Of a stretch of DNA of 64,000 nt, positions 1-64,000 are shown one piece after another. Each line of letters starts with the position of its first letter. Positions within the stretch are counted from its first letter, which is position 1. This DNA is from Capitulum mitella (Eukaryota > Arthropoda > Thecostraca > Pollicipedomorpha > Pollicipedidae), in assembly GCA_030062745.1 (NCBI GenBank), contig CP099842.1, positions 9,307,838-9,371,837 on the forward strand, given 5' to 3'. The notes under the pieces were generated by a model. The model searched no databases, was not told the DNA's origin, and saw only the letters and a program-made list of their open reading frames with translations. Both the position numbers and the translations under genes were made by a program.

Positions 1-1760
1 CAAAACAATGCCCCCTCATAAAATCCCGAATCCGCCCCTGGTTCAGAGCCGCGTCTGTAACCGTCGTGGTCGTGGTACGATAAAAAGGTTATCCAGAGAG
101 GACCGTCTTCACGCAAAACTGAACGGCCGGAAGCTAATTTCGATTTTTTCTCTTGCTTGAATACTTACTCTGTTTTCTGCCTCGCTAGCAACAGCCAGAT
201 CTGGCCAATGAGTTTCCGATAACAGGCATGCGCATAACGCATTCAAATCAGAGGGAGTGAGCTGACGCTGATTCCTGACATCGTAAGGCCGGCCTCGTTT
301 GCACACGTCACCAGACCGGTTGAACTTCGAGAATTTTAATTTCCTTTTCAGATATCATGGTCCACACAGGGTCCTGGGGACTGTCCGAAGTCGCGTCAAC
401 GCGATGCAGCCAACAGGGCCTACAGATGGCATCACGTCATCAGTAGGGGCTCGCGTGAGGCGGCCGCCGGCCCCGAGTCAGCACGCGCTCGGAGCGCGCT
501 GCCATTCTGTCCCGGGAGCGCTGCCGCTATTCTGCCCCGTGCGATTTATGGTGGCCGGAGTGAAACGCTTCGGCTAAAATGCCCGGCCATAAATCAACCA
601 CGGCCAGCCGGCTCTCTGACATAAGAAGGCGCGATTGAAATGCAGAACGCGTTTCTTCCCTATCCATGCAATAAACATGCGGCAATAGCTTGTGCTGCGC
701 TTGGTGCTTGAGTACTTTCATAATTCAGACTCTGGATTCTAGCACGTGTATATATATCCGACCACTTTTTTTCTTTCTCAGAAGTGTTTGCGGAACAGAG
801 GCAATATCGGGGGTAAACGACACCTGAACGACGTAACCATTCTGCTGAATAACACATCATATATGAATGCCACCACCCCAGACCCTTTCCTACACTTAGC
901 TGCTTTCCTTGTCGGACAGCTGAGTCAGGAGGTTCATAATCAACACTTCCGAATTCTAAGGTGACGACGCTTCACAACTTCTCACGCCCGTTTTGCGTGC
1001 GGCGGCGATCTAACAGCCAGCAATTAGTGCACGAACGCAAAACGGGCTTCACGCAGAACCATCATCGCAACAAAAAAGGCTGGACCTATTGCGCGCCTGT
1101 CGCAATGGCAAAATACAGGTTGCCAGAGATCGGTTCGGGGTGGGGAGCTATAGCTGTGATGATGACTGGTAGGACATACGGTATGACGGATACAATAAAT
1201 TGGTAAAGATAGCAGGTCTGGTACGCTGCAGGCACGGTACCCCGCGCTGACAGGTGGGCCGACGAAACGTGTGAAAATACTACGACTGGAATTCAACTTG
1301 TCCACTTAAATGCCTCCCTAATTTGGTAACCTGGGATCAACGCACCTGTATGAAATGCCTCCGGAGAACAATAAGCGATACTTATGCTCATGACAGAACA
1401 CTGAGAATAAATCTTACAATCTCCATGACAACGGGACGCAATGGTACACAGTGCGAACTAACGAACGCTAAAATCTCATCCAATACAAACATATAAATGG
1501 TGATGTTTAATGCAAATTGTCGTTTCGTGGCTTTTATCTCATCGATCACTGCTGTCTGCGACAAAATTCAATACCGCGCGTTTGTTAGTTCTAACTTAAA
1601 CCACAAAAATGGGACCTGAGAAGTGCACGACCTCTTCATGAACTTTCCACTTCAGCCTACGGTGACAATCATTATAGCCGAGATTCACGGCATCACCCAC
1701 ATATCAGCCACCAATGTACTGTCGGTCGCTGACGGGACCTATCTGAAAGATGATACTCAC
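1..1760. other. Left flank / TDG downstream intron, no exon seen
   Basis: The TDG gene enters from the right on the minus strand and its next exon, which should begin with the tryptophan after the GNHF motif, was not found here. I therefore read this stretch as intron running off the window. Only a short inverted repeat (986-1047) stands out. I see no plausible coding exon, RNA gene or mobile element. Confidence 0.5.
986..1047. repeat. Short inverted repeat, 13-bp arms
   Basis: Arms 986-998 (GCCCGTTTTGCGT) and 1035-1047 are perfect reverse complements separated by 36 bases. It could be the end of a small foldback or MITE-like element, or a chance stem-loop. No target-site duplication was identified. 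Confidence 0.55.
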
Positions 1761-1830
1761 AGAAGTGGTTGCCTGGGCCGGCGTAGTGGTGGCCCTTGAA
1801 CGCGGCGAACAGGCCCGGGTTGATGCCGAT
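1761..1830 (-). CDS. TDG: TDG exon with catalytic GINPG motif (third recognised exon)
   Basis: Exon of thymine DNA glycosylase, which removes T from G:T mispairs and, in methylating animals, oxidised 5-methylcytosine derivatives. On the minus strand an AG acceptor lies just before base 1830 and a consensus donor (GTGAGTATC) follows base 1761. The 70-base exon encodes IGINPGL followed by [13 protein letters not shown], the family's catalytic motif. The asparagine of GINPG, which positions the nucleophilic water in TDG, is intact. It joins in frame to the exon at 5407-5569, giving DIVF then IGINPG, the conserved strand that enters the active site. The exon ends in phase 1. The remaining catalytic exons are left of the window. 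Confidence 0.93.
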
Positions 1831-2541
1831 CTGAGGACAAAATACAGCCGGTCAGTCCTGCTTCCCGCGTCCAGTCGGTCCAGCACACAATTCCACACAA
1901 CAGCAAACACTTAACTCTCCCGCACCTCATGCGCAGGCCCACTTCGTGCTCCAACTTAGGGTCAAGGACGTCTGCCCGAGTGTTCTTCCTCCTCAGTTTT
2001 CAAACGGCCAGGGGGGCCAAATCGGCCTTCCGCGCTAGCAATTTCCTATCACCCTCGTACTTTTGTAGGACAAGAGCCAATTTGTCGAATGCTAATTGGC
2101 TGCAATGCGTTCTCGTCGAGTGATGATAAATCAAATGGACAAAGTGACCTCGGTAAAATGAAACAATAGCACGTCCGGCGTTTTCATGTAGTTCTGTAAA
2201 GTAAAGGATGAACAAACACACGCAGTTTTCCTATCATCATATGCATTACAGGCAGCAGTGTCGCAAGAGAGCGACTTTTTCCGCCTGTCTTTTCCGAGCA
2301 GTTCGAGGCAAACCTATGAATGATAATAGAGTCGTATTGACTTGTCCTAATTTTCGGGCTTGCACTAACGAAAACCTGGGTTTTGAGCTCCATAACAGGC
2401 GGGTCTTCGAGGCGTTTTCGGGAGGTATGTGTAGGACTTGTTTACAACAGGAGGCAGCGCCCTTTACGCTCTGTATTTGATATGAGAACCGAATAACCAT
2501 ATTTTTGAAATGTAGCTTTCATTTCATGTCTTACATCATAT

Positions 2542-2601
<60 letters not shown>

Positions 2602-5406
2602 CATACGGTGCACAGTACCAGGGCCGCATCCAGGGATACCTTACTTTGTGCTCTTGAATGTTTCAAAGTGACTTTGGCAGTTTCAATCATGGCACTATGT
2701 TCACCACAAACCATGACCGATATAAGTAAAAGTTTTACATATTTTACAGACATATTACACCACAATACAAATCAATCCATTCAGTCATCAGTGCAACGAT
2801 CAAGTAGTTTGTAACTTAAGACAGGATGAGCAACACATGTGACGTCTTCCTGAAAAGGAAAGAAAAAAAACAAAAATAGAAACAAAAACAAAACAAAGCA
2901 AAAGAAAACACCATTTCATTGCTACTGCACAACGTTTTCGTCAACGCATTCGACTTAGTGTTTGGGGCCAACAAACTTGCCGGGCCGCCGTTTCCCGTAA
3001 CCAGCCAGCCAGGCTACCGATCGATAGCTGTGGTGACAACAGCAGCTGAAAAGCCAGCTGTCTGCACCCCCCCTCCCCTCCCCCGACCGCGGCGGGACGG
3101 CACAGAGGCGGCACTATGAGCCTCCACACCCACTGTCGGGGAACGCGGCGCGGCGGCAACACGGCGTGACCGGACCTGAGCGGAAGCGGAAACAACACCG
3201 ACATACTTCCACGAATGTCTAGTCGATCTGTACACGATATCACTGGCAAAAGGAAGTCGCATCGTTCAGCTACACAAACTGTGGGATCAACCAGCACTCT
3301 GTTGGTCAAATCACTAGGTAGCCAGTTGTCTGGTGAGCAGCGGACGTTAGGTCTTAGCAAAAATAATGAACGAATCTTCTGATATACGCCACAAGCTGGT
3401 CAAAAATGCAGCGCGGAAGTTTCAGCAAACTGTAGTTATTGAGTTTTCACACAGATGCCTCTGGCATCGATAACGAAACGTAAGCCGCCGCCCATGCAGA
3501 TTACATGTGAAATGAATCGTTTGGACTCGCACAAAGGGAGCAACACACGCAAAGCGGCGACCACCAGGTGCGGCACGCACGCCGGCAAGTGCACAAGCAC
3601 GAACATCCCCTCACCCCCCCCCCCGACCGTCTCTACCGACTCGCCGGATTCCCGCCGATCCTCAACAGCTCGCCGGTCCGAGCAGTGCCAGCGCGCAGCG
3701 CTGGTCCCAGCGTCCCCGGGGCGGCGCCCGCCCGGGGGACCGCGGCGCGGGCGGGGGCGGCGCCGGGCCGCCACCACAATGGGGCACGTTCAACTTCATT
3801 AGCGCCGGTCGATGGGGACGGCTTCAGGCGGCCGGCGGCTGGCGGCTGGCGGAGGCGATTCGAGCCGGTCGGAGCCGGCCACCCTCCCACAGCCGCTGAA
3901 GCCGCGCGGCACGGCCACCTCTCGCGGAGACTGGGGCGAGTGCCGGGCCCACGAGAAACACTGGTGTCCCATCTATCCCCTGGCGCCACTCGAGCGGCAC
4001 ACAATAATGGACCAGAAACTTAATCAACCTCAAGGCACCCACACGAGGCCACATCCCAATATTCCTTTACTACCCACGTGGCAAAGGTTGTCATGGCTCA
4101 AAATCGGTCCCAAGCCCCCAAAGTTCACTTTACAGCCCCGTCTAACTGTTTCACTTCCAGCGTGCGTGCGACAGTGGTCTACGGCCTACGGCCTACGGTC
4201 TGCCGCCACACAAATGAATGATTATGTTCGGCTGACAATCAATAGCTAAGTGACTGGTACAGTTTATTGGTTTATGTGTGGCACATAAGTGCCAATAAAA
4301 GCTTAAACATCACCAAAGGAATTAACTATTGACTACTAAACGGCCCCACGAAGACCAAATGGCATCCGAGCACACAAATTTCTCTTCCGTAGAAAACGAC
4401 CCAGGACCCTTCGGTAACGAGCAAAATTCAATACCGGGCTAGATTATTCGACCACAATGACATACGAGTGAGTCGCGTTAGTCGACCTATTTGCCAATGA
4501 AACAAAATCTATCAATGGATGTCGTATATGAATGCAATGTTTGAATTTGCATTTCTTGACAACGGATCCTTGGAAGTTGTGGTCACAATCGTAAAACAAT
4601 TCTTTTCTTATTCAGCGCTAGAACCAAAGCACGTGGCAAGCCCCCAAAAACATATGAATTCGACGTATTCCTCTCTTCTCAAGCCACCAACAACACGGCT
4701 GGTGCATGGCAAGCGAAACCTCCGGCGTGTCTTTCCAAAGCTAGGGAACATTTCATTTCATCTTTGTGTTTCTTACCAAACCATGAGAAAGATTTCTTTC
4801 AATGACTACATTTACCGATCTATTTCAGAATTCTGCATCCGGAACTGCAACTTCAAATGTCAGGCGAGCCCAGCTATTGTTTGCAACCACTGCTTAGTGT
4901 ATCAGAGATGTACAACAACGTCGCAGAGCAAAATGTTACCATCCAAATACTAATATTAACACAAAAAAGTGTACGTGCTAACGCATTTGGACGGGAACGC
5001 GAAATTCTTCAAGAATTGAGCTATTTGTGGCGGGAACTTCTTGATTCAGTCCAAACAGGTCGCGAAGTCATCATCCGATGCAATAAGCATTATGGCCGGC
5101 CGGGTCCCAGAATTTGTATCCGCCAGGTGGCGTAAAGACGGCAACGTCCTAGGGCCCTGTTTGTAGAAAAATAAGCCCTACTGAGCCGTGAATCAGGACA
5201 GTTTCATATGTGTTCATGTGTTCAATATGCGTTCAAGACAGGTGGCAGTACAGCAAAGTTATGTTGGCCAAAAGAGATAAAATGACCACTACAGCCCTAC
5301 GATGCCGCTAAAGTCCACACGTCCGTTCCCGTAACCCTGACCCAGTGTCGGGGATCCCTGCCAGAGCCGGTCATTACGGCGCCGGACGGGTCGGTCCGCC
5401 ACTCAC
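1831..5406 (-). other. TDG intron between exons 2 and 3
   Basis: About 3.6 kb without recognisable exons. It contains a long (TA)n tract (about 2545-2599), an A/C-rich simple stretch (about 2855-2910) and a GC-rich, CpG-dense segment at about 3050-3960 whose open frames show no family resemblance. The GC-rich segment could be a regulatory or CpG-island-like region. I found no evidence of a separate gene. Confidence 0.6.
2545..2599. repeat. (TA)n microsatellite
   Basis: An uninterrupted TA dinucleotide tract of about 55 bases within the TDG intron. It is cruciform-prone and probably polymorphic in length. Confidence 0.95.
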
Positions 5407-5569
5407 AAACACGATGTCCAGGCCGGGCGCCAGGTGGTCGGGCAGCGTCAGCTTCGACAGCTCCTCCGGCGACAGGCCGTTGAAGCGGTCCTGCTTCTTG
5501 CGCGGCCGGTTCGGGTCCGTCGAGCGCACGGGCGTCTTGTACTTGGGCACCTCCATGCCGGCGGCGGCC
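5407..5569 (-). CDS. TDG: TDG exon, start of glycosylase domain (second recognised exon)
   Basis: This 163-base minus-strand exon begins after a CTGCCAG acceptor (AG at 5571-5570) and ends before a GTGAGT donor at 5406-5401. It encodes a basic linker (PNRPRKKQ), then DRFNGLSPEELSKLTLPD and GLDIVF. This aligns with the opening of the TDG catalytic domain, where human TDG has RFNGVSEAELLTKTLPD and LDIVIIG. Phase agrees on both sides: the previous exon leaves two bases (AT) that this exon completes with G, and the exon ends at a codon boundary before the GINPG exon. Confidence 0.93.
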
Positions 5570-6652
5570 CTGGCAGCAGTTGAGCGATGAGGCGGCGCCG
5601 CCGGGCCGGGCGGGACACAGCGCAGGCCGGAGCGGGACGGCCGGCACCGGACAAGCGAGGTGGCTCCGTTGGCAGGAGGTCCGTCTCCGCTCCCCACACC
5701 GGCAAGGTGGGCTTGCGTCGCCTCAGCCCTCGCCAAATCTCCTGTAGGTCAGCTGACAACTAGCCTATAGAGGGAAACACTGGCTCCCGCGCGACCGAGT
5801 CGCTGACGCCGGCACGTTAACCTTTCGTCTAAACATTAAGACGCTGACCTGGCAATACGCTACTGCACGTAGAGATCAAAATTCCCGCAGAAACCATCGC
5901 TTGGCGCGAGTTCTCATTCCAACCCGTGGCAGGCTGGGCCATGCCGAGCCCAGTCGGGCACAGCCATCGGCTTTCTGGCGTGCTCTCGGTGACAAGGGGC
6001 GGGGTGTGTGTGGGGGGGGGAACGGAACGACACGCTCTGCAACAGTCGGCCTTGCAGAACAACCCGCCCGGGCCGAAGCAGCCATGGACCCCAAGAAGGC
6101 TGCAAACGCGACCGCAACTTGGGTGACGCTCGTGGCACAGTATGTGGGATGCCAACGAAGTCATTACAGTGATAAAAGGGACACAGCGAAGTTGAAATGT
6201 CGAACATCGAACGTTAATGGAAAAAGCAGATGTATTTTCTAGCAGCCGAATCGAATAACCATTAACGCTGAGAACTGCTTCCAGTGAGGCAAGCATGCGC
6301 CATGAAAGGAATGCTAACCTGACATGCTGACTACAGTGACCCGCAAGAATTCGAAACGTTTCACCGTTGACGCGATTTCTGGAAAAATATCACCTGAGAG
6401 TCTGATAGCGCCGATCGCATCTTTGTTTGCTGCGCACAAACGAACACTTTCCGCGTGAATGAGCCCCAAACATAGCAAAACCGCCCAAAACTCTTTCGGA
6501 ACATTGGAGTGAGGACCATATCATCAAGATGTCGGTGCGCCTTTAGGTCCTAATAATCAATCAAGCAAGCAAAAGAAGCTTTGGTCGAGTCTCTGCACTT
6601 GTCCACATCCTGCAGCCACTACCACCCCCTCCCACGACCGCCCACCACTCAC
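5570..6652 (-). other. TDG intron between exons 1 and 2
   Basis: About 1.1 kb with no exon recognised. It includes a G-run near 6010 and, at about 6525-6580, a fragment resembling the SINE-like sequence at 8145-8213 and 14080-14133. Confidence 0.6.
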
Positions 6653-6913
6653 ATGGCCTCCAGCAGCTTCTTGGGCTTGCGGCCGCGCTTCTTGGGGAAC
6701 TGGAAGGGCAGCAGCGGCGGGCCAGGGCCGGCCGTCTCGGCCGCCGGTGGACCCGCCGGCTCCGAGTAGTCGTCCACGAAGCTGTACGGGTCCTCGTGCA
6801 GCGGCTTGGGGTAGCCGCCGCCGTCCGGTTGGCCGTTGTACGGGCCGGCGCCGGCCGCGCCGTACCCGTCACCGGCCATCCGGTACGGGTGGCCGTAGCC
6901 GGACATCACGCCG

Positions 6914-6944
<31 letters not shown>

Positions 6945-7069
6945 CGTCGAAGGCGCCGGCAGCGTAGTCGGCGTGGGTGCCGTAGAAGTCGGCGCCGGCG
7001 GCCGTGGCGTCGTCCCTGTGCAACCGGCCGTGGCTCGGGTCGGCGGCGCTCGGTCTCTCCTCGTCCGGC
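6653..7069 (-). CDS. TDG: TDG N-terminal exon (low-complexity, AT-hook-like end)
   Basis: Minus-strand exon ending in FPKKRGRKPKKLLEA plus two bases (AT), directly before a GTGAGT donor, and joining in phase to exon 5407-5569. The protein is a disordered N-terminus: a run of 12 glycines (GCC/CGC repeats at about 6911-6945), then G/Y/P-rich sequence, then the basic AT-hook-like KKRGRKPKK. Basic, disordered N-termini that grip DNA are usual for TDG. The 5' boundary is placed at the AG of ATGACCGCAG at 7071-7070, which gives one base completing a codon left in phase 2. The upstream array holds many similar acceptors, so the true start could differ. The exon with the initiator ATG was not identified. 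Confidence 0.75.
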
Positions 7070-7080
7070 CTGCGGTCATA

Positions 7081-7600
7081 AGGTGGCACGGTCACACGAG
7101 GTCCGGCCTGATGACACAGGGCGGCACGGTCACACGAGGCCCGGCCTGATGACACAGGGAGACACGGTCACATGAGGCCCGGCCTGTGGTCAGAGGGTGG
7201 CACGGTCACACGAGGTCCGGCCTGATGACACAGGGAGGCACGGTCACACGAGGCCCGGCCTGATGACACAGGGCTGCACGATCACACGAGGCCCGGCCTG
7301 ATGACACAGGGCGGCACGGTCACACGAGGCCCGGCCTGATGACACAGGGTGGCACGGTCACACGAGGCCCGGCCTGAGCACACAGGGCGGCACGGTCACA
7401 CGAGGCTCGGTCTGATGACACAGGGCAGCACGGTCACACGAGGCCCGGTCTGAGGACACAGGGAGGCACGGTCACACGAGGCCCGGCCTGAGGACACAGG
7501 GCGGCACGGTCACACGAGGTCCGGCCTGAGGACACAGGGTGGCACGGTCACACGAGGCCCAGCCCGAGGACACAGGGTGACACTGTCGCACGAGACGGTC
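7081..7600 (-). repeat. 38-bp minisatellite abutting the TDG exon acceptor
   Basis: About 13 copies of a 38-bp unit. Read on the minus strand, each unit is GTGACCGTGCC, then a CCCTGTGTCATCAG acceptor-like end, then GCCGGGCCTCG. The real exon junction (GTGACCGTGCCACC, TTATGACCGCAG, GCCGGACGAGG) is the last, slightly diverged unit. The array therefore repeats the intron end plus the first bases of the TDG exon. Most units keep a CAG/G acceptor. Confidence 0.93.
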
Positions 7601-10600
7601 GCGGCGTGCGGCCTGCACACAGATGGCGGCACGGTCACGCGAGCCGCCGGCGCTGCGCAGGCCCCGGCGGCTCGCCGGAGACCGCTGGGCAGCAGGACAG
7701 GTCTGGCGACCGGCGACCTTTCACCTGTTCTCAGTCTCGGGACAGGTCGCTGCGATTTATGAATGTCGAAATCCAGCCGAGTGGTGCGGGAAATCGCGGA
7801 CACATGAGAGTGACGACGGCAGACTTACACCCATATAAGTTCACAAGAGGCGAATACATAAGCAAACAAACACGTCATCATACCTTCGAGATTTGCATGA
7901 GCATCAAATCGTATCACTCACTTCGAAATATCTCTGTTTCAAGTAGGTACGGGATTTTAACATATCTTTTTTTTTATTTGTCCGTCGCAGAACCGCGGAA
8001 AACATTTGGTATTCAACGCACAAACGCAACAAACGTCATCAGGACTAGCTAAATATAACTTGTCCCAGGAAACATTCAACGGGAATGCAGAACGACTCAT
8101 TCCGCGAGAAATCAGGTGTTTTCTACGCCCCAGATCACCCCAGACAGCTGGACGCCGAATGACCTTGAAGTCGGTGCGCCCCTAAGCCCCAATAACCAAC
8201 CACCCCAGACCGCAAGGTATGGCGTGAGCAGGCGCGGGCGGGATTTGATACCAAATGGCTCAGCAGCCAGTGGAAAAAAAACTATGCCTGTGAGCACCTG
8301 TCGGAGTCAGTGTGGTCATATCGAACTCTGAATACCAGAGACCATGACACTCCGCCGAACGCCGAGTACTATGAATACCTGGCCTTAGGCAAGTTTGACC
8401 GATCACTCTACAAGGCAATGACGTCGCCTTCCAGGAAACAAAACGTTCCAGTGTAGCTTAGAATTTATGCGGAGTTTCTGTCATATCTTTGCATCTTCTG
8501 TTGAAGGTCCGAGTTAAAACATGCCTTTATCGCCAAAAAAACATACCAAGCTCCTCAAAAAAACCGCCTCAACACCTGACCTCTCCTGACCAGTACGAAA
8601 CAGTCAAGCTGTCGTCGGATACCAATAACGCGCAACTAATCACTAGTCTCCCAACGAGCCGTTCTGCGGGCATCACGGACAGCAGACATATATCTTAAGG
8701 CCACTATGACAAAAGACTCGCGAAGGCTGAGCGAAAGTGCTCGTCTGTTAAGATGCGGTAGCTTTTGTGCACGGCACTGGCGCGTGCAGGCTGGACCGGA
8801 ACGACCCGACGCGTCACACTGCCGTCCACAGGCCAGGCCTGCGACTGACCTTCAAGTGCATGCACGGACCCCACACCTGCACGTACTTAATCGCTATACG
8901 GGTCAAGGCGGCGACAATTTTACCCGAGACACGGAGGTCCCAGTCTCGTCATGGTGCACGGATTGCAGCCGCCTCGGTCTGCGCAGATCGCAACACTCGG
9001 CGGCAGGCGGGTCAAACAAATCAAAACAGCTTTTCTGCTTGCCTAGCCAGCATCCCTGCCTGGTCACCACGCACCCCCAACCATGAAGGTGCAAAATGAC
9101 GTCTGACGTGTACATACCACTGGAAGTGAACATTTCTGAGCCCCAATGCACAAACGGCACGACTGAAGTTAATGAATTCGAACGCGCCGGCGAAGATCTG
9201 GCAAAAACTAAAATCAACTAGCGATTTTTCCGAACTTCTATGAACCTTACACTTCCAAAACTTACATGCAAAAAGAAGCCGAAGCCGAACATTACGGCCA
9301 GACCTACCATCGGTTGAATTAATCCATGCGAACAATGGACCCCAAACAGTATTCGCATAAACGTAGAGAAGTTCTAAGCAGCAAAACGCACACAAGTCCC
9401 CTCGCGTAACGTCAATGGAACGTGAGATGTATTTATCACTGACGGACAGTATGAACTTTCAATTCCTTTGTCTTAGTCTACTGATGGCACATGAAAATGG
9501 TCGATTTAAATAGCAAAAAGAGAGTCCAAGAACAAGTAAGGCTTTCACCAAAACCAGCCGTTACTTGGAATTCCAAGACACGGTCCGGCGTTCAGCATTC
9601 GCGCAATACACTCTGCTTGAAATGTGCCCTGATTCGAAACATCGTTCTAGCAAATCACTGGAATCAAATTTTGTACAAAAAAATGTATGAAACCGATAAA
9701 ACACGACGGAAATCGTAAGCTTAACGTCACAAAACCACAACAAATCAGCTAAAACGCTACTGTGCAGTACGTGTCCAGTAAATCTATCACTCGAAGTAAA
9801 AATACAGAGGAACAGGACTGTGCTATCTTTGGGCAATCTGCTATTCCAGGACATTTTACTATTCCAACCACACGGCCATCCAAAAAGTCCATTTTTTTGC
9901 ATTCGTTTCCTGATAATATAATCTATTCAGAAGTCCCATGCTACAAATGCCACAAACAAATGTTCTAGTAAACCACCACGCTGTGGACCAGCACGGACCC
10001 ATGGCTTGGAGCTTGTACGTTCTCCCTGCAACAGTTGCCCGTCCAAGGTTTGCGCATCTTTCTTTGCTCATCTGCGCAGCACTGGCCTAGAGACAGCAAG
10101 GATGCTGGAAAGGAACGCAAACTGCAATGGGACCCGGAGCCGGTCCAGCCGGGCGACATCGCCACCGTTAACCTGCCGCGATATCGTGTCAATGGCGCGC
10201 TCAGGAGATCCACACTGTGTTTTGTAAGAATGTCTCACGCTTCCCCTTTTGCAGCCTCAGAGCAGACGTCGGCTGGTGGGCGAACTAAAACGTTCCTTGG
10301 AGTCGGCTGGCACGGCCCGTGCGCGGGCAGCCCTTGCCAGCCACAGACCAAAGTCAAGAGGTTCGCTGGAATCAGGGGCGTTGTCTTCTAAGCACAGTCT
10401 CGCCAATACATACGAGCAGACTATGCACTGGCGACTGTGGCGGGCTGTGTACTGTACTACGGGTGACACTTGTGTTAACAGCTGTGCTGATTGATACCCT
10501 GATTAGCTGGGCATTAAAGAACGTGATTAATTGCTCATACCTTCAGCGGTGTCCACAGCCCTAACCAGCCTCACACAGCGCTCGTCAAACTGAGGTCACA

Positions 10601-10940
10601 AAATGTAGACACGATGCCTTGCCGAGGAATTTCTCGACCAAGAGCCACAGAGCCCAGAGAGAGGCCACGCGGTGACATACCGGACGCACAATCATGTCCG
10701 CTCTGAGCAACAGCGAAAATGCACATATGGGCAGCAGCGTACGTCTTCTCGACTTCCGCCCACAACGCCACGAGACGACGCGCCACCATGCCCGCAACAT
10801 CGGTCTCCGCTGTACCGTGATCATGCAATGACCCCGCTACTGATATCATACACAGCCCGGAGGCGCTGACGATCAGGCGCGGAGGTGCCCATCACTCCCA
10901 GACAGCGGCTCCAACTCAGCGCTTTTGCCGACCCCAGTCC
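7601..10940. other. No gene recognised upstream of the TDG exons
   Basis: Mixed-composition DNA, presumably TDG upstream intron or 5' region on the minus strand. The open frames are short and match no family I know. It holds one SINE-like fragment (8145-8213). The TDG first exon and promoter should lie here or further right, but no initiator exon with a donor in the needed phase 2 could be defended. Confidence 0.45.
8145..8213 (-). repeat. SINE-like dispersed repeat fragment
   Basis: The segment containing GCCGAATGACC and GGTGCGCCCCTAAGCCCC followed by AATAACCAACCA recurs almost unchanged at 14080-14133 and, more diverged, at 6525-6580. The shared sequence ends in a simple AACC tail, as small retroposons do. 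Minus-strand orientation is my guess. The internal promoter and full length were not established. Confidence 0.55.
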
Positions 10941-10949
10941 GTCACGGAT

Positions 10950-11935
10950 AACCCCCTGTCGGTCCCCTTCTCGGTCTGCTGACCCAGGCCAGTCACAGAC
11001 CACCTCCTGTCTGTCGTCTCCTCTGTCTGACCCGGGCCGGTCACAGACTACCTCCTGTCGGTCCCCTCCTCTGTCTGACCCGGGCTGGTCACAGACTACC
11101 TCCTGTCCGTCCCCTCCTCTGTCTGACCCGGGCCGGTCACAGACCACCTCCTGTCTGTCGTCTCCTCTGTCTGACTCGGGCCGGTCACCGACTACCTCCT
11201 GTCGGTCCCCTCCTCTGTCTGACCCGGGCCGGTCAAAGACCACCTCCTGTCCGTCCCCTCCTCTGTCTGACCCGGGCCGGTCACAGATCATCTGTCGGTC
11301 CCCTCCTCTGTCTGACTCCTGTCAGTCCCCTCCTCTGTCTGACCCGGGCCGGTCACAGACTACCTCCTGTTGGTCCTCTCCTCTGTCTGACCCGGGCCGG
11401 TCACCGACTACCTCCTGTCGGTCCCCTCCTCTGTCTGACCCGGGCCGGTCACAGACTACCTCCTGTCGGTCCCCTCCTCTGTCTGACCCGGGCCGGTCAC
11501 AGATCATCTGTCGGTCCCCTCCTCTGTCTGACTCCTGTCAGTCCCCTCCTCTGTCTGACCCGGGCCGGTCACAGACTACCTCCTGTCGGTCCCCTCCTCT
11601 GTCTGACCCGGGCCAGTCACAGACCACCTCCTGTCGGTCCCCTCCTCTGTCTGACCCGGGACGGTCACAGATCATTTGTCGGTCCCCTCCTCTGTCTGAC
11701 CCGAGCCGGTCACAAACCAGCTCCTGTGTGTACCCTCCTCCGTCTGCCGAACCGGGCCGGCCACAGATTATCTGTCGGTCCCGACCCGGGGCGGTCGCAG
11801 ATCATCTGTCGGTCCACTCCTCTGTCTGACCCGGACCGGTCACAGACCACCTCCTGTCTGTCTCCTCCTCCGTCTGCTGACCCGGGCCGGTCACAGATTA
11901 TCTGTCGGTCCCGACCCAGGCCGGTCACAGAGCAC
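10950..11935. repeat. Large 48-bp minisatellite (about 1 kb)
   Basis: About 20 copies of a unit such as CGGTCCCCTCCTCTGTCTGA followed by CCCGGGCCGGTCACAGACTA and CCTCCTGT. Most units are 48 bp and some are shortened (CACAGATCATCTGT variants). Because 48 is divisible by three, a long open frame (RSPPLSDPGRSQTTSC repeated) runs through it; I regard this as a by-product, not a protein. It lies upstream of the TDG exons on the minus strand. Confidence 0.93.
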
Positions 11936-11939
11936 CCCC

Positions 11940-12300
11940 TGAAAGCTGCTGGACCGTTGCGCTCAGGCACGGGGCCGTGCCGCAGCAGTCGCTGCAGCCG
12001 CGAGGCCGGCCGCGGCGCGCCGGCCGTGGATTCGACCAGCCGCGCCGGGCCGGCGCCCGTCCGGTCGCGAGGGCCCCTCCCTGTCCGCGGTATCCGGCCG
12101 GTAGCCAGCCGGAGGGCGGCCGACGGGTGACGGCTGCCGCCGCGGCGGAGGCGACCGGCTGCGCCTCAAAGGCCGCGCTCCGACCGCCGCGGACGCGCAC
12201 AGCGCCCACTGGCGCCGAAACAGCGCCGGCCCAGCCCGCCGCCGCGCCGCTACGGCACAGAAGGCAGCCGCCCCCGCGGGGAGGCTGAACAGCTGGGCCG
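11940..12300. other. GC- and CpG-rich segment, possible promoter island
   Basis: Very CpG-dense sequence directly right of the minisatellite and before a CpG-poor block. It could be the promoter or first-exon region of TDG (minus strand), but no initiator exon was recognised. The open frames on both strands are arginine/alanine/proline-rich, as expected of GC-rich DNA, and match nothing I know. Confidence 0.35.
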
Positions 12301-14079
12301 ATGAAGTGGTGACACACGCACAGAGGGAGCCGGATCCGCTCCAAGTCGTGCTGCGTCATGCGGTATCTCTCCCACGTCATGCGGCTGCCCCTGTCTCGCT
12401 TACGAGATCCCCGCTGCATACTTGAAGGACCAGCAGCACGCGACCACTACCGTCCAGCCACTATTAAATGGTCGGCCGTCTGACATTTCTGTTGGCGATC
12501 ACGGTAAATCAAGAGATCAAGGCCGTTTTCCTAATCCAATTAATCGAACTAATGACATTCACTGCGACATGTCGTAAGGAGCAGCTGAAAACAGGAATTT
12601 TGAACTATCGCATGTGCTACACCGATGGGGCCAAATACCAAAAAGTTGCCGCGGATACGGCAAATGAACGTGAGCAAAACAAATAGCATACAATGCGGGC
12701 TATGAAATAAAAGCAAATGATCCTTCGAATGAGGCATGGTGCTGCATCCAATGGACTGAAGAAACATAGAAACTGGGACTGTAAACTGAACAGCCAATAC
12801 AGGGTTAAACACTCATTCTGTACGTCTTTCCTTTAACCGTCCCCTCCCCCCCCCCCAAAAAAAAAAAGATTGGTTGATGGAAAAGTACCAAACGCCCTGA
12901 CTGTTGTTCAATTGTCATTTTTCAAATGCACAACAGATGGAATTCGCTACCCTTCAAACATATCGCGTCTGTTCAGGATGAGAAAATGGGAATGATGAAC
13001 AGGGCGCGAACGTGCACGTGCGAAGTACGGATATTGCTATGAGGAATGAATGGGTGAGAATGGTACCAGTCAAAATCCATGCGAATAAAAATACGTGGAT
13101 ACGAGTAAGACATCCGTCCGTGCTACGAAAGTTTTTGAAGATTTGGCTGGTACCACCTGGGATGCACAACACTAATGAAAGTCGGTGAATGGTCGAACAC
13201 GGCACGGACAGCAAAATGAAGGGTCCTGGTTTGTCATTAAAGCAAAGGGCAAAAATCTCCTGCTGCAGACAACTAACTGACATGTAATGATACCCACACT
13301 TGTCCCAAGACTGAGTGTCTGATTCAAAACAAACTGTGCATCTTAATTTACCAGAAAAACAACAATTAGAAATCAGTTTCCAGTGGACCACAAGTGTATG
13401 TACCAAGGCAACACATTGACCAAGATGAAAGGGGTGTGAGGTGGGGCAGGGACTCCCAGCCTATCAAAATTTGGCCTGTAAACTTCTCATACAATTTACC
13501 AACTTTCTGAGCATCTGGAATGTATGCAAGCAGGCCTTTCAGCTCTGCAGCCACAAGCTTTTCTGAATTTCCATGATGATGCCAGAAACCCAGAGATGAC
13601 AATGGCATTTCTTACTGTCACCTCATACCCTACATTTGGACACAATTTCAGCAAACAAAGGCTTATCTCCTCAGAGCCAACACTGGTTACATAATCAGGC
13701 TTAGATAACTGCAACTCAAATAAATACTGATGTGAACTGTAGGCCTGCATAAACACTGCCACCTGTCCAAAGCAGCAGGACTACATTTGCAACATGCATC
13801 CACAGTACAAACTCCACAATTCCTATTCAGTTATCAACAATAGGAGACTTACTGGTGTGTTTCTCCACCAGGCTGTTCTGTAACAGTTTCTGCATCACCC
13901 ATGCCTCCAATGGCCAGCAATCTGGAATGTGAGCCCAATGATTATAACTAATATACAACACTAGAAATGAAGTTGCGACTAGAGTCAATGTGCTCAACAG
14001 AAAAAACGGCGTCACTGTTGTGTTAGCTTTGACCAAAACTAAAGGATCAACAAATGGTCACAGGTATATCATTTATGGG

Positions 14080-14133
14080 TGCCGAATGACCCTGCAGTTG
14101 GTGCGCCCCTAAGCCCCAATAACCAACCAACCA
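14080..14133 (-). repeat. SINE-like dispersed repeat fragment
   Basis: Near-identical to the sequence at 8145-8213: GCCGAATGACCCTGCAGTTG, then GTGCGCCCCTAAGCCCC, then an AATAACCAACCAACC tail. It is flanked on both sides by a short direct repeat of the host sequence (AGGTATATCATTTAT at 14062-14076 and about 14135-14149). This resembles a target-site duplication and supports recent retroposition. Confidence 0.65.
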
Positions 14134-14538
14134 GGTATATCATTTATTAAATTTCCAAAGTTTTCCACATTTCAAATAACTAATCCTGTCATTCAACCAC
14201 AAACATAACATGACAAAATCAGTGTTTCCCATGGGTATGTGGCCATTCACTTCTAACCAGAATGCTTCCTTTTGTGAAAAAGATTGAATAGAGGTGTAGA
14301 CCAATAATTAAACATACACATCACACTAACAATGAAAACATCAACAAACCAGAACAAAAGTTACCATAAATCATAAAAATTGTGGAATCTGTTGCATAAA
14401 GGGCTCTAAGCCATCTTCAGGGGCAAAAGACACTTTAAACACATCATCACATCAACAAATATGCACAATTATTTTGGAAATGGGAAGGTATCATATGTAT
14501 ACAAGGTAAACATTCCCACTAAATGCTGGATGCCAGGC

Positions 14539-14847
14539 CAGGTTGCAAAGTGTTGTTTTCTGGTGTTGAAGAACATGAGGAAATATGTGCCCTAAAAACA
14601 TTTTACACCCCAAAAGTCTGATCACATGCCTCCATAAAAGCTACATTATAACCACACTGGCAAATTTCTAATTCTGCAAGCCAATGACTCCATCCCCATT
14701 AAGTGAGGAGGAAGCATGTTGTCATAACTGACTTCAACAAGAATGCCAACTTAAACCAGTGTTACTCTTTGCAAGATTTTGTACTCTTGAACAGAAATTA
14801 TACATCTGAATATACATACAAGAATAAAAACAAAGTTTCCAACCGTG
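14539..14847. mobile_element. hAT-type MITE
   Basis: A 309-bp nonautonomous element with inverted termini (CAGGTTGCAAAG at the left, TTTCCAACCGTG at the right). Flanking 8-bp duplications match at 7 of 8 bases (TGCCAGGC and AGCCAGGC). The interior (GTTGTTTTCTGGTGTTGAAGA at the left, TGTACTC and AAAAACAAAG at the right) matches the copies at 46242-46552 and 52652-53094. It has no coding capacity and would depend on a hAT transposase in trans. Confidence 0.78.
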
Positions 14848-16090
14848 AGCCAGGCCACTAACAACCATGCCAAATTACGGACTGGTTTGTTCACCACACC
14901 TTTTTTATTCACCAAACCCACAATATTCCACTCACAAGTGGCTGACAACAGCTGATCTTAGGGGGGTGGGAGAGCAAAACAGAAAGCATCCCAAGCTTCT
15001 CAAGACTAATATGATATATTTTTTCTTCATTTTCAATGATCCTAGGACATTCCCTAATATTGCTATTGAAGTCCTGAGAAATGGGAATCCAAATACCATG
15101 AAATGCATAAGGCAATGCATTTAAGCCTCAACAGGTTAAAGTGTTTAGTGCCCCTAGAGCTTCCTTTGGCTCTACCCCAAACAATAATGGGCATAAAGGA
15201 TAATGATTTTTAAAGTTCTTCCTTTTTAAAAATGATTTTAATTGCTAAACACCTTATCTTTTTAGGATTTTAGCCACTATGAGGGCAGTGGGCCAGTACT
15301 GCACCATATAAACAGTGGTGGAGCCAGTGGGGGGTAGGCAGACAGGAGGGATAAGCTACCCCTGGGCCAGTGAAATTTAGCATCATCCCTGCAGTGATGC
15401 ATGCAAAGAAAATATTTTAAAATGGACTTTTTCCTCACCAGCCTTGTTTTTGTCCTTCCTAATATGAATATGTGGTGCAAATCACGGGCTGTGGGCATAC
15501 CTAATGACAACAATGCCACCACTTGCTTCTGCTGAGCTTCACCTGGTACACATGAGACTCAACATATAGGAAATATCAGCTTCTGTATATTACACCTCCT
15601 AAAGTGTAAGTAAGAGGCATATAGAATGGTATGCATCACAGCACAAGACTGATGCATACCTATGTATATTCCCTAAGGGGACAAACCTGGCCACCATAAG
15701 CATCCAATTCCCAAAACATTAACATCTCCAAGTTCACATATTAATCCATATTTCCAAACAAGAAGTTGGTAGGTACCTGTCAGTGGGTGTTCTTACATGC
15801 CCAGTATTCAGGGTGCACATGTGATGCTGGATAAGCATTGACATCTGAAGGTGGATTGCAAGCCATGGAACAAGTTGTCAGATGCAAGTTACATGACTGA
15901 TAAGTAAAATTACGTTTCTGGGTGGTGCAGTTTTCAAAAATGCCCAGAATAGGAACCAAGTCTTCACTGCACATGATGGGCTGTCATACCCCCAACTTCC
16001 AACACCACACACGCTATACTTTTCCCTAGTGCCCCTGATTGCAACAGTGCCTATCTGCATACAATTAAAAAACTGAGAAACAGCCACCAC

Positions 16091-19000
16091 ATGCCTAATG
16101 TAACGCGCATCACGGCAGGGCATCCCAAGCTTCAGCGCAGCACAGCTTACCCTCGCGCTTCCAAAGCTTCGTGTTTCTCGACCGTAGTGCACGCTGTAAG
16201 TACAGCACTGCCTTCGTCCGATACCGGGATGGTCACAATTGTCGCTCACATCTTGCCCAACATGCACCCTGCCCTTCCCAACCCATCTTCAAGCTCCACG
16301 AATCCACTATTCCCAAAGCTCCACACTGGTTTTTTCTCCGTTCCCGCGGCTCCCGTCCCAGCTGAATCGATTCGCACGCCGAAAATGGACGAGTCCATTT
16401 CAGAGAGCGGGGGGAGGCCATGTATACAGGCCCAGCACGCTCTACGGCAGGGGAGGTCAATAAAGTAAGCTGACTGACAGCGGCGCTCCAGCCTTCCGGA
16501 GGGGAGAACGCCGGGTGCAATGGGTTCAACGCGCATGAATTACAAAACGTGAACACTGCTTCAAAATGTTTTTGAAACAAGTCGCTACAACATGATATAA
16601 TCCTCAAGGACCACTAGCTTTCCAGGAACGTTCAAACTCAACGCAAGCAAGGAACCGTCTCAGAAAGTGGGTGGGTGTGCGATGGACTCCGGTCCAGTGC
16701 GAATTTCAGTGCAGTTACTTTAAACTACCATCCTTTTCGGCAGAAATGTGGACTATGGACCCCATGCGACCAAAGCGTAGAACCGAAGTTGAATCAATGA
16801 CGCAGAAGCCAGGGCCAGCCCGCATACTACGCCTGATCACGATTCTGTAAAGATGTAGGGCGCACAGTATTCTGTTGTTGAAAATTTTAGCGGTACTCCC
16901 ACGTGCACTGACGGATCGGTGGGAGCGGCAACGGGGTCATCCCCCAAATAGGCTGGCTAAAACCGGACAAAAAATGACATTTCTGGAGTTTTAAGAAAAT
17001 TTAAGCAGCTTGCTAAGGGAAATTTGTTTTAAAACATCCTTGAGGCAAGAGTAAGCGAAATCCGACGAGTTTTTAAAAGTCAGTACATCTTAACAAGGCC
17101 CCCCAAACCGGCGAAAACCGGCGTTCTGGATCCACCGTTGTCCGCGTCTGCAGGAATAAATACAATGACGCCAGCATTCCTAATTTATTGAACAAACCAT
17201 ATTGCATGTATTCCTGTGCCCTGTGACGTACCCAGACTTGCGCCTAGGAGGGGGCCAAATCGGGTCTAGGGGGCCCTCCCAACCATGGGGGCCTGTCTTC
17301 GCGGCTTGGGCCCTATTTTTAGGTTTTGGGGCGCTTTTGGCCTGAAGGTCCTATGCTGATAACTCGGGGGCCGTTTTTAACGATTTAGGCGCCCGTCAGG
17401 CGCCTTAAACAGCTAAAAAGTACCAGGAAGGGGGCATGACCACCTTGGTTACGGCGCTGTTTGTGCCGTGATTTGATCGTAAACTGTTCCACGTAGACCG
17501 CGGTCGCAAATTGACACTCGCCCGAACCGGCCACTAGGGGGAATGAATCTGATGTTCAGCAAATGTGCTTATTCATCAGTAAACGTTTTTCAAAATGTGC
17601 TTTATGCGGAACTTTAGCCAAAACGGGCTAGCTGGAATTTCTAGTCGACGTCAAACGAACTTTAACACTGCTTATCGGTCTGTATGACGTTCTGTGCCCT
17701 GGCCTTCACCCTATTTTATGCCTTTTAGCACAAGGGTCCGGAATATGTAGCGCATAGGAGAAGCGTGGATGTACAGTAGTTCTAGTCGGCGGCATCGACG
17801 GAATGCGGGCCATACGTATGGTCGTCCTTGAGCCTGGTGGAGCTGAAACCGGCGCCGTGGCCGCTGCAGTGAGTGGACCGGACGCGAAGGCTGCGTAGTC
17901 ACCGCGGTGGTGGTGGCGAGGGTGCCAGTGGCAGCGCTCCGTGTTGGAAGTGCTGGCTCTCCAAATAGCTGACACGCCACGGCGTTATCTGGAAGATTTT
18001 GCGTCTTGTTTGCTGGGCCGGCTGTTATTGAGTCAGCAGCGGGGCGGAGCAGTGCAGACGGCCCCGTTGCTGGTGGGCCACCGACGGCGGTCCTCGGTGA
18101 TGTAGGGTGGGAGCAGCGATGATCCTCGAAATGCAGTGGAGGTCGCCGTCAGCGTGTGCCGCGTCCAGTCTCCGTCAGCCGTGTGGCGCAGTCGGAGACT
18201 GGACGCATGCCAGGAGTCCGGGGAAGCTTGTTGCTGCGACGATGACGTCGGGGTCACCGATACAAAACGTTCCTTTGCAGAACAATCCACCACTTTGCGC
18301 CTCGCATCAGACGTGTTGTAAGCGATTCGCCAGATGGCTATGAGGAGACATAAGCGCCTCATGCCCCGCAGGAGCTCAATGTCCCGAGGTCGCTCCCGAC
18401 TTTGTGCGCCGCTGGGCCCACCTCGGCCGGACGCATTGTCAGGGTCGCGGAAGGGTCGCGTCCATGGACCTTGTGAGGATTCGAGGCCCTGAAACCACCC
18501 CAGCCGACAGTTATAAGACAGGCGCTCCAGGACGCGTCTACCAAAACTTGGGTGGCAAAGTCGCGATCCCTCCTCCAAAAAAAAAAAAAAACTACTCGGC
18601 ATAGGAGCTTTCACGTCATCCGTGAACCCCAAACATGTTTGGTGCTGCAAGAGGCGTTACCAAACTCATTCTTTCTGCACATTCACATGGACTTAATGTC
18701 CATTTACAGGATTGCTGGTGTTGCATGGACAGCACCCAAGGCACAGGTATCTCCACCCCCGATTGGCGTCGTGCAGTTTAATACGCTGAAAACTAAATAT
18801 TACTCATGAAATGCGATCCTTACAGTCCTGTGTTCGCTTTTGAAACGGAGATATTACCTTCAAAATAAAGAACTTTATTGTTTCACATACGGTCACGAAT
18901 GTTGTTGCGGAAATGGGGGGGCCATCCTCAAACCGCAACATTTGCCGCAAGCTGCGCGCCCAATGCGCATTGTAATCCAACACCTGAAATGCATCCAGAG

Positions 19001-19506
19001 CGGACCAAAGGCCGACGCATGTGCGCATGCCTCTGCTCACGCAGTCAGTTATACCACACGCCATTTGGCTCACGACACACGCCCTGACAAAACGCCGGCC
19101 CTCTACGTAACAACGGTATCTTTATGTCAGAAGCCATGTTTCACACTCTATAGCCACGATGCAGATTACTACGATAAAAATGTGCCCAATTTCTATACAG
19201 ATACGAGATTTTAACTTAACATGAAAGATAAACCCAAATAAATGCATGACCAGAAGACAAATATCGGGAGTGCAACAAAATTTGATGATTTTGGAAACCA
19301 CGGCGATAATAATCAAATCGTCTGTTACCGCAACCTTGTCGCACATAAAACGGCAATCGGAAAACTGCATACACAAAACTTTTGGTGTTTTGGACATACA
19401 ACCATGATCCGATACCTGAACGTGAAAAAATGTTGTGATAAACCGGGAAAGCGTAGCCACTTTTCCCACGTTACCATCGAAATCTTGTTCATGACCGAAT
19501 GACGTT
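16091..19506. other. Gene-free stretch downstream of BET1L
   Basis: CpG-rich sequence with no recognised gene. A GC-rich block at about 17700-18590 has a long minus-strand open frame (18033-18650) and, on the plus strand, ends in a 14-base A-run at about 18577-18591. A retroposon tail is one reading, but I cannot identify the element. A small GGCGCC...GGCGCC palindrome lies near 17390. The end of the BET1L transcript probably falls in the right part. Confidence 0.45.
18864..18879. terminator. Palindromic bidirectional AATAAA poly(A) signal
   Basis: AATAAAGAACTTTATT reads AATAAA on both strands. On the minus strand it lies about 630 bases past the BET1L stop and could end that transcript. A plus-strand partner gene was not found. 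Confidence 0.4.
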
Positions 19507-19761
19507 TCAAAGAGGAGCATCTGAAGCCGAAGGAGACGGCCAAGAGATTCGCGACAGCACGTAGTAGAAAAGCACGAAAATGAGCACGACGCCGCCGGCC
19601 GTGTAGCACAGGACGCGCCTGTTCCCGCGGCCCGACGCCATCATCTTCTTGATGCGGTTCGCGCTGCCGCCCAGGAACGAGTCGGTGGAGTCGAAATCGC
19701 CCGACATCGTGTCCAGCAGCCGGTTGTGCTCCTTCGTGTCCATGTCGATATCGAAAGCCAG
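19507..19761 (-). CDS. BET1L: BET1L/GS15-type SNARE, last exon
   Basis: Terminal coding exon of a small tail-anchored Qc-SNARE acting in Golgi vesicle fusion (BET1L/GS15 type). The acceptor TTTTCTGCGCAG lies at 19762-19763. The 255-base exon encodes LAFDIDMD, then HNRLLDTMSGDFDSTDSFL (SNARE helix), a short basic linker (GRGNRR) and one C-terminal hydrophobic segment (VLCYTAGGVVLIFVLFYYVL), followed by a 14-residue lumenal tail. It joins in phase 0 to the exon at 22388-22473. The spliced protein is 114 residues, close to the 111 of human BET1L. At the position aligned with the SNARE zero-layer glutamine this protein has histidine (EHN versus the usual QN). Confidence 0.9.
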   Translation of the reverse strand: MAFDIDMDTKEHNRLLDTMSGDFDSTDSFLGGSANRIKKMMASGRGNRRVLCYTAGGVVLIFVLFYYVLSRISWPSPSASDAPL

Positions 19762-20435
19762 CTGCGCAGAAAATCGCGATCAGGACGCGAACAGCACGAC
19801 TGACCGGTGAAAACGCCAAAAGGAGGTTAATTCAACACGGACAGAAGCGGTCAGCAGGCTGGAGCAATAGCCACATATGACGAGGGAAATGCGAGGTTTT
19901 GGCCAATGACTCACTTAACCACCAACGTCATCCTCAATACTGACTGGGTTCCCATAATTATGTATTCCTACTGGTTATTAAAGAGGGATCGTCCAAATGC
20001 AGGACTAACCTCTACAGCATAGTATACATGCCCTAAACTCACATGGTATTCCTTAATTTGTTGTCGAGACAAACGCAGCGCACGAATAACCTGTCTTTCC
20101 TCAGGAGATAGGATAGATTTTGCAATTCATGCTGAAAGACCTGAAGGAATATACAGTCTGCGACAGTGTTCTCTGGATTTTCTCCGACTATTGAAAAACG
20201 GCTTCCGTTACACCTACGATTTGTGCAGAATTTGTAACTCGCAAAATCCGGCACGATGTAATTTTTAATCGATCTGAGATGCACGGCTTACTTAACCTTC
20301 GCCTGGTCATGGCCATGAAGGCTTATGAGAATCTTCCTCTGATTTTCTGAGGATGGACGAAATCAATTTCTACACTAAGAGAAATGACTCTTCACTTCTC
20401 TTAGTCACTTCAGTCACCGCCTTAGAAGTCACTTC

Positions 20436-20448
20436 AGGTCAATGACCT
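20436..20448. promoter_or_regulatory. IR1 nuclear-receptor palindrome AGGTCA-A-TGACCT
   Basis: An exact match to the inverted-repeat-1 element (PuGGTCAnTGACCPy), the ideal site for EcR/USP-type heterodimers. It lies in BET1L intron 2. That it binds anything in vivo is inference. The same element recurs in a dispersed repeat (20587, 23485, 29424). Confidence 0.55.
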
Positions 20449-20586
20449 GTGACAGATCAAGCAGGACTGTTCCCAAGAATTTAAAGTGGCGGTACATTCT
20501 GCAAAAAAGTATCAATTAAACTGACGTTACCGATGGAACATGACAAATGGAACAATTCAGACATCTCGAATTTTTCGGAAATGTCC

Positions 20587-20599
20587 AGGTCATTGACCT
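20587..20599. promoter_or_regulatory. IR1 nuclear-receptor palindrome AGGTCA-T-TGACCT
   Basis: A second perfect IR1, 151 bases from the first. The preceding TTTTTCGGAAATGTCC resembles TTTTTTGGGAATTTCC before the IR1 at 23485, so these are copies of one repeat family. Confidence 0.55.
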
Positions 20600-22102
20600 T
20601 GAGTCGGCTCAAGTTCTGGTCATTCTAATGAGACTGCGCGGCTGGTTCGGCGCTTCTGAAGCTTGACTGTGCACCCTGGTGCTTCTCCCCTTCTTTGGAC
20701 ATAGTATTTAGTGACCTATGACTTGAGGTCAGATCACATTTTAAGCCGAGCTCTCAGACCTTCAACCGAACATGTTTCATCGCTTTGCAATCTTGGAACG
20801 TCTATCGGCAGTCATATGTGCTTTGACAACACTTACATCTGGGAAGAACTCAATTGCGAAAGGTGACCTAATCTCATTTGACCCAGGCTGATCTGACTCG
20901 ACCTTTTGAAATGTTATGCTTGTGTTCAACACAAAAACTTCGTATGGCCACAAAAAATAACAAATACACCCATGCCTTCCTTCTGTACAGTTTGTGCTGT
21001 CCAAGCCAAATTACTTTTGGATGCTGAAACAGAAACCCTTGCCATCGCGAACATAACTTTCCACCCAATATTTACATAAACAAAGCTTTACACTGCGGCC
21101 GCACCCACCGTCCCGTATCTGTGTGACTTACGTAACAAATGCTTTGGTGCACAAGGTTCGTGATGCAGAAGCGGTATAACATATTCTAATACATTCAGCA
21201 TTCTGCAACATATTTTTTTATACATTCGGGGAAATGATAACTCCTGCCCTTACAAATAGGCGATCTTTCTTTAATGTTTGTTCTTGTCTGAAATCGTTAA
21301 ATTTCATCCCAAGGCCCCTTTTCTACCGCACGTAGCTAACCCAGGGCTTCTTTTCCACTGCAAGCTCCTTTGGAGCCAAGTGTGACCCTTGGATATGAAA
21401 TATTTTGTCAAAAATGTCACGGTAATTTCGCCTCAAATGACATCATGTGACCTAAACGTTGATATGACTGGAAACATCCAAGTGCTTTCTTTTAGTGGCA
21501 CCAAGGTTTTCCCAACAGCGTTTCTACTTTGTCGGAGGGACGCATAGCTTTCAAGACTTTGAAGGTTCTCATGAACATTCTCCCTCTGGCCTGGCGAAGG
21601 TGGATCCGGAGGCCGGCCCAGTGAGGATTGGGATGATCAACACTGCTTAGCTGTTACGATAAATGCCCAATAATGCCAGAACACTACTCCATCGAGTGGC
21701 TGGGCTTACCAAGTTGTTCCATGACAGAATTCTTTATTATCTGGACTATTTGCAACCTGTTTATCCCTAATGGGTTATATCTAATGGTATTTAGAATGAC
21801 ACGAAAATATGAAATGGTATCATCACGTGTTTTTTTTAAACACCACTGCAAACTCATAACCATATCCATCCAAAGTCCATATTCATTCAAAATGGGGCGT
21901 GGGAGATAAAAGTGGTCTACATCACTTCGCCTTCACGAAAACAACAGTCAAGACATCCAGAGCGCGGTGCGTGTTCAACTGGTTGCCAAGTGCTGTCAGA
22001 ATCAGTCATTAGGGAGAAATGTACAGTGTACAAATGTTCAGTGCACACTGTTTCAAATATTACGCCGGCATTACCATTGCAAAAGTAGTGCTGTCGCCTG
22101 CG

Positions 22103-22146
22103 GAATGATTTGGCTCTGTCGACAAATCGACAGAGCCAAATCATTC
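22103..22146. repeat. Perfect hairpin, 20-bp arms, 4-base loop
   Basis: GAATGATTTGGCTCTGTCGA (22103-22122), loop CAAA, then the exact reverse complement (22127-22146). It lies in BET1L intron 2, 242 bases downstream of exon 2 in the gene's direction. The perfection suggests a young foldback element, a transcribed hairpin or selection. No long U-tract follows on either strand. Confidence 0.9.
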
Positions 22147-22387
22147 ACCAATCAATCAATCACCAAACAAATCGACACCACAGATGCTACAAAAGGTAGG
22201 TCGTACAAATATGCGGCGAGTTCCGTTCAGCACGACTACTATTTGCGCTACATTTAAATTCATACCCGTCACGAAATAAACCAGATCAGGGTGTGTGACA
22301 CCAACTGCTACCAATGCAAACGTAGTTCGGGTGAAGCAGTCTGCTACAATCCACGCACCACGGAAAGTGTCTTCTCCATTAACTCAC

Positions 22388-22473
22388 CGATTTCAACCTG
22401 GAAACTTTTGAGCTCAGTTGCTCAGTCAAAGCCTGGTTTTCATAGTCCATGGCCTTTTCCTTTCCATTGATTC
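22388..22473 (-). CDS. BET1L: BET1L exon 2
   Basis: Minus-strand exon between a TTTCAG acceptor (AG at 22475-22474) and a GTGAGT donor. It starts with two bases completing a codon and encodes INGKEKAMDYENQALTEQL then SSKVSRLKS, the first half of the SNARE motif. Human BET1L has DRENKRMADSLASKVTRLKS here. The exon ends at a codon boundary that joins LKS to LAFDID exactly as in the family. Confidence 0.88.
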
Positions 22474-22634
22474 CTGAAACATTTATTGGAAATTTAGCAT
22501 GCCTAAGCTATGGTACAACAACTTAGGTTATGGAAACCACGTCGAACAGAATCTGTATACCTCATCAATGACGGCATAACAAATATTCACAGCTTAGGCA
22601 CATCTGGAAGAACACAAGAACTGAAACGACTTAC

Positions 22635-22638
22635 CCAT
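22635..22638 (-). CDS. BET1L: BET1L exon 1, only ATGG is coding
   Basis: On the minus strand, AACGAAGAATGG is followed by the donor GTAAGTCG. Using this ATG leaves one base (G), which the two leading bases of exon 2 complete to GGA. The protein then begins MGINGKEK. The phase fit and the strong donor are the evidence. The rest of the exon (bases above 22638) would be 5' UTR of unknown extent. Alternatively translation starts at the internal methionine in exon 2 (KAMDYEN). Confidence 0.6.
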
Positions 22639-25600
22639 TCTTCGTTAGATATCACGAATACTTGCAAAAGCTCGAAACTTCTCACTCAAACTACTTTTTC
22701 GCTCCTAGGTGTCTTCACTGTAAATAAAAAGATGCTATTAATATAAACAATACAAATGTACTCTTATGAACAACTAGACAGACGCCTTCTTCGACACATG
22801 GCGAGCGCGTACTTCGCCATTTCTCTTCAAATTTGGAGGTATATTTCAAAATATTACGTGACGCATTGATTTTCCTTTTAACACATTTTGCAACACAAAG
22901 TCGGATATTTATCAACGGACTAGCACAAACAGCCCTGTTTGCTGCTGTCGAAAAGAGTTCTGGTCACAAGTTTTGGATTTTAGAGAGGTGAGCATCCAGG
23001 TTAGTCCCTGATATCAAGGATACGCCGTAGACCGTGATCGCTTGACTTGCTACCAAAGGAGGCGCCGGCGAATGCATGACTGCGACGTTCCGGATCCCGC
23101 ACACTGGGAGTGACCTTCCACTGGAGAGTTTCCTTGCACGTGACTCTACCGCACTAGGAATAACCACTGTAAGTTAACCCGCCCCCGAATAGGGTGTTAC
23201 CGCTCCTCCCTGAGGTATTTCCAAGACTGTGAGAGAACAAACAAACGCAGCGCCACGAAACTTTGTGTACATGTTGCTTGATCATTTCTTCACCTTGTGT
23301 CAAATTTTTTACCTTAGATTAAGTCAGGTGTCTGACCAAGCTCCGGTCAAGTGGACCTATGTCCAAAAGTGTTTAGCGTTCTGTAACTTTTTTGGAAAAC
23401 AAGACATCACAATAGAATTTCCAATGTTTAGAAATCTTCGTGGATGCAACAAATATGCTATCTCAGGCTTTTTTGGGAATTTCCGGGTCAATGACCTAAG
23501 GTCAACCCCAATTTTTATATGTTCTCGATTTTTCGGAATTTGACGTTTTTTATAACAGTTTCAACGTGAAGTGATGCAGACACTCATTTGCCGTCAACTG
23601 ACAAAGTATCAATGACTTCCAGTCGCTGACCTGAGGCCAGGTCATGAATAACTGTTATGAGCCGAAAAGCAACGCCGTCAAAATCAGCGATGAATTGCTC
23701 AGAACGGGTTGAAAATGGCAGAAATGGTTCGCACAATTGTGAGCAATACCGAGAAGTTTGGATGGTATATAATAAATCCTCCATAAAGGATTCAAAAATT
23801 GCATATTTTGGAAATAAACTGACTCTCGCGAATAAAACCCCGCCCACCGTGTACACTGATAACTTCCGAGTTTTTACAAAATTTAAGCATGTGAAACCAT
23901 CACAAGAATCACTAGAACGAAGAAATATCACATGGAAAGGCCTATGTCGCGAAAATAAAGAAACGCTAAAACAAGTTCGCGTTAATTTCATACCGCGTTC
24001 GGCTACGGCGCCCGCCGGAAGTCGGCGCGAAAATCGCCGTCTTTAACCCAACGTTCTGGCGTATATGTTAAAGAAATCTGAGAAATTAGGTGTGTATCGG
24101 CATCTGCGGACTTTTGCCTGTTCATTGGTGCCTTTACCTAGGCTTTATTAAACACTGCCTTCGAGATCCAGGCCGCTTCTCAGTTTCATGCAGCCGGCTG
24201 TGAAAAAATATATAGGGCGTAATAGCTTATATACCATCCAAAACTAAAAATGAAACCAGTTTCGAGCCCTATTTGTAACGAGCTTTTCAACAGTGTACTT
24301 ATTTTCATCGTACGACCAGCCGTTCGTGAGTTATGGGGGATCAACCACCCCCCAGTCGGGCTTCATCGGCGCCGAACGCCAGTTGAGTGCGGATTAAATA
24401 AACTCCACGCACTCTTCGGAATTAGAATGGACACCGTCTGTGTTCGGCCTGAAAAATATTTGAGTACCCGCCCTCTGGCAGTGGTGCTCTCCGCTCCATT
24501 TGATCAGTTTACGAGCTGATTACATGCTCATCAGTGGCTGGTATCCTATGCTATCTAAAACCAATCACAGTTGTCACCTGTCAAGAGGTTAACGAGAATG
24601 AGGCCTTGAGCTCTTATGGTTTTCAAATTCCTGAATACCATAACGTAACGCGGGTTAGGTAAACGTAGCAATGACAGCTGCATTGTCATTGATATCAACA
24701 ATGGGCTGCATGGCAATTACAGACATTCCTCCCTGCTTTCATACGAAAATTATCATATTTAACGATCATTCTGAAAAGCATTGCTTCAACTTTCTTCTCA
24801 TCCCAAAACCACGTTCGATTTCTTAAATGCGAACATTTACCAAAAGAATACGATAATTTCATGTCATGGCTTATTACTGGTGCCACGGCTGGACAATGGA
24901 GAGCATTTATTTCCTTTCCTACGGCAAATAGAGCACTGCCAGTAGAAATAGTAATAGCGTAGTAATAGTAACAGTACTGTCTAGCAGACTTCTAAAGCCA
25001 CTTATCAGAATCGCCACTTGCAGAATCGAATCACCACCACTTATGGTCCTCCGATTTCTTTCGTGAATCAGTCAGAATAGATTTCCTGTTTGGCAACTAC
25101 GAATCTTAACAAGCATTACCTTCTCAACCAGGAATCAGAGTTGAATCGATTCCCGGAATCAATTCCCATATGCTGATTCATTTGAATGCATGCTTTGTTT
25201 ACCTAACGAGACCATTTATTGTCCATGTTTGCAAGGATAGCCATTTAGTCTTTCAACACTTCGCGTATAACTGAATGAGAGAAAGATCTGGAAATTCAGG
25301 TCTGATACAAAAGAAAATCAAGGATTTCCTTCACTGTTGCCATAAAAACGTGTATATCCTCTACCCTTAACTTTTGCCCGGCGGGACCATTTTACACCCT
25401 CGCCCAGCGAGGGAGGTCCTAAAACGACCTTCCAAATAACTTTTGAACAGAGGTGGAGAAACGTGGTAAAATTCAGTGTGTTGTTCGTTACGTCAGCAAC
25501 TCAACCATGTCCAATTTTTGGGGTTTCAGGTCAACAAGCGACCTCCCAATAATAATAATATCTCAATATCTCAAAGGCCGGTCACAATAATAATCTCAAA

Positions 25601-27410
25601 CCGGCCGTGACAAACTATGATCGATTCCATCGGCACCAGCGTATTGGTCGATGTCTCAGCTATCCGAAAATATTTGTGTTTTTGAAGCTAGGCCAACCGG
25701 TGACTTCCCACGTCACGCAAAAATTACCATAGCTGAAATCTGCGATGGGAGGCATGATAATCCCACCACGATTTTGTCTCCTCACGGGTCAAACGAGCGA
25801 CGACACGTGTGCGAAACTTCGTGCACCGGTTCTCCTCGGGCTGGAAGGGGTAGCCTATTTGGAGTCGCGGCCACCTTAGTTACCAAGGTCACCGCCATGG
25901 GCGCTCATATCGTTTTAGGGAAACCGCTCCTTTTCGAAAATCGCTCGAGCCAGAGCCACCAAAATCTGGTGTGCATGTAAGCGGGCAGACGGTCTATCCT
26001 AGCACATCATTGTGGTGGCCGCAATGGTTTCTCAAGGTCACCGCTAGGGGCTAAATCGAATTTAGAATTCTCGAATTTACAAATTTCTCTCACCTAGCGT
26101 GACTCTGACCTACCAAGTGGCTTTACATTACATCAAACGATGTTGTCAAAATAGAGCTGACGTGGTGCATCGTAATAAAGCACTCTTGCAAGCGTCGGTA
26201 TCATTTACCCCTTTTACAAAGCTACAATTGCGTTTGACGTCAATGTTTGATATTCACATTTGATCTAGGTTGACCTCTCATGACAAGACCCTTACCATAG
26301 ACTAAAATCAGGTCACTGACACCAACATTTATAAAAAAAAACATGTAACACAACATTGCAGTGCACAATTTACAGCCAACGAAATGAATTACTTAATTCG
26401 GTTAAAAACACGACTAAATTGGTCTTGACAAAAAGGTCACAGGCCACGACCGATCGCATGAAAATTCTGAGCATCTTACTTGGGGTGAATGAATGTTGAA
26501 AACTAAGGTAGAAAAAAGAGCTTTCTCCCGTCATTAAAGAGTTATTTAAGAATTACTAAAGGAGGGACCTAAAACGGCCTCCCGCCCCACGAGGGTTAAT
26601 TAACTCAGCATTCGTTGGCACATTTACAATTACGTCATTCGTTAGGAGCCTATTTTTCTGCGCTCCCCCGCCCCCGTCTAACTTCGTAACTAATGGATCG
26701 ATCGAAAGCTTCAAATTGCATACGACAGCCCTCAACAACAGCTTTCAGACACGTCACAGTTTTTTATGTCACGGATGTCGTCACAGGCTAGGTCAAACTG
26801 TAAAAACAAACGATTCAACTCCAGAAGCACCACTCAATATTCCAAAAGTAGGAAGCGTAATGTATCTTGTGGAATTGTTCCAAAACCTTGCAAAAAAGCT
26901 CTCAAAAAAGGTCAGAGCAAAGAACAAAGAATCAAGGGCACCGGTGAGGGTCCGCTTAAAGGTCAACATCATTTTTTCGTAAAAATAGTTTAAAATCCCA
27001 TGGAAATGTTCTTTGCAACAGTTAGTGGGGAAAACAGCATCCGTTAAGAGAACTGGCGCTTCGAGCAACCCCATCAACCATGTAAACAGGGTCACGTAAT
27101 GACGAAAATGCATGACAATGAAATAAGTTCAATGACCTTGACATGAGCAGGAAATTTGGTGCAAACGACGATATTTCTGTGATTTTAGCTAGTCCATTTA
27201 TATTTTATTCGTTGCATCATCTTTATAATACAAAACTTTGTGATCTCAGGAAGTCGGTTACTTTGATCCTATTTCGTGCTGGGGGAAGTGGGAGCGGGGG
27301 CAAATTCTTTTTTCAAAAAACGACCCTCGGAATCGCTTGCAATTACGGGGCTTTCAGGACCTGCTTCACTAAAGTTCGTGACTTTTCTAAGATGTTTTTG
27401 AGATTTTAGG
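22639..27410. other. Intergenic stretch right of BET1L
   Basis: No gene recognised. The BET1L promoter should be at the left end. The sequence has many AGGTCA/TGACCT half-sites, including IR1 at 23485-23497 (immediately followed by AGGTCA at 23499-23504) and an everted pair near 23624-23641, as in the repeat family of BET1L intron 2. No intact transposase or reverse transcriptase was seen. Confidence 0.5.
23485..23497. promoter_or_regulatory. IR1 palindrome GGGTCA-A-TGACCT plus AGGTCA
   Basis: Matches PuGGTCAnTGACCPy and is followed after one base by a third half-site. It lies within the same repeat context as 20587-20599. Function is inferred only. Confidence 0.5.
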
Positions 27411-28560
27411 GCGAAAGTTCGTATCGCAGAAGTTCGTCGGACAAAACTTCGTCCGACTACACATCGTCGGACAAAAGTTCGCCGTGCAAAAGTTCATCTA
27501 GGACAAAAGTTTGTCCACGACAAAAGTTCGTCATGCAAAAATTCGTCGAGGAAAGGTTCGTCTCGAGCAAAAATTCGACGAGGGTAAAAGTTCGTCGAGG
27601 ACGAAAGTTCGTCTAGGACAACGGTTCGTCTGGGACAAAAGTTCTTCTCGCGGGAGGTCGTCCAGGACAAATGTTCGTATAGGTCAAAAACTGACATGGG
27701 ACAAGTCTGTCCAGGACACGTTCTTCTCGCTAATGGAAAAAGGTGCGTACTGCAGTTCGTTCGTATGGAAAAAGGTTCGTAGAAAAATGTTCGTTAGGGA
27801 AAACGTTCTCAAGGAAAAAGGTTCGCAACCAAAGGTTCGTAAACTTAGAGTTCATACCGAAAAAGGAACGGACCTACAACAGTAACCGAACCTAACCTAA
27901 CCTCACCTCTATGCTGGACTGAACCAAGTCCGATCGCACCCTCCATCGGCTTGCGGCCTCTAGTATCCTCTACCTCGCCTTCGGGACAAACCCGAAACGA
28001 ACGTTTTATACGAACGATACGAACCAATGTTTGTGAATCTCTGGCTAGGAGCGTTTTTCCTTGCGAACCTTTTTCCGATAAACCTTTCGAAACCTTTTGC
28101 GGTTCAAACTTTTTGCGTCACGAACCTTTTCCGATACAAACCTTTGGCTACCAACCTTTTCCCACACGAACCCTTGACCTGCGACTTTTGGTTCGGTTAC
28201 CTACTCTCTTGTGACTCGGGCAGTTCCATGCAGTGCAAAGTGGCTAAAGTTGGAGGTGCGCGGATTGGAATGGGATCACTTTCGGACTTTGGCAGTTTTT
28301 GTTCACCACGCATATATTGCTCTTAAGGACTTTGGAGCGAGAACCATATGGCACGGACATCCTTTTTTCCTGGGCGAATTTTTGCCCAAGACGAACTTTT
28401 GTCCCAAACGAGCTTTTGTGCTAACTGAATTTCTGCGACACGAACTTTTTCCCCGGATGAACTCTCGTGCTACATTTGTCTTACACTGACTTGTCGTAGA
28501 CGACCTTATGTCCGATATGAACTTTTACTGAACGAACTTTTGTCTTAGACGAACTTATTT
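27411..28560. mobile_element. Foldback-like element: inverted arrays of degenerate TTCGTC repeats
   Basis: From about 27411 to 27870 the plus strand is a degenerate array of short units of the type AAAAGTTCGTC(C)AGGAC. From about 28000 to 28560 the units are in the opposite orientation (GACGAACTTTTGTC type). A unique-looking spacer of about 110-130 bases separates them. Long inverted repeats built of short degenerate direct repeats are the structure of Foldback/Galileo-type transposons. No transposase is present, and no clear target duplication was identified. The open frames through the arrays are by-products. Confidence 0.6.
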
Positions 28561-30040
28561 GCTGTCGGTGTTTGGATTGGTACTGAAGTTTAATGATGAT
28601 ACATTGCAAGCGTTATAGGACTCTTAAGATATGAGCTGACCTTAATTTCATCCGCTTGTTACTTAACTTTATGTTTTTCATACACGTTATGCCTTGAACC
28701 ATGACTTGATTCAGTTCCTTCTTCATTACACACTATACAATGTACATTTTGATATTTCTTCGTCTTTGATGTCTCATTTCTAATCATGGATTTACCATTC
28801 TGTTTCCTTAATTTTACATCTTTTCATTCTTGGACTTTAATGTTTTTATTCTTTAATTTCTTTAATCAATGGAATTAACCATTCTTTAACATAATTTTTC
28901 ATCCGTGTTTAGATGTTTCCTATCCCATGTAGAACATCAGGGTTATTACTGATGCCCCAAACAAGGATTATGGCTACCAGTGCACAGTTTTTACCCAGAC
29001 CCCGTTCATCTCCTAATCACGTCAAAGTCACGAGACAAAAACGAGACTAAAGAATGTTCCTTTACATACCTGATTTGACCCCTTCAGGTCATACAGTGGT
29101 CTCTTACATCTTAGGGAACGAGTTCCTCCTCATCTGCCGTCTTCGCCGTCATGGTTGTAGTCTCATAACATTTGTGGTTCTATAAGCGGTTAGTCGTTAC
29201 AGTCAGTGATTGTTTTTCTCCTGAGGTTGAGGTCCACGTCTTGTTATGAAATGCTGGATGTCAGTGTCTGTTTCTGTCACGGTCCTAGTGCCGAAATTAC
29301 GTCCGATCGCCACCAAGCAGAGCTCTGATCATTGAGGGTAGGCATAATTTTTCTCATTAAAATCAGCTGCAGAGTTGCGCTTTACTCAAACCTTTAGATC
29401 AGAAGACATTCTGAGGTTTAAAAGGGTCAGTGACCTAGCATGACTTTGGGAAGGTCACTGGCCTCCCATAACCCAAAGTTGCATTTAGTACACTTTTTAT
29501 TTACTTCTGCGCCTTTTTAATCATTTATGAAATCTATAAATGTGACCAGTCTATAAATCTGACCATGACCAATCTATCAATAAATGTCTAGATCTGAAGT
29601 ACACAATTTGTTCAGAAACATAAATAATCCTTTGCTAATGAAGAACCAATCTTAAACAACGACAGCAAGCACAGGTGTGAGTAGGGATGACAATGGTTTC
29701 TTAGAAAAAACGCAATTTTCCCCTTTTCAAGATAACGTGCAAGCAGTATATCTCACTCTTGTTATCTGAAGCCCAACGTTATGACTTTTATCATAACACA
29801 GGAGCATCCTAAACGCAGAAATCTTAAGTTCCACTGTCGAGATCTTAACTGTCAACACTGAATGCAGTGTGCTCTGATGACATAACGCTTGAGTGATGTC
29901 ATCTGCTGCTTTCGTAGTAGGTAATACTCTGAGTAATCACTGTAACTTTGTGCAGTGCATCATGCAGCCTATGCTTCTGATGCTGTTGCATTTGCGAGAA
30001 AAATTATAAACTGACTACACGCTCACTGCGCTCACAACCG
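28561..30040. other. Gene-free AT-rich stretch
   Basis: No gene recognised. The only feature noted is another inverted AGGTCA palindrome (29424-29436), with a near-perfect one at 29452-29464. Confidence 0.5.
29424..29436. promoter_or_regulatory. IR1 palindrome GGGTCA-G-TGACCT
   Basis: Fourth match to PuGGTCAnTGACCPy in about 9 kb. An 11-of-12 match (AGGTCA-C-TGGCCT) follows at 29452-29464. Probably part of the same repeat family. Confidence 0.5.
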
Positions 30041-30049
30041 CAACGTAGC

Positions 30050-30310
30050 GCCCTCACACACCCGCGCTCGCCAGGCCCTCCCCGCACCGAGTCTAGCCCG
30101 ATTCAGCTATCACTGTCTCGCGCGACCCGTCCCGCCCTTTCCTGCTCCAACCAACCCCGGATTCCCACGGCTGTCTCATTCCCCTCATGACCACTGAACA
30201 TTGCCCAACATCTGCTTCTTTGATGTCTTCAGTGTTGCCCACCAACCTCTTAATTCCAATCTACACCCCCCTCGCGCGCAGCACACGTAACACCATCACT
30301 GTGCAAAATT
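30050..30310 (-). mobile_element. Second copy of the retroelement gag start
   Basis: This CpG-rich segment is clearly similar, over about 150 bases, to the gag-start region at about 33770-33950. Shared blocks include CTGCTCCAACCAA, CCCACGGCTGT, GCTTCTTTGATG and the CAGCACA...AAAATT stretch. The predicted minus-strand peptide shares an IKEA-type motif and a tryptophan pattern with the right copy. It lies past the integrase end of the main element in the same orientation, suggesting a tandem or nested arrangement. Confidence 0.6.
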
Positions 30311-30589
30311 AAACACACACTCCTCCCTAATCGCCCACGATCATTTGAACACGGCGCTCGCGGCTGCCGTTCCCGAAAATTTCTTCGCAGCGCACTGTCT
30401 GCCGCATCAGTAGCCACGATTTCCTCTCCTCTGTGCTCTGCGTCATCGCCGTCTACCCAGTGTTTCTCTCCTCGCCCTCGCTCGCTACCTCCATCTCTTC
30501 GCTGGTTCTCTGTACTGAATTTCCATTCTCGCTTCTTTGATCTCCTCCGCTGCCACCGTTTACCCCCTTCTCCTGATCCAGGGTCATTA

Positions 30590-33500
30590 GGGGACCGTCA
30601 TCACTTTCGTAGTGCTCTTGACCTCACGCCTCTCCTGCTGCCCTGCTGCCTCACGCTGCGTGTCGTGTCGCAGGCCTCCCACATGCCGAGGCACGCCGTT
30701 CACCCCCAATGCTTGAGGCAGCACCACTCGCGTCACAGTGCGCAGCGAGCTCTGCGCGTTGCACCGTCCACCGGGGTCTCTCGCCCACACTCTGTCGCAA
30801 ACGCTGAACTGGCACGAAATCACTCGCGGCTCGGTTTAGTCGCCGCCGATATCGCGCACCCACACCTCGCACCGGTACAGCATGGCTGCTGGAGCCGAGC
30901 TGGACCCGACGTCATCTTTCGCCGTGACGCTGTAGATGTGCATCGCCTCCGGTGCGCAACAGCCAGTGTGGAGACAACCCTTTTCACGGTGCGATGACAC
31001 CTTTCAGTGATACCGCTGCCGCTTGGAGCGTGAGACATCTGAAGTAAATCTTGACATTCCTCCGCTCTGCCAATATGCTGAAAGCCGAGTCTCTGAAGGC
31101 GGCATAGTTCTCCGCCAACAGCTCCTTGGACGCCCCTCGCTCCGAAAAAAAACTTGCCAGAGGTGCTCGATGATGCTCAGAGCATCTTGCCGTGGCAGTC
31201 TCCCCAAATCGCGAGACACAGTCGCCTACAGTCAATAACGATAAGTTAGTGTCGTCCGTACATGTGCGCCACATCGACGCCGATCCTGCACCACATCTCA
31301 TCAACATTCAGTTTGTCCCCGGACCACGTCACAGGGGCCGGGTCGACGGACTGGCACGCGCTGCGTCGTTGCACCATTTCGTGTACCACCTTCCGAGACA
31401 CCACAGGCCAGATTCTGCGACAAAAGCACAGGGTGCGTCCCGTGCCCAGGTGCCCGGATGCCGCATGAATACGCCAAACATCTTCAGGTGTCGCGTTCTC
31501 TGAGACTGCCGCGCAGACTGTACCTCCGACTTCGGTCTTCTTTAACCACCTCTGCGGTACACCTGTCCGACTGTCGGTTTTATTCTCAGCTGACCGCACG
31601 TAGTTGATCTCTACCCTCAGGCTATACTCGTCAACTATAGAAGCGACGGTTCGGAGGCGGCGCCGGATCAGAATCTCCGTGGGCGCTTGTGTCTCGAGTC
31701 GTGCCTTCCCGGACAGCGCATCAGCTGCCCAGCGAAACAATGAGTGCGAGTCCGTCATCAGGCGGACCTTTTTCATGCCCCACACGACGGCTGGGTTTAG
31801 GCCTTTCAGAACCGTCTCCAGCTCCGCCAGGTTGACTTGTCTCGTCGAAGCCAGCTAGCATCTTCGATCACCTCTCCATCAACTTCCAGCACTGTACCAA
31901 GTTCCACGGAACTGGCGTCCGCCTAGACAGTGGAGCGCGTACTGCAGATGTCCCAGCGACCGCAGGCCGAATCGTTCTCCAAGTTCTGCGGCGGCTCGCC
32001 GCCTTCACTGCAGAGTCTCCACCTCAGTTGGTCTCGCGCCTCACAGCCACGGAGACCGAGCAAGCGAGCTCCACCGCTGCACACTCGCTCAGACCGCTTG
32101 CACTCGAGTCCGTTTTGGCGTAGGCGCGCTTCGACGTACTCAGCGGAAACGACGCTTTTATACGTCGAAATATCGCCCATCTACGGACACGTCGCATCGC
32201 GCACCTTTTCACCACCGCTCAACATGGCAGCGACGATTTCCTGCAGCATCAGCGGAGCTTCGCTGAGTCCAGTTGAGGCAGTAGTGCTTACCGTCGAACA
32301 TTACTGTCTGGTAAGTCCACAGGGCCTCGTGGACATGTTTTTGTATGTACTTCTTGCGGAAATCAACGAGCGCAGTTCTTCTGCCTTGTCGCCGCCATTC
32401 GCACGGCTTGTCTACATACGCGTCGGCGTCTGCAGTGTGCGTGGACACGTGTGTTCAGCTCCCGAAAGTCCATGACGGTCAGCACCTTCCCCTTGTGCTG
32501 GATGACGGACATCACTCTACTCGTTCGGACATCAGTTACTCGTAATCGTCTTCAGTAGCCGGCGCGATGGGGTAATCAGTGACTCTGTCGGCTAACTTCT
32601 TCGGACCTTTCCCCTCAATCCATTTCTGTCCACTTGCGGGGCTCCCTGTTATACCCAACGCTGAAATCTGCCTCCTCTAACACCGCGACCGCCGCAACAA
32701 TGCGGACTTCTTCGGCATCAAAACGAACCTGAGCCACTGACAGAACGGTCACTCCAACGAGGACAGTTATGCCGTCCATTCCAAGGATCAGGTCAAGACC
32801 CAACAGCTTACCTCGGACGATGAGCGCGTTAAGAATGACCGTTGCGTCAATTTTCAACTCAAGGCGCACTCATCCAATTCTGTTGCACACCCTCCGCGTG
32901 CTCACCACTGGCGGTGTAAATGCTGGCATACTCCCTCCTACAGTCGTCACAGGCTAAATATTCCTCCCCCATATATGATGCTGAAGTAGCAGTCATTGGC
33001 CAGTACCACCCATTCACAGCCATTAACAGGCAAGCATCAGAATGGTAGGATCTGCTCAACTACAGCTGGGGGAGGAGGCTGATGCTGACACTTCCTCTCC
33101 ACTCAAGTTTCCCAGGCACATTGAAATGAACTGTCTGTAGCATGCACACTTGAAGCAGACCCCTCAGGTCAGCCCTGAGCACATGCTTGTGAAGTGGCCA
33201 GGCTGTCTGCATGTAAAACACATAGCCAGTCCACCCTGTCTCAGCAAGCTGCTGTCCATTTTATGTTTTTCATGTTGCTGCTGTGCTGCAACAGTGGCTA
33301 CCATCTCATCCACCATCAAATCGTGGGCTCCAGCAGGAATTTGAAAAAGTTCCAAATCCAAGTGATCCCAAGGTGGGCCTCTGCTCTCATTGCCTGGGAC
33401 ATCCAGTAATTCAGTGACAAAAGTGTACGCAGAGCACGGCATAGGTCGTCCAGCTGAGCAGCACAGCCAGGCAATTTAAATTGGCCAGCAAAACACTGAC

Positions 33501-33900
33501 TAGTTAGGCTTTAGCTTGTGTGACATTCATGGGCCACACAGCTGTCCATGGCAAAGCAGTTGTCTGAGATACTTTGATTTTCTTCACAGTTGCTCTGCTG
33601 CCATTGTCCAGTTGATAATATACACTGAATTCACCACCCAGCAATGACAGTGAAATCACATTTTGCAAGTTCACCACTCCCTTCACATGGCAGATGAGCT
33701 CCATTTTGTCCAGCCAGTCAATAACATCTGGGAGGCTCTGTCAAAATCAGGCACATGTCTGAGATCCATGTAATCCTTTGCTGCAGCCCTCAACCAATCC
33801 CACACTCCCATGGCTGTTTTAACCCCCCAATGATCAGTTAGCATTTTCCAACATGCTTCTTCTTTGATGCTACATGTTTTGCCCAGCAGCCTCATCATTT
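30590..33900 (-). pseudogene. Decayed Gypsy-like LTR retrotransposon, gag-pol remnants
   Basis: Minus-strand remnants in the order gag, protease, reverse transcriptase, RNase H, integrase. Gag pieces lie at 33900-33690 and 33440-33164, the latter with a CFTCRQPGHFTSMC zinc knuckle (CX2CX4HX4C). A retropepsin C-terminal part (LLGLDLILGMDG) is near 32800. RT pieces are at 32510-32210 (MDFRELN, FRKKYIQ, YQTVMFDG). RNase H (MTDSHSLFRW) runs into the HHCC and core regions of integrase (SGHLGTGRTLCF, CSACQ in one frame) at 31785-31000. A C-terminal piece runs to about 30590. Frameshifts and stops separate the parts, so no functional polyprotein is possible. The order gag-PR-RT-RH-IN is that of Ty3/Gypsy. 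LTRs were not delimited. The gag part is CpG-poor while the pol part is CpG-rich, so the two may have different histories. Confidence 0.85.
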
Positions 33901-34610
33901 CAATTCATGTCTTCTCCCACATGCAGCACATATAGCTCAATCAGTGGACAAAATTCAGTGCACAGCTGCAACTAAACAAGAAGCTAGCAGAGCACTACTG
34001 ACCATCAAATGGAAAACTTTAATGATGAAAATGAGCATATTCTACAATGTATTTGGTGACAAACTGAATTCAAAAAGGTCTGGCTATTACCAAAAACAAT
34101 GAGGTGATGCCTTAACATTGTGACCAATGATTTCAGTGAGTTTAGGGCTAAAGGTAAGTTTCTGCCCGACGAAATCGCAAACAACCCTTTGTATAATTGC
34201 CACCAATGTAAAGAATGTACCATCCTGTTTCTAACCGTACTTTCCACTACTTGATTTTCTAAACAATAACAACAAAATCATAACGATAACGTACCACACA
34301 GTAATACCGTGCTGCGGTCCACTGGCGGAGAACAACATTATTCCACGGCGGAAAATGTAGTGCCGCCAAGGTTAAGGTTATTGACATCAAGGACGTGTAG
34401 ACCTCTTCAAGCGATTAATGACATCATATATAGGACAATTCTATTCTGTTGCCACAAACTAAACTTGGAGGAACTGCTGAATTATTACGCCGTTATATTA
34501 TTGTATTAGATAATTGTTGGGATGTCTGATATCAGTATTATTACATTATGATATTTAATACTCGTTAGATTAGGTTGCTAGGTTGGGTTGTGCTGGCCTA
34601 GGTTAGATCA

Positions 34611-34925
34611 GGTTAGGTTAGGTTAGGTTAGGTTAGGCTAGGTTAGGTTAGGTTACTATGTTAGGCTAGGGTAAATTTTTATTTATTGTTTTATTTCACT
34701 TCCTAATATTTTCCAGTTTTGTTCCATGATTTTCTGTGCTGGGCTATGTTAGGTTAGGTTAGGTTAGGTTAGGTTAGGTTAGGTTAGGTTAGGCCAGGCT
34801 AGGCTAGGCTAGGTTAGGTTAGGTTAGGTTAGGTTAGGTTTGGTTACTATGTTAGGCTAGGGTAAATTTTTATTTATTGTTTTATTTCACTTCCTAATAT
34901 TTTCCAGTTTTGTTCCGTGATTTTT
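34611..34925. repeat. Duplicated (GGTTA)n arrays, arthropod telomere-type motif
   Basis: Two runs of GGTTA/TTAGG units (34611-34653 and about 34749-34841, with some GGCTA variants). Each is followed by the same roughly 85-base sequence (from GGTTACTATGTTAGGCTAGG at 34651 and at 34842, 191 bases apart). The whole is therefore a two-copy, roughly 190-bp higher-order repeat. TTAGG is the usual arthropod telomere repeat; here it is interstitial. Confidence 0.9.
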
Positions 34926-35177
34926 TTCAGATATTTTATTTCACTGCTTTTTGTTTTTTTGTATTTTTGAAATTGCAACTATGCTTTGCCATCTTTGTAA
35001 TATTTTTACTTTTTTATCATTATTGTTTATTATTATTATTACTATTACTATTATTATAACTATTATTATTTTTACAACGGTTAACTTTTTTTATTTTAAA
35101 GATAATTTATATCGCATTAGTTATTCCCCCAAAACTTTTTTATTACTCTTGATTGGACCTTGAGTCTGACCGACGAC

Positions 35178-35345
35178 CAATCAGCGTCGAGATCTCACGT
35201 AAACAAACTATTTAACGCAGAAACGTCAAAAATCCCTACGCGAGCGTCTGGCGGTTAGCATACCAGTGACGACACAATCTGTTTCGGGGGAATAATTTGT
35301 GTTTCAGGTTTCTCCGGCTGAAATCGTAAGTAATACTTATCAATA
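35178..35345 (+). promoter_or_regulatory. Promoter-like segment with CCAAT box and a following donor
   Basis: GACCAATCAGCG (CCAAT box) is followed by CTATTTAA, CpG-rich sequence, then a pyrimidine-rich TTTCTCCGGCTGAAATC before a consensus donor GTAAGTAAT near 35329. It could be an alternative upstream first exon for RPL9 or an unrelated transcript. No coding exon of its own was identified. Confidence 0.35.
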
Positions 35346-35867
35346 TTGCATTTGAAACGCCATGCAACCACTACTACGATTATTTTCCCTGGAAGTAAGC
35401 ACTCGGGCTGAATCCTACTGTTGACCGAGTTTAGAAATATGATAAGTGAGGTATGAGCACCATCTGATGAGATGAAGAATTATTCAAGTCATGTATTTCT
35501 TGAGTACAAGTACTGGCCATGAGGCAGCACTTTTATGTAAAAGGTGCATACTCAATTTTACAAAAAGCTAACATAACACCCATCACACTGGCATGTTCAT
35601 CACCAGTAATTCTGGGATTTGTAGTTTGGTTAGTTTATAGTTTAGTGTGTTGATAGTTTCATTAGTTTATTTTATTTATTTTAGCTCATATCAACAGTTT
35701 CATTCCTGCTGGCATATGGTGTAAATGAATGGAGCAAAATGACCCAAATTTTAACAGGGCACCAAAACTATCTGACATGCATAAATGAAGGCAATATATG
35801 GCATTCAGGAGAACTGAGGAACACCCATGACAAAATGTAACATGACTCTGGAGCCACTCATCGAATC

Positions 35868-35990
35868 ATTAGGTTGGTTGGATGGTTTGGGTAAGGCGCA
35901 AAGCTACTTGGACTCCGGCGTTCGGTGTTCATTCCACGCCATACCTGTCACTGACCGAGAGCTGGCGGAGTCAAAATTCGAGCCAACACT
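35868..35990. repeat. SINE-like fragment
   Basis: GGTTGGTTGGATGGTTTGGG followed by TAAGGCGCAAAGCTAC resembles the reverse complement of the AACCAACC-tailed repeats at 8145 and 14080. The match is loose. Confidence 0.35.
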
Positions 35991-36459
35991 CTTACGATTA
36001 TGAGTTCTAGTCTCTATCCCCTGAGCAAACGAGGATACTCGATTAACAGTTTGTCGTGAGTTAGGGTGCACGGCTTTCTGGACCAAAGCGTCCGTACCTT
36101 CAAGTCTTCTGCCTTGTCACGCGTCAGTCGTCTCAGTGGAAGGACTGATGTTTACAAAATATTGATGTTTTCGGCGCTAATGCGCCATATTTGTGCAAAG
36201 CTTCTGCTTTCCTTTTGCTGTGAACAATGAGAGCCAGACAAAGCCAATCAAAGAGCGCTCTTCAAGTCAGCATCTGCTTGATTTGACGTCACCTTTAACA
36301 ATCTTTATACTTAGAAAACAAATTGTCAGTAAAATTAGCCAGATATTTTCTTCCAAATAAATCAATAAAAGGACAACATGAGACCTATAGAACATTCCAT
36401 CAGGTCAAATTATTTTTGTCAGGAAATCTGTTTTTAGATCGGCGGTGCTGCAATAAGGT

Positions 36460-36475
36460 CTTTCCGGCTTCCAAG
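36460..36475 (+). promoter_or_regulatory. RPL9: Candidate RPL9 transcription start and noncoding exon 1 (TOP motif)
   Basis: CTTTCCGGCTTCCAAG is followed directly by a GTAAGG donor. Ribosomal-protein mRNAs start with C plus a pyrimidine tract (5' TOP), and a short noncoding first exon ending in AAG/GTAAG is typical. The coding part begins immediately after an acceptor at 36686, so an upstream noncoding exon is required. This is the nearest good candidate; 35329 is an alternative. Confidence 0.5.
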
Positions 36476-36686
36476 GTAAGGGGATGGGGATACAATTGCG
36501 GTAGGTGTGCTGAAGTTGTGAGTTGTCACCGTTGATGCCGCGTTAATTCTTCAAGCAATAATATATGGTTGTGGTGTGCAGAACCGCCGCTCATGGGGGT
36601 CATTTATATCGTGTATTGGTCTGTTAGTCGTAAATTTATGTGTTGGGCAGAAGTGGCGCACGAGAAACAGATCTTTTTCCCGACAG

Positions 36687-36824
36687 ATGAGGCAAATCTT
36701 GCAGTCCGAGACGGTGAAGATACCGAAGGGATGTACGGCCCGCGTGAAGGGCCGGACCGTCTCTATCAAGGGCCCTCGTGGCACCCTGACCAGGAACTTC
36801 AAGCATTTAACGCTTGATATTCAG
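36687..36824 (+). CDS. RPL9: Ribosomal protein L9 (uL6), first coding exon
   Basis: RPL9 (uL6) is a protein of the large cytosolic ribosomal subunit near the sarcin-ricin loop and GTPase centre. The ATG follows directly after the acceptor TTTTTCCCGACAG. The exon encodes MRQILQSETVKIPKG, then VKGRTVSIKGPRGTLTRNF, as in the family (human: KGRTVIVKGPRGTLRRDF). It ends in ...LDIQ at a GTGAGC donor, phase 0. With exons 37957-38070, 39671-39885 and 41675-41778 it gives a protein of about 189 residues (human 192), provided one extra base in exon 4 is discounted. Confidence 0.96.
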
Positions 36825-37956
36825 GTGAGCTTGCAACTTGCTTTTGACTTGCCAGAATTCTGAGAATGGGGTCCATTCAAGAACTAATGAAACACACTGA
36901 TAAGGCTGCATTTTATGTCTAAACTGCTGTCAGAACCAGTATTGCATTTTTGTGTTTTTAATCCTTACAAATGACTGAATCCTTACAAATTACAATGCTT
37001 GATGACTTCATAGTAGTAAGGTGACCTGGCAAGTGTCAAAAAGACCAGGACCATAGAAATATGTTTTGCAGTTGTGGTCAGGTTGTATCTAGCACTGAAA
37101 AATCAGGCATTTTTCTCAAAGTAAGTTTCAGAGTTAAAAGTTAAGCTCTAGTGCACATAGTAGTCATGTATACAGAGGTCATTTTGCTCTGAAAGTCATT
37201 ATTCCCATCCACCTCACTTGGGTGTCTGAAGAAATGGTCAGCAGGGGCCAAATCTAATTTATTATTGCAAGGTTAGAGTAAGTGTCAATTTTTGGTGTTC
37301 ATTGACACTAAAAAATGTGTATACCAAAAGCCTTAAGCACTCAGTTTGCTATTGTTTCTATCAGAAATGTACATTGTACATAGTTTTATTAGTACTTATG
37401 CAGATGATGGTCTCCATTTAGCAGAAAGTGGCCATGAGTCTCTGTTGAATTGACCATGAATGCCACTTTACCCATCTTTTTTATTTCTATGCTTCACAAA
37501 ATTTTGCATTCTGAAAGCAAGCAAATGCTGTCCCAGAACCAAAGACATATTTCCAATGGTGGGTGGTTGCATGTGGTATGCAGTGTTTCATAGTGGTGTA
37601 AGGAAACTGGCCACCTTCATTTGGAATTGCTTCCATAAACCCTTGCATGCAGTGTATAGTTCAGTTACATGTGCACATGGAAATGGCTCAAATTTCAGAT
37701 ACCTTGAACTTGGATGTATGTTTATGATGTAAATTGTGAGGCTGGTGCACATGATTTTGGCTCTGGTTATTGCATGTGGAATGGTTGGAGGTGCAAGTTC
37801 TGAATGCATAAATGTCTTGCATATTCTTGGGCTGGGGTGTATTTACTAAAAGAAAAAACAGATTTCATTTAGGAGAAATGTTTTGATAAAACTGTGAAGC
37901 ATTTTAATCGGTTATTGTTTATTCAGCTTTGTTCATTGCCTGTTGTGTTTTTACAG

Positions 37957-38070
37957 ATGGTTGGGAAAGATGTCATTAAGATTGAGAAATGGTTTGGCAA
38001 AAAGAAGGAGCTGGCTGCCGTCCGCACATGCTGCTCGCACATTGGCAATATGTGCAAAGGAGTTCAGTAT
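37957..38070 (+). CDS. RPL9: RPL9 second coding exon
   Basis: 38 codons between a TTTTTACAG acceptor and a GTAAGT donor, phase 0 at both ends. It encodes VIKIEKWFGKKKELAAVRT then CCSHIGNMCKGVQY, matching human [29 protein letters not shown]. The flanking introns are strikingly CpG-poor. Confidence 0.96.
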
Positions 38071-39670
38071 GTAAGTATTGCAGAATGCATCTGTGTGGCC
38101 TCTTGCTAAGTTAATCTACATGTTGGTATGGCTATGGTTGAAATCCATTAAAGTGCATCTCTGCATTGTTGTGCACATGGTCCCTCCAGTGGTGAATTGC
38201 TGTAGAAAAAATTAATTTTCAACATATAAGGTTAAGATATTTGGTCAAATAATGTTATACCATGTCTGTAATGGGATGTAATATGCAATCAGCACAAACT
38301 TAAAAATGAGATATGCAAGCATGTTAGCTTAGGAAGAAATAAACAGGAACCAGGACAGAGATATCTTGGGATAGTCATTGCCACTTAGGGGCACATATGC
38401 AAATAGTTCATCCCCAGGCATGTCAAAAAAGGAAATGTTACCAAGTAGATGTACAATACTGTATGTGCAGGTTTGTGATAAATGTGTGCAAGAAAATTTG
38501 AAATAGGAGATTTTCATTCAAGATCCAAGATATGGTGCTCTACTGCACTAGCACAAAACTAACCATAGAAAGGCTTCTAGTATCATATCAGTACCATTTG
38601 TTATAAATTGATTATTTTGGGGTTACATCATCATTTTTGGTTGTTGTCACTTGTCCTTGTTTCTGGTCAGAGAAAAGTGTGGGACAGACTTTGCTGAGTG
38701 TCATCTGGCAGTTTTATTCTTAGGTTTCCATTAAGAAAAGGATCAGGCAAACCCCCCCTCTCCCCATTAATTTGTGGGTGGATAAGTCAGGTAATGGCTT
38801 GTTGGCATAACATCCATTGTTACACTCACAAATCCTTTAGGGATAGATTTGTTTCATGTTCAGTTCTCAGTGACATTTCTTTGGCTTTCATGCATATAGC
38901 TGGGTAATTACAGTGACAGCAGATCTTTTAAATAAGGATATGGGCAAGTTTTGCTTATTGTTATAGTTACATGCATTGTTTATTTTGTAACATAATTATT
39001 AAAGGAGTTTGAAATCCTGAGTGCTTTCAGCATACCATGTCAGTGAGTTGTGGTGTTTTGCCCTACTGACATTGGAAATTAGTTGTGGATAGTGTGGATA
39101 CTTCATTGAATGTAAAGCTGCCATGAGAAACTGCAATGATCTTATGCTGGACATAGTAACTGGCAGCTTTCTGCTGACCAGCATCATGCAATTTGTTGGG
39201 ATGCAGTTATGGCAAATTTGAAGCACTGAGGCAAATTTAACATCAGGCAGTGTCATTGTAAATGTGGTTTGCTTGATGCAAAGCATGTTGGTGTATGGTG
39301 ACTCAAGGATTTTTTTGTTTCCTTTTGAAAGATGTTTGGGGATTCAAAAATGTATGGTAAGTCCAGAAACCTACTCCACTATTGTGAAAGTCTTTTGGAC
39401 ATATTGGGGAAGATCTCAGTCATAGTGTAAATGTTTTCTTTGTCTCTGTACTTTTTGTTCCCACAAGCCTTGTTGCATGTTGTTCTTTTTCAGCTGCAGC
39501 AATCACCAGCTGGGTTTTGGTCATGTAGGTATGTGCATTTTTATGTTTTTGTTAGTGTTGATGTACCAGCAGTTGACTGCATTCTGCTAACTAGAAATTG
39601 ATTCCTTAACAAAATTTTTCTGTTCCATATTTTATGGTACTCCCTAAAGAAATGTCACTGTTTGCTTCAG

Positions 39671-39885
39671 GGCTTCCAGTATAAGATGCGCTCTGCCTAT
39701 GCTCCATTTTCCCATCAACTGTGTTGTGACGGAGAACAACACCCTGGTGGAGGTGCGGAACTACCTGGGCGAGAAGTACATCCGCCGGGTGCAAATGTTG
39801 CCCGGCGTGACAGTGTACAACTCGGCCAAGGTCAAGGACGAACTGGTGCTGGAGGGCAATGACATCGAGTCTGTCTCCAAGTGTG
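39671..39885 (+). CDS. RPL9: RPL9 third coding exon with a one-base frame disruption
   Basis: Acceptor TTTGCTTCAG, donor GTAAGT after base 39885. The first frame gives [11 protein letters not shown] and then leaves the family sequence. From 39705 the next frame gives [32 protein letters not shown] and [12 protein letters not shown], as conserved. The exon is 215 bases, where 214 would keep phase. GCTCCAT at 39701-39707 stands where GCTCAT is expected, so one extra C explains the break. A sequencing or assembly error is the likeliest cause. A real mutation (making this a pseudogene) or frameshifted decoding are less likely, because every splice site and the rest of the frame are intact. Confidence 0.92.
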
Positions 39886-41674
39886 GTAAGTTTGGAATCA
39901 GTTTTGGCAGTCCCTGGTGTGAGAATTGTCATTGATAGGCTTGAGTAACCTATATGCACATTGGCTATCAAAGCCTGTGTATCCCAACATCCCTGTATGG
40001 ATGCCCTGAAATCCATGATCCATTCCCCAAGAGCTAAAATATTGTTTTTCGTCATTGACACATGCAGTTTCCATTACTTACAGCCTGAAAACAATCCTGT
40101 GACCACAACTCACACAGTGCACTAGGACCATGACATTTTTTATACTGGTAGAGGTGTGTGTTGAACTTCACGTGATAGTATTACCAGTTGCCACATGTGA
40201 AGCCATAATTATTGATTAGCCTTTGTCAGTATTCATCATTTCCATCCCATGTATGATACAGCTGGTCAGGCAGACTTCCCACCATTTCCACACTTGATTT
40301 GAAAACAGTATGATCAAACGAACATGTGACGTGGTCCTTGGACTACATGGTGGTACCTGGTGTAACATCACAGTGTCCCTGCAGGGAACCTGAAATGTCA
40401 CTTTTGTGAATTCTGGTTCCCATTTTATGCTATAGAATTCAACATACTAGGTGCTTTTAAGGGCCCAGAGTGGCTTTGGATGATGAGTAGAGCATATAGT
40501 TTATATGTCTATGCTCAGCAGTGCCTCCAAATACCTGATCACCTCTCCATGGTCAAAAAAGGTTAAAAGGCCAATGGTGTCAATTCATGGACTTCGAACA
40601 TGACCTTGACCTTCATGGGACCCCATTTTGGAGGACAGTGACACTACGGGGTGAGACCCATGCATAGAGTTACAACACAATGAAATCTATCGCCTTATCA
40701 TTATCTCCTCATGACCTCTCGGTCGAAGGGACCGTCCATAAAGTACATAATGTATTTTTGCTTGTCTTGCTCTCTGCCCTCCCCCCCCCCCCTTGAAACG
40801 TTCCGTAACGGACAGCCAAATCCCATCCCCAAAATGGCGTGTCCACCCCCCCCCCTTTCTCTCGCTAGCTCTCCAGGCGTTTTGAGTTGTGGATCACTTG
40901 TAGTTAGCCACCACTGATAAACTGAAGCAAATTACAAGACTTGCTAGCAGTCGCTCGTGTTAGTCTTTGTAGGTTATTGGCCTCCTTTCTTCTTTGACGG
41001 GGCAGCTTTACTTCGCATTAGCCACCCCCCCCTCCCCGCTCCCCAACTGTAAATAATGTGTGGATGGTGCTGTAGTCGGTGACGTATCATAGAAGTAAGT
41101 GAAGTTTTTCCCGAAAAGGTCCAAAACTCGCGATTCAAAATTTCATGGGATCGAAGTAGTCGTCATGGTCATTGGGCGAAAAAATATCAGGGGATGATGC
41201 ATTAGCCCTCCTATACTGGGGAGGATTAAGTCTGGAATTCCCAGTGAAGTTAACTTCAAAAGTTTTGACTGTAGATTCGTTTAAATGGCGGACTGAAAAG
41301 TAGTGAATGTGGAATCTGTCCTTCACTTAGCGTGCATCCTTAACACGCTGCTGGTGTTTCTGTATCACCTTAAGTTAATGACCAGTTTTGCCGTGGATAT
41401 TGAATGTGATGACATTGTGATAATTTCATATTGAAATGTCGCGTGTGCATTGGTATCGTCATCGTTCATTGTTGGTTCATTTGTTACGCGTTTGTTTATG
41501 GATGCGATAAGATGAGTCGCTGTTGAATGGAAGTGTTTAATCCGTATCATATAATGTTGGCCATTGACGATTGATGAGATCCACCGTAAGTGATTGCTTA
41601 CCAGCGTGATAATTAGTGACGTTCGTGAAGGAGGAAAATGTGTCTCACTGTGCGCTTGTTCCTGTCTGCCGCAG

Positions 41675-41778
41675 CCGCACGCATCCAGCAGTCCACCTCC
41701 GTGCACAACAAGGACATCCGGAAGTTCTTGGACGGCGTGTACGTGTCCGAGAAGACCACTGTGGTGGAAGCTGAATAA
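41675..41778 (+). CDS. RPL9: RPL9 last coding exon
   Basis: After the acceptor CTGTCTGCCGCAG the exon encodes [18 protein letters not shown] then [16 protein letters not shown] and TAA. The conserved C-terminal [15 protein letters not shown] motif is present. The leading CC completes the codon begun by the final G of the previous exon. Confidence 0.96.
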
Positions 41779-41779
41779 A
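41774..41779 (+). terminator. RPL9: RPL9 poly(A) signal overlapping the stop codon
   Basis: The last codon GAA, the stop TAA and the next A form AATAAA (41774-41779). A T-rich segment follows at about 41808-41820. No other AATAAA is seen nearby, so the 3' UTR would be only some 15-30 bases, in keeping with very short ribosomal-protein UTRs. Confidence 0.65.
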
Positions 41780-42755
41780 TTGCGGACGGACTGTGTCGAC
41801 ACGCTGTTTTTATTTCTTACGCCCGCTGTGGTGGCCGACCTCCGATCTGGATGTCTGGAACGTGCCGTTGAGGAGGAATGGAGGCGGGCTTGGTCACGCA
41901 TTGATCAGATCACAAGACCTCATGGGCAGATCACATGGCGACCAGACGTCATGGGCGGATCACATGACTGCTAGCCCTCAGGCAGGTCACATGACTATTA
42001 AACGTCATAGACGGATCACACAACGCTTAGGCTTCATGGTCGGACCACATTGCGACTACACGTGGATGGACCACGGGTTACTAGACCCCATGATTGTCCC
42101 ATGATGGTATCCGACGTGGGCAACCACTGACGTTCTCGTCGAAAAGTGCGCGAGACGTTGCACGCGTGACAACGTCCATTAACAGTCTCGTCGCTGAAAG
42201 CCTGCCGCGTTTTGGTATGAATCCAAGTGAGGACCGCGACCATTCTCAGCCGGAAAGCTGTTCAGAGGCTGGCGTTGATAGCATGCTCATCGTGCTCAAA
42301 CCTCAGCTAATCGTGCCACGCCGGTTTTATGATGGAAACCAGGAGACGCAACAAATACTGAAGTAACAATCTGAATATTCTTCTGAGAAGCAATTTGTTT
42401 TACAGATGTCGAACCGTGGGTTGAATCTGCCGAGTGATGGTCAGGGGCCTTGGAACGGTCCCACCCCGACTTTAAGGAACATGTAACATAAACTTCATGG
42501 CGGTACAGGCGAACATCGGTAAAAATCACGTTTTCCCCCTTCCCTCTTCACAGAGGCTCTGCCGTAGAAAGGGGCAGGGCACTCACAAGCCTAAAAGATT
42601 CTAATGCTAATGCTAACCAAAAAAATAATACATCCATGCGCCCACGTTGTATGGAAATTATGTGCCTATTTTACAGAAAAGGGGTTATATGCTAGTGTTT
42701 AATCGTGAAAAAAATGGCAGACTCAAACACTGCTCGCCATTCTACGTATTGTGCA

Positions 42756-43024
42756 CAGGGACGTAGCCGGGGGGGGGGGGGGGCATGGGGGCCATGGCCC
42801 CTCTGAGCCAAGCGGTCTACACTAGATATATAGCGATTTCGCATGCATACGAAACAGTGATCATATATATGCTGCAACAAACAAACATGTTTTCCTGTGC
42901 ATTAAACATGAGGCAAAGTACGTAAAATTGCTGCTTTTCCCTCTAAATTTCGTCATATGCCGCTGGCATATGACAAATTTCAACATTTGGCCCCCTCCTG
43001 AGGAGAATCCTGGCTACGTGCCTG
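42756..43024. mobile_element. hAT-like MITE with CAGGGACGTAGCC terminus
   Basis: The left end CAGGGACGTAGCCGGG and right end CCTGGCTACGTGCCTG are imperfect inverted repeats of the CAGGGGCGTAGCC type seen in many hAT families. Flanking octamers ATTGTGCA and GCTGTGCA agree at 6 of 8 positions. The 269-bp interior has a G-run and no coding capacity. Confidence 0.6.
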
Positions 43025-46000
43025 GCTGTGCATCGCATGTTTTTGGTGTGCATCCCATTATAGGCGTAAAACCCTCACCCGCGAAAACGATATGGCTATT
43101 TTGAAGATGTCCCGCCGGATCTACTCATAACTGCGCATAATAACGCAGTGCCGAAAACAAAATACAGCTGTAAGCCAAAATTACGACTCGGGTCACCGTA
43201 TGCTTGTCTGACCCCGTATCCACTCAAGAACTGGCTTCCGGTCAAACCTTCCCGTGCATTATCCTAGGCGTAATGCTGGATTGCAAGGCTACTGGTATGG
43301 CTGGGGATCTCAGGGGGCCGGGGGATCCTGACCCCAATATGCGGGTATTTTTACGTTAGGCCTATTGCAATGACTGGGAAGGAGTTCTCTGAAATCCCAT
43401 GTAAACTCTCCCCTTCAATAATTTTGGAAATCTCCAACCATGGTTACTGGTGTTGCGCTGACAAAAAACACCAAAAATACAGACGCCTTCACGCCTGCCT
43501 GTTTACCAGTTACACATTCGTTAGGGTCATATCCCGTGCCATTTTTCCTTACATGCAGACATTCAAAAGCCGTAATAGACCATTTAGCTGCGTCATCCAA
43601 ATCCAGTGAGACATTTTCTCCGCTTATGTTACAATTGTCTCCAAAACAGGCAGTCGCGCCAAAAACTATTTACATAGGCCTGGGTGAACCGCAGGAGCTC
43701 GCGTACGAGGTGAGCTGGACTACACGGTATAAACGAATAGTCGCTTGTCGTTGTTGGGCACGGTTGCACATCAGATTGCTTTGAAACTGGATTCGAAATG
43801 TATTTTTCCTGGGTATTTAGACTTTGTGGCTTGAGGTCACTTTTAGAAAGGCAGGAAAAGTCGTTTTTCATGCACTACCATTGAACTAGTGGCGGGCCTC
43901 CAGATAGAAGTTGAGATGGTTACCCCTGCATCCCCCTGCTTCTGCCATCCATGTGTGTGGACCTCTGATCCAGTATGTGGGGCACTGGGATGTACAGTTC
44001 CTGGGAAGTGTAGCAAGACATCAGTCAGACATCTGACAAATGTCTGGACAAGACTACTGAAGCCTTGGATGCCTGGCCCACAAGACAATACATCCTAACT
44101 CACAAAGAAGGAAAATGCCTTGGTGTGGCATGATATGAAAGCTGTTTGGTTGGGACCAGTCTGGGGCAACTCAAGGATGTCACCAACAGTATTGTCAGTA
44201 TTTCATGCCAGGATTTTCATGGCCTGAATAGTTCTTGCCAGGACAGTCATGTAAGAGGTTTTGGGCTGGAGGAATGCCTGGGGAGGGTTAGTCTAAGCTG
44301 AAGTGACAAATAAAGCATAAATGGTTATTTTAGCAGTCATGCTCTGAGGGGCTGGAACCCAGCAGGGGTGCTGTAGTTATCCCAGCCATCATTACAAAAA
44401 AGTGATGCCCATAGTCCAAATCTTCAGCTACTTCAATGCTGTCCTTGTAGAAGTAACACTGTTGAAAAGTTTGTTGGCACCCATGACAAAGCTTGAGTTA
44501 ATAATTGTCCTACAACACCCTAGGTTAGGCCAAATGGAAGAAATATCCCCAGAACTGGTTGTCTTCTGCTGCTTTTACCACTGGAAACTATGACAGACTT
44601 ATTTATATGTATCTTTATGTTGGTGTGCCAGATGGCTTGTGGAAACATCATGGGTGTATTTTACATAGTAAATCTGTGTTGGGTTTGTAAAAAACAGGGT
44701 TAGAAAAAGCTGGCTTGAATAGAGTTAATGCCAGCCAGTAGCTTATTTTAATTTAAGCCAGTTTTAACAGTTTTAACTGGGTTAAATTAATTCAAGCAGG
44801 CTTAAACTATCCCTCATAGAAATTACCCTAGGAAAACTTATAACTAGTTATTTAGAAGTTTATTAGCTATTCACAGTTTATAGTGGGGTCTGGGGAGGCA
44901 GTTATTTAGCCATACATCAATTTCAGTAGGTATATATGTTTTAACATTGGTGCCATGAACATCCATTTCTGGGATTTTTTCCATGTGCAAAGTCTTTTTC
45001 TGTGGTATGGTAGCAGTGTCACAGCACTGGAACCTAAACAAATATTCCACTGTTGCAACAAACACAGCAGTGACCTGACCATGGCTCCATGACATGTGAA
45101 ACAACCTGAAGCCAAAACTTTTTGTTGTGTTGAGATGACAGATTGATACCAGATGAGACACAAGACTTGACTCAAGACACTGATGCTTGAACCCAAGATG
45201 CTGGGCATTCTAATTCACAACAAACAAACAAACAAACATGTTGTGAGAGGCATTAATAGGTGCATCATTGTGGCACTCAGGTAGAAAACCACATAACTGG
45301 GCAGGTGGAAGGAACAGTGGGTAGATATAGATAGAAGCATGGTACTCTGGAAGAGCTTCTGTTCTAGCATGCTTTGTCTTGTGGTTGTTTGGCCTGAATT
45401 TTTCATCACCTGCCTTATAAGCATTTTGTTTTTTGTGCATTTTTCCTTCTGTTCTTTGCAAGCCTTTTGTTTCTTGTTTTTTTTTTAGTCCATGCAATGA
45501 ATGTCAGTTCAAAGCAATAGCATTTCTTTTCCTTTCAGATTTTAAACACTTAACATTTCCACCTACTCATAGGTACATTTTCCCAGTGCTCAGCAAGGTC
45601 AGGAGTTTAATGGATCCACTTATTTCCCACTAATAGAGTTATACTCTGCCAAATGACTGGATACCCACATTTCTTTATCTCAGAATTTATGCTTGGCAGT
45701 AACTGAATGCAATAGATGCTCAAATCAAGATTGTAACTGATGAAGTGGTAGACCTCAATTTTGAAAATGATAATTTTGATCTTTATCATACAGTTCCAAA
45801 AGCAGTGCAACACCTAACCTATAATTCATTTTATGATTTTGTGACAAGAAGCCTTAAGTGGCCAAAACTAAACTGTGTTGTCGGGCTTAAACAAGCAGGT
45901 GGCCTAAATTAATTTAGACCAGCCAGTTTAAATCATGGTTTAAACCAGTTTAAACCAGACTGTGGCTGAAATTGGCCAATCCCTAGTTAAAAATAACCAT

Positions 46001-46241
46001 TAATCCTACCAACTGCATAAACTGATGACTTAAGTCTGATCCTTAATGTTATTTTGCCAACTGCAGTTTGTGGTAAAAATAATTTATTCTTCATGATGCA
46101 AGAAATCGAGATTACAAAATATTATGGTCAAAGAAGTCTGAGGAAAATGAAAAAAATGAAGTCACTTCACTTCCCTTGAATGACCAAAACATTGCATGGA
46201 GCTTCTTCCTTGCTCTTGAGTATTTTTTGGGGGTTCTGGAA

Positions 46242-46552
46242 CAGGGTTGGTAAAGGTGTTGTTTTTTTGGTGTTAAAGAACACTAAAAACGTGTTCTCCA
46301 AAATTTATACCACAGAAGTTTGACCTTGTGTTTCTGTCAAAAAGCTTTATTATAACCATGTTGGCAAATACCTAATTCTGCAAGCAAATGATTCTCTATT
46401 CAGTAAGAGCAGGTGTGATATCATTACTGACTTACACTAAAACCACTTACACTAAAAACAAGTTAATCCAGTATTATGCTTCTCAAAGTTTTGGACTCCA
46501 AAACAAAAATTGTGCTCCAACACCAAGAACAAAAACCAAATTTCCAACCCTG
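46242..46552. mobile_element. hAT-type MITE with perfect 8-bp target duplication
   Basis: A 311-bp element starting CAGGGTTGG and ending CCAACCCTG, flanked on both sides by TTCTGGAA (46234-46241 and 46553-46560). An 8-bp duplication and CAGGG termini are diagnostic of hAT. The interior matches the copies at 14539 and 52652. Confidence 0.92.
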
Positions 46553-47340
46553 TTCTGGAATCCTTGTTGGGCCTGAATGCTTTAGTGAAAAGACCATGTT
46601 CAGGAACAGAAACATGTGGGGAACAGTGAGTGGTGAAGTCGTTAGGGACAGAACCATTTTTAGGTCAGTTGTTTCAGTGGAACACCTCAGAGCTTATGTC
46701 AGGTTTTCCATACTTGCTAGGGCAGTATATCCCCTCCCCATACTGGCCAGGGTTGAAGGCTGCCTCTGTTAGAATGGTAGAAACATTCTGATATGCAACA
46801 ATGATCACAGAGTAACACCTATGCTCTAGAACCCCTGGGTTGTGAATTACTGACCAAATCCTCCTCTGTTATAATTTTTTACCTGAAAATTGGGCAGTCA
46901 AAACCAGTTTTCCACAAGGCATAGGCTTATACCAAAGAGAAATGGGCTAATCAAAGCTGATTTTGCACAGTCGGACCAAAAACTTGGTTTAAAGTGATTT
47001 ACACCTTTTTTTGCTCATGTATTAAGTGCATGTGAAAGAGCTCAAAGTACTTAAAAGTGAAATTTCAAGTGATTTTAAGTGATTTGAGGCACCAGGTGAC
47101 CAGAGCTTGTCAACCCTGGTTTGATTTATGACTAGCTGGCAAGATTCATTAATCTGACAGAATACTTTGATACATCTAATTACATACCATTAGCAACGAT
47201 CAGTCATATGGTTTCAGACTCATCAAATGGTGTGACATTCTCCTTGCTACATTATTATAGTTGGCAAAGAACTGTTTTGAAAGGCATGTGTACCATGAAT
47301 GTTTTTTTTACAGGAAATTTCATAAAGCTTGTGCATAATC

Positions 47341-47689
47341 ATGTCCCAGAAGAACACTCTCTTCAACTACTTTCAACGAGCCAAACCAACACAGACTTCA
47401 GCGCAGAACTCGTCAGGTAGCACACATTCTTCTAACAGCGCTACTCCGAAACGGCCATGTCCAAAACAGACTAAAAGCTCAGACAGTGCCAAGGGCAAAA
47501 ATGGGAGAGCAAAACCATTCAAACGACTTCGGCTCCAGAGCGACGATGATGACAGCGAAAATGATCAGAGCCTGGCCAATGGAAAGACCATCAGATTAAC
47601 TGAAGCAGCTTCCAAGGAAGCCAGCACAGAGCTGGAACTGGATTCGGAGCTTGATGAACCAGCTGAAGATTCTGAAGACGATTACAAAC
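47341..47689 (+). CDS. MSH6: MSH6 exon 1 (PCNA-binding N-terminus)
   Basis: MSH6 pairs with MSH2 (MutS-alpha) to recognise base mismatches and one-base loops in nuclear DNA. The first exon encodes MSQKNTLFNYFQ: KxxLxxYF is a PIP-box variant (human MSH6 has QSTLYSFF) that tethers MutS-alpha to PCNA. A basic, serine-rich stretch follows, with likely nuclear-localisation signals (KRPCPKQTK, KPFKRLRL), then an acidic tail. The donor is C/GTAAGG after 47689, phase 1. An acceptor-like TTTTTTTACAG ends at 47313, so the start may be preceded by a 5' UTR intron. The gene continues through 16 further exons to the window end. About 900 codons are present and the Walker-type ATPase is outside. Confidence 0.9.
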
Positions 47690-48089
47690 GTAAGGGTAAT
47701 GAGTGCTGGATTGGTCACGAGAACTTGTGTGGTTAATGCGGAACTGGGCTTAAAACTCCATAAGCGTTTTGCTGAACTGGAGTTCCCTTTGCTTGTGCTG
47801 AAAAGAAAGGTAACATTATAGGCATAATCCAAGCTTCTTATATTCTAATGGATCTTATGCGGATCTCAAATCCTGTCATGTATTTTGCAGATTAATTATA
47901 TGCTGTGCCTAGGGTTTGTTTGGCAGTTTCCGTGTGGGAGTGCGTAATTCCAAACTGACTTTAGAACCATGACAGAAAGCTTGCAAGTTTCAGCAAAACC
48001 GTGATATCCAGCACAGAACACACTTTTCACCTTGGACATGGTGGACCATGTGTTTGAGGTTTTTTAATGTTCCCTGTGCTTTATTGTGA

Positions 48090-48235
48090 CGTTTGTTTCT
48101 CAAAATTCAGAGCTAAGAGGCACTAGAGCAGCTCGGAAGATGAGCACAGTAATAACTCATTGCGATGTTTTTTCTCGAAATTCGCAGCTAAAAGACACGA
48201 GAGCAGCTCTGAAGATGAGTACAGTGATGACGGTG
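48090..48235 (+). repeat. 75-bp tandem duplication of the exon 2 acceptor
   Basis: TTCTCAAAATTCAG then AGCTAAGAGGCAC and GAGCAGCTCGGAAGATGAG (about 48098-48146) recurs 75 bases later as the true junction (TTCTCGAAATTCGCAG, CTAAAAGACAC, GAGCAGCTCTGAAGATGAG). The upstream copy keeps an AG acceptor, but using it would break the frame. Confidence 0.9.
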
Positions 48236-48456
48236 TTGACTCAGCAGAAGACTCTCCCGTTAAAAAGACACCGAAGTCGAAGAAGAGGAAGGCGAACGGG
48301 ACTCCAAAACCGGGTGGATGCGCCGAAAAGAAGTTTCCAGGGACTCCGGCCACTCCCCGGACAGGGCTGCTTGGCGCGGCCAGCGCCAGAACACCGCCAA
48401 CTCCTCGCTCCATCGGCAGTGTAACAAAGTCCAAGCTTGCTACGTTTTCTGCCGAC
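48188..48456 (+). CDS. MSH6: MSH6 exon 2 (charged linker)
   Basis: Acceptor TTCGCAG at 48187, donor GTAAGT after 48456. It encodes KRHESSSEDEYSDDG, basic KKTPKSKKRKANG and proline/threonine-rich sequence ending TKSKLATFSAD. This is the disordered linker ahead of MutS domain I. I see no PWWP domain, which human MSH6 has here. Phase fits exons 1 and 3. Confidence 0.85.
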
Positions 48457-48725
48457 GTAAGTCATTCATTATCGCACTGACATTGCCGTGTAACAGAAAA
48501 CCACACCATGTGATGTTTTGTTGGCATATTTCTCAGGAGATATTTCGTTGCCAATTATTTTTGGAGTTAGCATGAGTAACGAAAAACGTTTGTTATTATT
48601 TTTATGCTCCAACAGTCGGCAGTGTGCGCCCTAACATCTCAATGAAAGCAGACTGCGTCGTCGTGTTTGTAGTTCCGGCGTCTGTGTAGCCTGGCCTAAC
48701 ATGACGCCACCTCTTCTCTGTCCAG

Positions 48726-48899
48726 TGTGAGCTGTCGGCGACATCTGTGCATGACCAGGGCGACAACTGGCCCCACCTGAAGCTGGACTTCCTGCAGCCG
48801 GGGAGACGCCGCGACGCGGCCGGCCGACGACCGGACCAGGCCGACTTCAACCCGCGCACCCTGCGCGTGCCGGCCGACTTCCTCGATAAGCAGACTCCG
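48726..48899 (+). CDS. MSH6: MSH6 exon 3
   Basis: 58 codons in phase 0. It encodes CELSATSVHDQGDNWPHLKL and DFNPRTLRVPADFLDKQTP. The last part matches human YDESTLYVPEDFLNSCTPG just before the mismatch-binding domain. The donor is CCG/GTACGG. The CAGACTCCG/GT end is repeated 41 bases downstream (to 48940), giving a second potential donor. Confidence 0.9.
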
Positions 48900-50706
48900 G
48901 TACGGCTAACGGTGACCGACTGGTAGCCCAACAGACTCCGGTGGAATTGTTAGAGATTGGCCAGTACACAAAGAGGCTTCGGTAGGACTGCCGGAGACCG
49001 GCCGGTAAGGCTACCGTTACCCGACACCCGCGCCCTGCAGTCGGACTGTGGATAATTCATGGCCATTGTGGATCTAGTCGTATGGCTAGGACAGTGGACA
49101 CGCACTTGCCAAACCCGATGTTTGGTGTCAGCCGGTGTGGGTCAGTAGACTTTTGACTTCATTTGGAATGACGATGAAGTCAAACGGGTATGCATGGACA
49201 ATACAAGCTGATAGTTTAACCCGGCACCGCTTGGCGTGTTTTTGCGCCCGCGACCGCCTGGGGGTGTCAAAAAGGAAGCCCATTTGCCATCTCAGGATCG
49301 AACCGTCGGATCTGAACCGGTCTACCGCCAATCGGTAGCCCTGAGCTTGCGATTCAGAAAATACGGTGTTAGCCCTGGTCACATGACCGACGGCGTAACA
49401 GGTCACGTAAAACGCATAACACGGCGTCAAAGAAAATGACATCAGTTTGTATCCTCGTATCGTCGGTAATAGTGGTCTTAGAGCCTTGAATTGGGTATGA
49501 AACGAAAGATCACGATCTTCTGCATCAAATGCTTGCCAGTGTTAAAATATTTCAGGTCAAGGTCAACATAAGTCAGGCGAAATATTGGTCATATTTATAT
49601 GCCAAACCTCGGTACATATTTGCAGACGTTTTGATCTACGTCAAAGAAAAAGAAGGTGGAACCCTCTTATGATCAGTTTTGCATTATCCGCGTTTCATCC
49701 AATCAAGGTCAGTCTAGATTGCACTGTCCTTCTTCACAGAGCAAACATGACACGCTGCGATTCTTAACTGCGTGAAGTACAGAACTGAAATGACATCTCG
49801 TGATAATTAGATATGCTCTGCTCTTTAGTGGGTCAGGGTCGAGCCAGGTCAGGACAAATAGTCGTTTTTCTTTTTTTGGCCAGGAACAATGTTTGCTGCC
49901 TGCTGCTACTGAACGATCTCCCACAGACAGTGTTGTGTTTCATTTCGTTTTGACATCTACCTGTGACGTGACCTGACCTGACAAGACCTCATGTTGCATT
50001 TGTTGAACTTCGCTGAGAAGCGCATGTAGATTTTCTTGTCTGACTTGAACGATGGGGAAAGTCAGCGGCATTAACCACAATACATCAACCACAATGCAAC
50101 TCAGTCCAATTGCCATCATGCATGTGACCAAGCATGACCTCTGTTGTTGACATGTCACAGTTGTATAGCCTTTTGTGGACCGTTTCCTGTGCAAATCCTA
50201 GTAATTCATGCATTATACTCGCAGATATGATTAAAAAAAAAACGAAGCATGTTCGTGCCACCGCTTGAACAGGCGAAAACAAGCATGCAGTGGTTCACTT
50301 ATGACGTCATATCTCCATGACCTGACCTGGCATGAAAATGGTTTTGATGTCAAGATATGTAGAATTCGTTTTTGAACCAATACTGAAAATTTGGTTGGGT
50401 TGACTGTAACGGTTCAGAAGTCATTCGAGAAAAACCGAGGGGTGTTCCATTTCACACACACCTCGCAGGCGGTGCTGGGTTAACACGCATGTTGTATGAC
50501 TTTTATGGAAAGAAATGGAAAAAAGAAGAATGCGACTGGTTTGTTCCATTATTACTAATAATGATGTAACAATCGTTAATTATTTTTAAGATGTTTGTCA
50601 TCACTGGTCCTTTTCGTTCACTTCGGATGAAAACTGGACGGGCTTGTTTCTGAGTCTCTAGGGTCTTCCCATTTATTTTGCTGTTTATTACGCCCCCCCC
50701 CCCCAG
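48900..50706 (+). other. MSH6 intron 3
   Basis: 1.8 kb with no other gene. It includes a tRNA-like SINE fragment at about 49230-49350 and several TGACCTGACCT/AGGTCAAGGTCA direct half-site repeats (49554, 49970, 50320). Confidence 0.6.
49230..49350 (-). repeat. tRNA-derived SINE-like fragment
   Basis: On the minus strand GATTGGCGGTAGACCGG is followed about 15 bases later by GGTTCGATCCTGAG, which fits a pol III B box, with an A-box-like TGGCGGTAG upstream. No complete cloverleaf forms and no tail was delimited. Confidence 0.4.
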
Positions 50707-50841
50707 GCTTTGCGACAGTGGTGGATGATCAAATCGGAGCACTTCGACTGCATTATCTTCTTCAAGATGGGAAAGTTTTACGAGATGTTCCACATGGACG
50801 CCATCCTCTGTGTCAAAGAGTTGGGTCTTCTGTTCATGAAG
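50707..50841 (+). CDS. MSH6: MSH6 exon 4, mismatch-recognition motif
   Basis: 45 codons after a C-run acceptor. It encodes [20 protein letters not shown], then [12 protein letters not shown] and KELGLLFMK. The Phe-Xaa-Glu of KFYEM is the universally conserved pair that MutS and MSH6 insert at the mismatch. The exon ends at the GTGAGC donor, phase 0. Confidence 0.96.
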
Positions 50842-50999
50842 GTGAGCGACCCACTCCTGTTTCACTGCCCGACCGTCGTTGCCGCTGTTTCTTGTCACTT
50901 GCCATGTACGTAATGTCATGCCTTTCCCTGCTCTGTACCTTTCAGAGAAAGTGGATGGAGCTTCCCGAACAAGTTTAATGTGTATCGGAGATGGTCTCG

Positions 51000-51480
51000 G
51001 CGGGTCGCTCCACTGTGGCCACCCCTCTGTGGCCGCCCGTCCGTGACTGTCCGTCTGTGATGGCCCTGTGTGGCTGCCTGTCAGTGACCACCCGTCTGTG
51101 ACCGCCCCTCTGTGGCCGCCCGCTGTGGTCCCCGCTCTGTGGCTGCCTGCCTGTGGCCACCCGTCTGTGACCGCCCCTCTATGGCCGCCCCGCTGTGGTC
51201 CCCCCTCTGTGGCTGCCTGTCAGTGACCACCCGTCAGTGGCCACGTCTCTGTGGCCGCCCCGCTGTGATCCCCCTGTGTGGCTGCCTGCCTGTGACCACC
51301 CGTCTGTGACTGTCCCTCTGTGACGGCCCTGTGTGGCTGCCTGTCAGTGACCACCCGTCAGTGACCACCCCTCTGTGGCCGCCCCGCTGTGATCCCCCCT
51401 GTGTGGCTGCCTGCCTGTGACCACCCGTCAGTGGCCTGCCGTCAGTGGCCATCCCTCTGTGGCCACTGGTCTGTGGCCGT
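51000..51480 (+). repeat. GC-rich minisatellite in MSH6 intron 4
   Basis: Irregular tandem units built from CTCTGTGGCCGCCCGCTGTG, GTCCCC, CTGTGTGGCTGCCTGCCTGT and GACCACCCGTCTGTGAC blocks, with a higher-order period of roughly 70-130 bases. Unlike the arrays at several other exons, it does not copy a splice junction. Confidence 0.85.
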
Positions 51481-51532
51481 TGACCGCTGTTCGGCCCCTT
51501 GTCCGGCTGACCGGGCCGACGGCCGCCGCCAG

Positions 51533-51668
51533 GGGGAGCACGCGCACGTCGGCTTCCCGGAGGCGTCCTACGGCCGGTACGCGGCCGCGCTGGTCGAGAA
51601 GGGTCACAAGGTGTGCCGCGTGGAGCAGACCGAGACGCCTGAAATGATGCAGACTCGCGTGGCCAACA
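51533..51668 (+). CDS. MSH6: MSH6 exon 5
   Basis: Acceptor GCCGCCGCCAG, donor GTGAGT after 51668, phase 1. It encodes [20 protein letters not shown], then [19 protein letters not shown]. The [10 protein letters not shown] block of MutS domain I is identical to human MSH6. Confidence 0.96.
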
Positions 51669-52086
51669 GTGAGTAGCGGACGGGACGCCGATGTTCGCCC
51701 GTTGGCCGGCATTGCAGTGGGCCGGCTGGAAGCTGGCGTGACGCAGAAATGACGGGCTGGTTCAGGCATCCTTCACCGTTTTAGTCATGGCTTAGGTGAT
51801 ATTGGTTAGGTTTAGAAATCTCCGATCCCGCCTTGGGGTATAGGTTTCTTTGTCTTCGCATTGTTCGATTTTTTTTCGGCTGGTCTTTGTTTCGAGTTGT
51901 TTGGCGCAGGTGACGGGCGGCTCACTTTCTAGCGGGCATCGTTCTCTGTCTAATGAGCTGACGTCGTTTACTGTCGATCTGCACCGTGGACGGACTAGAA
52001 GCTTGTGTGGTGGGCGATGTCGTGCTCGTCTCGTCCTGTGGAGAGTTATCTGCCTTAAACACGCGTATTCTGCGGTTTCTGTGCAG

Positions 52087-52229
52087 GTAGCAAGAAGACC
52101 ACCAAGTTTGACCGTGTGGTGTCGAGGGAGGTGTGCCAGATCACATCGCGAGGTACGAGGACCTTCAGCGCCGTCGAGGGGGACGCCACCGACGCCGAGC
52201 TCCGGTACCTGCTGGCCATCCGGGAACAG
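52087..52229 (+). CDS. MSH6: MSH6 exon 6
   Basis: Acceptor CTGTGCAG, donor CAG/GTGAGG after 52229, phase 0 at the end. It encodes KKTTKFDRVVSREVCQITSR and GTRTFSAVEGD, matching human [28 protein letters not shown]. Two further in-frame donors follow at 52268 and 52307 within a tandem repeat, each adding 13 residues (VRDWSSVTDIREQ, VRDWLIVTDIREQ) without a stop. Confidence 0.94.
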
Positions 52230-52430
52230 GTGAGGGACTGGTCCAGTGTGACGGACATCAGGGAACAGGTGCGGGACTGGCTTATTGTGACGGACATCAG
52301 GGAACAGGTGAGAGGCTGGCTCAGTGTGACGGACGTCAGAGGAACAGGTGAGAGACTGGCTCAGTCTGATGGGCATCAGGGAACAGGAGAGGGGCTGGCT
52401 CAGTCTGACGAGTATCGGGGAACAGATGGG
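52214..52430 (+). repeat. 39-bp array copying the exon 6 donor
   Basis: Six units of the type GACATCAGGGAACAG/GTGAGGGACTGGCTCAGTGT plus GACG. Exon-like ends fall at 52229, 52268, 52307, 52347, 52386 and 52425, spaced 39, 39, 40, 39 and 39 bases. The first four keep a GT donor; the last two have lost it. The first unit is the real exon/intron border. Confidence 0.95.
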
Positions 52431-52651
52431 ATGCCTTGCCGTGTCTGATGGACATCATATGACATGTGAGAAGCTAATTTGTTAACGATCTGAGTCGAGC
52501 GAAGATGTGCCTGATGAAAATCTGGTTGTAACGATGATTGCGTCACGAAAAAAGACCGCTGATTGTTGTGTGCTGTATTTTGTCGTTGCTGGCTTGGCTA
52601 CAGTTATGATGTGAAATATGTTATGGGCGATGTGGGTTTCTGTCTGACGAG

Positions 52652-53094
52652 CGGTGTTGGAAAAACTGTCGTTATCTAGTGTCAAGGAGCACCAAAAAAT
52701 CTATACTCGAAGAAAAGTTTTGTACTCCAAAATGGTCATTTGCCCCCCCCCCCCAAGACATGGGTATTCAACTCAACCAGAATCTGAAGTTGCTCATCGT
52801 ACCCCCTCCCTCGGTTGATGGTTTACCATCTTTACTTGGCCGCTGAAGTACACTCCGAACCCACGGCCAGCCGTCTCCCCCCGGTCAACGATTCAGCTGA
52901 CCTACCATCTAGACCCAGGAAACTGGTTTGCCCCCCCCCCCGCCAACGGAGCCGCTGGATCCGCCCATGCTGGCCACGTATGCTTGCCAAGCACCTAGTA
53001 AGTCCATGTTTTCCACATAAACGCATGACATTTTATACTCCAAAAGAGAATTTGTACTGCGACACCAGGAAGAAAAACCAGGTCTCCAACACTG
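52652..53094. mobile_element. hAT-type MITE in MSH6 intron 6
   Basis: Starts CGGTGTTGG, ends CCAACACTG, and is flanked by a perfect 8-bp duplication CTGACGAG (52644-52651 and 53095-53102). The interior shares TTTTGTACTCCAAAA and GAAAAACCAGG-type blocks with the copies at 14539 and 46242. It is longer (443 bp), with added C-runs. Confidence 0.9.
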
Positions 53095-53478
53095 CTGACG
53101 AGTCAAATAAAGTGACGAAAGTCTGAGTAACTTTAAAGACCGTTGAAGTGTGCTGCTGTGTGCTCGTTTCATCGCTGTATGATAAACATTATGCGAGTTT
53201 TATTCCGGGGAAATTTAGGTTTTGTTCTCTCATGCACCACTTTCCATGCCACATGCATTCATGCACACATCACGAAGATGACCACACCAGTGAACTGGGC
53301 AAATTAGCCAGGAAATGCGTGGTTGACGGGGAGGATACGGCTAAATTGGCGTGTCAAACCGGAAGTAGTGATGATGGTGCTGATCAGTCCCCCGATAAAT
53401 GGTTTTAAACATGAAATAATTTGCAAAACCCTCTCCTGTCGAAGTCAGTTTGTAAAGCATGTTTTCTTTGGTTTCCAG

Positions 53479-53613
53479 GAAGTGGACGGTGAACTGCAGT
53501 TCGGCGTGTGTTTTGTGGACACGTCGGTGGGACATTTTCGCCTGGGACAGTTCAGCGACGACTGCCACTGCTCCCGGCTGCGCACGCTGCTGGCCCATTT
53601 CCCACCCGCGCAG
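53479..53613 (+). CDS. MSH6: MSH6 exon 7 (connector domain)
   Basis: 45 codons, phase 0. It encodes [20 protein letters not shown], then [18 protein letters not shown]. Human has [36 protein letters not shown]. The donor is GTATGT. The following 4-kb intron contains the MDH1B-like gene on the opposite strand. Confidence 0.96.
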
Positions 53614-54179
53614 GTATGTGCCCTCGCCTGATAGAAAAGAAAAACGTCCTCTCACGTGGTGGTGTGGGTCCGTTTTTCACTACATGTTTTCAAGTCTGTT
53701 TTTCCCATAGCTTTTGGTATGTGTGTGTGCCTTTTTGTGTGATCAGGGTGTTCCTGTGGAAGGAGGAAGGGAAACAGACATTCTCCGGCTTTCAATTTAT
53801 TATGTCGCCACAAACCACCTCGGCGCTGAAATCATTTCTGCCCCGTTTGCACAAATTGAGCCTACCTTCTCGAGGAGGTGCACAGAAATCATTTTCGTCT
53901 CCTGGTTTCTGAAAAGACATTGCCTTGCTGGGGTATCTTCGGGCAGAAGTTGTTCCACTTCGTTGTCTCTTTGTAATCGTTGCTTGACCTCGCTGTCTCC
54001 GGGAAGGCGTTACTCCCTATCGTTCGGTTGTTCGGTCGATCGTTGTCTGCTAAGACGTAGAGGACTCTGACGTGGCCAGCTCCTGCCTCAGTCTTGTCAT
54101 CGCCTGCTGAAGCTTCGTCTCCGTTCGCTGCGGCTGCTGGCTGACTGGATGCCCCTCCAGCAGAAGGACAGTCGCCGCT

Positions 54180-54480
54180 CCCCTGTTACGGGTCCCTTCG
54201 CCCCCTCAGCAGAGGACAGTCGCCGTTCCCCTGTGGTGGATCCCTTGTCCCCTTCAGCAGAGGACAGTCTGCCGCTTCCCTTGTAGCGGATCCCTTCTCC
54301 CCTTCAGCAGAGGACAGTCTGCGCTCCACTGTAGCGGATCCCTTCTCTTCCTCAGCAGACGACAGTCGCCGTTCCCCTGTGGTGGATCCCTTGTCCCCTT
54401 CAGCAGAGGACGTTCGTCGCCGTTCGCCGTCCGGGCCTTGCTCTCCGTCAGACGACATTCGTCGCTGTTCCCCGGCGGAT
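54180..54480 (-). repeat. 48-bp coding minisatellite at the MDH1B C-terminus
   Basis: About six units of the type GTGGTGGATCCCTTGTCCCC, TTCAGCAGAGGACAGTCGCC, GTTCCCCT (plus-strand sense). It encodes a 16-residue acidic/serine repeat. One or two units differ in length by a base, so the last two units are read in another frame (CPLLKGTRDPPQGNGD). Confidence 0.9.
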
Positions 54481-57068
54481 GCCTTGTCAGGTTCTTGCTC
54501 GCCGTCGGTGTCCGATGGTCGCCGTTCCCCGCTGGCCGATCCGTGCTGTCCCTCGGCCGAGAGAGAGCGCCGCGCGTCGGCGGACGACGAGCCCGGCTCG
54601 CCTTCACCGTCCGAGGGGCCCGACGCGTCGCTGGCGTCGCCGTACACGGACGAGGCGCAGGTGGAGATGGTGCAGTGGCGGCCGGACGGCGACAGGCGCA
54701 CGCCGCAGCGGCCCAGCCACTCGACCATCTGCGCGGCGGCGGCGCGCACCTCGGCGGCGCCCTCCGGGCCGAGCGGCGCCGCCTGGCACACGCGGAAGTC
54801 GCGGGCCACCATGCGCGCCGGCGCGGCGAACACGAGCCGCTCGGGCACGCCGAACGAGCCGTCCGACGCCACGCCCAGCGAGCGCACGTGGCCGTCTTCG
54901 TGGCCGGCCCACCACTGGCGCAGCGTGGCGGCCAGGCCGATGGCCAGCGCCAGCGGCGTGACCTCGGCGCCGTCGGGCAGCAGCGCCGAGCCGGCGCGCC
55001 GCGCCGCCAGCCGCGGCAGCCGGCCGCGCAGCGTGCCGCTCTGGAAAAGCACGTCGAGCAGCGGCCGTCGGTAGCCAGGCGGGCCGCGGATGGCGCCGGC
55101 GTGGCGGCTGACCGAGGCGGCCTCCAGGTCGAGCCAGCTGCGGCCCGCCGGCGGGTTGCCCCACTCGACCAGGCCGTGCACGTCGTGCGCGGCCACGCCC
55201 AGCTCGGCGGCGATGAGCGCGCGCAGCTGGTTGACGCGCGGCTGGCAGAGCGCGATCACGTTGTTGGGCGGCAGTCGCGACAGGTGCAGCAGCGCCACGG
55301 TGGCCGCGAAGCAGGGCAGCCGGCCGCCGGCCACCACCACGCGGCAGTGGCTACTGGCCGTGGCGTCGATAGCGACCGCATACTCGCGCATGCGGTCGAA
55401 CAGCGCCGCCACCTCCTCGTCCGGCACGTCCGGTTCGTCGTCGTCGGCGGCGGCGGCGCCCGGCGCGCGCTCGGTGTCGGCGTTGGCGGACGCGTCCGAC
55501 TCGGTCGCGTCGGTGGTTTGCCCGTCTGGGCTCTCGTCCGTTGTCGGCTCGCCGGGCGCGGCGGCAGTCGTGGCGCCAGCCGCTGTCTGCGGCTCCGGCG
55601 GCGGGGCGGCGGCGTCGGCGGCTGCCGGCTGGGCCACGGCCGGTGGGACAACGGCGGGGTCCGGCTGGTCCTGGGCGGACGGCGCAGGGACAGCGACGGC
55701 GTCTGACTTCCCCGGCTCTCCCGCGGCTCCGGCGGCCTCCTTCTCGGGACCGCTGGTGTCGCCGGGGGACTGCTCCCGGCCCTCGCCGTCTGGCTGGCTG
55801 CTGGCGGCTGGACCCGGGATTGAGTCCTCCACGGAGCCAGGGGCTGCTGCCGGGGCTGCCGTAGCCTCCGGTTCAGCCTCCTGCTGGGACTTCGGCTCTG
55901 ACACGTCCGGCGCCGCCGCCGCCGCTGCCGCCGCTGCCGCCGCCTTGGCCAGCTCCTTGGGGCTGACCGGCGGCGGCAGGACGGGCTCGACTCCAGGCAG
56001 CATGTGGTTGGCCCTGCCGCCCGAGCCCGGCCTCGACGCCATGTACTGCTCCATCTCCTCCTCCTCCTGCGCCTCGCTGTCCGGGTCCTCCTGGATGGTG
56101 GAGAGGCGGCGCGACTCACCGCTTTGCCACCGCGCCGATGACGGCGGCGACGACGTGTCCAGCTGCTGGGGCGCCGGCGCCGACTCGTCCAGCGTGATGT
56201 TGATGAGCGGCGGCGGCGGCGAGGCGGCCGGCGACGCGGCGCCACCGGCCGGGCTGGCCACGGCCTCGGCCGTCCGCTCGTCCTCGACGTCGCCGGGCGC
56301 CGGCGCCGGCTCGGCGGCGGGCTCAGCCGTCGCCGCGGGCGCCGCCTCGGCCGGCGGGCTGGGCGGCGGCGTCGGCGGCGGCGGCTGCCGGTTGGGCACC
56401 GGGTCCAGCACGATGACAATGGCGGCGTTGCGCACGGCCTCGCGCAGCGTCGGCAGCAGTGCCACCTGGCCCAACTGCGGGCTGGCCAGGTCGTAGAGCT
56501 CGGCGCGCAGCGCGGCCAGCTCCGGCGAGCGCGGGTCGCCCAGCAGCTGCATGCGCAGCGTCACGTCCTCGCCCAACACGCGGCCGGTGGCCAGCGCCGC
56601 CAGGAAGTGGTAGGCGGCGCCGGTGAGCGCGCCAATCACGGCCACGCTGGTGAGCCGGCGCTCGAAGGCGGTGCGCTCCTGGCGCCGCTGGCGCCGCTCC
56701 AGCTCCAGCTGCTGCGCCGTCTGGGCGGCCATCTGGCGCGCCGCGGCGAGCTCCGGCTCCGGCAGCGGCAGGCCGTAGTAGACGGCGGCCAGTTGCAGGA
56801 ACTCGGAGAGCCCGCCGACCAGCAGGCCGCGCCCGCCGCGCTGCACCAGCACGCGCCAGACCAGCGGCCCGCCCAGCTGCGCCGGCAGGTCCCAGCCCTG
56901 GGCGGCGCACGTGCGGCGCAGGTAGCACGGCCACTGCTCGGCCGGCTGCGGCTCCTTGTAGACGCGGAAGCTGGGCAGCTGCGCCTGCAGGCGGTCGGCG
57001 GCCGCCTCCAGCCGCGCGTACTGCTCACAGTCCGCCCGGCCGGCGATCACGAACTGGCTGGCGGCCAT
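54186..57068 (-). CDS. MDH1B: MDH1B-like protein, intronless, nested in MSH6 intron 7
   Basis: A single 960-codon frame on the minus strand. The N-terminus QFVIAGRADCEQYARLEAA and RGGRGLLVGGLSEFLQ match MDH1B, the divergent malate-dehydrogenase-like protein (human: KFVIAGRADCPYYAK, RGGKGLLLGGYNEF). A Rossmann-like segment runs to about residue 226. Then comes an Ala/Pro/Glu-rich insert of about 320 residues with a poly-alanine run, after which the fold resumes: NNVIALCQPRVNQLRAL, VEWGNPPAG, VRSLGVASDGSFGVPERLVF. The catalytic histidine of true MDH (WGNHS) is absent, as in human MDH1B (WGNIS), so malate dehydrogenase activity is unlikely. The C-terminal 130 or so residues are a 16-residue repeat (GERRLSSAEGDKGSTT type) that slips frame near the end. 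MDH1B is mainly known from ciliated tissue and testis. Lack of introns suggests retroposition, or intron loss. Confidence 0.88.
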   Translation of the reverse strand: MAASQFVIAGRADCEQYARLEAAADRLQAQLPSFRVYKEPQPAEQWPCYLRRTCAAQGWDLPAQLGGPLVWRVLVQRGGRGLLVGGLSEFLQLAAVYYGLPLPEPELAAARQMAAQTAQQLELERRQRRQERTAFERRLTSVAVIGALTGAAYHFLAALATGRVLGEDVTLRMQLLGDPRSPELAALRAELYDLASPQLGQVALLPTLREAVRNAAIVIVLDPVPNRQPPPPTPPPSPPAEAAPAATAEPAAEPAPAPGDVEDERTAEAVASPAGGAASPAASPPPPLINITLDESAPAPQQLDTSSPPSSARWQSGESRRLSTIQEDPDSEAQEEEEMEQYMASRPGSGGRANHMLPGVEPVLPPPVSPKELAKAAAAAAAAAAAPDVSEPKSQQEAEPEATAAPAAAPGSVEDSIPGPAASSQPDGEGREQSPGDTSGPEKEAAGAAGEPGKSDAVAVPAPSAQDQPDPAVVPPAVAQPAAADAAAPPPEPQTAAGATTAAAPGEPTTDESPDGQTTDATESDASANADTERAPGAAAADDDEPDVPDEEVAALFDRMREYAVAIDATASSHCRVVVAGGRLPCFAATVALLHLSRLPPNNVIALCQPRVNQLRALIAAELGVAAHDVHGLVEWGNPPAGRSWLDLEAASVSRHAGAIRGPPGYRRPLLDVLFQSGTLRGRLPRLAARRAGSALLPDGAEVTPLALAIGLAATLRQWWAGHEDGHVRSLGVASDGSFGVPERLVFAAPARMVARDFRVCQAAPLGPEGAAEVRAAAAQMVEWLGRCGVRLSPSGRHCTISTCASSVYGDASDASGPSDGEGEPGSSSADARRSLSAEGQHGSASGERRPSDTDGEQEPDKASAGEQRRMSSDGEQGPDGERRRTSSAEGDKGSTTGERRLSSAEEEKGSATVERRLSSAEGEKGSATREAADCPLLKGTRDPPQGNGDCPLLRGRRDP

Positions 57069-57590
57069 CGCTGGCTGTCGGGGTCGCGCGCCTCCTCAGC
57101 AGTCAGCGGTCGGGGCGCGCGGGTCTGTTATGTAACGGCGCGAGAGCCATCCGGCCGGCGAAGGAACGGCACGGAGAGGTGGTGGAAATGGACGACTGGT
57201 TTCACCTCCTGGATGCTTCGGTTTAAATGTTGCCCACGATCGCCACTTACTTCATAAATGAAAACCAGAATCACAAGGTACAACCATGGCTAAAGTCAGC
57301 AGCACTGCTGAAGATCATTTCTGTTTCATGCTGGCAGAAATTGGGTACGGACCACGTGACATTTCAACTGCAAGAGCCTTTGGTCGTTAATGAAATTGTC
57401 GGCAGGCTGGTTGCAAAGTAATGCGCAGTAACATTTTCTGTTTGAGGTGAAATGATGTTGGTATATCGGGACGTAATTTGCCGGGTATTAGGCTGGTTCT
57501 TCCGTATTTTATTTTTTCAGACATTTTTCTAGCGAAAATAGCGAAACTCTAACTGCCTCAGTAATACGATTACCACCTGGTCTTTTCCAG

Positions 57591-57807
57591 CTGCTGCAGG
57601 CTCGTTCGTCGGCGCCGCAGAGGTCACGTGACGTGGTGGCGTCACTGCCGTCCAGCTGTCTGAAGGAGACACTCCGAGTCGGTGACGAGTTCTGGACGGC
57701 CGAGAAGACGCTGCGCTTCCTGGCGGAAACAGAGTACTTCCGGGAGGAGGAGGACGAAGGCGGCGAGATGCAGTGGCCGCAGGCCCTGCTGGACATGACC
57801 AAAGACG
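57591..57807 (+). CDS. MSH6: MSH6 exon 8
   Basis: Acceptor GGTCTTTTCCAG, donor GTGAGA after 57807, phase 1. It encodes LLQARSSAPQRSRDVVASLP, LKETLRVGDEFWTAEKTLRF and LAETEYFREEEDE. Human: [43 protein letters not shown]. An alternative acceptor five codons in (CTGCTGCAG) exists but is less consistent with phase. Confidence 0.9.
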
Positions 57808-58019
57808 GTGAGATTCGCCGGGTTATCCTGTCTGGATAGAGAGCATACGCTGTTTCTCGGTCCCTAGGCTTGATGGCCGTCCCCACTAGCTCTGAACTTT
57901 GGCGGTGTCCGTCGTAAGGCAGCTGCAGTATTGGTCGCAGGTTATAGGGCACGACAAAACAAGTTATCCACAGTTGTGCGCATGGTTACGTTTGCTTCAA
58001 ACCATGCTGTTTGCTCCAG

Positions 58020-58137
58020 GCGATGCCCTGCACCTGTCGCCGCGCAAGGACCGTGATCTGGCACTACAGTGTCTGGGCGCCGTTACCTGGTACCTGCAGC
58101 TGAGTCTGCTGGACACCCAGCTGCTGTCCATGCGCAA
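58020..58137 (+). CDS. MSH6: MSH6 exon 9
   Basis: Acceptor TTTGCTCCAG, donor GTATGT after 58137, phase 2. It encodes GDALHLSPRKDRDLALQCLG, then AVTWYLQLSLLDTQLLSMR. Human: [36 protein letters not shown]. Confidence 0.93.
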
Positions 58138-58780
58138 GTATGTGTCGGTCCCCTGCGACAGTTGGAGATGATGTGGGCCGCCGCTCGTTCCGGGCCTCAT
58201 ACTGATGTCGACAGTGCGTCATTTCAGGCGATTGTCCGTGTGATGGACCGGTGGCGTTATTGTATGCCTTTGACTGGCTGCTTCCTCGTGCGTCCTCAGG
58301 TGCCCTCGTCCTTGCATGCTTTCTTTTGTGTGCTGATGTAAGTGATTGAAATGATCCGCGGAGCTCATCCCTTCTTTTGGTTCGTTACTGACTGACCGGT
58401 CACGCGTGGGTTTTGCTACAAGCCTCTGAGCGCCTTGGGTGGACAAGTGAGATTGTTTGTGCTCACATTGCGACATGATATTCCAAAACTGGAATGACTG
58501 ACTTCTGAGCACCTTGTCCATGACGTGTGCTAGATTCTTAGTTATTTTTCCTTATCATTGAGCGATGATCTGTAGATTGCAAGCTTCTCCCAACACTCAC
58601 AGTAGTGCATCCCTGCCAGGCTGTCGTTTACTGTTTTCAATAACCTGCGTATTCCTGTGGTTACGTTTTAGTATGGAGGCCACGTACCGCTGTGGTAGCC
58701 CTTGCCTGTCGGTCACCTTCTTCTGGTTCCCTTTGTACCCGTGAGGTGTGGAGGTGTGCAGTGACCTTTGGACGCTGATC

Positions 58781-58990
58781 GTTAGGTTCTCTCCGCACCG
58801 TTGTGTGGTGACCGCGGCGTGCTGATTTGTCAAGTTCAGGTGGTACCATTGCCATTTGGTGCCCGCTGGGTGCTGGTCTGTCAGGTTCTCCCTGTTCCGG
58901 TGTCGTGTGGTGACCAGTTAGAGCTGTTCTGTCAGGTTCCCACTGTACCGGTGTCGTGTGGTGAACGTTGGGTGCCGCTCTGCCAGGTTC
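58781..58990 (+). repeat. 51-bp array copying the exon 10 acceptor
   Basis: Five diverged units spaced 49-51 bases, each with an ...TCTGTCAG/GTTCTCCCTGTTCCG-like core (AGs at 58785, 58834, 58884, 58935, 58986). The last, CTCTGCCAG/GTTCTCGCTGTATC, is the presumed real exon 10 border. Confidence 0.85.
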
Positions 58991-59102
58991 TCGCTGTATC
59001 AGCCGCCGGACGTGCAGACCGGGACGGCTGAAGTGGACGCGACAGACCCGGCACCGGCTGGAGATTGGCGCCAGCGTCCGAGGACCCCACACTGGCCGCA
59101 TG
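58987..59102 (+). CDS. MSH6: MSH6 exon 10, frame disrupted or start uncertain
   Basis: Starting at 58987, the exon completes the AA left by exon 9 to AAG and continues FSLYQPPD. This fits the conserved F-x-x-Y-x-P-x-D after LLSMA/R in MSH6 (human NFEEYIPLD). The end, GGCCGCATG/GTGAGG, must be read in another frame to give ...GRM joined to VLDGVTL (human QRMVLDAVTL). The length of 116 bases is one more than phase allows. Either one base is extra in this assembly, or the acceptor is at 59002 (exon of 100 bases, frame intact but without the conserved motif). Confidence 0.7.
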
Positions 59103-59439
59103 GTGAGGGTCTGGTGCGCTGTCTGTTGCGGGGACGGCGAAAACTGTAAAATTGTTTTTGTCTAGACGTCAGTCGTTTCATTCCTTTTAAACGTAAACGT
59201 TTGCTAAAATTGCGCTGTTTGTTAGTTTGCTTGCCTTTTTGGTAAGCAACTTGCTTTTTTGAACCTGATGTCCAGCGGAGATGGCTTCAGAACGGTGTTG
59301 GCAGTGCCATTGCGGACGACGTTTGCTACTGGGGTCATCTTACTAGTAAGCCAGCCATTGACAGCTCCATGGTAAGCTGCACACTGACGGCGTACTTGCG
59401 GCCGGCGGACGGAGGCGGAGACGACTGGACATGGCGGCC

Positions 59440-59647
59440 GACTGCCCGCTGCCAGCAGGGGCTGGACGGGGCCAGCCTGACGGTACAGCCGACTGCCCGC
59501 TGCCAGCTGTGGCTGGACGGGCAGCCTGACAGTACAGCCGACTGCCTGCTGCCAGCAGGGGCTGGACGGGACCAGCCTGACGGTACAGCCGACTGCCCGC
59601 TGCCAGCAGAGCCTGACGGTACAGCCGAGTGTGCCCGCTGCCGACAG
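59440..59647 (+). repeat. 51-bp array copying the exon 11 acceptor
   Basis: Units of CGACTGCCCGCTGCCAGCAG, GGGCTGGACGGGACCAGCCT, GACGGTACAGC. Acceptor-like AGs lie at 59458, 59506, 59558, 59609 and the real one at 59647 (CCCGCTGCCGACAG/GTGCTGGACGGAGTCACC). The unit matches the intron end and the first 25 or so exon bases. An open frame runs through the array into the exon. Confidence 0.92.
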
Positions 59648-59763
59648 GTGCTGGACGGAGTCACCCTGAGGAACCTGGAGATCGTAGCCAACTCGGCGGA
59701 CGGCGGCACGGACGGCACGCTCCTGGGAGCGCTGGACACCTGCGTCACCGCCTTCGGAAAACG
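59648..59763 (+). CDS. MSH6: MSH6 exon 11
   Basis: It encodes [20 protein letters not shown] and [15 protein letters not shown], matching human VLDAVTLNNLEIF and TLLERVDTCHTPFGKR at the start of the lever domain. Donor GTACGC after 59763, phase 2. The 53 bases around the donor (ACCGCCTTCGGAAAACG/GTAC) are duplicated immediately downstream. Confidence 0.95.
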
Positions 59764-59856
59764 GTACGCAGCCGCGGTCCAGCGTGATCACACTGTTCAA
59801 CCGCCTTCGGAAAACGGTACACAGCCGCGGTCCAGCGTGATCTCACTGTTCAGTGT
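59749..59856 (+). repeat. 53-bp tandem duplication of the exon 11 donor
   Basis: ACCGCCTTCGGAAAACG/GTACGCAGCCGCGGTCCAGCG recurs 53 bases later with GTACAC in place of GTACGC. The second donor would add 53 bases and shift the frame. Confidence 0.95.
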
Positions 59857-60079
59857 GATGAACGGAGCTGGGCGACAGGCTGCGGCGTGACGGCGGATAT
59901 CGACGGTGTGCTAATAAACGTAACGGTGCGATGTTGAACTGAGTGTTGACCTAACAGTCCCTACCTGCCCGTGTGGGCTTTTCTTGGACGTAATTATCTT
60001 GTCATTTGTAATCTGGTTCTCTGACGTCCGTTTAGCTCCTCTGCAACGTGTTGCCCAGCTTATCCTCTTATAACTGTGA

Positions 60080-60982
60080 CTGACCCATTGTATTGGACAG
60101 TGTACTGCAGGCCTGGCTGTGACCGTCTCCCTGTGTTGGACAGTGTACTGCGGGCCTGGCTGTGACTGTCTCCCTGTGTTGGACAGTGTACTACAGTCCT
60201 GGCTGTGACCGTCTCCCTGTGTTGGACAGTGTACTGCAGGCCTGGCTGTGACCGTCTTCCTGTGTTGGACAGTGTACTGCGGGCCTGGCTGTGACCATCT
60301 CCCTGTTTTGAACAGTGTACTGCGGGTCTGGCTGTGACCGTCTCCCTGTTTTGAACAGTGTACTGCGGGTCTGGCTGTGACCATCTCCCTGTGTTGGACA
60401 GTGTACTGCGGGTCTGGCTGTGACCGTCTCCCTGTGTTGGACAGTGTACTGCGGGTCTGGCTGTGACCGTCTCCCTGTGTTGGACAGTATACTGCGGGTC
60501 TGGCTGTGATCGTCTCCCTGTGTTTTGAACAGTGTACTGCGGGCCTGGCTGTGACCGTCTCCCTGTGTTGGACAGTATACTGCGGGTCTGGCTGTGATCG
60601 TCTCCCTGTGTTTTGAACAGTGTACTGCAGGCCTGGCTGTGACCGTCTCCCTGTGTTGGACAGTGTACTGCGGGCCTGGCTGTGATCGTGTCCCTGTGTT
60701 GGACAGTGTACTGCGGTCCTGGCTGTGACTATCTTCCTATGTTGGGCAGTGTACTGCGGGCCTGGCTGTGACCGTCTCCCTGTGTTGGACAGTGTACTGC
60801 GGGCCTGGCTGTGACCGTCTCCCTGTGTTGGACAGTGTACTGCGGGCCTGGCCGTGACCGTCTCCCTGTGTTGGACAGTGTACTGCGGGTCTGGCTGTGA
60901 CCGTCTCCCTGTGTTGGACAGTGTACTGCGGGCCTGGCCGTGACCGTCTCCCTGTGTTGGACAGTGTACTGCGGGCCTGGCT
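60080..60982 (+). repeat. 43-bp minisatellite of 21 acceptor copies ending at exon 12
   Basis: Unit GGCTGTGACCGTCTCCCTGT, GTTGGACAGTGTACTGCGGG, CCT. TTGGACAG (or TTGAACAG) cores occur at about 60096, 60138, 60181 and then every 43 bases (44 at two units) to 60957. The final TTGGACAG/TGTACTGCGGGCCTGGCT is the true exon 12 acceptor. Each unit therefore holds the pyrimidine-rich intron end, the AG and the first 17-18 exon bases. Confidence 0.96.
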
Positions 60983-61120
60983 CTGCAGTCCGCTCCGTTC
61001 GCCGGCCGCCATCGCCGCCCGTTTGGACGCTGTCGACGACCTGATCTCGCGCGCTGACGTCATGGATGACCTCACCAGCCAGCTGAAACAGCTGCCCGAC
61101 CTGGAACGGCTCGTGAGGCG
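60965..61120 (+). CDS. MSH6: MSH6 exon 12
   Basis: The leading T completes the CG of exon 11 to CGT. It encodes VLRAWLCSPLRSP, then ARLDAVDDLISRADVMDDL and LKQLPDLERLVR. Human: LLKQWLCAPLCNH, DRLDAIEDLM, LKKLPDLERLLSK. Donor GTAAGT after 61120, phase 2. Confidence 0.95.
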
Positions 61121-61605
61121 GTAAGTCCGCTCCTGGACTCTGCCGGCTGTTTTGTAGGTTTGTACGGCAGTGGATCTCTCCTGTGATCTTCTGGTTCAAG
61201 CAGGGGCGCGGTGTGACGGGTACTGCATAGCTATAGGGTAAGCATATTTGAGTTAGCTTAAGTGGCAGCTGTTGGTTTATGACAGGGCCCGTTTGCATGT
61301 ATCGTCCTATTGAGGCTTCTGGCCTATCCTGGGGTCTTGTCGAGTGGATAAAACGTCATTTGCTTTCTTATTTGTAGCCACATAGCCTAATATTTCTCGA
61401 ATTATTTCACATCGGTTTCCCCAGGTGTCTCCCGATGCCTCTTTTCATCGGGGTGTTCTCTCCTTTGCACATGTTTGAAGTCCAAACATGTGAAAGTGCT
61501 GCCATTCATGGTGAATAACTTCACGAAAAACAGTCGGGCGGAACGTTCGGTTTGTTTCGCTGGGATGTCGCGGTCCCTGTGTGACGCGGTCGCTGGTGCG
61601 CGCAG

Positions 61606-61769
61606 AATCCACGTGCAGGGCAACATGAAACTGCGGGCTGGCAGCAGCCACCCGGACTCCCGCGCCATCATGTTCGAGGAGGCAAAGTACAGCCGGAGCC
61701 GCATCATGGACCTGCTGTCGGCACTCACCGGCTTCAAGCAGGCCTCCCAGCTCCTGAAGTCGGTGGCAG
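61606..61769 (+). CDS. MSH6: MSH6 exon 13
   Basis: It encodes IHVQGNMKLRAGSSHPDSR, then AIMFEEAKYSRSRIMDLLSA and LTGFKQASQLLKSV. Human: [31 protein letters not shown]. Donor GTACGT, phase 1. The intron then shows three 13-base units (61784-61818) each containing GTAAGTG. Confidence 0.95.
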
Positions 61770-61783
61770 GTACGTGGCTAGTG

Positions 61784-61820
61784 TGGTAAGTGCTGTGGTA
61801 AGTGGCTTTGGTAAGTGCGC
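61784..61820 (+). repeat. Three 13-bp GTAAGT decoy-donor units after exon 13
   Basis: TGTGGTAAGTGC, TGTGGTAAGTGGC and TTTGGTAAGTGC follow about 15-40 bases after the real donor GTACGT. Each contains an ideal GTAAGT. Confidence 0.8.
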
Positions 61821-62158
61821 AGCAGTTACAGCCTGGCAGGTTCTTAGCGGTGGTGGCTGACGTGGCCGCCGGGCCTGTGTAAGGGAGATGGGAGGCCGAG
61901 GATGGGCTTACGTTTTGATCGCCGGACCGCCCGCCTGAGGCGTTTGGTGATGACAGTTGTCACGTGCGCCCTGCAGTCCGGCTTTGTAATCGTATCCGAC
62001 CAGGTGGCGCAATGTTGTCTTCAGCTTGTGCTGAGCGCACTGGCGCCAATTTAGAGTGGCATGGATGGGACCCGCCTGGTCTGGAACTGGGCCGCGGAGC
62101 CGGCCGGCGCCCCTCCTCTTCGTGTAACGGCGCGTCTGCCCCCTGCTCCCTTCCGCAG

Positions 62159-62262
62159 GGGTGACGGCCGAGTTCAGCAGCTACCTGCTGCGCTGCTGCC
62201 TCACGCTGGAAAAGGACGGCGGCAAGTTCCCAGAGTACGACGAGGTGCTCGAGTTCTTTGAG
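62159..62262 (+). CDS. MSH6: MSH6 exon 14, followed by a GC-AG intron
   Basis: Acceptor CCCTTCCGCAG. It encodes VTAEFSSYLLRCCLTLEKDG, then KFPEYDEVLEFFE. The phase-0 end GAG is followed by GCAAGT, a GC donor with otherwise ideal context, and joins to TSFDQAEARK. Human: [24 protein letters not shown]. Confidence 0.92.
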
Positions 62263-62655
62263 GCAAGTTAGGCCTACTGACCGGGAATGTGGTGGCCTTG
62301 GACGTGTGTGGTGTTTGCAGAGCTTTCATTGTAGCTTCGCCTGGTTTTATTTGACTCAGTTTTGCATATGCGTTGAATTTTTACTGTCCGGACGCGTGTA
62401 ATGTATGGTGGGATCGACGCTGGGAATATGTTATAGTATGCGATAAACTTTGTGTTCTGATGACTCAGCGATATGGCAGCTGACTGCTGTTGCACGATGC
62501 CCCACGTCCTAGTATTGTGGCACCGGACTGTTTCTCACTGGGCCGTACTCTTCCTGTGAGGCCCTGGTACCGACAGCGTACCCACAGGCAGAGTGCCGTG
62601 GCTTGTTCGGCAGTGGTACACCGTCTCCGTGTAACTCAGCCGTCCGTGCCGGCAG

Positions 62656-62811
62656 ACGTCGTTCGACCAGGCGGAGGCCCGGAAGGAGGGACGAATCCTG
62701 CCTTCGGACGGCGTCGACGAGCAGTTCGACGCGGCGAAAGACGCGCTGGATCAGGTGCAGCAGGAGCTGGACGACTACCTCCGCGAACAGTGTCGGCACT
62801 TCGGCTGCAAG
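62656..62811 (+). CDS. MSH6: MSH6 exon 15 (clamp)
   Basis: 52 codons, phase 0: TSFDQAEARKEGRILPSDGV, DEQFDAAKDALDQVQQELDD, YLREQCRHFGCK. This is the coiled clamp helix region (human [32 protein letters not shown]). Donor GTCAGG. Confidence 0.95.
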
Positions 62812-62949
62812 GTCAGGCCCGATTCTCACCACGGCGAAGCCCGTGATTGGTTGTGAGGTCGGTCGTCGCAGCCGTCGGCCGGCTGCTACGCAGACCTGAC
62901 CCTCCGGTCGTACCACGTCATGTTGCTGCACCAACACACGTCATCCCGC

Positions 62950-63210
62950 CAGAGCAGACCACCCGTCAGACCAGGTCTAGATCATCCTGCTGTATCTGGC
63001 CATCCCGTCAGACCAGATCTAGATCATCCTGCTGTATCTGGCCATCCCGCCAGAGCAGACCACCCCGTCAGACCAGATCTAGATCATCCTGCTGTATCTG
63101 GCCATCCCGCCAGAGCAGACCACCCCGTCAGACCAGGTCTAGATCATCCTGCTGTATCTGGCCATCCCGTCAGACCAGACCATCCCGTCACACCAGACCA
63201 TCCCGTCCTC
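62950..63210 (+). repeat. About 60-bp minisatellite in MSH6 intron 15
   Basis: Four copies of GTCAGACCAGATCTAGATCA, TCCTGCTGTATCTGGCCATC, CCGCCAGAGCAGACCACCCC, some shortened. It does not include either splice junction of the intron. Confidence 0.92.
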
Positions 63211-63330
63211 ACCAGACCGTACCGTCCTCACAGCAGTCCTTAAGCCTTTAAGCCGTAACTTAAGCCCGTCCCAGTACACTGCGGAGCGCCTCGGCATCTC
63301 CGTCTGACTTGTCACCCTGGCCACCCGTAG

Positions 63331-63465
63331 GTGGTCTACTTCGGCCACGCCAAGAACCGGTTCCAGCTGGAGGTGCCGGACCACGCGGCCCGCAAGGCGG
63401 ACAGCTCTTACGAATTGCAGACCCAAAAGAAGGGGGCCAAACGCTACTGGACGGACACCACTAAG
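63331..63465 (+). CDS. MSH6: MSH6 exon 16
   Basis: 45 codons, phase 0: VVYFGHAKNRFQLEVPDHAA, then YELQTQKKGAKRYWTDTTK. Human: [40 protein letters not shown]. Acceptor CACCCGTAG, donor GTCGGT. Confidence 0.96.
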
Positions 63466-63915
63466 GTCGGTTGGCCCGTCCGCTGGACTGCCTGCACTGC
63501 GACTGTCTGCGTGGCGTGAAAACGAACGCCTCTGTAACGAAAGAAATCAAGTGAAATAACCGAGACAGTCAGATCCAGCCTGCAAACAATGTCAAATTGT
63601 CGAAAATAACTTAAATGATATGGCCGAAATAATGCGTATGACATGGCATAATCCGGGATGCAGACAATTCAACGTGTGCTTACGCTGCCCGTACCAAATT
63701 GAACGTTGCGAGACACCTGAAAACGAAATCGTATTTGCGTTTGGTCGCCACGGCCCCAGGCGTTGTGCGCGCAGTTCCTGCTCCCCGAGGCGACTCCCAG
63801 TCTGGGGGCTCAGGGTGCGGCGAACAGGTATCGTCGCGTCGTGTCCGGCCGCCGCGGACCGGCTCCGACCGACCGACTCTGACTCTGACTCTGACTGTGC
63901 CCGGGCGTGCGGCAG

Positions 63916-64000
63916 GAGCTGCTGTCGCGCCAGCTGGCGGCCGAGGAGCAGCGCGCGGCGGCGCTGCGCGACATCAGCCGCCGGCTGTTCGGCCGCTTCA
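63916..64000 (+). CDS. MSH6: MSH6 exon 17, cut by the window end
   Basis: Acceptor GTGCGGCAG after a short GACTCT microsatellite. It encodes ELLSRQLAAEEQRAAALRDI, then SRRLFGRF, matching human [28 protein letters not shown]. The exon continues past 64000, and the Walker A/B ATPase domain is expected downstream. Confidence 0.92.

Follow-up and report, generated by a model that had tools for sequence, protein, structure and literature searches.

Minisatellites in the genome of the barnacle Capitulum mitella repeatedly lie across exon-intron borders, their units joining the end of an exon to the adjoining end of the intron, and thereby place rows of decoy splice sites beside the true one. This anatomy recurs in MSH6 and in other genes in excess of random placement; the array at MSH6 exon 12 took up coding DNA, and the three units searched genome-wide are each confined to a single locus. 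Structures of this kind are already known from lancelets, as mirage minisatellites; the barnacle host and a rough rate of occurrence are new, as far as the literature was searched. We consider it probable that these arrays start as tandem duplications in GC-rich exon flanks and are tolerated since the copy at the exon edge keeps working.

Results

The window, that is, the whole stretch of 64,000 bases analysed, is C4:9307838-9371837, and the genome searched is the assembly of 477,042,490 bases in 16 contigs to which it belongs. MSH6 starts at position 47341 of the window on the forward strand and has 17 exons inside it; four further exons lie beyond, in locus L002, giving a total of 21 exons and 40 junctions. 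Exon borders were set from the reading frame together with homology to human MSH6 and to Msh6 of the barnacle Pollicipes pollicipes (protein P0001), which maps exon by exon onto C4:9355256-9374184. The predicted product matches the DNA mismatch repair protein Msh6 chain with an E value of 2.5e-198 and MSH6 (2o8b_B) with 4.5e-193. Among the best 120 of 1177 matches, the nearest Msh6 is that of P. pollicipes, with 83% identity over the searched region, and Msh6 of Amphibalanus amphitrite shows 71% identity over 66% of that region; a phage search using exon 4 gave no match. At all six joins checked (e1/e2, e6/e7, e9/e10, e10/e11, e11/e12 and e19/e20), the joined sequence is present in P0001, and the exons in the window, as judged by eye, continue that protein with no insertion. 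Two candidate exons were rejected on the same homologies: exon 18 of the first model (63760-63828), because human MSH6 and P0001 join that model's exon 17 straight to the exon at 63916, and an extra 95-base exon at 59277-59371, because exon 10 runs directly into exon 11 in both proteins, as RM|VLD.

Each junction was represented by a probe of 25 exon and 25 intron bases, aligned to at most 600 bases on the intron side, with 200 shuffles for each of the 32 junctions in the window. Clear tandem copies of the junction lie on the intron side at 6 of the 32, namely the acceptors of exons 2, 10, 11 and 12 and the donors of exons 6 and 11 (Table 1); their scores run from 39 to 87, the shuffled maxima from 23 to 34. 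These are the very borders at which the initial annotation of this DNA had placed tandem arrays. Two more copies lie in L002, at the exon 17 donor (score 66) and at the exon 20 acceptor (score 51, the copy sharing only about 4 exon bases), both scored without shuffles, so that the whole gene has junction copies at 8 of its 40 junctions; the other six of the eight L002 junctions, likewise scored without shuffles, reached 14-25 and yielded no copy. A weaker case claimed for exon 3 was not borne out, its donor scoring 23 with a shuffled maximum of 24. Past exon 13, the three GTAAGT motifs that had been reported are present and donor-like, but the repeat does not duplicate the exon end and its score is marginal.

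Table 1. Tandem arrays and MSH6 exons in the window (TRF, Tandem Repeats Finder)
Feature	Position	Strand	Basis	Junction-copy score (shuffled maximum)
75-base duplication (1.9 copies) across the exon 2 3' splice site (start 48188)	48083..48225	+	TRF	53 (23)
39-base units (5.3 copies at 52217-52425) across the exon 6 5' splice site (end 52229)	52209..52457	+	TRF	52 (26)
51-base units across the exon 10 3' splice site (start 58987)	58803..58998	+	TRF	39 (24)
51-base units upstream of exon 11 (start 59648), diverged copies of the 3' junction	59437..59626	+	TRF	46 (34)
53-base duplication, 96% match, across the exon 11 5' splice site (end 59763)	59747..59852	+	TRF	79 (26)
43-base x 20.7 array across the exon 12 3' splice site (start 60965)	60089..60982	+	TRF	87 (27)
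Repeat of 12-13 bases holding three GTAAGT motifs, beginning 13 bases past the exon 13 end (61769); weak case	61782..61818	+	TRF	27 (24)
Context: intron-interior array of similar type, nearest exon edge 105 bases off	62941..63226	+	TRF	
Context: array inside an intron, 54 bases from exon 5	51013..51479	+	TRF	
Context: non-junction array of similar type in MSH6	54152-54411		TRF	
Array of 38-base units (13.9 copies) upstream of the probable TDG exon start (7069)	7065..7594	-	TRF; exon start from reading frame and AG only	
MSH6 exons 1-6	47341-47689, 48188-48456, 48726-48899, 50707-50841, 51533-51668, 52087-52229	+		
MSH6 exons 7-12	53479-53613, 57591-57807, 58020-58137, 58987-59102, 59648-59763, 60965-61120	+		
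MSH6 exons 13-17	61606-61769, 62159-62262, 62656-62811, 63331-63465, 63916 onward	+		

The exon 12 unit consists of 18 coding and 25 intron bases. Its coding part encodes VLRAW, which is shared with P0001 and corresponds to LLKQW in the human protein; thus, the array took up coding DNA, and not the reverse. This array is unique in the genome to its own locus, the 53-base unit at the exon 11 donor likewise occupies a single locus, and all three array units searched genome-wide, by a search that passes over simple repeats and highly frequent words, match their own locus only, which argues, as far as tested, against spread by a transposon. The earlier view that no shared transposon lies behind these arrays, whose units differ from one another, therefore stands. 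Introner-type transposon introns have splice sites borne by repeated DNA; unlike them, the barnacle units searched do not recur at many loci.

Splice dinucleotides are retained in many, though not all, array copies. At exon 12, AG is kept in all 20 decoys; on a matrix built from MSH6's own junctions, the true exon 12 site included, 11 of them equal or exceed the score of the true site (9.7). AG is also kept in 3 of 4 decoys at exon 10 and in the single decoy at exon 2, a weak site immediately before 48113; 2 of 3 acceptor decoys of exon 11 keep AG and its one donor decoy keeps GT, which is also kept in 3 of 5 decoys at exon 6. In each case it is the outermost copy that joins the reading frame, as the initial annotation had supposed of the true site.

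Upstream of exon 11, the array as delimited by TRF stops 22 bases before the exon, yet a diverged junction copy still aligns. In the 11 arrays that TRF itself shows to span a junction, in MSH6 and in the kinase genes described below, the exon overlap is 10-38 bases and the unit holds the exon end plus the adjoining intron end, in line with the original description of units spanning the junctions; five of the 11 are at donors and six at acceptors, so both 5' and 3' borders are represented.

A further array had been assigned to a TDG junction at 7069-7600. The array is present and 13 of its 14 copies retain AG, but a TDG protein search returned nothing beyond environmental fragments and an incomplete P. 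pollicipes protein, none of which fixes the exon start, so that the array only probably adjoins a splice junction.

Ten TRF arrays lie in the non-coding DNA of MSH6. Five of them overlap an exon edge by at least 5 bases where 1.6 are expected (P 0.013) under a model of random placement that allowed at most 40 exon bases per array; it is for arrays, and not for junctions, that the claimed recurrence at about half holds. Counting arrays that overlap a junction or lie at most 25 bases from one, a comparison suggested by the initial annotation and run here in MSH6, gave 7 of 10 against 2.7 expected (P 0.005); increasing GC weighting weakens this result (P 0.007-0.07), with P 0.02-0.13 for overlap. 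A junction-by-junction count, in which one array may count from both intron ends, found 5 spanning and 9 not, with 0.8-1.2 spanning expected (P 0.0008-0.005). As MSH6 had been chosen for its apparent richness in arrays, an independent sample was needed.

That sample was taken from kinase genes. The genome was searched for Pfam kinase matches, which numbered 138; of these, 88, being the stronger ones and hence a non-random set, were used, with sequence from 70 loci; three in L055, where there is one long open frame, were left out. Among 119 kinase-domain exon ends called by frame and splice score, 8 have junction copies (8 of 95 among the better-scoring sites): these are in L038, L046, L047, L050, L062 and L073, plus two in L065 that flank a single exon, the acceptor copy being weak (score 38, shuffled 31). 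The copy in L046, presumably GSK3 to judge from its protein sequence, is a perfect 50-base one, and the units in L065 are 69 bases long at 98%. On shuffled targets (30 per junction), none of the 119 junctions reached the cut-off score. Nor did any of the 119 exon-interior probes, which make a mild control, since the middle of an exon lies at a distance from the intron; among 357 intron-interior probes, 12 reached it. Junction copies are commoner in MSH6 than in the kinases (8/40 versus 8/119, Fisher P 0.03). In all, the pattern occurs on six contigs (C4, C5, C7, C8, C9 and C11), and none of five junction tests at loci L004 and L008, on contig C1, gave a mirage.

Six TRF arrays at the kinase exons span a junction, 17 are interior within 600 bases, although some of these may touch exons that were not called, and 1 is confined to an exon; the six spanning arrays compare with 1.3-1.6 expected (P 0.001-0.004). 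Across the separate MSH6 and kinase counts, spanning arrays are 3-6 fold commoner than uniform placement predicts, or about 4-6 fold if only the junction-by-junction MSH6 count and the kinase count are considered. Array coverage beside kinase exons is flat at 5-6% across the first 0-400 intron bases and 2.5-3.8% farther out, and GC peaks, at 0.64, within 40 intron bases of the exon. Divergence is no greater in spanning than in interior arrays (median match 83 versus 85.5%, P 0.84), so the idea that arrays persist longer at junctions finds no support.

Loci L046 and L050 (contigs C9 and C7), which from their protein sequences we take to be GSK3 paralogs, have a mirage at the identical acceptor. 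The exon concerned is 95% identical between them over 234 bases, and alignment of the far intron is at chance level (25, shuffled maximum 28). Among 1485 acceptor pairs, the last 24 intron bases of the two genes are dissimilar (rank 565), the 24 bases preceding the nearest decoy are slightly alike (rank 13), and the whole last unit, its exon-derived part included, ranks first. The two mirages may have arisen separately or descend from one origin followed by turnover; the comparison leans to separate origins.

Discussion

The explanation that we favour, and regard as probable, is one of ordinary minisatellite biology in a particular place. A short segment that by chance holds an exon end and the adjoining intron end would be tandemly duplicated, and the array would then expand and contract like any other minisatellite, presumably through slippage or unequal exchange. 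The copy at the exon edge would stay a working splice site, held by selection on the protein, because no other copy connects directly to the remainder of the exon; the remaining copies would become intronic decoys, presumably ignored by splicing, whose AG or GT is retained through the homogenizing effect of array turnover. The excess at junctions would then reflect duplications that arise in GC-rich exon flanks and are tolerated there, rather than a process aimed at the splice site.

The initial annotation held that one of two things is needed, a process duplicating DNA around splice sites or selection that tolerates only expansions preserving the outermost true site. A mutational process of the former kind, in which transcription, R-loops or splicing intermediates, for example, make junctions hot spots of duplication, would account for the excess of spanning arrays in both MSH6 and the kinases, and the unlike last 24 intron bases of the two GSK3 genes are what independent origins at one acceptor predict. 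However, junctions are not clearly richer in copies than intron interiors, either in the kinases (8/119 junction probes against 12/357 intron-interior probes, Fisher P 0.12) or in MSH6 (6/32 junctions against 22% of 592 intron probes reaching a score of 34), coverage near kinase exons has no peak at the junction, and the slight likeness before the nearest GSK3 decoys is compatible with a shared origin. We therefore conclude that the arrays favour exon flanks. Given that spanning arrays are in excess and that GC weighting removes only part of that excess in MSH6, the arrays may genuinely prefer junctions and be drawn specifically to the splice site; targeted mutation as the general explanation seems to us unlikely.

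Two further readings assign the arrays a role, present or past. The first is that the decoys function, tuning splicing or providing in-frame variants of the protein. The frequent retention of splice dinucleotides, at exon 12 and in TDG above all, could be cited in its favour, as could the predicted effect of decoy use: among the 17 MSH6 decoys covered (including 7 of the 20 at exon 12), three would give an open in-frame insert, namely the first two at exon 6 (13 or 26 additional residues, with no stop) and the nearest at exon 10 (17 additional residues, with no stop). However, the other 14 would bring a stop or a frameshift, array turnover by itself should yield near-identical copies, P0001 contains no insert at the six joins checked, and unit lengths divisible by 3 (6 of 13) are not notably above the expected third. 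A ladder of decoys maintained for a function thus remains unsupported, and we consider it highly improbable.

The second is that the arrays are relics of intron gain. Rogers, and Gao and Lynch in 2009, are said to have described intron gain through internal tandem duplication of exon sequence, and the barnacle arrays share with that model the duplication of splice-site sequence. In the model, however, a new intron is made of exon sequence, whereas in the barnacle existing introns hold copies of one of their own ends: the units hold both exon and intron sequence, and in the intron following exon 11 those at the two opposite ends are unlike, with 53 and 43 bases. Mirages have been proposed as such a route in amphioxus globins (PMC3087553), but for the barnacle arrays this origin has very little to recommend it. 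Finally, an artefact of assembly or alignment, or chance similarity, is hardly credible: exon 10 does show, close to its end, a one-base frame discrepancy relative to P. pollicipes, so the assembly may contain errors, but array copies differ by distinct substitutions, no kinase junction reached the cut-off on shuffled targets, and the pattern recurs across six contigs.

The initial annotation knew of no precedent for splice-site arrays recurring in this way. Such arrays have in fact been named and reported in lancelets: amphioxus mirages occur in Adh3, in the globins BflGb6 and BflGb9 and, added by the second paper (PMC3902484), in TnC and PGBD5; they are tandem duplications over 5' and 3' exon-intron borders, with units of about 10 to 160 bases and AG or GT retained in many but not all copies, and the authors report RT-PCR results that support regular splicing as well as somatic instability (PMC3087553; PMC3902484). 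The barnacle arrays resemble them in crossing borders at both 5' and 3' sites and in decoys that mostly keep AG or GT, and differ in their crustacean host, in having been sampled at many places in the genome (8/119 kinase junctions) and in numbering up to 20 decoys per junction; whereas the amphioxus cases are backed by RT-PCR and somatic instability, the barnacle ones are known from the sequence of one assembly. Within the literature and terms searched, we found no report of minisatellites at splice sites in a barnacle; the P. pollicipes genome paper has no mention of minisatellites or tandem repeats, and the C. mitella genome paper has one mention of Tandem Repeats Finder (PMC8416341).

These findings extend what had been a gene-by-gene curiosity of lancelets to an arthropod and attach to it a rough rate. 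If the rate in sampled kinase junctions holds genome-wide, several percent of splice junctions would face near-identical decoys, and the choice of site there would have to be set by where a site lies with respect to the exon, not by its sequence. A genome with rows of near-identical splice sites amounts to a natural experiment for studying the choice of one copy by the splicing machinery, alternative splicing and intron gain, and may help to explain failures of gene models in genomes of this type. As the exon-edge copy cannot decay, it may keep seeding fresh decoys, in which case splice junctions would be permanent seeds of minisatellites and mirages would arise again and again at one and the same junction, the two GSK3 paralogs being a case in point; we offer this only as a tentative suggestion, on balance doubtful.

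Spanning units are also longer than interior ones (median 59 versus 37.5 bases, P 0.04). Chance spanning by itself would favour longer units.

Other features of the window and of the kinase loci

Exon 10 of MSH6 (58987-59102) displays a 1-base frame discrepancy relative to the Pollicipes pollicipes protein, located 5′ of the conserved RM, which could represent an assembly error, a polymorphism or a real defect. The intron 3′ of exon 14 is of the GC-AG type, with the boundary GAG|GCAAGT at 62263. For the long open frame antisense to MSH6, a Pfam search at E 0.01 returned zero matches; judged by eye, its N-terminal part resembles malate dehydrogenase 1B. The tandem arrays of the window (see the table) include repeats of TTAGG, the telomere motif of arthropods.

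Coordinates of tandem arrays and of the intronic open frame
Feature	Position	Strand	Context
Large array, 48-base unit, higher-order units 120, 168, 216	10951-11931		Upstream of TDG exons
TTAGG arrays	34599-34655 and 34748-34846		Contig-internal
Intronless open frame, 960 residues	54189-57068	(-)	Within intron 3′ of MSH6 exon 7, antisense to MSH6
69-base x 4.7 array, match 98%	L065:2317-2640		At donor of CDK-like exon

Elsewhere in the genome, the array at kinase locus L065 looks like a very recent amplification. Two pairs of kinase paralogs, L009/L010 and L046/L050, are each split across C7 and C9, suggesting that these chromosomes may be mutual duplicates.
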